Source of the DNA: Phalacrocorax aristotelis
Taxonomy: Eukaryota; Chordata; Aves; Suliformes; Phalacrocoracidae
Assembly (NCBI RefSeq): GCF_949628215.1
Contig: NC_134276.1
Location: 132,184,125 to 132,248,124, forward strand
DNA length: 64,000 nt
Reading direction: 5' to 3'
The notes beneath the pieces are model-generated. The model worked only from the letters and a program-made list of their open reading frames with translations, did not search any database and had not been told where the DNA came from. This document shows, in pieces, positions 1 through 64,000 of this stretch. Position 1 is the stretch's first letter, and each line of letters opens with the position of its first letter. A program made the position numbers and the translations under genes.

Positions 1-144
1 TCTAACAGGGAGAGGTGCTTTAGTCAAGCATTGAAATAATTAATCCTATAGTTCTAAAAAAGAAAGAACTTACAGTGGAAAGCGGTGACTTCCTCCTGGT
101 CTAGAGACAGGCATGGTTCTTCAATATCAGCAGTGTTCTGTGCA

Positions 145-1040
145 GGATGCAATTTCAGACACTAGAAGGCTGTGCTGCCATGCAACAAGACCTGGACAGG
201 CTGGAGAGCTGGGCCGAGGGGGAACCTCATGAAATTCAACAAGAACAAGTACAAGGTCCTGCACCTGGGGAGGAACAACCCCATGCACCAGGACAGGTTG
301 GGGACTGAACTACTGGAAAGCAGCTCTGCTGAGAAGGACCTGGGAGTGCTGGTGGACAGCAAGCTGACCCTGAGCCAGCACTGTGCCCTTGTGGTCAAGA
401 AGGCCAACAATATCCTGGGTTTCATTAAAAGGAGTGTGGCCAGCAGATCAAGAGAGGTTATCCTCCCCCTCTACTCTGCCCTAGTGAGACCATATTTGGA
501 GTACTGTGTCCAGTTTTGGGCCCCCGAGTTTAAGAAGGACGTGGAACTGCTTGAGCAAGTTCAGCAGAGAGCTACTAAGATGATCAGGGGACTGGAGCAT
601 CTCCCCTATGAGAAAAGGCTGAGAGGCTTGGGTTTATTTAGCCTGGAGAAGACTATGGGGGGATTTCATCAATACCTATAAATATCTCAAGGGTGGGTGT
701 CAGGATGATGGGACTAGGCTCTTTTCAATAGGGCCCAATGACAGGACAAGGGGCAATGGGCATAAGTTGGAACACAGGAAGTTGTGTTCCAACTGTGTTC
801 CAACTTTGCTCATATTTTGCTCAATATGAGCAAAAACTTCTTTCCTGTGAGGGTGACAGAGCAGTGGAACAGGCTGCCCAGGGAGGCTGTGGAGTCTCCT
901 TCCCTGGAGACATTCAAAACCTGTCTCGATGGGTTCCTGTGCCCCCTGCTCTAGGTGTACCTGCTCAAGCAGGGGGGTTGGACAAGATGATCTCCAGAGG
1001 TCCCTTCCAACCCCTACCATTCTGTGATTCTGTGATTCTG
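145..1040 (+). mobile_element. CR1 LINE, 5'-truncated, 3' end intact
   Basis: The translated reverse-transcriptase C-terminal region is clear: [20 protein letters not shown], then after a one-base frame change [39 protein letters not shown] and LFSLEK. The 3' UTR ends with the avian CR1 tail and the repeated ATTCTGTG unit at 1018-1040. The element is truncated at its 5' end as usual for CR1. The frame is broken in the first quarter and again past 681, so it is inactive. A foldback insertion sits at 767-834. The 3' tail is almost the same as that of the copy at 27160-27430, so the two belong to one subfamily. Confidence 0.95.
767..834. repeat. Two adjacent perfect hairpins inside the CR1 copy
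   Basis: Arms 767-776 (TTGGAACACA) and 783-792 are perfect reverse complements around a 6-base loop. The second arm is repeated at once at 794-803, giving an 11-bp tandem unit. Arms 805-816 and 823-834 form a second perfect 12-bp stem with a 6-base loop. The usual CR1 sequence at this point reads straight through from the HKLEHRKF-coding stretch to the RKNFF-coding stretch, so the extra bases look like a templated foldback insertion made of copies of neighbouring sequence. Confidence 0.85.
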
Positions 1041-2539
1041 TTGGGACTTTGAAGAGATTGATCCATAAAGGGCTGTTACAAGAAAGCACCAGCAAATGGA
1101 TGCAGACACACACATATACAGACTCGCTCTCTGCACATCTGGGTAGAGGCAGCATTAAACACTTCCCCGAAAAGACATTTCAATCAGGTTTTGATTATGT
1201 TAGACATTATATTTGAATTATGCTACTTGAAAACACTGAGCTTACAGGATAACCATATTATTGCTCTATTATTTACTTTAATGATTGGACAATTCCTTAT
1301 ATATTATTTAGTATTAAATTTAAGTTTAAATTAATAAAAAGAGCCCTATCTTAGGCTTTTAGATACTACATCATAACAATTATTGTGCAGTACAATGACA
1401 TCCCAAGAGCATTAAAGCATTGTTTGCTCAGTCAGGACTTCTGCCAATAGATTCTACACTGTTAGTGTGCACAGCACTCTGGGCCATTGTATCCAATGGA
1501 TTTTTTAATCTTATATTTGTTACAAGTGAAAAACAAAGCAACTATGGCATCAAGCCTAAACTAGGTGGCCATGATGGTTCTTTCATATCATGGCTCTAGG
1601 TAAAGACAGCAGCATACAGAGTACAGTACAAAATCCCATCTAACAGCACTGACAATTAGCTCTCACTGTACCTGTACCGTTGCCTCTGTCTGTCCACAGA
1701 CCATCTTTCTCCTCAAAATCTTAACAGGAACCTAAAAAATGTTCGAATGGAGTCACTTGCCACAGGATCATGCAGTTTGAAAGCCTTTGTATAATAAACT
1801 ATGTAAATGTACGTCATGTTCAGGAAAGTAATTTTGATCCATCTAAGGAATGTAATGCCTAGGTATTTAACTTCTGATGGGCTTTGGTTGCCAGTCAAAC
1901 TTGTGTTTAGCAGGATTTATTTTCCCCAAAGACATGCTGACTAGCAGACCTTTTCTTTATTATTATAATCCATGGTAGGTTACATCTCTTGTCACAGATC
2001 GTGTCTTATTTGTAGTCGGGATTAAAATGACCTTTAGTTTCATTGGTCCTTACTTGATCTTGCTCTATTACATTTAAAAGTTCAGACGAAGTACTTGTAA
2101 TTTTTCTCAATATGGTATTTATGCACATTGATCAAATTATTCCTCGGTCTTATCTTGATAATTTAAACAGAGTGGGTTTTAGTCAGAAGATTTGTTTTCT
2201 GCTTTATTTCTGTGTCTTGTCTATTTACTCATCCTTCTTTTTGGCATATATTCGGTATTGCTCTAAGTCTCGGCACAGCCAGACAGTGAAAAAAAATCCC
2301 ACATTTACATACTCTTATTACCTCCCCATTTATTTGTGTACAAGTTACATTAGCTGCCCTTGCCACAGCATGCAATGGAAAGGTCACATTAAGTTGCCAG
2401 TAATACTTTGCAGGATGTGGTACCTGTTCTGCGTCTGTGGCTGGAATTTGTTGTGCCTTGATGCATAAGGCAGAATGTCACTGTATTAAACACAGATGTG
2501 AGAGCACTATCTGGGGGAGTGCTTTGTCTTTATTATTAT

Positions 2540-2860
2540 TTACCATTATGTTAATCCATGCATTTTCTGCAAATTTTCCCAGCAGCACTGTTGTATTTGC
2601 TGCCAGAGTATTGATGAACATATTGGGTAACAGTGAGTTGTTTGCTGAGGCTGGAGGAATTCCCCATGAACTAATAACTGTCTCTGTTGATACCTGTTTT
2701 TACAAATCTGTTGGGCAATTTTTGACCCATGAATGGATGCTTTACATCAGCTATTTCACTTCTAAAGGGGTATGTTTGTCAACGAAACCTGGATTTAACA
2801 AGATCTGTATTCCTCAAAGCCTTATTAGCTGGCAGCAGTTGTGTTTCTGTCTTATAATTT
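2540..2860 (-). mobile_element. Ancient CR1/L3-type LINE remnant (antisense)
   Basis: On the + strand the stretch resembles the reverse complement of the reverse-transcriptase part of old amniote CR1 elements: a block like 'tctgcaaattttccc', then 'gatgaacatattgggtaacagt', then 'gaggaattccccatgaa', in the expected order and spacing. It is heavily diverged. The element may extend to either side (about 1690-3700), but I cannot show that by eye. Confidence 0.5.
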
Positions 2861-5800
2861 TGCATTAATTTATCCTCAACCCAGTTTTTCCTGGGATTGA
2901 TGTGAGGCTAACCAGCCATTCATTACAGAGGACATCCCTCTGCCTTTTATGATATTGTCATTTCTTTGCCCATCAGAGGCTGACTCTGGAGTGGCCCACT
3001 GAGCAGAAATATAAGACTTTAAGAGGGGTTAGCTCTGATTCATGCCCTGAACAGACTGACATGTAAGGAAACTTAAGGCACACTGTTGGGAGTGCGTTAC
3101 ACTTACATGCGTGCCAAAACATGGATTGGGACTGCTGTGAAATATTATATAGCATATTGACTTTGTCATTCAAAGCCACTGGCATTTTTATGCGTATATC
3201 ATAAACCTATTGTATTAGTGCTCTTTTTATTGCTTGTGGAGTGCTGTGATGAACTGTCAGGTTCTGTCAGCCTTTTAGATCCAATTTAAATTGCTCAGGC
3301 TGTTCTCTAATTTCTTTTTAAGGACCTTCTACCTCTGTTAATGCAACATTATGGCTCCAAAACAAGTGCCCCTGGGATAAGAATGTCCAGGGTTTTTTTC
3401 TGATAGCAAGGGTGATAACATATCATTCATTTAGCTTTCCTGCTCCTCGTTAGCTGTCTCTTTAGCTTTCCATCCTTTTTAGCTGTCCCTTACAACCTTA
3501 TGTCATGAGGGTCTGGCATACATGACACCTTTCCATTTTAATATGTTCAAGAAATATCTTAGTATGTTGCCTGGTGTTTTTTTTCCTTTTTGTTCTCCAG
3601 GTTTTTTTATGTTCTACTTTCCGTTAATATAATACTTGTGTTTCACAGCCTTGTTTGAATGGTCTGTGTTGGTTTAGTGCTTTTAGAGCACACCATAATA
3701 AATACTTCCGTTTGAGCTTTATTTGTATGATGAGGATAGCAACATACCATTACCCCTTAATTAATGAGCTTTTATTTTAATGAACACAGCCAAAAATTCT
3801 GAACTGATAATAGGTTTATCAGATATGCAGATGAGGTACTGTTATTCAGTCCTTTCCTCTAGCTTAACATGGATTTTCTCCATTCTGTTGGGTACAGAGA
3901 CCTCTGACATCACTGACATATGTTTGTACATCACTGGGGCAGAGACTAGTCAGAAGCCTGCCTGATTTTCTATAGCATTATATTCCACGTCTAGGGATTC
4001 TCCACAGACATTGTTTTTCATTTTGCTACCATGATTTTTGTCCTGATTACTAGGAACTGCATTAACGTACACGGTGTTTGTAAGGAAGGGAGACATGCTG
4101 TCATTCCAGCCATTTTTCTCCAGAAGAAATCTACTGCAGTCAGTAGATCAGATTAAGTCTGTTTGGGATGGCACTGGACTGGGACTGAGGCCACTCCAGA
4201 TGCCTTAACTCTGGAAGTTACTTGTAAGAAGGATTCTTTTGGAGTCTAGGGAGCTAATAGTACAGTATCATACTTTGGGCCATACAAATGCATTGGGGTA
4301 CCATCATACAGTTGGATCTTATTTTAAAACGGAGAAAGGAGAAAATGTTAGAGGAAAAAACCCTTTTGTCATCTCTCTTCATCCCTGGAGTTAGTCAGAC
4401 TCACTAACTGGTGTTAATTGAAACAGCACTGTCCAAACAAGAATTTTTACAGACTCAAAATAGTTTCCCCTTTCTCCCATAAAAAAAAAGTAATCACAAT
4501 TAAAAATGGAACTGTGACTTGAAGGTCACATTTTTAAGTTTGACTTCCAAAAACATATTTGCACTGAATTTCAGTTGACTGGATTTCACTTGATGTTTTC
4601 CTATGTAAATCTTTGGTTTCAGAAAATCCTATAGTTGAGATGTATGCAGAGGATGTTCCCACTCTATTTCCTCATGTATCATGTGGCTCCAGTCAAGGCC
4701 AAGCACATGAAAACTTGCTTGCTACATTTCCCAGTCATGTCACACTTAGAAGAATCATTATCCTTTACCATAGCACACATAAGTGATGTATTTGTTAGCT
4801 ATCAGCTTTGCATTAAGGAGTATTAGCTCAGGACTTGCATTCAATAGACAAGTGCACTTAGAACATCAGGTGTGCACATGGCCAGCAGGAGTTTTGGAGA
4901 ACCTTCAGGAAACAAAATATCCTGGTCCCATCCATACTGTATCCCGTGACCTCCTAACCAATAGTTAAATCAGTTGGGAAACCAGCCATGCGATGCCAAA
5001 ATACCATAAGATCATTTCTTGATTCCTTTGGGAACCTTTGTGACTCAGCAGACAGATCTTTCTGAAGCATTTTAGACCCAGTTTTGTAATGGCATTCAGA
5101 CATCCACAAATACCAGTAAATACCTAATGGGATTTTCTAAAGTAGCTCAGTTTGGCCTGACTTGTGCAGCCTCTGTTGCAAAATCCACTAGGCTTGTGTT
5201 TTTGCGTTCCTCTGGACATCCTGGTAAACACAGGACTAGTAAATCTGACACTAAATCGGGTTAGTTCCATTTTATATCAAGTCCCATTTTGAAATGTGTG
5301 CCTTTGACATTTTTTGTTTAAGTGACTTGCTCCTACTGTTGTAGCAGCTATTAATTTGTCACTTCTGTCACCTTTCACTCAAGAAAGCATCAAAGCTGCT
5401 GCAGTTTTGAATCAGCAAAGCAGTGTCCTTTGGTTGCTGGCTAGAAAACCACATAAGCTAACCCGTCAAGCCCAGTTACAGGCAGTCCAACCAGTCCTTG
5501 TCGTAGGAAACTCTAGGCTTCATCGTTTTCCAGGCAGACTGAGCGCTTACAGCAGAGCATGAGACAAAGGAAGCACCAAGCATCTTCCACTGAACAGCAA
5601 GTGAGGTGTTTCCAACACAGTCTGAGTTTCTCCCTCTCCCAGTTTCTGCAAATTCCTGTTAAAGGGCCTGATTCTCTCTCACAAAGGAAAAACATAATGT
5701 ATGCCTGGGTGCCCACGACAGCACCACTGCTGCCCCTCCTCAAGCAGAGGGCACTGGTCAGTGGAAGAGGGGGAGAGATCAATCTCTCAGCTGCCTCATA

Positions 5801-5999
5801 TCCATGATGGAAGCAGAACCAAACCAAACAAATTATCAGTTAAAATATACCAATCAGCACATACTGTCATGGCAGCTTGATGTCCTGTACTTCTCTGGAG
5901 ACCTGAATTGCAGGGGTCTCTGTTTCTGTGAGAATATGTCACCTCTTTCCCCCAAATCACTACATATGTCATAAACAGTTAAATAATCCTGCACTTCCA

Positions 6000-6520
6000 T
6001 ATTTCTGCAAATGGAAGACAGACTGGCTGTTTAAGAGCTATTATCACTACCTTTGGACCTCTCTAATCTTCCTTTAATTTTATTCTTCTTTTCTGATCAA
6101 GTGACTAGAACTAACTGCATTTTCCAGGGGAAACTGTGCTATCAATGTACGTATTGACACCATGTTTTCAGTGTCATTTTCTTTCTTACTTTCATATCCT
6201 AATATTTTGTTTACTCTTTCAACTGCATAATGCACAGAGTGTTTTTACTGAGCTGCCTACAATAATGAATGAGTCTCTGTCTTGAGTGGTTACTTAATTT
6301 AGTTTCCAATAAACACTATGAATAGCTTAAATTATTACTTCTACATATGGCACACTGTATTTGTCACACACATTTAGCCTTCAGTCATGCTGTCCATTGA
6401 CCTATCTAGCTTTACGAGGCTGTCATTCAGTGCCTATCAAAGCAAAAGAACTTTGAAAACTCTTGAGTTATTCTCAGCCTTTGTACAGCTATTTCTGAGT
6501 CTTGAACTGAACTCTTTCTT
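6000..6520 (-). mobile_element. Ancient CR1/L3-type LINE remnant (antisense)
   Basis: Read on the + strand, this matches in order several landmarks of the reverse complement of old amniote CR1: 'cctaatattttgtttactc', 'gagtctctgtcttgagtgg', 'taatttagtttcc', and the 'catttagcctt...tgaccta' block. The order and spacing are those of the RT to 3' UTR part of the element read backwards. Divergence is high, consistent with an insertion much older than the recognisable avian CR1 copies. Confidence 0.6.
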
Positions 6521-7859
6521 TCACCCTGTTTTTGAAGTCCCTGGTGGATCTAGCATTTCACCAGCATTTCACCAGAGATGGGATGTCCACCCATCTGGGT
6601 GCAATTCATGTTCTCCTGCCTCAGGTTTCTGGAAGCAGGTATTACTGAGTCAAGGGGCTAGGGCCAGCACCTTCCTGCCTGCTAGGTCCTTTGTGTCAGA
6701 ATTGGTCAATACTGTGATGACAGCACTGCCTTTAGGGGAGCGTAAGAGTTGGCCCTTATAAAAAAAACAGGCAGAACAAGATAATCCAAAGTAGAGAATG
6801 CAGGAGGAATTAAACATTGATATAGACAGTAAAAATTAAGAGCTTTGCTAGCATGTAAATAAAGATTGACACATAGATAGATGGAAACAAAAGGAAGAAA
6901 AAAAACCCTATTGCTTCAGGGAACATTTAAAGTATTTTACAAGTGGCTCTTTCACAGCTGGCATGGGCGTATGTCCTCCTGATACTTGAACACTGACAGA
7001 GCCAAATCCTGTACGCCATGACCACTGGGCTAATGTGATAGCTGAGCTCTCAAGTCCTTACGCCTATTACAGCATTATGAAAGTATCTTCTCTGGGTGCT
7101 TGATTATGAATCTGAAACAAGAGGGGAGAACGAGCTCTCACAAATTCAGAATGAAAGGGAGGACTTGCCATCTTCAGTAGTCACCAGCTTTTCATCTTCA
7201 CATTGAGCAGTGAAGTGGAATTGTTTGCTGCTCTCAGGATGGGCACCCTACCAAAGCAAAGAGAAAAACATTTGGTACCCATCAGTCCAGAACTGTTTTA
7301 CAGGCCTGGATATAGCTAGGTACACAGAAATTAAAACTCAGTGTGGGAAAATATATTTTAACTGTCAAGACAGGATTCCTTGCAACTGCATGTTAGGAGG
7401 GGGAATCATTTGTCTTTTATGGGGACAGACGCCTCTAATGTGACCAGGTTCGTGTGCAGGACCATTAGACCTAGTGAGGAAACGTGTTAGAAAGACACTG
7501 CAGAAGGAAGTCAAGGATATTAAACACTGGCTGGTACATGGATTCTAGTTAAGGACCTGTCACTGTTGAGACAGAGTAAACAACAACCCATAGTAGATCT
7601 GGATACTGACATTTATTTAAGAACTAACAAGACTAGAGCTTCTAACCTGCTTTTTATCTTGTTCACTTTTCCCGCTTTTGTTTAGCCCAGCTGCTATCAA
7701 AATGCACAACCAGTACATACTGCTTGCAGCTAGCAAGTAGCAAGCCTGTGCTCCAGACTACAAAAGTTCAGTTTTGGACATTCATGCACACACAGAATTA
7801 CCTGCAGCCTGACGGCTTTTACAATGTAGGTGGGGTTTTTCACCTACCACCGGCCCTAA

Positions 7860-9530
7860 TACTATTGACACAAAGTAAGCATCTATTCTAGATCAAGAAA
7901 AGGTGAAGGAAGGCAAAGGAAGTTGGCAAGGCAAAACAAACATTGAGTGGTGTTTATTAAAAGCGAGACAGCATCCTTCAAATAGCTGACTTATGTCCAG
8001 TGAGTAGAATTGAAAGGATCATAAGCTCTGGCAGGTCAAATGTAAAAATAAAATAAGGCAGGCCAAAAACCTGAACAGGGAACAGGCTGCAAGTGGGTAA
8101 AAGCTCATAAATTCTGAAACTTTTCAGCAGTGGGTGTGTCTGTTGAGCCACAGATTATCACTGCCAAAGACAAGGTAAGGCCATGGCAGAAAAGTGTGTT
8201 CTTTATGGACAAACTTGAGAAGGTTTCTGGGTTTATTTATTTATAGGGGACTGGTAGAGGATCTGTCTGATGTTGAAGTGACTGTAGAAGAAGCTATGGG
8301 ACACAAGAGCAAAACAATCCTTAATACTTTGGTGCGAGTGAATGATGCTCACCCAGGAGCTCTGCCAGAGCTCACAGATGAGGTAGCTGAAGTGCTGGTT
8401 ATGGTGGCCAATGCTTTGCTTAAAACAGTCTTGGGCCCTGAGGCCTAGAAAGTTGACAGATGTGACATCAATTCTTTAAAAGGTTTCTGGAGGAGGTCCA
8501 AGGAACTAGCAAAGCCCGACTAAGCCCATTATTGGAAACTGTAGTTTAAAAAAAAAAAAAGGAAAAATAGAATATAGTAAGGAGGAGACATCATGGCTTT
8601 TGTAAAGAGAAGCTCTACCTCACAAACCTCCTGAAGTTCTTTGAAGACATCAGCATGTGTCAGATAAGAGAGATCCTCTTCATAGGGTATGCTCAGGCTT
8701 CTAAAAGTCTTCCAGTAGTCTGTCACCAGTCTCAGTTCTTGCATGGATAAACAGTTGGTTGAAAGATGGTCATCAGAGGATATAAATAAATGGTCAGTTC
8801 TGACTAATCACAAATGAGATCTTCAAGCTTGAACAGGTCCTTGGGTGGCTCTGAGTAGCAGTCAAAGAAGCAAATACACTGTTAGGAACAGTCACCCTGG
8901 AAAAGGGACAGAGAGGAAAACAGAGTGCCCTCAGGCCACTTTATTAACCCCTGGTGCATCTCACTTCAATGTCGTGTGCCGGTGTCAGAATGGATGAAGC
9001 AGACTGGGAAGGTTTGGAGACAGGTCAATGGAACAGCTTCTGTACAAGAAGCAGCAAAGTCAGATAGGGCTCATCGGCCTGGGAAAGAGGTAGCTGAACA
9101 GAGATCTGACACAGGTTTGTAAAATCCTGCGGGGCATGGAAAAGGTGACTAGTAAATGACAGTTCTTTGCCTCTTCCAACATAAGCACAAAGGGCATCAA
9201 AAGAGATTAGCAGCTGCTCTGTTCCGAGAGGCTAGAAGAGGTGCTTTTCTCATAAAGTATAGATCTCCTTGCTGTAGGAGACTGTGGATGTGAAAAGTCT
9301 GCACAGGTGCAGAACACAAATGTGCAACATCATGGAAGAAATATCCACTGTGGGTTATCAAATACAAAGACCTTTGGCCCAGGAAGCCACTGAGCTGCAA
9401 AATGTGTGAGAGTATTCTGGGGAAGTATCTCATCCCCTTCTACTCTTGTGTAGGCATTTGCTGTTGGCCACAGTCAGAAACAGGTCCTGGGGAGATGGGC
9501 TGCTGTTCTGACCTAATACAACTGTATTTA
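7860..9530 (+). mobile_element. Ancient CR1/L3-type LINE, long sense copy with 3' end
   Basis: Landmarks occur in sense order. A linker ahead of the RT lies at about 7960-8100. An open stretch at about 8245-8445 reads DLSDVEVTVEEAMGHKSK and later HPGALPELTDEVAEVL, like the pre-RT block of old amniote CR1. A GFCKEKLYLTNLLKFFED block lies near 8595-8650, the counterpart of the HGFRKGKSCLTNL motif. The 3' end near 9450-9530 reads 'ggcatttgctgttggccacag' and onward, the typical tail of turtle/crocodile-type CR1. Many stops and indels are present. This is the most complete old LINE in the window. Confidence 0.7.
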
Positions 9531-10362
9531 TGTTATGGTTTTATGATCCTTCCATAAGAGTGGAAACCACATGACCCAGAACATCTAAGCTGGATAAAGC
9601 ATAGGATGCTATGTGGCTGGGAATGGCCTTACCAGGAATAATGGGAGGGTAAAATAGAGCGCAGCTTCCAAGCCCTTTCTGATAATAGGTATTTTAATTA
9701 AAAGGCATTGCAATTCAACGTGGAGCCTGTGACAGAGGAGAACAAAGAAGGAGGAATTACAGAAAGAAGTATCTGAAGACAGCAGCTTGCAAAATTCTCT
9801 CCCCACAGGCTTCCACCAGCTGCCGACAGTGTATTCAAGCCGCGAGGTCAACCACGCACCCCTGACACATGCTCTTGCCCTCGCTGAAGCAGGGTCTTTT
9901 AAGTCTTTGTGGCTTGGGTCCTGGGTATTTATGTTTCTATCTTTAGTTACAAAACACAGTGACACATTTTTAACTGTAAAGCCTTTAGCTAATCATTGAT
10001 AGACTGGTGCCTATAAAAGACTGATGCAGTTATTCAGAGTCTACAACTTCCTCTTCTAAAGTTTAGTGCTTCTATATTTCTTGGCTCTTTAAACCGTATT
10101 TTCATCCTGTAGAGAGCAGAACTTGTATGATATACAGATAACATCCTGTGATTTTCTTACCATCTAAAACAGGAACACATCCTAGCAGTCATTCAGTTAC
10201 CATTTCACAAGCTGCCCCTCAGAAATTTAGACTTGAAGGCAAACTTTGATATTTTCTGGAAAGAGAAAACGGGGTTTGTTACCCCTGCTGCCCCTCCATT
10301 TGGGATTTTAAATAAGGAATGTGTCTTTCCTGTATGAACTGTATATTCAAGGACTGTATTGC

Positions 10363-10950
10363 AGCCAGTCGGAGGAGGTGATTGTCCTGCACTACTCTGT
10401 GCTGGTGCGGCCTCACCTCAAGAACTGTGTGCCGTTTTGGGCACCACAGTACATTACGGATATAAAACTACTGGAGAGTGTCCAGAGGAGGGCGATGAAG
10501 TTGGTGAAGGGCTTAGAGGAGAAACCGTACTAGGAGCAGCTAAAGTCACTTGGTTTGTTCAGCCTGGAGAAGAGGAGACTGAGGGGAGACCTCATTGCGG
10601 TCCACAGCTTCCTCACAAGGGGAGGAGGAGGGGCATGTGCTGATCTCTTCTCTCTGGTGACTAACAATAGGTCCTGAGGGAATGGCAGGAAGATGTGTCA
10701 GGGGAGGTTTAGGTTGGATATTAGGAAAAGGTTCTTCACGCAGAGGGTGGTGGAGCACAGGAACAGGCTCCCCAGGGAGGTAGTCACAGCACCAAGCCTG
10801 ACGATATTCAAGAAGCAGTTGGACAACGCCCTCAGATATGGTGTAAATTTGGGGTTGTCCTGTGCAGGGACAGGAATTGGATTTGATGATCCTTGTGGGT
10901 CCCTTCCAACTCAGGACATGCTATGATTCTATGATTCTATGATTCTATGA
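10363..10950 (+). mobile_element. CR1 LINE, 5'-truncated, ATGATTCT-tailed subfamily
   Basis: Translation shows SEEVIVLHYSVLVRPHLKN, CVPFWAPQY, LLESVQRRAMKLVKGLEEKP, a stop, [24 protein letters not shown] and NRLPREVV. This is the C-terminal part of the CR1 reverse transcriptase and what follows it. The end is a run of ATGATTCT units at 10921-10950. The protein and the tail differ from those of the copy at 145-1040, so this is a different CR1 subfamily. It is broken by at least one stop and one frame change. Confidence 0.93.
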
Positions 10951-13625
10951 ACTGATACATCTGGGCTCTCCTGCTCCCCAGCTATGGCTGCATAGCTGAA
11001 GCTTCTATTCTGTGCCTGGGGAAAGACAATATTAGGTGCAGATCAGTGCTTTTATATGAATATTTACCTGCCAGATAGAGATATCAGCTCATAGATGAAA
11101 TGGTTTATTAACTGAATCCTCAGGTGTAGTGCATGCGTGAGACCAAGGGAAACATGCTGCTAAACTAACCCTACAACCAGTAGCCAGGGGTATGTATTAC
11201 TTCCTAAGAAGCCTAAAGTCAGAAAATAAGGCAAAGGAATAGACTAATTGAGATGAATGTTATGAAATTAAATTTTAAAAAATTGCATCCAGGGAATCCA
11301 GAAGTTTCTCCACCGTTCATCTCGCTGACCGTAAGACCAGCCAGCCTCCTGCTGCTGCTGCAGGCCAGGAGAGGCAGAACTTGAACTGAAGAATCTTCAG
11401 TATGGCTCTTGCAAGATTGTCTCCTAATGCAGGTAGTAACTAATCAAGAAGTGCAAGGTCTGCACCTCCTGCCTATACAGATAAAAGTCAACCCAGCAGT
11501 GACACCCAGTCAGGATATCCTAGTGTCATTCAGCAGAGTGCTGCAGTGCTGCATGAGAGTGCGATATTGAGTTAGAGTGAGGACAAACAAGGCATTCATC
11601 TCAACATAATGACACGAATCTGATCTGGATGTCAAAGCTGCAGGTGTCACCCTGTGGTAGGTGCTAGAGCCTGCAGAGGAACATGGGTTCCCTCTTGGGA
11701 CCTACACTGCTGATGGACAAGGTTCCTGCTAACATGTCCAAGATTGCAATCCCACAGCAGATGAGGCCAAATTGAGTTGATGCAGTACAGACATCACTGT
11801 GGATCTGCAGACCCTGTCACCTGTGCTGACCTTAGAGCTGCTTCTGCTCTGTTCTCGCTGTTCCCTGATGAAGCTGGGCAAGTAGCATCTTCCTGGGTTG
11901 CCCTCAGAGATGAGGGGGAGGAGAGGAGAGCAGTCTCCTCTTTTCTTCCCTACAGCAGGCAATGCCCTGGCTCTCCACAGCAAAGTGCCAGAGCACAGCA
12001 CCTTCTTTTGCCATGTCCATCAGTGGGTGAGGTCTTCCAGGGACAGGTTCTGGGTTTTCAGTGAGATCGTTTCACCTGCACACCTTATGGGGAACCTGTT
12101 CTACAGAGGAGAGCCAGCAGAGGTGAGAAAGATAGAAAAAACTCCCACCTCTGCCATCTCACCCATTACTCAAAGGCTGAATACTGTGGCAGTATTTTTT
12201 ATGTACTTCCATCAACATCACACAAAGCTGAAAAGGTATTGCCAGCCATGTCCTGCGTAGTGCTACTATGATTTTTCCAGACTCTCTCAGGCTGGCATTG
12301 ATATAGGCAGTGAGAGGAGGATGTCTCTGTAGCTCTGGGGATTTTTAACTTGAGATAGGAGGATCCCAAAGGGAAACAGAAAAATGAGACAATTTAGCAA
12401 AACTGACAGGAATTAATGAAGTGATTCTGTTGCCCTGTCCCTGTGTTTCCAGGTGAAAAGGATTCAAAAGTATATTGTCTGTTTTATGTCTGTGGGGTGA
12501 GGAGGGCTCTGCCTGTCCAGACAAACTGATTTCATTTTGGTTTTTCTTACATTTTGCCATCCAGGATTGCATGTTTGGGCACTCGCAGGTGAAAGAGAGA
12601 GGACTGGGCTTACAAGCTATCACAGGTGCTAGAACCACAGCAGCAATGATGCTGCAGTGGTCTAGGGACAGCTGACAGCCAGGTGCCCTCAGAGTCACCT
12701 CAGTTTTCTGTAGATGAGCTATACAGAGAGACTAACTAAGAACATCCATTAAATGAGGAGAAAAAAAAACTTGATAAGTGCACAAACCAGCAACTAACTT
12801 TTGAAGAAAAATATAATGTGGTGTTGCCAGTATCATCTTTATTTCATGCTGCAGTTTCTTTGGTCTACCTGTCAGGCCATCTAAACTGTGAATTTTTCAA
12901 CTGCAGTTGTCTCTGGTATTAACTGCTCTTGTCCACAGCATATGACAGTTTAAGGCATGAGGTGAAAATGACAGGGCTCAACGCGTGAGGACAGACAGAA
13001 TGTGATTACTTGAAACTATGCAGCCAGGAGACAGGAAGCAAAAAAAAAAAGCGGTATGAATTCTACAGGCCTGCCATATGGTGAACAAGCTTGATTTGCT
13101 GTTTTTTACTGAAGTGCATTGGCCTTGGGGTTTTTCAATCAAAAGCCAAGTTTGAATTGTTTTTCAAGATTCCTGTTTCTGAATGATTGATCATTCAGAG
13201 ATGAGCAATACCAAGTGAGAGCATTTTTGCAGAGTGCTTGCAAGAGCAAGGTGAGAGTGATGCATGGGTGACTGAAACACTTCAGTGGCTGCTGCCACTT
13301 CTGTACCCCTGAAGAAGAGCTGTGGGCTTGCAGACGTGGCTGGAAGGGACCAAAGAGGAATGCTAAAAGGCTGATGGGGTAGTAGCTGATAAGCAGTGTG
13401 TTACAGATGACTGCCATCCACCCTGAGGGCCATGTTACCTTGTGCTGTCTACAAGGTTTGTCCAGGCTTTGTGTGTGTGCATGTGATGTCTATGACAGAA
13501 AGCCTGCTACTACTGCAGTTAAGTGATTTTTAGGAGATTAAGGACTGTAGTAAAGTGATTATTTCCAGTTTTGTCCCTGTAACAGATGTGTGCTCCATTA
13601 GGGTTGCGACACGCAGACATTCACA

Positions 13626-13645
13626 GTCTCTCTCTCTCTCTCTCT
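13626..13645. repeat. (TC)n microsatellite forming the polypyrimidine tract
   Basis: About ten TC dinucleotides run directly into the AG of the CASR exon acceptor at 13646-13647. Length variation here would alter the polypyrimidine tract of a constitutive exon. Confidence 0.9.
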
Positions 13646-13647
13646 AG

Positions 13648-22130
<8,483 letters not shown>

Positions 22131-22636
22131 CAAAAGAAGATCGTGAAAAGCACACCAGCCCCCAAGAGGAACTTGCTTACCTCTTGCTTCTGAATGGGAA
22201 AGACAACAAAGATGCACTCCTGTGACACAGTCCCACCACACCTTACTCTTAGCGCCAGCAGGGTAACAGATGTGCCTCCAGAGGAAGGACTGTGTCTGGG
22301 GAGCCTTGGACTGAATTTGTGTTTGCTTTATCAAAACCAGGACATCTCAGAAGGACAAGTGAAGATTGCCTCTGGTGGGGCTTAAGCAGAAGTCTGCATG
22401 CTGCCTTGCCTCCGTAAGCTTTTCCTGCCAGACTGCAACTCAGCTGACTGTGGGAGGCACTAGGCAATTCCACTATACTCTGCTTTTACATCTATGTATA
22501 ATATTCCTCTTTCCCACTATGTATAATACTCCCCCTTTATCCAGTATATGTGATTTGTAACCATGTGCATCAGGACTCTCAGCTCTACCAAAGCAAGGTA
22601 CACGGTTTCACTTGGGTAAAGCATGGTTGTGGGGAA

Positions 22637-22642
22637 AATAAA
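22637..22642 (+). promoter_or_regulatory. Candidate CASR poly(A) signal
   Basis: AATAAA lies 507 bases past the CASR stop codon. A second one lies at 23869-23874. Choice between them cannot be made from sequence. Confidence 0.4.
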
Positions 22643-24646
22643 AAAGCCCCCAACATCCTGCATGCTATGTACAGCCAAGGGTGTGAACATGTAAAGTATT
22701 TAATGAGACAGAGCGCCCTGCTATTTATATTTAGTAATGTCCCAATCTCTCCTTTCTGCCCAGCAGGAAATACTGGACAATACTCTTCATAGACTCCATT
22801 GCACTAGACCAAGCTACTAGGTTCCTACTGGTTTCTTCCAGCTGAGGTAGCTTTACCTCCAGCCTGCCTGCTTTGGTGGAGGGGCAGAACAGCTTGTAAA
22901 TCCCCCCGGAGAACGTTGCGAGAGCACAAAGAGATGTATCCATGATTGATTATGTCGCTAGTAGTTGTATGCTTAACGAAGTGTTGCTGCTGTAATATCC
23001 CACATGGCATACATGGCTAACCCTTTCACACCATAGTCAGTGTTGTGCTTTGCCATATTAATCTGCCTCACACCTACACAGAGCATTGCGCTAGTCGTGA
23101 CAATAGTGGTGGGCCTGATACAAAGCAAGTGAAACAAGGTGAAATGGAGGAGTTAGGGATGGAGAAATAGCCCCTAAATGTGTTAATATGATTGCAGGAG
23201 TGGGTGAATATCGGAAGTGTGTGTGCTGGTAGCTGACTGGATGAGGAAAACACACAGGTCTGGGCTCTGAGACATGCACCCAGACAAAGGGATAAATTAG
23301 CTATGTTTTGGCTCCTACAGGCCACCTACTAGGTTATCTCCCTCCAGGCCCATCTTGAAGAGACAGCACCTAACACAGGAAGGGCACAGTGCACCTTAAG
23401 AGAAACAGTAAGGACTTCGGCAAAGAGCATAGCACAACTTCATTACTCTTGACACTTGTCCCACTCCCCCAGAAGCAGACATAAGTGCTCCTGGTTTTGC
23501 AAGGTACGCCTGGTTCTTCTCTATTCACGCTGGCAAGGTTGGAAGTAAGAGAGTTGTCAGAAGAGACATTTATTGCAGCCTGATAAGAGAAAAAGCACCC
23601 CTCGACAGCCAGACAGGAGGGGGTAGGGTTAGGTTGCAGAACTTATTTCCCTCTTCCCAGATCCCGTGTGCAGGAACAAGTGTCTGACGTGAAGACGTTG
23701 GTACCCTCCCTCATCGGATAAGAAGGTAGTCTAGGCCACTGTGGAAAGGCAGACAGGCCTGCAGCTTAGTGCGAGCAGAGACGAAAGGGCCATGTGAATG
23801 CACTGGGGAAAATAGCACAATTCTCTTTTTACTGTTTTTGCTTGTTTGTTCTTTTGCCAGGGCAGGCAAATAAAATTTACAGGTGACATTACTGCATAAA
23901 AACTTTGTTTTGCCACCTCCACTTGTTGCTGACAAGGAAGAGGAGTTTTGGCTTAGAAGAGCACAGTGGAAGTCCAGACACCAAGGAGCATGCTACTAAG
24001 ACAATTTATTTTAACCCTTTTGTTGATCTGTTACATTCACCTCAGAGTGGGCTCAAATTTTAATTACACCATATAAGAACCAATCCAACTTTAACCATAA
24101 GGCCTCCAAATCACAATATTAGATTAAAGCTATTGCACAGCTGGTTAAAAGGGAAAAAAAGTTTGAAAACACAAATCCCTGTGGCCATAGTTTTGGAAAC
24201 CACATTGCACCCCCGCTCACGGCTTCCGAAAAAATAAGTGCCTTCCCCAGCCTGCTGACGGTGGCGTCTAGGCTTAATTTAGGGTACAAAATTGAGACCC
24301 GTGGTCTCCTGAGTCTAAATGCACAAACGGAGATGGGCACTAGGTGGCAGAAGAGACTTTAAAAAAGTACTTCGGTATGGCCCGCACTTCTAAAAATTTC
24401 AGTAGCCAAATAATTTTAGTGCTAGTAAGTCATTCCTACGGGCCAAAACCAGTACAGTAGTCCCTGAATAGAAGCTGACAGCATTGAAAGCATAGAAGTG
24501 CTTAATGAATGACATTAAAATGACACAGGATACAAACCAAAGGCACTGCACAAATACAGGCAACATGAGAAACAGAAAGTCACCACTGGCTGCCTTGTTT
24601 GGAGAACAATGTTCACTGGCTATGCACACAGTACATAATGTTGACA

Positions 24647-24700
24647 TTTGGGTGTTTTTCATTCTTTGGGTGGTTTTCATTCTTTAGGTGTTTTTCGTTC
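24647..24700. repeat. 18-bp tandem repeat, three copies
   Basis: Units 24647-24664, 24665-24682 and 24683-24700 follow the pattern TTTGGGTGTTTTTCATTC with one to two differences between copies. Confidence 0.85.
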
Positions 24701-26129
24701 TTTACATCTGCTTGAAAGGAATTTGTACCCTGGCACACAATGAGGCTCCAACAGCTGCCACAATTTTGTAGCAACAGACCAACAGTGCTCGACTTGCTGG
24801 GGAACCCCCATCCACCCTCACTGCACACATACCCTGAGCTCTAAGCCTCGAGCTCCACACGCTGTGTGAGAGCTGCTGTTGCAGCCTATTCTAGTGACAC
24901 ACGCACACTAGAAACAAGGAAGTTCAGCAAAAAAGGACCCCTTTTATGAAGGTGATTTGCAACCAAACCTTTTATCCCATGCACAGAGGAGGGTATATAT
25001 TCTCATCCTGCCAAGTCCAGGAGAAGAGACAGTTTGCTCAGGCACCTGTCCGAAAGCCTGTCTGTGTGTCACACAAGACGATACTGATGAAGGGAAGTTG
25101 GGTAACATCCTTCTGTTGAAAGCTCAAGCCTGAGAATCCGCACCAGCATGTCCCACCAGAGGCTGCCCACATGAATGGCTGCCCCACACCCCTCAAAAAC
25201 CTACTGGACACTTTTTGCCAATGGGATGTTTCCTGAACCATCTGGTGGAGAAGCAACAGCAGTGGGGACAGAAGCAAAGAGCATATGAACTGTGTGGTGG
25301 GATTTCCCTTGGCAAACTTGGCTGATGGGCAGGGAACTGTACCAGTGACGAGCCTGATCCTTCACCCCCGCTCTGCTCACAAACCCAGCAGAGCATTTAT
25401 TTGCATTTATTTGCTCCCCACAGAGGACAGAGATGATACCAGGGGAAAGAAATCCTTCTTCCCCATTCTGTTTCATGCTTCTCACCACATCCTCCCTACC
25501 AGTGGAGGAAGTCTATTCAGTATGCAATACCAAGTGCTGTTAAATTTAGGATTATATTTACCAAATTTACCAAGGGATGCTGGAAAGCACGGGGACGAAG
25601 GTGGGTTTTTGTTGTTGTTTTTCCAAGGAATCTGGATGTTTAAACTGGGGGGGAAATTTAGCTAAAGACCTGAACATTCAAACTTGAGCCTCACCAGGGG
25701 CTTTTCTCAAAGGCTGGATGATTCACCACAGCCTTTGGTTTGCTGGCTGAGGAAGAACAAAATCAGCCTGGGGGAGGGAACAATGAACACAGTGACCGAG
25801 TGATGGGAATGGTGATGGGGACGGAAACCTTCCACACTGCTCAAGTGAACATGTCGTGTATGTGATGGCTGCTGGAAAACATGACGCTCTGGAAAAGAAA
25901 AAAGCTGCCACTCAGGACAGCCCTGTCCTCATGCAGGCCTCTCACAGAGGCGGCACCTGCCGAGGACAGGCTGCAGATCTTCTGTGGGTCATCCTGCAGG
26001 CAGCTTTTATTGCAACCCTTGCTTTTAGCTTTTTAGGCGGCGAGCAGACTACGGGACAGGCAGGTTTCTGCCACGCCCGGAGACAGCTGGTCCCACTGTC
26101 CTGTACTAAAATTTCCCCGTCCGAGACCC

Positions 26130-26720
26130 GTCCCTGGGCCGGTTGCTGCCTCTGCGCCGGGAGCTGAGCACCCCCGCCTCGCAGCTCGTAAAACCCAAAC
26201 GCAGATTTGAGGCCCTGGGCTGGGCCCGGGCCCGGGCCCAGCACCGCCCCCGCCCCGCCCCGCCGGCAGGCCCGGCCCTGCGTGAGGGGAGGGGACGGGA
26301 GGGGACGGGAGCGGTGGGGAGGGGAGGGCAGGGCAACGGAGTAGAACGGAGAGCAACGGGTGCCACCATGTTGTGCGGGGGTACCTCGGAGGCCCGCCCC
26401 GCCACCGAGGAGACGCAGAAGATCGCGGACGAGGTGAGGGCGCCGCGCTGCGCCGGGGCGAGCCCCGGGAGGGACTCCCTGAGCCCGGGAGGGGCCTGGC
26501 GGCGGGCGCTACCGCGCCCGGGGCGGGGCGGTCCGGCGGGTCTTCCCGGTACCCGACGCTTCTCCCGCTGGGCCCGGCGGTGCTCTGGGCCTGCTGGTGG
26601 TGCTGGCGGCCCCCGGCCCTCCCTGTGGGCCGGCCTGTGCGGGGACCCGCAGGCTCGGGGCTGGGGGCCCGGAAGCGTTTCGCCGTTGTTCCGCACAGCT
26701 GAGCGCCGAGACGCCCTTTC
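26130..26720 (+). promoter_or_regulatory. CpG-island promoter of the + strand stefin gene
   Basis: Strongly GC- and CpG-rich block around the first exon. It has no TATA box near the start. Repeated GGGCCC palindromes lie at 26222-26238 and CCGCCCC-type GC boxes at about 26244-26262. A purine-rich G-tract block at 26284-26335 contains two perfect copies of GGGGACGGGA (26291-26310). This is the architecture of a broadly expressed gene. Confidence 0.8.
26368..26433 (+). CDS. + strand stefin exon 1
   Basis: 22 codons from an ATG in the strong context GCCACCATG to ...TQKIADE, donor GTGAGG. It encodes the N-terminal trunk with Cys3 and Gly4-Gly5. Confidence 0.95.
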
Positions 26721-29700
26721 CTCTGCCCTCAGTCTAAAAGCAGGAGGGCTGACAAACTCTGGGGGCGTAGTGAGCGGTCGCTGGCCCTCTGCAGCCCTCC
26801 CTGTGTCTTCTTGGCCTTGTGACGTTTTATTGACTTACAGGCAGAGCAGGTTCGGTGTTTTAAGAGGGCGTTTTAGAGGGATTTAGAGAGGAACACAACG
26901 TCGAGTACTCAGGGAGAGCCACAGCTCTGTGTGTGGTGTGCTACCTACCATCCCTGCTCTAAAAGGTCAGTTTTCTTGAGCCTGTGGAAGGAGCTCAAGA
27001 GGTTCTTGCAAAGTCTCAAGAGGTTCTTACAAAGTCTGAATCTCGTAGCTGCTTCTGTTTCTGTTTGTTGAAGGAATAAGTAAGAAAACTTCTCTGCTGC
27101 TTCTGCAACTCTAACCACTGCCAGCTCGAAATCCTGATGCTACTTCAAGTAATTTATATTGTGCCGAGTGACAAGAGAAGGGGCAATGGGCACAAGTTGG
27201 AACACAGGAAGTTCCGCCTTAACATGAGGAAAAATTTCTTTACTGTGAGGGTGACAGAGCAGTGGAACGGGCTGCCTGGGGAGGTTGTGGTGTCTGCTTA
27301 TGTGGAAATATTCAAAACCTGCCTGGATATGTTCCTGTGCCCCCTGCTCTAGGTGTGCCTGCTCAAGCAGAGGGGTTGGACAAGATGATCTCCAGGGGTC
27401 CCTTCCAACCCCTACCATTCTGTGATTCTGAAATTACTTCCCATGTTAATGGAGCATATGCTTTTGTTGTAAAAATACCCGTGTACAACTAAGTCCTTTC
27501 AAAGCATGCGGTCTTGTTTCAGTCATGGAGACTCAAGTTCCTCTTGCTTTCTGGCTTTATCAGCTAGGGTGTGTCAAACCAGTGAAGAAAGAGGAGGGAC
27601 AAGCTCCAGCTTCTTATGCTCTTTGTCATTATCCGGATTTGTGCCCCAGGCTGCAGCAGTTTCTAAACGCACACAGGGCACCCAAAGGCACAACAGTCAT
27701 TGAAATTAAAGTTTAGCTTGTAGAATCTGATGATTTTGCATTTAAAAAAAAAAAGTGCATCTCCTGAGCACTAACCTGAGTCTGCAGTAATGAGTACGCT
27801 ATTGAGATTTGCTGAGGGAGTCACAATTATTGTTTTGACCTAAAAAGGCTTATATGTCGCGTTAAAGATGAGTATGCCATTAATGTTGCACATGAACTGA
27901 AAACTGGATTTGTTTAAAATCCTGAATTTCCATTCTGTGGCAGGCTGCAGTGGTTTGGTAGTCCAAATATAAGATGAAGAATAAAACTAAAACCCATTTG
28001 GATTCAGACAGGAATGGAATTAACCAAAAATCTGGCATTTTCATTTAAATCACCTAAGTATTTCAAAATTTGTCCAGCTTCTTCTGACTGCCAGCTTAAA
28101 TTACTTTATTTAATGAAATATGCATGGTAAAACCCCAAACTGAAATTTGCTCACACAGTCATGTCCATATCTGGGCTACAGATTGTGAAGGAAACATTAG
28201 TTTTCTTAAATCAAGGTAGACTTCTGAAATTAGTTTGCTGAAAGTCAAATTTTTGTGGAGATTTGTTAGAGCCTGCCAGTTTGCTTGCCATAAATGCATT
28301 TCCTGTTCCTGCTTTTCCAGTTCTTGCCTCCATTGTATTGTTTCGCAAGAATCCCGTCGATGGCCAAACATCGCTTAGATTCGTGGGCCCTAGCAAGTAC
28401 TGCTGCTCGCAGAGAGCAGGTACAGTGTGAGACAGAACGGGACAGCTTCACTCCGACAGTGTACCTGGCTTAAGAGTCCCAGAGGAACTGCCTCTCCATG
28501 GCAAGGATTTCCATATAGGCCTGTTCAACCCTTGGCTCCTCACGGGCAACTGTGCAGAGGTTAGTCAGGGTGATTTTGAACCATCTGTTTTTTAGTAACT
28601 GCTCTGGGAGTAAGCAAACAGGCCATGCAGAACAGTAAAGAGCATGACAATTTTCAACCCTGTGATTGAATCACAGGTTGTTTTGGTGTGAAGAGACTGC
28701 ACCTCCTGTGAGCACGGGGTCAGCAGCCCCTCGCTGCTCGGGGCTTCGTCCAGTCAGGTCTTGAAAACCGCTGAGGATGGAAACACCACAATTTCTCTGG
28801 GCAGCCCGCTGTACTGCGGGAGTGTCGTCAGGGGAAATGTTTTTCCTGATATCCAGTCTGAACTGCCAATTTCAGTTCATGACCATTGGGTCTCATTCTT
28901 CCGCCCCTCAGTAAAGGGCCTGGCTTCTTGTAAGTACCGGAAAGCTTTCCTCAAAATCTTCTCTTCTGCCAGCTGAGCAAGTTCATTTTCTTCCTCTCCT
29001 CTCCTCACAGCACAAGTGCTCCAGCCATCTGACCTCATGGTGGCCCTCTGCTGAGCTCCCAACAGTTTACTGACATCTTTCTGGTACTGGGGGCCCAAAA
29101 CTGGACACAATGTTCCTACGGTGCTCTAACAAGTGCCAAGTAAAGGGCCATAATCGCTTGCCTCTGTCTTCTGGCCAGGCTCCTGCTGATGCAGCCCAGG
29201 ATGCTGTTACCTTCGTTACCACCAGGGCACGGTGCTGGCTTTTGTTTAGTGCACCACCCACCAGGACCCCCAGAACTAGACCACGATCATGAACTAGCAG
29301 GGTGGGCTGATAGCAGGTCGTTCAGAGAGTATTTCTCTCTCTGGGGTCTCCCTCCCCATACTGAATCAGGATACCCAGTTGCCACATGCTCTGGTGAGTC
29401 ACTGCCGTGATAACACCCTGACAAGCTTGTAGCTGCATGCGAACCTGAGCTGTCAGCAGTCACAGAGCTGAGTGTTCAGCTTTCTGCTAGTAATACAAAA
29501 TATGCTGAGCCGGGGTGATTTTGAGACCTAAGAAACCAACCTGGCACAGGTTTGCTAAAGGAGCACGTGACAGGATGGGGTCAGTGGGATGCTTGTGTCC
29601 ACCCTCTCCCCTGCTTCTTAAAATCTGTAATAGTAGCTCTAGTGATGAAAACTGACACCACTTGCTCCATCCTCTTGACTCGGGGGAAGGGGAGGAGGGA

Positions 29701-31884
29701 GGACTGAATCACTGTGCTTTCTGGGGCTGTGCCCTTCCTTGCATCCTGGAATGCAAAGTTGTTGGCTGCGCTTTGATTTCCATATGGGAGAAAATACGCG
29801 TAGAAAAGCATCCAAACATCATTATCTTCAGACGTACTGTTCATAGCCCGAGGAATTGTAGAGGTGTTGCCTCTGAAAGATGATGTGCAGTATGGTCAGG
29901 GCTCCCAGGGACAAGACGGTCACTGATGAGCTGTCTTGGAAAGGCGCCAGAGTTTGGTCCTGTACCTTCTCAGTGCTGGACAGGTGGGAGAACATGCCCT
30001 GTTGCAGGAATTGTTTCTGTTCCTGCTTCACTCTAGAACACCTGAGCAAGGGCAAACTGGCACTTGTTTTCCCCCCAAGGAAGCAGGTGGAACTCAGGCA
30101 GGAGAGCAAATATATTTATTCCCCTTGAATTTAGGAAGAAGGGGAAGTACACCATATAGCTGGGAAGAGAAAATCTACTCATTGCTGGTACTGTTGCACT
30201 GGGAGTGGAGGGAGGGTGACATAATGAGCTGAGCGGGGGTGATTTTGAGACCTAAGAACCACCTTGTACAGTGCCTAGGAATGCTAAAGGAGCACGGGAC
30301 AGGACAGGGTAAGGCCAGCAGGAGGTAAGGCCTGGGTAGAGCTGCGCTTGCAGCAAGGACTCCCAAGGCTAATTCATATTACTCTTGTGAACAAAGCCTG
30401 CTTTTTACCGTATAGCCATGACGTTCTAGAGAGCCAAAGCATGGGAAAGAAGAGCTGCAACTCATCTGAGCTCATGCCTCCCCACGGGGTATTGGGCAAG
30501 TTATTCTGACTCCTTGAGCACTGGTTTTGCACGCTGGAAACTGGGATGATATCTCAAAGGGCTTTTTAGTTCTGTCTTAGATACACAGGACAGGAAGGGA
30601 AGCTGAGACATCAACAGGGCAAATCATTTGTCAGAATAAATCTTCTAGATTTATTCTAGAACCCACGCAGTTCTCTGTTGGAGGCTCCAGACTTGGTGTC
30701 AGTCTGTGACAACTGAATCACACCTCTGACTTGGCTTTGCTGCCTGTCTAGATTTCTGGTCTTGCTTTAACACAAAACATTATTCATTTTAATCTTTTAA
30801 AAACTTGGAAAAGCAGGAACTCTGTGTCTGGGAATTGAGCAGCAGTGACCTGGCAGGTACAGAGGCACGCTCATAGTGTGGGCCTGAAGTCCTAAGTACT
30901 TGAATCTTGCATCAGTCTTAAATAACCTATTGTTTGCTTAAGGTGAAACCTCAGCTAGAAGAAAAAGAAGGGAAAACATTTGATGTCTTCACTGCAGTGG
31001 AGTTTAAAACTCAGGTGGTTGCTGGAACAAACTACTTCATCAAGGTAGAGGACACTGGGCAATGGGATTTTTTTTTTTCTTTTTAATTAATATATAATAT
31101 TTGGAAGGGTGTTTTTTTTCTTTACTTACCCACAGAGGGATGCTTATGATTACAACCTAAGAAAAAAAAAACCTGGGCATTTAAAAAAAAAATCCACCCC
31201 CACCTCCCAGCTCATCTCTGTGACTGTCTTAAATGGAGATAAGGGTACTTCCCCATTTTCATTACTTCTACTTTTCAGTTATTTTGTGAAACTTGGTTTT
31301 GGGGATAACCACACATCTGTGATGCTGAGCACTAACATTGCATTAGGTGAAGTCCAGCTGCGTAATGATGCAGTGCAGCATCAAACCTGCACTGACTCTG
31401 CCTGTAGCGATGCCACACACAAAACCAAGCAACTGTGATCAAAGCACGGAAGTGCTGCTTGTGCCAGATAAGATTAGAGCGTTTTGCGTGTAGTCGCTTC
31501 TATGCAACTCCGATTCCGTACCCGTCTATTCCCTATCTCAGGCACAGGGAGGATTAACAAGCATGGTAGGACGAGGTGGTATTTCCACAAAGTCAGGACT
31601 CACGGTCTGGTTTAAAACAAGACCACACACCTGAGGTGATGGTTTTTCTTACCACCTCTCTGCTTCTCCGTCCTCCAAACACACCAGTCTACACCATCCC
31701 TCCTGCTGAAGGCTGCTGTTACTCTGTGGAACTCACTGGTTTTCATGCTTTGCAGGTCCATGTTGGCAATGATGAGTTCATTCACCTGCGGGTGTTCAGA
31801 AGTCTTCCTCATGAGAATAAGCCGCTGAGTCTCCACAGTTACCAGAGCAGCAAGACTAAGCACGATGAACTGGCTTATTTCTAG
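26368..31884 (+). CDS. Stefin (type-1 cystatin), stefin-B-like residues, 98 aa
   Basis: Cytosolic inhibitor of papain-like cysteine proteases (cathepsins L, S, H and B). Coding parts 26368-26433, 30943-31044 and 31756-31884 join in phase 0 into 22 + 34 + 42 = 98 residues, the standard stefin length and exon pattern. All three inhibitory elements are present: an N-terminal Gly4 trunk (MLCGG), QVVAG at residues 46-50 and LPH at 73-75. There is no signal peptide. Position and orientation next to CASR fit the CSTA locus, yet Mx[18 protein letters not shown] and KHDELAYF are closer to human CSTB as I remember it, so I leave the symbol open between CSTA by position and CSTB-like by sequence. Confidence 0.96.
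27160..27430 (+). mobile_element. CR1 LINE 3' end fragment
   Basis: Translation reads [38 protein letters not shown] and a CPLL terminus with stop, followed by the 3' UTR 'ggttggacaagatgatctcc' and the CATTCTGTGATTCTG tail. It belongs to the same subfamily as the copy at 145-1040 and lies in sense orientation in the stefin intron. Confidence 0.95.
28662..29300 (-). mobile_element. CR1 LINE, antisense, 5'-truncated
   Basis: The low-coordinate end 'gaatcacaggttg' is the reverse complement of a CR1 3' end. The reverse strand translates in broken frames to pieces such as [20 protein letters not shown] and [12 protein letters not shown], equivalent to FWAPQFKKDxELLERVQRRA and SQHCALVAKKA. It is more diverged than the copies at 145-1040 and 27160-27430. 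The 5' limit could lie up to about 100 bases further on. Confidence 0.88.
29504..29580 (+). repeat. Dispersed direct repeat, copy 1
   Basis: A 77-bp unit beginning 'gctgagccggggtgattttg' and ending 'aggatgggg'. A second copy lies at 30228-30310 in the same orientation about 720 bp away. I do not recognise the family. Confidence 0.8.
30228..30310 (+). repeat. Dispersed direct repeat, copy 2
   Basis: An 83-bp unit beginning 'gctgagcgggggtgattttg', with 'gctaaaggagcacg' shared near the end. It differs from copy 1 by a few substitutions and a short indel in the middle. Confidence 0.8.
30943..31044 (+). CDS. + strand stefin exon 2
   Basis: 34 codons (102 nt), the invariant size of stefin exon 2. 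It starts [11 protein letters not shown] and contains the first inhibitory hairpin, QVVAG, followed by TNYFIK. Acceptor TTGCTTAAG, donor GTAGAG; the donor is a weak match to consensus. Confidence 0.96.
31045..31755 (+). other. + strand stefin intron 2
   Basis: Intron of 711 bp starting with a T-rich tract. No repeat or RNA gene is recognised in it. Confidence 0.9.
31756..31884 (+). CDS. + strand stefin exon 3
   Basis: 43 codons including TAG at 31882-31884, starting [14 protein letters not shown] and ending KHDELAYF. It carries the second inhibitory hairpin LPH. Acceptor ATGCTTTGCAG. Confidence 0.96.
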
Positions 31885-32584
31885 CAAGCTTATGTTGTGC
31901 ATTTCCTAAAGGCTTCTTATGTGCATTTTCTGTAGGCTGCAAAATGTTGATTCCTGTGCCAACAACGGAGAAAAGGAAGTGTCTTTTGTTAACCTTAATG
32001 CTGGAAAAAAACAGTTGCTTTTATGCCACTCCCTTCCTGTGCAATATCTAAATTTTAGAGTCACGTGGCTCTGCTTTCACCTACGCTAATGCAAACCCAA
32101 GTAGCTGCGCTGGCTTCAGTGCAACTTGACCAGAACACTGTGGCTGAGTCCTGTTTGTGGACTGCCCTGGCCTGGAAACTGAAAGGAGAGTGGCACTCAT
32201 GTATTTGCAGGAAGGACCAAGAGGAAAACCTGAATCTTTGCTGTGCTGTTTTGCAGCTGTGAGTATATCTGTAGATTTAAATTGTACTATGTATTTTATT
32301 GGCAACGACCTGAGGAGAGACTTGAGCTGAAGCGATTCTGAAAGCAAGAGAAAGAGGGGAGTGATGGTCTTTTGAAACATTCCCATGTTTATCCTTTTGC
32401 AGCAGTAGGCTATAACGTCCAGTAGAGGGTGTATGAGTTTAAAAAAAAATCAACAGAAAAAACAAAACCAAACAAAAAAAAATAAACAAAAAAAAGAGAA
32501 AAGAACAACTTGCTTATTTTCTCAGTCCTAGGGAAAAGTCCTGGAAAGGAACTTCAGCCGGACAAGCGTTTCTGCATTGTTAAC

Positions 32585-32590
32585 AATAAA
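32585..32590 (+). promoter_or_regulatory. Poly(A) signal of the + strand stefin
   Basis: AATAAA about 700 bases past the stop codon, followed within 40 bases by a GT-rich stretch as expected for cleavage. Confidence 0.6.
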
Positions 32591-32599
32591 TATTTCTCT

Positions 32600-33850
32600 T
32601 GAGTGGAGGTGGCGTGTTTGACTGGTGTTTCACTGTTCTCTTTACTGGTTTTCAATATTGGTTATGTTGCTCAGAGTTTTATTCCATGAGTGTTCTTCAT
32701 TATCCAGATAACCTTATGTTTAGTTTGTATTTTAATTAGAAATACTTTACATTAATCTGGTGAGGGACAAGAAGAGCTTCTGCAGGTATGTCAGCAGCAA
32801 AAGGAACGCTTAGGAAAGCGTGGGCCCTCTGTGCTCAGTGGAGCAGGGGACCTGCTGACAGAGGACACAGAAATAGCTGAGGCACTCAATGCTGCCTCTG
32901 TCTCGGCCATTAGTGGCAGGACTTGCCTTCAGGAATTCCAGGTCCCAAAGAGGAGCGGGAAAGGCTGGAGAAAGGAAGACTTCCTTCAGCAGAGCTGGAC
33001 CAGGTTAGGGGAAAAACTAACTCAAACTGGATTTAGACAATGCCTTGTTTCATTAATTTGAGAGTGGGGCAGGGGTTGCTGCACTCTGAACTGAGAGGAA
33101 ACGGCCCGCTTCTGCCTGACGCTGCTGCATGTCCTTGGCCACAGACCCAAGAAACAGCAAGCAGCTTTGAGAGCAGAGGGGATGGCAAACTTACACACGT
33201 TACTGGGCTTTTTTGTTGCAGGTGTGCTCTGCGTGAGCGTGTAACCAGCATTGCTTAGAAGGAATCTGTTCTGTTTCCTGATTATTGGGGTGGGGGAGTA
33301 TAAACTCTGCAAAACCCTGCTTTTGCTTTTATCAGCCCAAAGAGTGCCCCCCACACACACACGCACCCCTCAATATGAAATAAAGGCAGGACGTACCTCT
33401 GGCTTATTATGGCCCATCCTCCCGCTCCTTCAAGGAGCTCATTCCTGCCTCCCCACCCTGGTCCCATACGGTGAAGCTGCACTTAAAGCAGGGGGGGACG
33501 GGACACACAGCTTGGCTTCTCCATTGCCCTGTGCCGGAAACCAGCTGTCTGACTTTCTGAGGAGTGGGCAAGACCCTGTATCTAACGCGCTTAAAGCAAA
33601 CCCAAGAAGCCACATGCTGAAGTACGTAGCCTGTTATGCCTGAAGCATGCTCAGGAGGCCCACGTTTTGTCTTCAGAGGATGCCTGACTCTTTTGGAAAG
33701 AGGAGCTGAAAAGGGTGTGCTCTGTCTTGCACCTATAGTACCTCAGGTGGGAGAAACAGCCTTGAATAGTATTTCAGACCTACATGAGCTTTAGCCATGC
33801 AGCAGACCTAGAGATGACACACAGTAGATTAACAAATAGCTTTCAAAACT
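32600..33850. other. Gap between the two convergent stefin genes
   Basis: Between the two presumed 3' ends. Nothing recognisable: no exon of a third stefin and no named repeat on either strand. Confidence 0.7.
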
Positions 33851-33853
33851 TAT

Positions 33854-33859
33854 TTTATT
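33854..33859 (-). promoter_or_regulatory. Candidate poly(A) signal of the - strand stefin
   Basis: TTTATT on the + strand, that is AATAAA on the gene strand, 75 bases past the stop codon. It would give an unusually short 3' UTR. Confidence 0.5.
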
Positions 33860-33934
33860 TTCATGCATTTCCTGATGACACAGGCAGAACCCACATGCGA
33901 CTTGGCAGAAGTGAGGCACCATTCCTCATTGTGT

Positions 33935-34063
33935 CTAGAAGTAGACCAGAGGATCGTCTTTGGTTTTGCCGGTTTGATAACCATCAAGCCTGGGACTTTC
34001 ATGCTTATAAGGAAGGCTCTGAAACACCCTTAGGTGGACATAGTCGGCATCGGCAACTTGGAC
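33935..34063 (-). CDS. - strand stefin exon 3
   Basis: 129 nt, 42 residues and TAG. It begins [19 protein letters not shown], with acceptor TTTTGGTTTCCAG on the - strand. The size is identical to exon 3 of the + strand gene. Confidence 0.95.
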   Translation of the reverse strand, partial: VQVADADYVHLRVFQSLPYKHESPRLDGYQTGKTKDDPLVYF

Positions 34064-37000
34064 CTGGAAACCAAAACAGCGGGAAAGTGAGGATCCTGGG
34101 TTCAAAGCAGGTTCAAACAAAAGGATGCTCTTTACATACTTGGATGAATCTCTTTGCTCAGGACCTTAATTTTAGGTCTATTGCCATTTTTACTACAACA
34201 GCTCTTAACTCAAGTCTGGATAGTTACTGGTGGCAGAAGCTGTCTACACCGTAATATAAACCTTCAGACTCACATAAACGGAAAATGAGTAGGACTGCTT
34301 GGGTGTGGAAGCACCAGAAGGCACAAGAGGAGAAAGGATGCCATCAAAACTTATGTAGGTCATCAAGAGTCATGATTTTCTGAGGCTTCCATTTTATCTC
34401 TGATAATAAGAGGAGATCCTGTGACACGGGTAAACTTTTTTTTTCATATTGAAATGTCAAAACTTGAAATATGTTTGGAAGTCCAAATCTGCATGCTGCG
34501 GTTTTTATGAAGAGAGCACTTCTAAATGGTGGGCTGGTGTTACGATGGATTAAAAGAAAATTAGGATTTTGCGCAGCATATAGAATATAACAAAACAATC
34601 TTGAAGTTGGAGAGTTGAAATGTTTGCTTTGTAAAAAGATGCTGCAAGTAAATGAATGATTCTTACGTTTTCTCCATAAAAACACCTGCCTTCTGTCAAT
34701 CTGATATCAACATTTGCTAAGGGAGCAGTTGGGCAATATTAGAAACTCATACATTGTACAAGAATCACCTGTGTACCAATGAATAATCAGGAATATTCAT
34801 GTATCGTGAATAATAATTCAAAAAATGATGCTTTAATTGAGGAAATAGGTAGCCTGTCAGTACCTGGCGCCCACAGAGCAGAAATAACTGTTAAGAGTGT
34901 ATTTTAAGGAAGATCCTGGGAAAGAAGGTGGTTTGGCAGCACCTGTCCTCCCTGGGATTAACTAAATACGAGAAGCGTGGAGCAAATGCTCATAATGTCC
35001 CTCTGCAGAATAACTATCCCCCAAACCCTACCTGCCCATTTCTTTAATAAAAAGATTCTGACCCTTGTCAAGGGAGCGTATCCTACCAGGCATACGTCTG
35101 CACACACACGGTGTTAAGATAGAGCAGCCACATGCAATGTTTGCTCTACTTCCAGAAAGCCAGCCTGCCGTTAAGCAATGCTTTCCGGCCTTCACTTGCA
35201 AAATACGCTCAGCAATTTCTTATGCGTTACTTCACAGAAAGCTGCTCAATCCACGGGTAAGATTTTCTAGTAGAGGATGAACGGTGCTATCAGAGGGCTC
35301 CGAGTTAAGCATTACTAATCCTTCCTCCACAAAAGAAAGGGTTTTTTGAAAATATAGAACTAGCAGGCGAGCTGTACCTTTGCAGCACGTGACACGGGAC
35401 CAAAACATCAACACGCACGCTTGCATGCAAAACTAGTCAGCTGGTGTATGAGGTGCTTCCATTACTTTTTTTTTTTTAAATTAAACTAAATTCACTCTAA
35501 CTCTCCATCAGATCCTCAGGCTGACTTCAAATTCATCATAACAAACACAGTTGGAGGACACAGAGGCAATAGGAAAGCTGCTTTGCCTTGAAAGGAAACA
35601 GGAGAGAGCAGGGTTATGACTAGTTTAAATAATTTGAGCTGATAAGGCAGTCTATAGTCTTGAAGTGAGATGATCCCAAGAAACTTATCATTCACATCTG
35701 AAGAAGCACAGTGCATGTTTTATAAGTTTTTTTATTCCTGTAGTGCCAAACAGAGGAATTTTAGAAGCCTCTGGAGATAGCCCCTAACTCTGTCAGTCAC
35801 GTCAGATGGTTTTCTACTACATTTGCTTCTCTGTCTTGCTATAAGCCACTATGCAAGTCACCTATACTGTTTAATGGCAAAGCATCCCCTCCTATAATGC
35901 ATACAAACCTTAATAAAGTAGTTTATCCCAGCAACCACCTGCGTCTTAAATATTATGGCTTTAAAGATCTCATATGTCCTGTTCACCTTATTTTCCAATT
36001 CCAGCTTCACCTGGAAAAAGAAAGGGAAAAATGGTTGGCAGGTTCATACTTAGGCTTTTCTTGCACAACTACCACTCCAGTTTTCATCCTTTCAAACAAT
36101 CGCCCTCAATGAAATGAACCCAGAACCCCCAAAATAATTCTGTTTACACCAGGACCTCCAGCCCTCTTTCCTAGCATTGCCTCCTCCAGCATTCTTCAAA
36201 ATCCTGTCAGAATTAGACTTCCTAGCTGATTTCCCCCTGCCCCAAAAGCTGTCCAGCTAACTGCCTCCCGCTCGGTACAGGGAAACTGCTACCTGCTGCC
36301 CTTTAAGTTCTTTGTCAACGTAGCTAGGTACCAAGCCATGCTCCCTAGCAGGGTACACCCTGTGTCAACTGCACCGTTACACAGCGGTGCAAGTCAGCCC
36401 CCCTCGCCAGGAACACCTGCGCCCACGCCAGTCAGCCTGGGAGGCTGCGGACCCCTGCTGTGTTTCACAGCCTCAGACGTGCACTCCATCTGTTTAACGT
36501 TCTTCTTTAAGGGCTTGCAATAAACAGGGTTATCTGAGAGTACCAAGACAACCACCTGATCAAGTAGTTCCTGAAAGTTATTCTAGTGCTTGTGGAAGCC
36601 CTGCAGATCAAGCTGTGATTTACATCAGATATGTCCTTAAACATCTAGGAGTGGGCAAAATACAAACAGCTGTAATAGTTACAGTGGTCCAGGACTAAAC
36701 TACGTTTGTCCATCTCCCAAACTGGAAGTACAACCTTTGGACTGTTAGCCAGAAATCAATCCCAGACCTGCATAAACATCATTAGTCCTTTACTATGTAG
36801 CAGCTGCAGATATTGTCGTTCCAGAAGAAACAATGCTCTGTGCTGACAGCATTTATGCTCACACCTCAGACAGATGTGTTTATGCACAGTACCCAGTTTA
36901 AGCCCTGTAGATTTCAAATACGCACCGTTCAGACATCTACAGCCTTTTTACATACATATTAAGCAAAAAAAAAAAAAAAAAAAAAAGGGGGGCAACAGTT

Positions 37001-39858
37001 TCTCCGGAAACACACAAAGCGTAGGGCAAGTTTTAAGTTCACCAGCAATCGCAGTGGTACTGTCAGAGGTCAAAGATTTGTATAATTACTAGGCTGAAAG
37101 AGGAGTGGGGTAGCAGGGGAGGCAGCTGTGAGCAGCAGTGAAAGGCCGGCCAGGTGTCTGAGGCATCATGATCTATGTACCAGGGTAATGGTGTTTTACT
37201 ACAGTCCTTTGCACCTGATGATACAAACTCCCTCGAGAACGGCAGCTGCACCGACTGTCACCTGAAAACTGACTTCTGTTACCTAGGAAGCACAAACAGT
37301 ATTTTGCACGCTGGGTAACAGCCCCTCCTCTGCACGTGGCACCCATGCCGATGGCCACGCAGGGCAGAGGCATTCCCAAAGTGGGGCAGGGGAGCGCAGT
37401 GTCACTCGGCAGCCTGCTCAGGCAGCCCCCGAGAGGGGCCAGCAGCACATCAGCGCTCCTCACCACCCACCTGCTGGTTCTATCCCAGGGAACCAGCAGC
37501 TATACTTTCAACTCAGGAGCTGCTAATTCTAGCAAACCAGGGAAACTTCAATTTCCAAACCCTTTCAGCTGTCTGGGGGCTCCTAGCATGCTCCTAAGCA
37601 GCATCTTTTGGTAGATATTATTCAGAACAAAACAAAGCCCGTTCTCTCCCATTTTACCATCTGCCACAGCATTCCCCATTTGTTATTTACAGACAAAGCC
37701 TTCAGTAAAATCAGGCAGGTGGACAGCTCCTTAATCCTCAGATGGAGAAAGATATCATTCCTAAGCTCTTATCTAACAGCTCCTTAAACCCAAAACATTC
37801 CTCCGTTTTAGGCAACAGCCGTAAAACAAGGAGACCGAATATATAACATTCCCCAGCTCACTAAGGATTAGACTAGACACCAGGCACAGGTGTAGGGAAG
37901 TAATCATGTAATCCCAAGAGCAGATAGACCATGGCCATCCCAAAGTCCGCAGATGCTCTTCACAACTTCACTCAAACCAGATGACTTGCTTCTCTGCTTA
38001 GCAGAGTGTAAAATCCCACAGAATTGCATCATTAAAGGGCGACACCGTTACGCTGCTGGAAGCAGGGCAGGATTGCCCCAGTGTAAGGTTTGTATCCACG
38101 AGAATTTTTCCCTTAGCGAACTATACCAAAGCCTCTACAGCGGAGTGTGTTCTTTTTCCAAGGAAAAGGACCAGGGAGAGCTCTCTCTCCTGTGCTCAGC
38201 ACAAGGCAAACATTTCACCTTGCAGAAAACAAAGAGCAAAGAGTAAATTGTTTTTGTTTTCCAGAAGTTACTGAGAATGGAAGAATACTAAACATGAAGA
38301 ATGTGAACGCCTCCCTGAGTTAGCCACGCCAGCATGGGGGAAGTGAACGCGTGGCTCTGCCCAACACAGAGTGTAAAAACTAAACAACGAGCAAAAGAAT
38401 TTTGAAGAGAATAGTGGGCTTCAGCTAGCTTCAATCCCTCCTGGCGACTCAGGATGCCCAGTGTCGTGACGTGAGCATATTACAGAGACCAGTAGTGGAG
38501 ATCACACCGGTATTGTGATTGAACTGTGTGTTGGATTGCTGTATTTTGCTGAGAGTAACTTACCTCTGTATTGTGTCACCAGTACATTTGTATCACTCTG
38601 CTAAATCAGAAACCTCATGCAACATCACATATCTTCAAGTAGGTAAAGCTGGTATTAAATATTATACCCTCCACACGTGGAGAATCTAAAAGAACCTGGT
38701 CAGAGTACTGGACTCTTGACACCAGCCTACACAGCCTATTTACAGAGCTCTCCTGGTAGCCTGCCCCTCCACATGCACAGCCCAGGTCACCTTAGTCTGA
38801 TTTCATCACTGCATGGTCTTAGCCTGCAAGGTTGCGGGAGATGTGGAATGGTGCCGACGCAAACTCTGTCCTCTGTGGCACAGCAAAGGAGGGAGGTGGG
38901 AGCCCCGCACACACAGGAGTCTGCAGCAGTATTGGCCAACATGTCCAGCCCCACTACTTCCTGGTTTTGTTTCCTCAAGGAGGAAGTAAGTTATGCTTTG
39001 TGCAGTTGCCAAAGGGGGAAGAGTTCATCTTTCAGGACTGGGAGGGTGAAGGACCTTTCCCATGCTGTGGTGTTTCTGTCCTGCTCCTCAGGGTGCACTT
39101 CATACTCTCTTTTAAGAGTTCGGCACTGCAGGGCATTAGAGGATCTGCAGAGGTGGCATTCATACAGCTGCTTCTAGGACAGGCCCGCTGCCTGCAGCCA
39201 ACCACCACGGCAACTGGGCTCATCCTGCCTGCCTCGCGCCAAGCCCACCTTGCCCCACTGGCTCACCAGCAGCCCCTGCATCACACCTGCGACTCCAGAA
39301 AACACTAGACGCCAGCAGAGAACATGCCATTTATCCATAGCCTTGTCCTGTATCTCTCTTTTTTTCAGTGGATACCACCACATGGTTTGTCCTACCCAAG
39401 TCCTTCAGTGAGGAATTAATTCTACCAGGTACAGTCTTCTCCCTTCAGATATACCACCTTTAATTTCAAACAAGCAACCTCAGCTCTGGCACAGTAGAGC
39501 TTGCCTTTGAACCACACGCAAACGTTAACTGAAGGTAGCCAGTACTATGCCTGGCTGTGGACAAGGATGAGGCAGAGAAAAGGAGGTTTGTCTTGATCTT
39601 ACCGGTACGCTGCCTGTGCAGAATGCTGAGAAAATACTTACTGGCAATCAAGAGGATTCCCATTTTCAGCACTAGCTTCTTCAGTTGAAACACTGGTTCA
39701 GTACCACCACCTGGTTTCCCAGCCTTTGCACAGGCTTCAGGGCTCAGACCTTTGCACACAGAGACTTTGGCTTTCAATAGATTGCAACTCACCTGATCAG
39801 CAATACCCTGGACTTCTGGAGTAGCAGTCTGGGCCTTAGTTAAGCCCCCAGGCACCAT
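33935..39858 (-). CDS. Second stefin (type-1 cystatin), stefin-A-like, 98 aa
   Basis: Complete second stefin on the opposite strand. Coding parts in gene order are 39858-39793, 36010-35909 and 34063-33935, all phase 0, giving 22 + 34 + 42 = 98 residues. The N terminus [17 protein letters not shown] resembles human CSTA (MIPGGLSEAKPATPEIQ as I recall it). QVVAG is at 46-50 and LPY at 73-75, so the three protease-binding elements are intact, and the C terminus is [10 protein letters not shown]. There is no signal peptide, so it should be cytosolic. The gene is tail-to-tail with the other stefin, about 2 kb between stop codons. All splice sites are GT-AG and the frame is open throughout, so it looks functional. 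CSTA or a lineage-specific paralogue are both possible. Confidence 0.93.
34064..35908 (-). other. - strand stefin intron 2
   Basis: Intron of 1,845 bp. Nothing recognisable. Confidence 0.85.
35909..36010 (-). CDS. - strand stefin exon 2
   Basis: 102 nt, 34 codons: [19 protein letters not shown], then [15 protein letters not shown]. Acceptor CTTTTTCCAG and donor GTTTGT on the - strand. The exon has no start codon and is short, so it is found only by the QVVAG motif and its flanking splice sites. Confidence 0.93.
36011..39792 (-). other. - strand stefin intron 1
   Basis: Intron of 3,782 bp containing a 22-base A run followed by six G (36965-36992). Open frames on the + strand at 38677-39308 are judged chance. 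No repeat family is recognised. Confidence 0.85.
36965..36992 (+). repeat. A22-G6 simple tract
   Basis: Twenty-two A followed by six G. It could be the tail of a very old retroposed fragment or plain slippage; no TSD or body was recognised. Confidence 0.8.
39793..39858 (-). CDS. - strand stefin exon 1
   Basis: 22 codons ending VQGIADQ, donor GTGAGT on the - strand. The ATG is in the strong context TTGCCACCATGG. Confidence 0.95.
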
Positions 39859-39940
39859 AGTGGCAACTAACTTCTCTAAAATGATGTGTGGTTCTGAAGA
39901 AGGAACTTCAGCGCAGTCTGAGCAGCGTCACCAGGCATCG

Positions 39941-39950
39941 CATATATATA
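39941..39950 (-). promoter_or_regulatory. TATA box of the - strand stefin
   Basis: TATATATATG on the - strand about 83-92 bases upstream of the start codon, which would place transcription start roughly 55 bases before the ATG. The surroundings are not CpG-rich, unlike the promoter of the + strand stefin. This suggests a regulated, tissue-restricted gene. An alternating TA/CA stretch around it could also be a simple repeat. Confidence 0.55.
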
Positions 39951-39959
39951 CACACATAT

Positions 39960-42900
39960 ACATGTGTCATGGAATCACATGACTTGTAACATACAGAACC
40001 TACCTTTACTGAGCTGGAGAAAGATAAATGGGGGGAAAAGGGAAAAGCAATGTAAAGCACCAATAGTGTTAAGAGTAAATGTGAAAAGCACTTATCTGCT
40101 TTAACTTATCTGTTAGGTTATCTTAACTGTATATAGCTCCACATCAATAAGAAAAGCAAACAACACCCTCCAGCCACCCACATCTTAAGACAGTTGGTTT
40201 GGCCTGAAACTAGAACCTCTCGCCTCTCCACTCATGTGCAGATGACTAGTCTGTGCACAGAGGCAACTAAAGTCACACCCACTGTTTCCCAACACCATTC
40301 AAGATAAAAAGAAAAGCACGCATTAATTTCCCGGGTGCAATCCCATTCAACCTGTATTGACTCAATATCCTTCCAAGCGGTAAACAGAAGCAGACTGCAT
40401 TTTACTTTCGGTGACTTTACTTCCCTCTGCCTGGCTAAAAAGGTGCCATGGAAAACACCAGAACCAGAAGGGGAAAAAATTAAATCCTAGGTTCAGGTAA
40501 GTACTCTAAATAAGCTATTTCTGCTTATTTCCTACCAAACCTATAGCTGCATTCAGGCAATCATGATAGCAACCGAATATGCAGTACCATTTACATTTTT
40601 ATCAAAACTCTAGTGCCAATTTCCTGGAAGACAAAGCACAATCTCTCTCACTGCAGCAGTCGTGTGTGGACAATAGCTGCTCTCATTTCAGGATACTTAT
40701 ACTTCATACACCGCTGAAATATGTAACATACAGACTATATAGTCAGAAGCATTCATTTGGTAGTTACAGTCACAGACACATGACACAGTCACATTCGTTA
40801 CTATATACGAATGTACAAAGTTCAAAACACATGCAACCTACTGAGGAAAGGCTAGCAACTGTTAGCAGGCCTACCTGGTAAGGGAGAGCTAACGCTTCAA
40901 GATCACAGAAAAACTACTTCCCTTTGGTATTCCTGCCACCCCCCTTCTCCAGCAAATGGGAAGAATGTTGTTCTAGAGCTAGGACCAGAGAAGTTAGCAA
41001 CAGACCAGACAATTTTTAGTCCCTAAGGGTGGGTACACGGGAGGGGGTGAAATGAGAATATGTGCTGCACGCAGGCAATGTTCTCTTATGAGGACAGGCT
41101 GAGAGAGTTGGGGTCGTTCAGCCTGGAGAAGAGAAGGCGGCAGGGAGACCTTACTGCAGCCTTTCAGTACTTAATGGGGGACTAGAGGAAGGATGGGGAC
41201 AGTCTCTTTAGCAAGGCCTCTTGTGACAGGACAAGGGGTAACGGTTTGAAGCTAAAGGTGGGTAGGTTTAGACTGGATATAAGGAAAAAAACTTTTACTA
41301 TGAGGGCGGTGAAACACTGGAACAGGTTGCCCAGAGAGGTTGTGGAGGCCCCATCCCTGGAAACATTCACGGTCAGGCTAAACAGGGCTCTGAGCAATCT
41401 GAGCTAGTTGAAGGTGTCCCTGCTCACTGCAGGGGGGGGTTGGACTAGATGACCTCTAAAGGTCCCTTCCAACCCAACCCATTCTACGATTCTATGAATC
41501 GGCATTTATGCAGGAATCTGCTAGAAACAAGCTTGTTCAAGGCCGCAGCAATAGTGACTCTATAGCACAGACTTGCCAGTTTCCTAATCAGCCTACTGAG
41601 TCTTCACAGATAAGTGATGCAACAGACTGTAAACCAGTACTTCATATCTAACTTCAAGGCCTGTTCTTGGAAAAAAGGACCCGAGACTGAGAAACTGGGG
41701 CTGTTAATGGCCCTAAACTCAACAGTCTCTAGGTCACGGTAAGAGCATGTTACCCCTAAGGATGTTACAGAATTTCCCGACCTTGAGCAGCAATGTTATA
41801 GGAGTAGATGAAAGGCATTTGAGGAGAAACACGTTGTCCTGAGACAACATCTTTCTGAACAAAGAGAAAAACGTTCCTAGTTCTTAGGAATAAAGGGGAC
41901 TGGAGGAGCTAAAGCTGGAAGTCTGCCTTTTTCTCCAAATTCACCACTCCAGATGAAGGGTTCCTCACAGCCCAATTTATGGAGTTAATGACAATTCAAG
42001 CTGATGAGCTAAAATTCCTTCTTTTGCACAAGACCCTGCTGATTCACGCAAATGCTGATCATCTTCCACTGTGTTGCCACCATGCATCTTATTCACACAG
42101 CCCAGCAGATGAGCTAATAACTGGAAGAGCCAGCTTCCCTTACTGGGGCCAGAAGCCACAGAATGCGTCCAACAATCATGCAGCACCAGTGCTAAACCAG
42201 GACGTTTTATAAACTTTTCCACTCACCAGGATGCAGATCTCACTAACTCCCTTGGGAAGGGATGTTGATAAGATCCCCAAGGCAACACTACACCTCTGGA
42301 GAACCCTTGATTCCGATTAGTAAGAAATATGCTAAGCACAAAGACTTGGAAGGTCAATTTACAATCTTGGGAAACCTCTAGGTGTGAAACTAAAGACATT
42401 AATGTTGTGTGGAAATCATTCATTGGGCCCCCTATTTCTGGCTTTGCTCATTTTTGTCTTCAGAGCGTAAGAACTTGCCCCCTCGCCCCAGAATGCACAG
42501 AGTTGTGCAGAAGGGAAGCAAAGCCAAGCCGAAGCAAGGAAGCAAGCTGACACTAAAGTTTACACAGGCAAATCAGCCTGTTTTCTTTCCACGGGAGTGC
42601 TAATGGCCTTCCCAAAAGCCAGTGGTACTTCTGCCATTGGGATGCAGTACTCATCCTGCCCACATAGTTCATTAAATCACTTTGGAATGCTGACGTTTCA
42701 CAGACCTGCTATCAAAGATGATCAGTGGCAATGGACTATCCTAGGCAACCCTCATCTACACCTCTCTCTGTTAAGCTTTGAATGTAATGGATCAGCATTT
42801 AGAACACTGCCTTGAAAAGAACAGCCGTCCCCACTGCATCTCTTGCGCAACATCAACAAGCTAGGGAGTGTCTCCATTTTAGCACTGGAGACACGTTTGA

Positions 42901-45900
42901 TATTGCATACCATTCCGGCCTACAGTCACCGTTTGTACAGATGGCAATTTCTCTTCACGTAACTGTTAACTTGGAGAATCTGTGCTGGGGGAACAGCACT
43001 AGCATTCTTTATAGTTTTAAAGCTGAGTAACATCTTGCACTAGGTACTACTCCAATAATGAAGAAACAAATCCTTACAGCTTGTAGGCTGCTACTTTCTG
43101 GTCCTGTATAAGCAGTTTTAAGAAGCAGAAGCTACAGTCAGTAAAAACACCAGTACAGTAACAAAACAAAGCAAATAAACAAAAACCCCAAACCCCAGGG
43201 TTATGTATTTGTGAGTTATTTTTAAACCAGAAATTAAGCCACCTCTGCAGAAATGATTGTGAAAGTTAAGTCAGCAGGTCGGGCTTCTGGTTTTGCAGTG
43301 ACAAGACATGTAATTGTGACGGGATGAAACGACAGATGGTCTGCACCAAATTTTAAGAGCTGCCAAATGAAAGCAGCCCTCCATCTACCAATTGAAGACC
43401 TACTCGTCATCGTGACAGTAACAACAGCCTTGACTTTTAATGTGCTGGTCTGCAAAGGTTTCCCCTACTGCTACCCACCCTGATTTCAAAAGATTTCTGA
43501 CACTGTACATCAACTAGGATTAACAGAAGCCTGAACTTCAGCAGCACAAAGCGAGCATATCCCTGCGTATGCTGAGCCTATGGTACCACTAAAGAGCCTC
43601 TTCCCCTCAGTCTGCTTCACGACAACCAAACTCTATCCTTAAAACTTCTGTAAAGAAGTTACCTGTTTCGTCAGTCTTGAGTGCCTACAGGCTGCACTAG
43701 GCAACGGCGACGAGCATCCGAAAAAAACCACCTCCTTCTATTTCACAGAAGGAAATAAGAAGCACACGCTTGAGAGGACTTTCCAAGGAGCCGGGATCTG
43801 CCCACCTATATTCACCATCTCCAAGCAATGGGAAAGCCCCACTGGAGGGGAAGCTACCTGCAGGAGATCTAGACTCTGGGCAGGGGCATCAGTCACGCTT
43901 TTTGCTTGAGTGCCTTTACCTGCAGAAAAAAAGTTGGGACCAGGAAAAGGATGAAATCCTGGTATTTGTGGGATCCATTATTTGATTCACATATGACATC
44001 AAGCAGCCCGGTAACTCTGTGACTACCTTGATGGTGAAGTTGAAGCAGGATTCAGTCGCAGACCAGGCATGATCCTGGAATGGACAGGGGTCACTAGACA
44101 CAGAGATTTTACCTGCCTTTGCTTAGTATGGCCCACAGCTCATACCAACGCCATTTGCATACCGCCACAAAACATCCCACTTCACAGGCAGACCTTAAGT
44201 ACTCAAAAAACAGCAAAGCCTTTTTCTCCTTCCACGTGCCCCAAAGCGTGGCATGCAATTCCAGTTACCCACCTTCATGGTCCACTAAATTCAACGGCGA
44301 GATTCAAGCAGCCTCTGATGCATGTGATTTGCCATGTTCTGTAAGAGATATCCCTCTGTCCCCAGAGCAAACTGAATAGAGTAATTCAACTTCTTGGTGC
44401 AACCCTCTGTATACAAGCTGAAAACACCTGAAGAAGGGATGTTTGGGACTCAGAAGTCCTCTTATGGTATCAGTTTTCCATTACAGGTTGGTATAGATCT
44501 ACTTGTTTGGCCTTATAGTCAAATGAAAAAAATAGTGCTATGTTGGTGTTGGGTTGGTTTTCTTGGGGTTTTTTGTTTGGTTGGTTGTTTTTTTTATATA
44601 TATACACAGTTTCCACATACCAAATGCTAAGCTGGGCTACCACAAAAACAAAACAAAAAAAATCTGCTTTTGTATCACATCCATTTCACAGATCATTTTT
44701 CACAGCATCGGCTTAAGTGAAGTTTTCCTGCAACAGCTGAGCAAACATCTGGATGAATAGAAGGGGACAGTGATTAATTCTCATTAGTTTCTACAGAAAT
44801 ACAAGACAAGCTTACATTTCAAGAGTATTGGTGCCAACTCTCTACATGCTGGCAGAAGTTTCTAGCCTACAACTGGCTTAAAAGGAGAATTTGTCCCCGC
44901 CGCTGTAGATCCAAGCCCTGGAGAGAACAAATATTTTAGACACCTATATTAGAGGTCAGCATTAGAGCACCAACTTTGAAATCAAAACTAACCGTTCTCA
45001 ACATCTCATTAGCGGACCATCTCCTGTGGAAATTACGTTACTGGCGATTCAGCCCACAGTACTGAGCAGTACTTGATTGCCCCGTTGAGGACAAACAATT
45101 ATAAGAATCTAACAGTTGAAGAACAAACACGTTTTCTGCTTTCAGAGTTGCAGGAAAACAATGAGGATACTTCAAGAGTGAGACAAGCATTCCAACTGGA
45201 GTAAAGTTCTGCTTAGAGCAGTTGCAGTACCTCGGGGAAAAAAAGGGGGAAAATGAAGTTTGAACATTAGGATTTACACCCTCAAAGACTTAAAATATAT
45301 TTCTGCCTCATTCTCACAGAAAAGTGAGGCTAAACGTCTCTGCTGCCTAAAAATAAAGGCCACCAAGTAGTTTGAGTCTCTACTGAACAAACAACTATAA
45401 AACAGATGATGCTGCACAGATTTTTGACAGCTTTCAGCAACACAGGTACATTCCTCCATTTACTTCCCACCTCCCATACATGCACAGCTTTTAAGGATGT
45501 GAGACTGTATAGTAATTTCATTGCTGTAACTGAAAGTGTTTGCAAGATGGGGCCTGTATTTTTAAGGCTCTGTTCAAGTTCAATGATTCTCAAAGACGTA
45601 TTACTAAGTAATAAAAACAGCTGGCAACAAAGCAGACCTTGTCAGCCACTTAGAGTTACCAAAAAATAAAGGTAGAATTGCAGCAATATTTCCTCATACT
45701 TATCTGCTTTAAATGCTGTGTTACTGCAGGGGCGTTGCATTTAAAGCTTTCTAAATACAACACTAAGGCCAGACTCAACAGGATCAGGTGCGCACAGCTA
45801 TTTCCCGGTTCAAATGCAATACACCTATAGGATTAGTTTTAAAGGTTCAGAAAGAGGGACAAGATAGGGTCACTGGGTAGTTAACTGTCTCAGTCCCAAA

Positions 45901-46160
45901 TGAGATATATCTTCATCTCCAACCCAAAGTGGTTTTCATCGTCACCACGTTCCCCATTTAAAGGAAAAATCCATCACTTGGTAACAGAGACCAAAGGACA
46001 GTATGCCACAGATGCTGCCTGTCAGCACTGCGGGAACAATGGCAAACCTGTATCCATGTGCAACTCTGAACCAGTGCTGCTAGTGTTGAGTAGTTCCGAA
46101 CAATGCTGGTAGCTTCTTACTTTCAGGGATGCTCAACCTACGCTTGCTGATCACTCTGCA
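39960..46160. other. Intergenic region between the second stefin and MIX23
   Basis: About 6.2 kb with one CR1 copy (41080-41498). Several short open frames occur on both strands, none with a recognisable domain or splice context. T/G-rich simple sequence lies at about 44540-44605. Confidence 0.75.
41080..41498 (+). mobile_element. CR1 LINE 3' end fragment
   Basis: Begins 'tcttatgaggacaggctgag' and continues with the LFSLEKRR-coding stretch, 'gaacaggttgcccagagagg' and 'ggttggactagatgacctct', ending near 'attctacgattctatgaa'. These are classic CR1 3' landmarks. It belongs to a subfamily distinct from the copies at 145-1040 and 10363-10950. Confidence 0.95.
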
Positions 46161-46163
46161 GTC

Positions 46164-46169
46164 TTTATT
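46164..46169 (-). promoter_or_regulatory. MIX23: Candidate MIX23 poly(A) signal
   Basis: TTTATT on the + strand (AATAAA on the gene strand) about 405 bases past the MIX23 stop codon. Confidence 0.45.
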
Positions 46170-46573
46170 TCCTTTCAGACTTTAGCAGATTATTTGCACA
46201 AACACAGCACGTTCCTTCATAGTTTGGCAAGCGCCAGTTCAGGGGGAGCCCTGTCCTCCCTGCTCAGAGCTGTTCTTTCCCCCCAGGACTGCTGAAGCTG
46301 TAGAAGTTCAAGAAAGATGCCAGTTTCGCATTCCATTTGAAAATTATTTTAATACTATAAAACTCATTTGTTCACATATTTTGTACAAAAGACGAGTGGT
46401 TTTCTCTCAATTACAGGAGAATCATTTCAACCTTGAGATTTCAGCTAAGTAGGTCCAAAACAAAACAAGGCTGGGTTCTATTGGTTCTGGAGGGTCCCAA
46501 TACAGCTCACCCAAGGTCTCTTTCCAGTTTGGCTCTCATGGTTATGGACCACCTTGATGGAAAATACCCCACA

Positions 46574-55686
<9,113 letters not shown>

Positions 55687-55960
55687 ACTGGAAAGGCAGA
55701 GGGCGGCGGCGGCGGCCAATCCAGCGGGGAGGCGGGATGACGCGCGGGGCGGGGCGGGGAGGCGCGCGGCCGCGGGCGGCGCCTGGCGGTGGGGTGTCCG
55801 TCCGTCATTCCCCATTCCCCATCCCCCACCCCGGGCCTCCCACCGGCGGCTCTGGGGCGTCCTCTGGGGAGGGCTCCGGCGGCCCCCTCCCAGAGGCCGT
55901 CCCGGGAGGCAGCGCGGCGGTCCCGGCCCCGGCGCGGTTCCGCCGCGCCCCTCCAACCTC

Positions 55961-55990
55961 GGGGCGGGGCGGGGCGGGGCGGGGCGGGGC
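55961..55990 (+). repeat. (GGGGC)6 array, tandem GC boxes
   Basis: Six perfect GGGGC units without interruption, 56-85 bases upstream of the FAM162A start codon. Each junction makes a GGGGCGGGG core for Sp/KLF factors, and the strand can form G-quadruplexes. Confidence 0.95.
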
Positions 55991-56045
55991 GCCGGCCCAG
56001 CGGTGACATTGAGGGGCCCGCGCCGGGCAGGGCGGAGGCTGCGCC

Positions 56046-56061
56046 ATGTGGGCCCGCGCCG
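56046..56061 (+). CDS. FAM162A: FAM162A exon 1
   Basis: Only 16 coding bases: MWARA plus the first base of an Asp codon, then donor GTGAGT. The ATG context is GCGCCATGT. The start is chosen because it gives the right phase into exon 2 and a protein close to the human length. Confidence 0.8.
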
Positions 56062-59000
56062 GTGAGTGACTGCCCTGGGCCGGGGCGCGGGGCCGCTGAC
56101 CAACCTCTGCCGGGGCCGCTGGTGGCGGTTCGCCCCCTCCCCTGTGAGGCAGCGGCGGGGGAAGCGGTGCGGCCAGCCCCGGGGCGGCCTCCCGGGAGGT
56201 GCGGGGGGTGCGGAGCGGGGCTGAGGTGAAGCGTTACGGTCCGTACCTGATGGGCCGCGGCGTTTGGAGCTTGGCGGCCTCCACGCGGACTTGAGAAAAA
56301 AACCCAAAGGAATGGATTTGTGCCTGTTGGGGTTGGGGGCGGGGGGGAAGCTGTCGCCTCTAAATAAATGTAAATTCGGGGTTTTCTTTGGAGCTGGAAT
56401 GTATTATGCTTAGAAAATAAAGGGCGACTGTTTCTCATGGGAGAGACCCGTTCAGCCAGCATAAAGAAAAAACCTCAATTTCTGTTTTTAAAAGTGCTGT
56501 TTTGCCTTTCAAAGGTTTCCCACCCCCCGAATTTTTTCATTGTATTAATTAGAAGCTCATTCTTGAGAGTATGTACATATATAAAAGTATATATACGAGT
56601 ATATACATATGTAAGTATATATATAAGTATATATACTTATATAAGTATATACGAGGTGCCCTGGCCTTTTCTAATACCCTACAAGATAGGTATCTCAGTA
56701 CTGCAAGATTCTGCTCTTTTCTTGACTCTGTCAAGTCTGTGACTTAATTTTTTTGTGACTTACTTTTAGGATGTGACAAGATTGGTAGGATGCTGGTGTG
56801 CTTTCCTTGAAAAAGCAGTGTCTGAAGTATATCTGAAGCATACGAATAGATAAATTCCTTGAAATTGTGATGTGCGTTGTGTGTTAAAAATTGCTGTAGG
56901 CTGTAGGTAGTGGTGTGTTCCTATTTTTCTGCATAAGGTTAATGGGCAAGCTCCAGTCACAGCTTATAGAGTCAAGCTTTAATTTCTTTGGTAGACCTTG
57001 CTACAATCTAAATCCCATGTTCCTTGCATAGTATTAGATTTGTACCTATTGTTTTTCTTTCTTTTTTTCTCTTGTGCTTTAAAAAATAAATTCCATTTAA
57101 AAGCTAGAAATTTCCAATTCTCTTGTTTTTAAAAAAATCTATTTAAAAGCTAGTATTCTCACTTTCTGCTATGCTGAATTAGGTTTGGGCCCTTTGCTTC
57201 ATCTGTTTTCTCTTCCAGATGAGGCAGTTAAACTGCTGGGAAGAAATATTCCCTCAGTTCTGAGGATGACTAAAGGAACGGAACTGAAGACAAGCAGAAG
57301 GCTTTGCATTAAACCCCAGGAAGAAAGTCAACTTCAGCCAAGAAGTAAGAGTTTCTGATAATGATCATGCTGTGTTTCATGCCACAAAATATTTAGATAT
57401 CCAGGCTGTAATCTTCTGCACAGGAATTTAGTTGACAGAGATGCTAATATCCCTGTTTTGTGACGGGGAATTCTAAGCATTAAATTTAGCAATAAAATCT
57501 CGTTTTTTAACAAAGCCAGGGGTTGATATTTCTTCTTGTGACAATTAGTACAGCTTTCACTTTGTAGCAGGTCACTAGCATCTTATCTGACGTGCAGTCC
57601 TACATTGAGGCTCTTCAGTGGTGCTCTAGAACTGACTGTTCAACACCAATGTAAACTATCAACGTTTAGGAACATCATACAAGCTAAAATACTTCTGCAG
57701 TTTTTTGTAGTACAGCCAGCTCCAGATGCTCATGAAATTGAAGGTGCCCTGCAGGAGAGAGTCAGTCTGCGTCGTTGGCTTATTTCATGTTTAAGGGTGG
57801 AGGTGTTCAGGTACAGCTCAGGCCATGAAACGTTTTTTCACTGTGTATGGGACAGTTATGATGCCCTCATCAGGCTCCCTGTATCATCAGGTTCCCTTCA
57901 CGGCCTACTGATCCTGGATAAAAGGAGCATACAGATGTGAAGCATTTTGCACGCTTCTGTGTTAAAAACATAACACAGCTGTCCTGGGTAGGACCAAAGG
58001 TCTCCTTAATGGTATCCTTGTTCCTGTAGTGGTTGGTAAAGGAGGTCCCTTACATTTTTGTGAAGACTGATAGGAATGATGACCAATACCAAGGATATAA
58101 GGAAGAGTGTAGAAACAGAACAAACATAGTGTTTCTCCCTAGACTGCTGACCCAGAGGTGGCATCTTTGTGTTTAATGGTCCTCACTGGATTTTCATAAA
58201 TTTGCAGTCTCTTGAAGCTGCATGTATTTTTAGCATCTGCATCCTCTGTGAAGGAATTCTCTACCTGAAACATGCTGTGAGAAATCAAGTACAGTCTTGT
58301 ATTTGTTTTTGAACCTGGTGCGTGCTATTTGCAATTTGATGTTCCTTTATTCAATACCACTTCCAAAACATTAGATTCATTAGAATCCACACTCCCGATG
58401 AACGTCACCTATGATTCTGGTGCCCTCTGTTGTGCTGAAGAGAGCTTCAGTTGCTGCTTTTCGAAACTAAAGGTCTCAGGCTATGATATTGTTTCTTACA
58501 TGGTGGCCATTCCATACCTGTGGTTGTCCTTACCAGTTTTCTCTGTACCCGTTCTATTTCAGCTGTTTCAGAGATGAGGGATCAGTATTTCACATGCTTT
58601 TCAAAAATGCTGGAGTCGTGGTTTTACACAAAGGCATAACGCTTTTGAGCTGGTCTGTGTTCCTATTCGTTGCTAGCAATGCTGTTTCCGACTATTACTG
58701 AACACTTTGCCAAAAACTCTGTGAAACCTCAAGGACTTACACCTCAGCAGGAATGGTTAGGTTAGAGTCTGTCTTCTTCATGTGAACTGGAATTGCTTCC
58801 TGTTTGTATACATGGGGTTTCACTGGCCATCTCATAGACTCAGGATTCTGAAGCCCTGCGGCTCTTTGCGCTTAGCCCTCTTCTTCATTGTTTCTGAATA
58901 ATGTAGTGTTGTCAGCGAACTGTCTATCCACCCTACTTTCTAGATAATTCATGAATCCACGAGGCAGCAGAGCCATACAGGATACTTCCCATTGTTGGGT

Positions 59001-62000
59001 TGGTGGTTTTTGTTTTGCTTTTTTCCTTTAAAAGGGAGATGGGAGGTGGGAAAGCTGTTTATCTTTGCAGTTTATTTACTAGATCATAATGGTATGTTAT
59101 GAATGGAAACCTTCCCATATGGCATTCTGAATGCTTTTTTATAAGGAGTTTGAAGGACTGAGCTGAAAATTAAGGGTCTAATCTTTGCCTGTGATCATCT
59201 ATTTGATTATACCCCCAGAGAAGATCAAATCTTACACTCCCTGGAAAAGTTAACATTCTGTCATGCAATGGTGTGGCATATGGGCTTTTCTGTAGCAGTT
59301 CCATTTGATTTATTTTACTTTTTTAAACTAGTTTAAATGTAATAGGAAAATTATAATATCACAGCAAGCTTAATATCTCAGGAAGCTTAAATGCTGGAGA
59401 AGGTTCCGCAAATTCAGAGCTACAAATATAGAGGTCTTGGGCAAGATTCGGCTTTCCTTACATGGCCTCAGTTTAATCCATATTTACAGGTTTGTTAATC
59501 TGACTGCAATATACCTTTTGTTCCCTAACCAGCTCTAGCGATGATACTTCTACATACTTCAAGCAATTCTGCATTGCTCGCCCTAACTGGTTTCATTACA
59601 GATGTGCAATTTGTATTCTTTGACAGTTTGGTTGGATTGTTTGTTGTTTTGGGTTGGGTTTTCTTTTGGGGGGGGGGGGGGGGGGGCGGAATTGGTTTTG
59701 TTTGTTTGTGTGCTTGCTTGTTTGGGGTTTTGTTTGGGGGTTTTGGTTTGTTTTTTTTTTTTCTAGGTCGGTCTCATTTGAGGGTGCCTGGACACAAGCC
59801 TACACACTGGGAGAAAAGATTTTTGTTGTGGGCAGGCCATTTCAAAAAAGCAGAGGATATACCAGAGACTGTCTCGTAAGTGCCAGTTTGGAAGCTGTAA
59901 AAGAGACATTGTCTATGCAGGAATAAGTTACTTGAATGTAACTCTAGAGTAACTTTTCTTAAATGGAATGGGTTTTCACAGCTAAAAAATCTTACGCTGC
60001 TGTGTTTGGTGGTGTTTGTAGACAAGTTGACCTGAGCAATTCTGTATTGCTGAGATAATGTATTCCTTTTGATTTTTTTTGAAGGGATAACCAGCATCTA
60101 TCAGTTGTTTCATTAGAAAACCATCAAGAATCAGTTAATTTTGACTCTTTCTCCGAATCAAAAGCTTTTTGCAAATATTAGTGTGAGTCTTTTTCTCGTG
60201 TTCTTTCTTTATATGTCAGTCTTACATTGTGTGAAACACTGATATAGCTATAAATCAGAAACTCATTTAAAGTATTTATTAAGAAATATCTGGAGGGCAT
60301 GGGCCAACTTTCTCTACTCATGGAATTTAAACTAACAAAGAGTGGAAAGGCTCGCTAACAAAAAATATATATAGGCAAAATTTCCCTGTTCCTGCTGGAC
60401 TCCAAATGTTAATGCTTCGCCCTTTGTGAAGAGCAGAAAATAAAACTGGACATTCTAGTTTGCCTATCTAAAGGCAAACAAAAGGCAATTATTAGTTTAA
60501 AAAACATTCCTGGTAGTAGTTTGGTATCTTTTCAAATATGCTTGTAATGCTTTTAAATTTAAATAAATACATATATTTAAAAGATACAGGAAATCTTGTA
60601 CTACTTGGGCAAGCAAACTATGTAGCTGCCCTCTAAAGATAGTCTATTTGTTATGTATCACAATGGATATATAGTTAAAAATTAGTTCTTCGATTTTGTA
60701 TGGAATAATTTTTCTTAAAATCACATTTGAAATACGTAAAGGTGTAAATTATGAAAACTTAGTAAATTGTCAGTTCGTGTATTTTTGCATACCAAACACT
60801 TGTTATGAGTGTTTTTAAGAAAACAGAGTTAGCAGAGGGATTGAAGCCATTTTTAATGGTTTATTGAAACCAACTTCTGATAAATGCTGACCATTTTTGC
60901 AAGTTGCGTAAGGAAATCTTGTTTTTATTTAGGCAAATAGTTCAGCCAAAGCTGAGAAGACTATTTAGATCTATGAAAGCACAAAAGCTTGCTTTCCTGT
61001 TCTAAGCTGAATTAAGAGTGGGTTGTAAGGGCCTGTGATGTAACTCAGTAATCTTACAAGATGTGGTGATCAGAAGTAACTTACTTATTAAACAAATGTT
61101 CATCGTAGCCACTGAATTGATTTAAAATGCAAATTGCGTTCCTCTTGCATAATTCTAACACGTCCAAGGTACTTCAAAAATTAACTAATAAAGTCTTTTA
61201 AATCCTGCTCCTGTGCATTTCAGCTTAATTACAGCCTGCGCCCAAGTTGTTCATCGCAGATCATTAGCAAAAACAAATAACCTGGAAGCAAAATTTAACT
61301 ATTAGTTTCATGGTAGGTGAACATGTTCCCTCTGCTCAGAAATCCTATGCTCAGATCAATGCTCTGAAACAGTGATCAAATCACTCTTGCACTCCTCTTC
61401 AAAATCAAGAACAAAACTCTCTTCAGTTCTCCGGTCCTATGCAATTTACCACATTGAACTATTGTGGATCCTTCAGTATCTTTTTTTCCTCCAAGTATAA
61501 GGGTCAAAATGTGGTTAAAAAGATTCCATAGTCACTCATGTTTGCATGCAGTGATAATTTCCCAGTTCCATTAAATCCACCATCCATGTTAGTTTTGGGG
61601 TATAATTAGTTTGATGCATTTCTTCTTTCATCACATGATGTTGATGCTTTTCTAGTCATCTGTAATTTTATAATGTGCCAAATTCAATCGGTGAGACTAT
61701 TACATCTCCTTGAGAAGGGACTCAACTGCTCTGAATTCTGCAGAGAGTTAAATATATAGGGTATAGGTCTTTGGTTATTGTGGAAAGCACATCTAAAAGC
61801 GTTTCATTGGCCCCTCTTGCATCAGTATCTCTAATACAAACTTTAAATTTGCTCTGAGATATCACTTCAGAGTTTAACCCCAACTTAAAATAAATGGCTT
61901 TTTGTTTTAACTGATCGCATGTACAGCTGGAAGGATACAGTGATGCTCTTGTGGAAGATTTCTGGTTTTTAAAAGATAACTATGTTAAGTAACAGGTTTC

Positions 62001-62778
62001 CCAAAGGAGTCGTATAGTTACTGGTGTGGCTAGATAAGCCTCCTAAAATAAAAAATTAAACTGAAAAAAAAAAGATTTAAAGGAGTTCTCTGTCCAAAGC
62101 TGATATTGGAAAGCTTACAACGCATCAATACCTCCTTAGTTTCTTAGGAAAATAGATTTCCCTCCTGCTAGAGTAAATAGTCTTAAAGTAGTGGTAACCA
62201 CTGGACTTTTACCAAGTCCTATTCAGATCTTCTGGGGACTATTACATTCAGGAGCCAGTGTGTAAGCTACAGCACTATCAAATCCTGTAGTAGAGGATTA
62301 TCAGTAAAGGCATCCCTCTGCTTCTCCTGTTCTTCCCATAGCGAATGTACATATTTACGTACTGCAGCCTTCCTCCTCTACATTCCAGGCAAGTGGTCTA
62401 GAAAGACAGCATTCTCCCTTAACAATTAACCAAGAGTTAAAAATGTTGGGTTTGTTTCCAACTTTGGGAGGAACTCCTTTGTGACCAAGTACATCCCAAG
62501 GTAGCTCTGGATCAGCCTTTCCCATTCTTGTAAAACCTTTTTGTGAAAAGAGCCGAGTACTGTTAGCATCATACCAGATGACATAGATTGCATGCCTGGA
62601 GAAATCAAACAATTAGCCAAATGGTTTATCTGGGTCTCTGATAGAGTCTGTTCTTTTATTATTCTTGAGGATTGAAACAATCAGAGCAGCAAAGACCACA
62701 CTGCGTGTGAAGTTCAGCTATGTAATGATTGTGTTGACAATATTGGGATGCATAGACATGGTGATTAGAGGGAAGCAG
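56046..62778 (+). CDS. FAM162A: FAM162A (HGTD-P), first four coding exons; last exon beyond the window
   Basis: Mitochondrial single-pass membrane protein; in mammals it is induced by HIF-1 and linked to hypoxia-related cell death. Coding parts 56046-56061, 57219-57344, 59767-59875 and 62670-62778 join with consistent phases into 120 residues starting MWARADEAVKLLGRN. The basic N terminus fits a mitochondrial presequence. The family signature HKPTHWEKRFLLWAGHFKK and EDIPETVS is clear at residues 57-84, followed by VKFSYVMIVLTILGCIDMVI as the membrane segment at about 99-116. The human protein has about 30 more residues (154 in total), which should come from an exon to the right of 64000. An Asp sits inside the membrane segment. 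Confidence 0.95.
56062..57218 (+). other. FAM162A: FAM162A intron 1
   Basis: Intron of 1,157 bp. The first part is the edge of the CpG island; a TATA-type simple repeat lies at 56575-56652. The remainder is plain AT-rich sequence. Confidence 0.9.
56575..56652. repeat. TA-rich simple repeat (GTATATAT type)
   Basis: Alternating TA interrupted by G and C about every 8-10 bases, largely self-complementary ('agtatatatacttatataag'), so it can extrude a cruciform. Confidence 0.85.
57219..57344 (+). CDS. FAM162A: FAM162A exon 2
   Basis: 126 nt encoding DEAVKLLGRNIPSVLRMT to LCIKPQEESQLQPR and one further base. Acceptor CTCTTCCAG, donor GTAAGA. The RRLCIKPQE segment aligns with human GFCTKPQE. Confidence 0.93.
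57965..58990 (-). mobile_element. Ancient CR1/L3-type LINE, antisense, with 3' end
   Basis: Begins with 'ctgggtaggaccaaaggtct', the reverse complement of the 3' end of turtle/crocodile-type CR1. Further landmarks of the antisense element follow in order: 'ttctctgtacccgttctatt', 'ttcattgtttctgaataatg' with 'gtgttgtcagcgaactgtct', and 'tctagataattcatgaatcc'. It is strongly diverged and belongs to the same family as the sense copy at 7860-9530. Confidence 0.7.
59630..59766 (+). repeat. G/T-rich low-complexity tract with G19 next to a splice acceptor
   Basis: G runs and GTTT/TTTGG motifs surround an uninterrupted run of 19 G at 59668-59686, 80 bases before the FAM162A exon 3 acceptor. The polypyrimidine tract (about 13 T) follows directly at the end. 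Confidence 0.9.
59767..59875 (+). CDS. FAM162A: FAM162A exon 3
   Basis: 109 nt, phase 1 in and phase 2 out, encoding SRSHLRVPGHKPTHWEKRF to EDIPETV and two bases of a Ser codon. Acceptor TTTTTTCTAG, donor GTAAGT. It carries the family signature. Confidence 0.96.
59876..62669 (+). other. FAM162A: FAM162A intron 3
   Basis: Intron of 2,794 bp, AT-rich. No repeat family or extra exon is recognised. Confidence 0.88.
62670..62778 (+). CDS. FAM162A: FAM162A exon 4, membrane segment
   Basis: 109 nt encoding (S)IETIRAAKTTLRVKF, SYVMIVLTILGCIDMVI and RGKQ. Acceptor TTATTCTTGAG, donor GTAAGC. The RAAKTTLRVK block aligns with human DAAKNKMRVK. Confidence 0.95.
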
Positions 62779-64000
62779 GTAAGCACAGGTTTTTGGCTGG
62801 TAAGTGCAAATCAATCTTCTAACTCCTCAGTTCCTCCTATAGATTGTTAGTACTGGTTTGGTTTGGTTTGGTTGTTTTGGTGGGGTTGGTTTGGGTTTTT
62901 TTTTCATTTTATCACTGAGCAAAAATTTGGGTCCTCCTAGTTCCCTGGAAGTGACTGTCATTGATAAATTTCCAAGTCAGAAAAGGGTGGTGGCACTGTT
63001 AGACTGTATATGCTTCCTTTAAAAGGACAAAAAATAGTCTCTTTTTCTCAGTGCAATAATTAATTTTAGTTTCTGCTGTTTTAACTCTAATTTTGCTGAA
63101 GGGCTGCAAAAGTTTGAAAGGAATGAGCACCTTCTGTTGTGAGCATCGGGTAGGCAGGTAAATGCTTCCTGGGCCAATGTGGTCCCTTCAGTTCACTGTA
63201 TGGACCTACTACAAGCGCCTCCACATGCTGCAACACTCATAGAATCAATATAATGGCAAGAACAAGTGATTGTTTCTTCAAAAACAGATGAGAATTATCA
63301 AAGTCTTTTTAAACAGTGGGGAGATAGATGGTCAGTAATAATTGTGCCCTTTAATTGCATTAGAAAATAGTCTTCCTTTAGTGTGGATGGAACAACTTTC
63401 CTCAAATTACTATTGTTTGTTGAATTGAAAAACTACTTCATAGAAGAGCTCCCACATCCTGTAGATGCTGACTATCCTTCATTTGCACAGAATTTGACAT
63501 GGTATCAAAGGAGACCAGCATATGGCAGCACTAGGTCTGACTTCATTTGCATCATACAGAGTGAGGAAGTGTAGAGTTTCAGATTCCAAATGCATCAAAG
63601 ACTAGTCTTACCTCAATTTTACTTGTTTTTTAACACAGTTGGTGAACTATTAACTTTGTGGTATTTCTGTAAAGAAGCAAGGAACGTTCTTTGTGAATCC
63701 AAGCTAAAGCCTCTCAGCAGCATTAGTCTCAAAGTCAAGGAATATGAATATCATCTGTGCAGCTTACTGTCATGTTGCTTTTGATAAAAAGCATGGTGGT
63801 AACAGAAACACAGTCCACTCCATTCTTTTAAGGATGACTAGAAGCAGAAAACCTTGAGCTTAAAGCTCTGACATGGGTAGAACCTTGTTTGCATGCTGCC
63901 TTTCTCTGAGCAGTTTGTCCGATGACAATGTTCAGATCTTCTTTCTACAGACAGTAGTGCTGTAGAGAAACCTTAAAACTAGTAACAGTCTCAACCCCAG
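62779..64000 (+). other. FAM162A: FAM162A intron 4 (continues past the right edge)
   Basis: Starts with GGTTT-type simple sequence (62855-62900). No open stretch resembles the expected lysine- and glutamate-rich C terminus, so the last exon is inferred to be outside. Nothing else is recognised. Confidence 0.7.

Follow-up and report, generated by a model that had tools for sequence, protein, structure and literature searches.

A tail-to-tail pair of stefin genes, one B-like and one leaning towards stefin A, between CASR and MIX23 in Phalacrocorax aristotelis

We describe two intact stefin genes that lie tail-to-tail between CASR and MIX23 in the genome of Phalacrocorax aristotelis. The two are the only stefins found in this genome, and we consider it probable that the gene on the + strand is CSTB, that the gene on the - strand is CSTA, and that together they form an old inverted pair. 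The gene that stands in the place and direction of human CSTA is the B-like one. Throughout, the window denotes the whole stretch of DNA that was analysed, which is 64,000 nucleotides long and covers positions 132184125-132248124 of contig NC_134276.1 (hereafter C1); unless a contig is named, positions are counted from the first letter of the window.

A first-pass annotation of the window had claimed two intact three-exon stefin genes in tail-to-tail arrangement, and our analysis confirms this, with a gap of 2,050 bp from stop codon to stop codon. The six coding exons are as follows.

26368..26433, + strand: exon 1 of the B-like stefin, 66 nt or 22 codons; GCCACC precedes the ATG, and the exon encodes Cys3-Gly4
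30943..31044, + strand: exon 2 of the B-like stefin, 102 nt or 34 codons, with QVVAG; found by the genome search for PF00031
31756..31884, + strand: exon 3 of the B-like stefin with its stop codon, 129 nt; PDB match to human stefin B
39793..39858, - strand: exon 1 of the A-leaning stefin, 66 nt, encoding MVPGGL
35909..36010, - strand: exon 2 of the A-leaning stefin, 102 nt, with QVVAG; found by the genome search for PF00031
33935..34063, - strand: exon 3 of the A-leaning stefin with its stop codon, 129 nt

As had also been claimed, the exons measure 66, 102 and 129 nt in both genes, all four introns are GT-AG and in phase 0, the frames are open, and QVVAG occupies residues 46-50. The observation that the middle exon of the - gene lacks an ATG likewise holds, its first codon being GTG (valine). 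The introns are 4509 and 711 bp long in the + gene, and 3782 and 1845 bp long in the - gene. Each gene encodes 98 amino acids, of which 52 are identical between the two proteins; the coding sequences agree at 185 of 297 nucleotides and at 41 of 99 third positions, and an assembly duplicate is ruled out by so low a nucleotide identity.

Membership in the family is clear for both proteins. Against the Pfam Cystatin family (PF00031), for which the cut-off is 22.2 bits, the + stefin scores 82.6 bits and the - stefin 73.4 bits, and the best PDB matches among human stefins have E-values of 1.1e-41 and 1.9e-31, respectively. Both proteins keep the inhibitory residues of type 1 cystatins, namely G4, Q46-G50 (QVVAG) and L73-P74; by inspection, neither has a hydrophobic leader, and there is one Cys in the + protein and none in the - protein. 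We also placed 112 random substitutions into the + coding sequence in each of 20,000 simulated trials. Only 3.6% of these trials were free of stop codons, and the best of them kept 46 of the 98 amino acids, compared with the 52 that are observed. Thus, given the Pfam and PDB scores and the random-substitution trials, we conclude that both stefins are constrained genes rather than chance frames. The NG86 estimate of dN between them is 0.325, and dS is undefined, as it is for saturation.

Since the inhibitory residues are kept in both proteins, we predict from sequence that both should inhibit papain-like cathepsins. The mechanism of stefin inhibition is established family knowledge: both proteins would be cytosolic, tight-binding inhibitors of these enzymes, and Gly4, the QVVAG loop and the LP loop would enter the active-site cleft of the cathepsin.

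The first-pass annotation had also placed the pair at the CSTA locus, and the flanking genes CASR, MIX23 and FAM162A support that placement. Along the window, the genes are CASR(+), stefin(+), stefin(-), MIX23/CCDC58(-) and FAM162A(+); this is the human CSTA locus plus one extra stefin.

17610..17885, + strand: open frame with an NCD3G exon, taken as CASR; domain match
20607..22124, + strand: open frame with a 7tm_3 exon of a family 3 GPCR, which we assign to CASR as its final exon; domain match
46574..54777, - strand: MIX23/CCDC58, four recognisable exon pieces with approximate ends; PF09774
54901..56400, no strand: CpG island between MIX23 and FAM162A
59769..62784, + strand: FAM162A; PF06388 matches two exons here and a third just outside the window

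The family 3 GPCR exons upstream are presumably those of CASR, a name that we give from their sequence and position. For MIX23, the four joined pieces score 58.3 bits against PF09774, and two of the pieces, tested alone in longer frames, match no Pfam family. The FAM162A name is given by position; PF06388 also matches on contigs C3 and C11. Human CSTA is described as lying downstream of CASR, with identical direction (PMC5020072), and in mouse, chromosome 16 carries Csta together with Ccdc58 and Fam162a, and chromosome 10 carries Cstb (PMC2759285). By position and direction, it is the + gene, and not the - gene, that corresponds to human CSTA.

Some repeats were observed in the window as well. 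Two segments, at 27143-27433 (in intron 1 of the + stefin) and at 166-678, look likely to be 3' pieces of CR1-type retroelements; the segment at 166-678 has no match in Pfam. Intron 1 of the + stefin also holds two diverged direct repeats (29495-29584 and 30219-30313) that lie 724-729 bp apart, with pieces that are 84% and 90% identical, and these may represent a short repeat element present twice. When 26000-40100 was searched for repeats, the arms or copies returned were all 26-40 nt long.

We now ask which stefin is which. The + protein is identical to human stefin B at 68 of 98 positions and to human stefin A at 56, and its best PDB scores are 144 bits for human B versus 115 for human A. 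For the - protein, the corresponding identities are 55 (B) and 54 (A) of 98, and the PDB scores of 111 bits (B) versus 109 (A) slightly favour B. The human A and B sequences that were used, the latter carrying Ser3 as in the crystallised protein, differ at 46 sites. At these sites the + protein has the B residue 19 times and the A residue 7 times; the - protein has the A residue at 13 and the B residue at 14, with A versus B matches of 5:3, 4:4 and 4:7 in exons 1, 2 and 3. On the strength of the diagnostic sites (19 versus 7) and of the identities (68 versus 56 of 98), we conclude that the + gene is B-like. The - protein, taken alone, appears equidistant from A and B, and its assignment is undecided on that comparison. 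The + protein and mammalian CSTB also have in common KHDEL and a further stretch of 14 residues (not shown); natural human stefin B has Cys3, and the PDB forms have Ser3. With mammalian CSTA the - protein shares MxPGGL, P14, Y35, T45, G84 and KDD, as well as the locus, but the - gene runs opposite to human CSTA relative to CASR, and its identity to A does not exceed its identity to B.

Topology tests were performed on 98 columns, for four sequences or for seven, of which three were further mammalian stefins entered by hand, and in all three analyses the best topology joins the + protein with B and the - protein with A. With human A, human B and the two bird proteins under LG+G4, the two rival topologies are each 7.0 lnL units worse (pAU 0.044); by the KH and SH tests, at 0.072, they are not rejected. 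Under JTT, the rivals for the same four stefins are each 11.4 lnL units worse (pAU 0.016), and in the seven-sequence tree their pAU values are 0.02 and 0.03. Naming by position, which would make the + gene CSTA, was set aside at a cost of 7.0 (LG+G4) and 11.4 (JTT) lnL units. The orthology of the + gene with stefin B, and of the - gene with stefin A, is thus supported by these trees but not proven.

The two genes have little else in common at the nucleotide level. Beyond exons 2 and 3, they align only at two weak matches of 27-29 bp, which rules out a recent local duplication. Because there is no long alignment of introns or flanks, and because dS is undefined, we take the duplication to be old. 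The earlier comparison with the expanded stefin A cluster of mouse is therefore misleading, in that it suggests young local copies of CSTA. The mouse cluster, on chromosome 16qB3, also has multiple stefins next to Ccdc58 and Fam162a, but it consists of ten highly similar stefin genes (PMC2759285), whereas the pair described here consists of one A-leaning and one B-like gene that are anciently diverged.

Six-frame searches of the whole genome (1.28 Gb in 352 contigs, with 219 Mb in C1) with both proteins, at E-values up to 1, found no third stefin. Each query returned five matches, and all ten were exons in the window; 6 and 5 candidates were scored. Each query recovered exons 2 and 3 of its paralog at 43-59% identity and missed exon 1. 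Given that paralogous exons were recovered at such identities, an ordinary CSTB elsewhere in the genome should have been detected. Other cystatin-domain exons, which account for 6 of the 8 genome matches to PF00031, lie at C3:95226737-95227515 and C7:19652477-19659539; they probably belong to a type 2 cystatin and to a multi-domain gene such as kininogen, and they are absent from the results of the stefin protein searches.

It is also important to consider the place where CSTB is found in mammals. We take human CSTB to lie between PDXK and RRP1, in the order RRP1B-PDXK-CSTB-RRP1-AGPAT3, so that RRP1 and RRP1B presumably flank PDXK and CSTB on either side. The mammalian neighbours RRP1, PDXK and AGPAT3 are all present on the - strand of C1, about 34.6 Mb from the pair.

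C1 97.74-97.75 Mb, - strand: RRP1 or RRP1B (Nop52)
C1 97.67-97.71 Mb, - strand: PDXK
C1 97.51-97.52 Mb, - strand: AGPAT3, at 73-97% identity; a C3 paralog reaches only 45-70%

Direct reading of 190 kb (C1 97632001-97822000) revealed no stefin exon, with best matches at E-values of 2.1 and 0.024, and positions 97521453-97632000 were covered by the genome-wide searches only. In the 145 kb interval from PDXK to AGPAT3, about 35 kb beside PDXK was read directly and the remainder was covered via the genome-wide searches. The match with E-value 0.024 (C1:97702157-97702086) is a stretch of 24 residues in a PDXK intron, 46% identical to exon 1 of human stefin B; it contains a stop, no companion exon was seen, and we take it to be due to chance. 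A single Nop52 (RRP1/RRP1B) locus was found (C1:97741754-97751744, with 4 matches in one place), and it may be that this interval of C1 lacks both CSTB and a second RRP1. The + gene does not have the PDXK-RRP1 setting of mammalian CSTB: it stands at CASR-MIX23, whereas mouse Cstb is reported on chromosome 10 (PMC2759285) and human stefin B on chromosome 21 (PMC10798374).

The two genes differ in their putative promoters, and candidate signals were found at both ends of each.

26001..26900, no strand: CpG island that covers exon 1 of the + stefin, G+C 0.69, CpG o/e 0.76
32585..32590, + strand: likely poly(A) signal (AATAAA) of the + stefin, pattern only
39940..39955, - strand: TATA-like element of the - stefin, some 92 bp upstream of its ATG, pattern only
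33854..33859, - strand: nearest poly(A) signal (AATAAA) of the - stefin, pattern only

Upstream of the + stefin there are two adjacent GC-box matches, and no TATAA or TATATA occurs within 500 bp. The start of the - stefin has no CpG island (G+C 0.44, CpG o/e 0.18), and another TATA-like pattern match lies at -277. Judging from these promoters, the + gene, with its CpG island, would be broadly expressed, and the - gene, with its TATA-type promoter, would be more tissue-restricted. This contrast agrees with the broad expression of CSTB and with the expression of human CSTA in epithelia. The description of mouse Csta as expressed ubiquitously (PMC2759285) speaks against it. In chicken, the chorioallantoic membrane has been found to contain a protein that goes by the name of cystatin B (PMC9237712), with no link to this locus. 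The two stefin transcripts would converge and, with the nearest poly(A) signals, would end about 1.2 kb apart without overlap. By pattern, further AATAAA signals occur at 32481 and 33379 on the + strand and at 32736, 32683 and 32300 on the - strand, and use of the distal ones at 33379 (+) or 32736, 32683 or 32300 (-) could make the transcripts overlap.

Other accounts of the pair must be weighed. Both genes could derive from a duplication of CSTA in this lineage, in which case the B-likeness of the + gene would be a retained ancestral state and the true CSTB would be lost, or missing from the assembly. Human CSTA does lie downstream of CASR in the direction of the + gene (PMC5020072), the cluster at this locus has expanded in mouse (PMC2759285), and the - gene is not clearly of type A. 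We nevertheless find such a duplication unlikely: the topology that it predicts, (+,-)(A,B), is worse by 7.0 under LG+G4 (pAU 0.044, KH/SH 0.072) and by 11.4 under JTT (pAU 0.016), and the lack of any long intron or flank alignment between the copies, together with the undefined dS, indicates that they are old.

It is quite improbable, in our view, that the amniote ancestor had the mammalian arrangement, with CSTB at PDXK-RRP1 and CSTA at CASR, and that in this lineage CSTB was relocated to CSTA, about 34.6 Mb away on one chromosome, with CSTA inverted as well. A single intrachromosomal event could suffice, as both places are on C1, but for CSTB to insert precisely next to the one other stefin found would be a coincidence, and one that a tandem origin avoids. 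We give very little credence to the proposal that the - gene is a pseudogene whose decay does not yet show in its sequence. Although its family score is the weaker (73.4 versus 82.6 bits), its 98 codons are free of stops, frameshifts and splice defects, the inhibitory residues are kept, its amino acid identity to the + protein exceeds that in all 20,000 random trials, and a TATA-like element and a poly(A) signal are both present.

We return to the reading of the pair as CSTB and CSTA, of old and common origin. The A/B duplication has been placed in the amniote ancestor, with both families present in Aves and Reptilia (Kordis and Turk 2009, PMC2784779). The pair may descend from that duplication, with the arrangement later altered in one lineage, either mammals or this one. 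The simplest story is an inverted duplication beside CASR that was retained here and broken up in mammals; an additional small inversion in one lineage would be needed for human CSTA to point the same way as the B-like gene of the bird. Under a more specific version, the pair is the surviving site of the A/B duplication, from which mammalian CSTB moved to the PDXK-AGPAT3 interval while CSTA was inverted into the old place and direction of CSTB. We regard this version as a serious possibility that stops somewhat short of probable.

Both families are reported for birds and reptiles in PMC2784779; its main text contains neither 'synten' nor 'chromosom', and does not treat gene neighbourhood. PMC9203827 refers to fish proteins under the names stefin A and stefin B; such names do not settle orthology. 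Among the literature matches listed, we found no description of this pair; bird genome annotations were outside that search, and the pair may already be annotated there. Neither gene is unusual in itself, each belonging to a known family. The interest of the locus lies in the arrangement, which we find mildly surprising, and in the conflict between position and sequence.

Here the stefins form a tail-to-tail pair, whereas CSTA and CSTB are on different chromosomes in human and mouse. Gene order and sequence disagree on which ortholog is which, and a pipeline that relies on position could label the bird CSTB as 'CSTA'. If the arrangement is common to sauropsids, it would mark the site of the amniote stefin duplication, and the history of CSTB, the gene of Unverricht-Lundborg epilepsy in human, would become testable by gene order alone.
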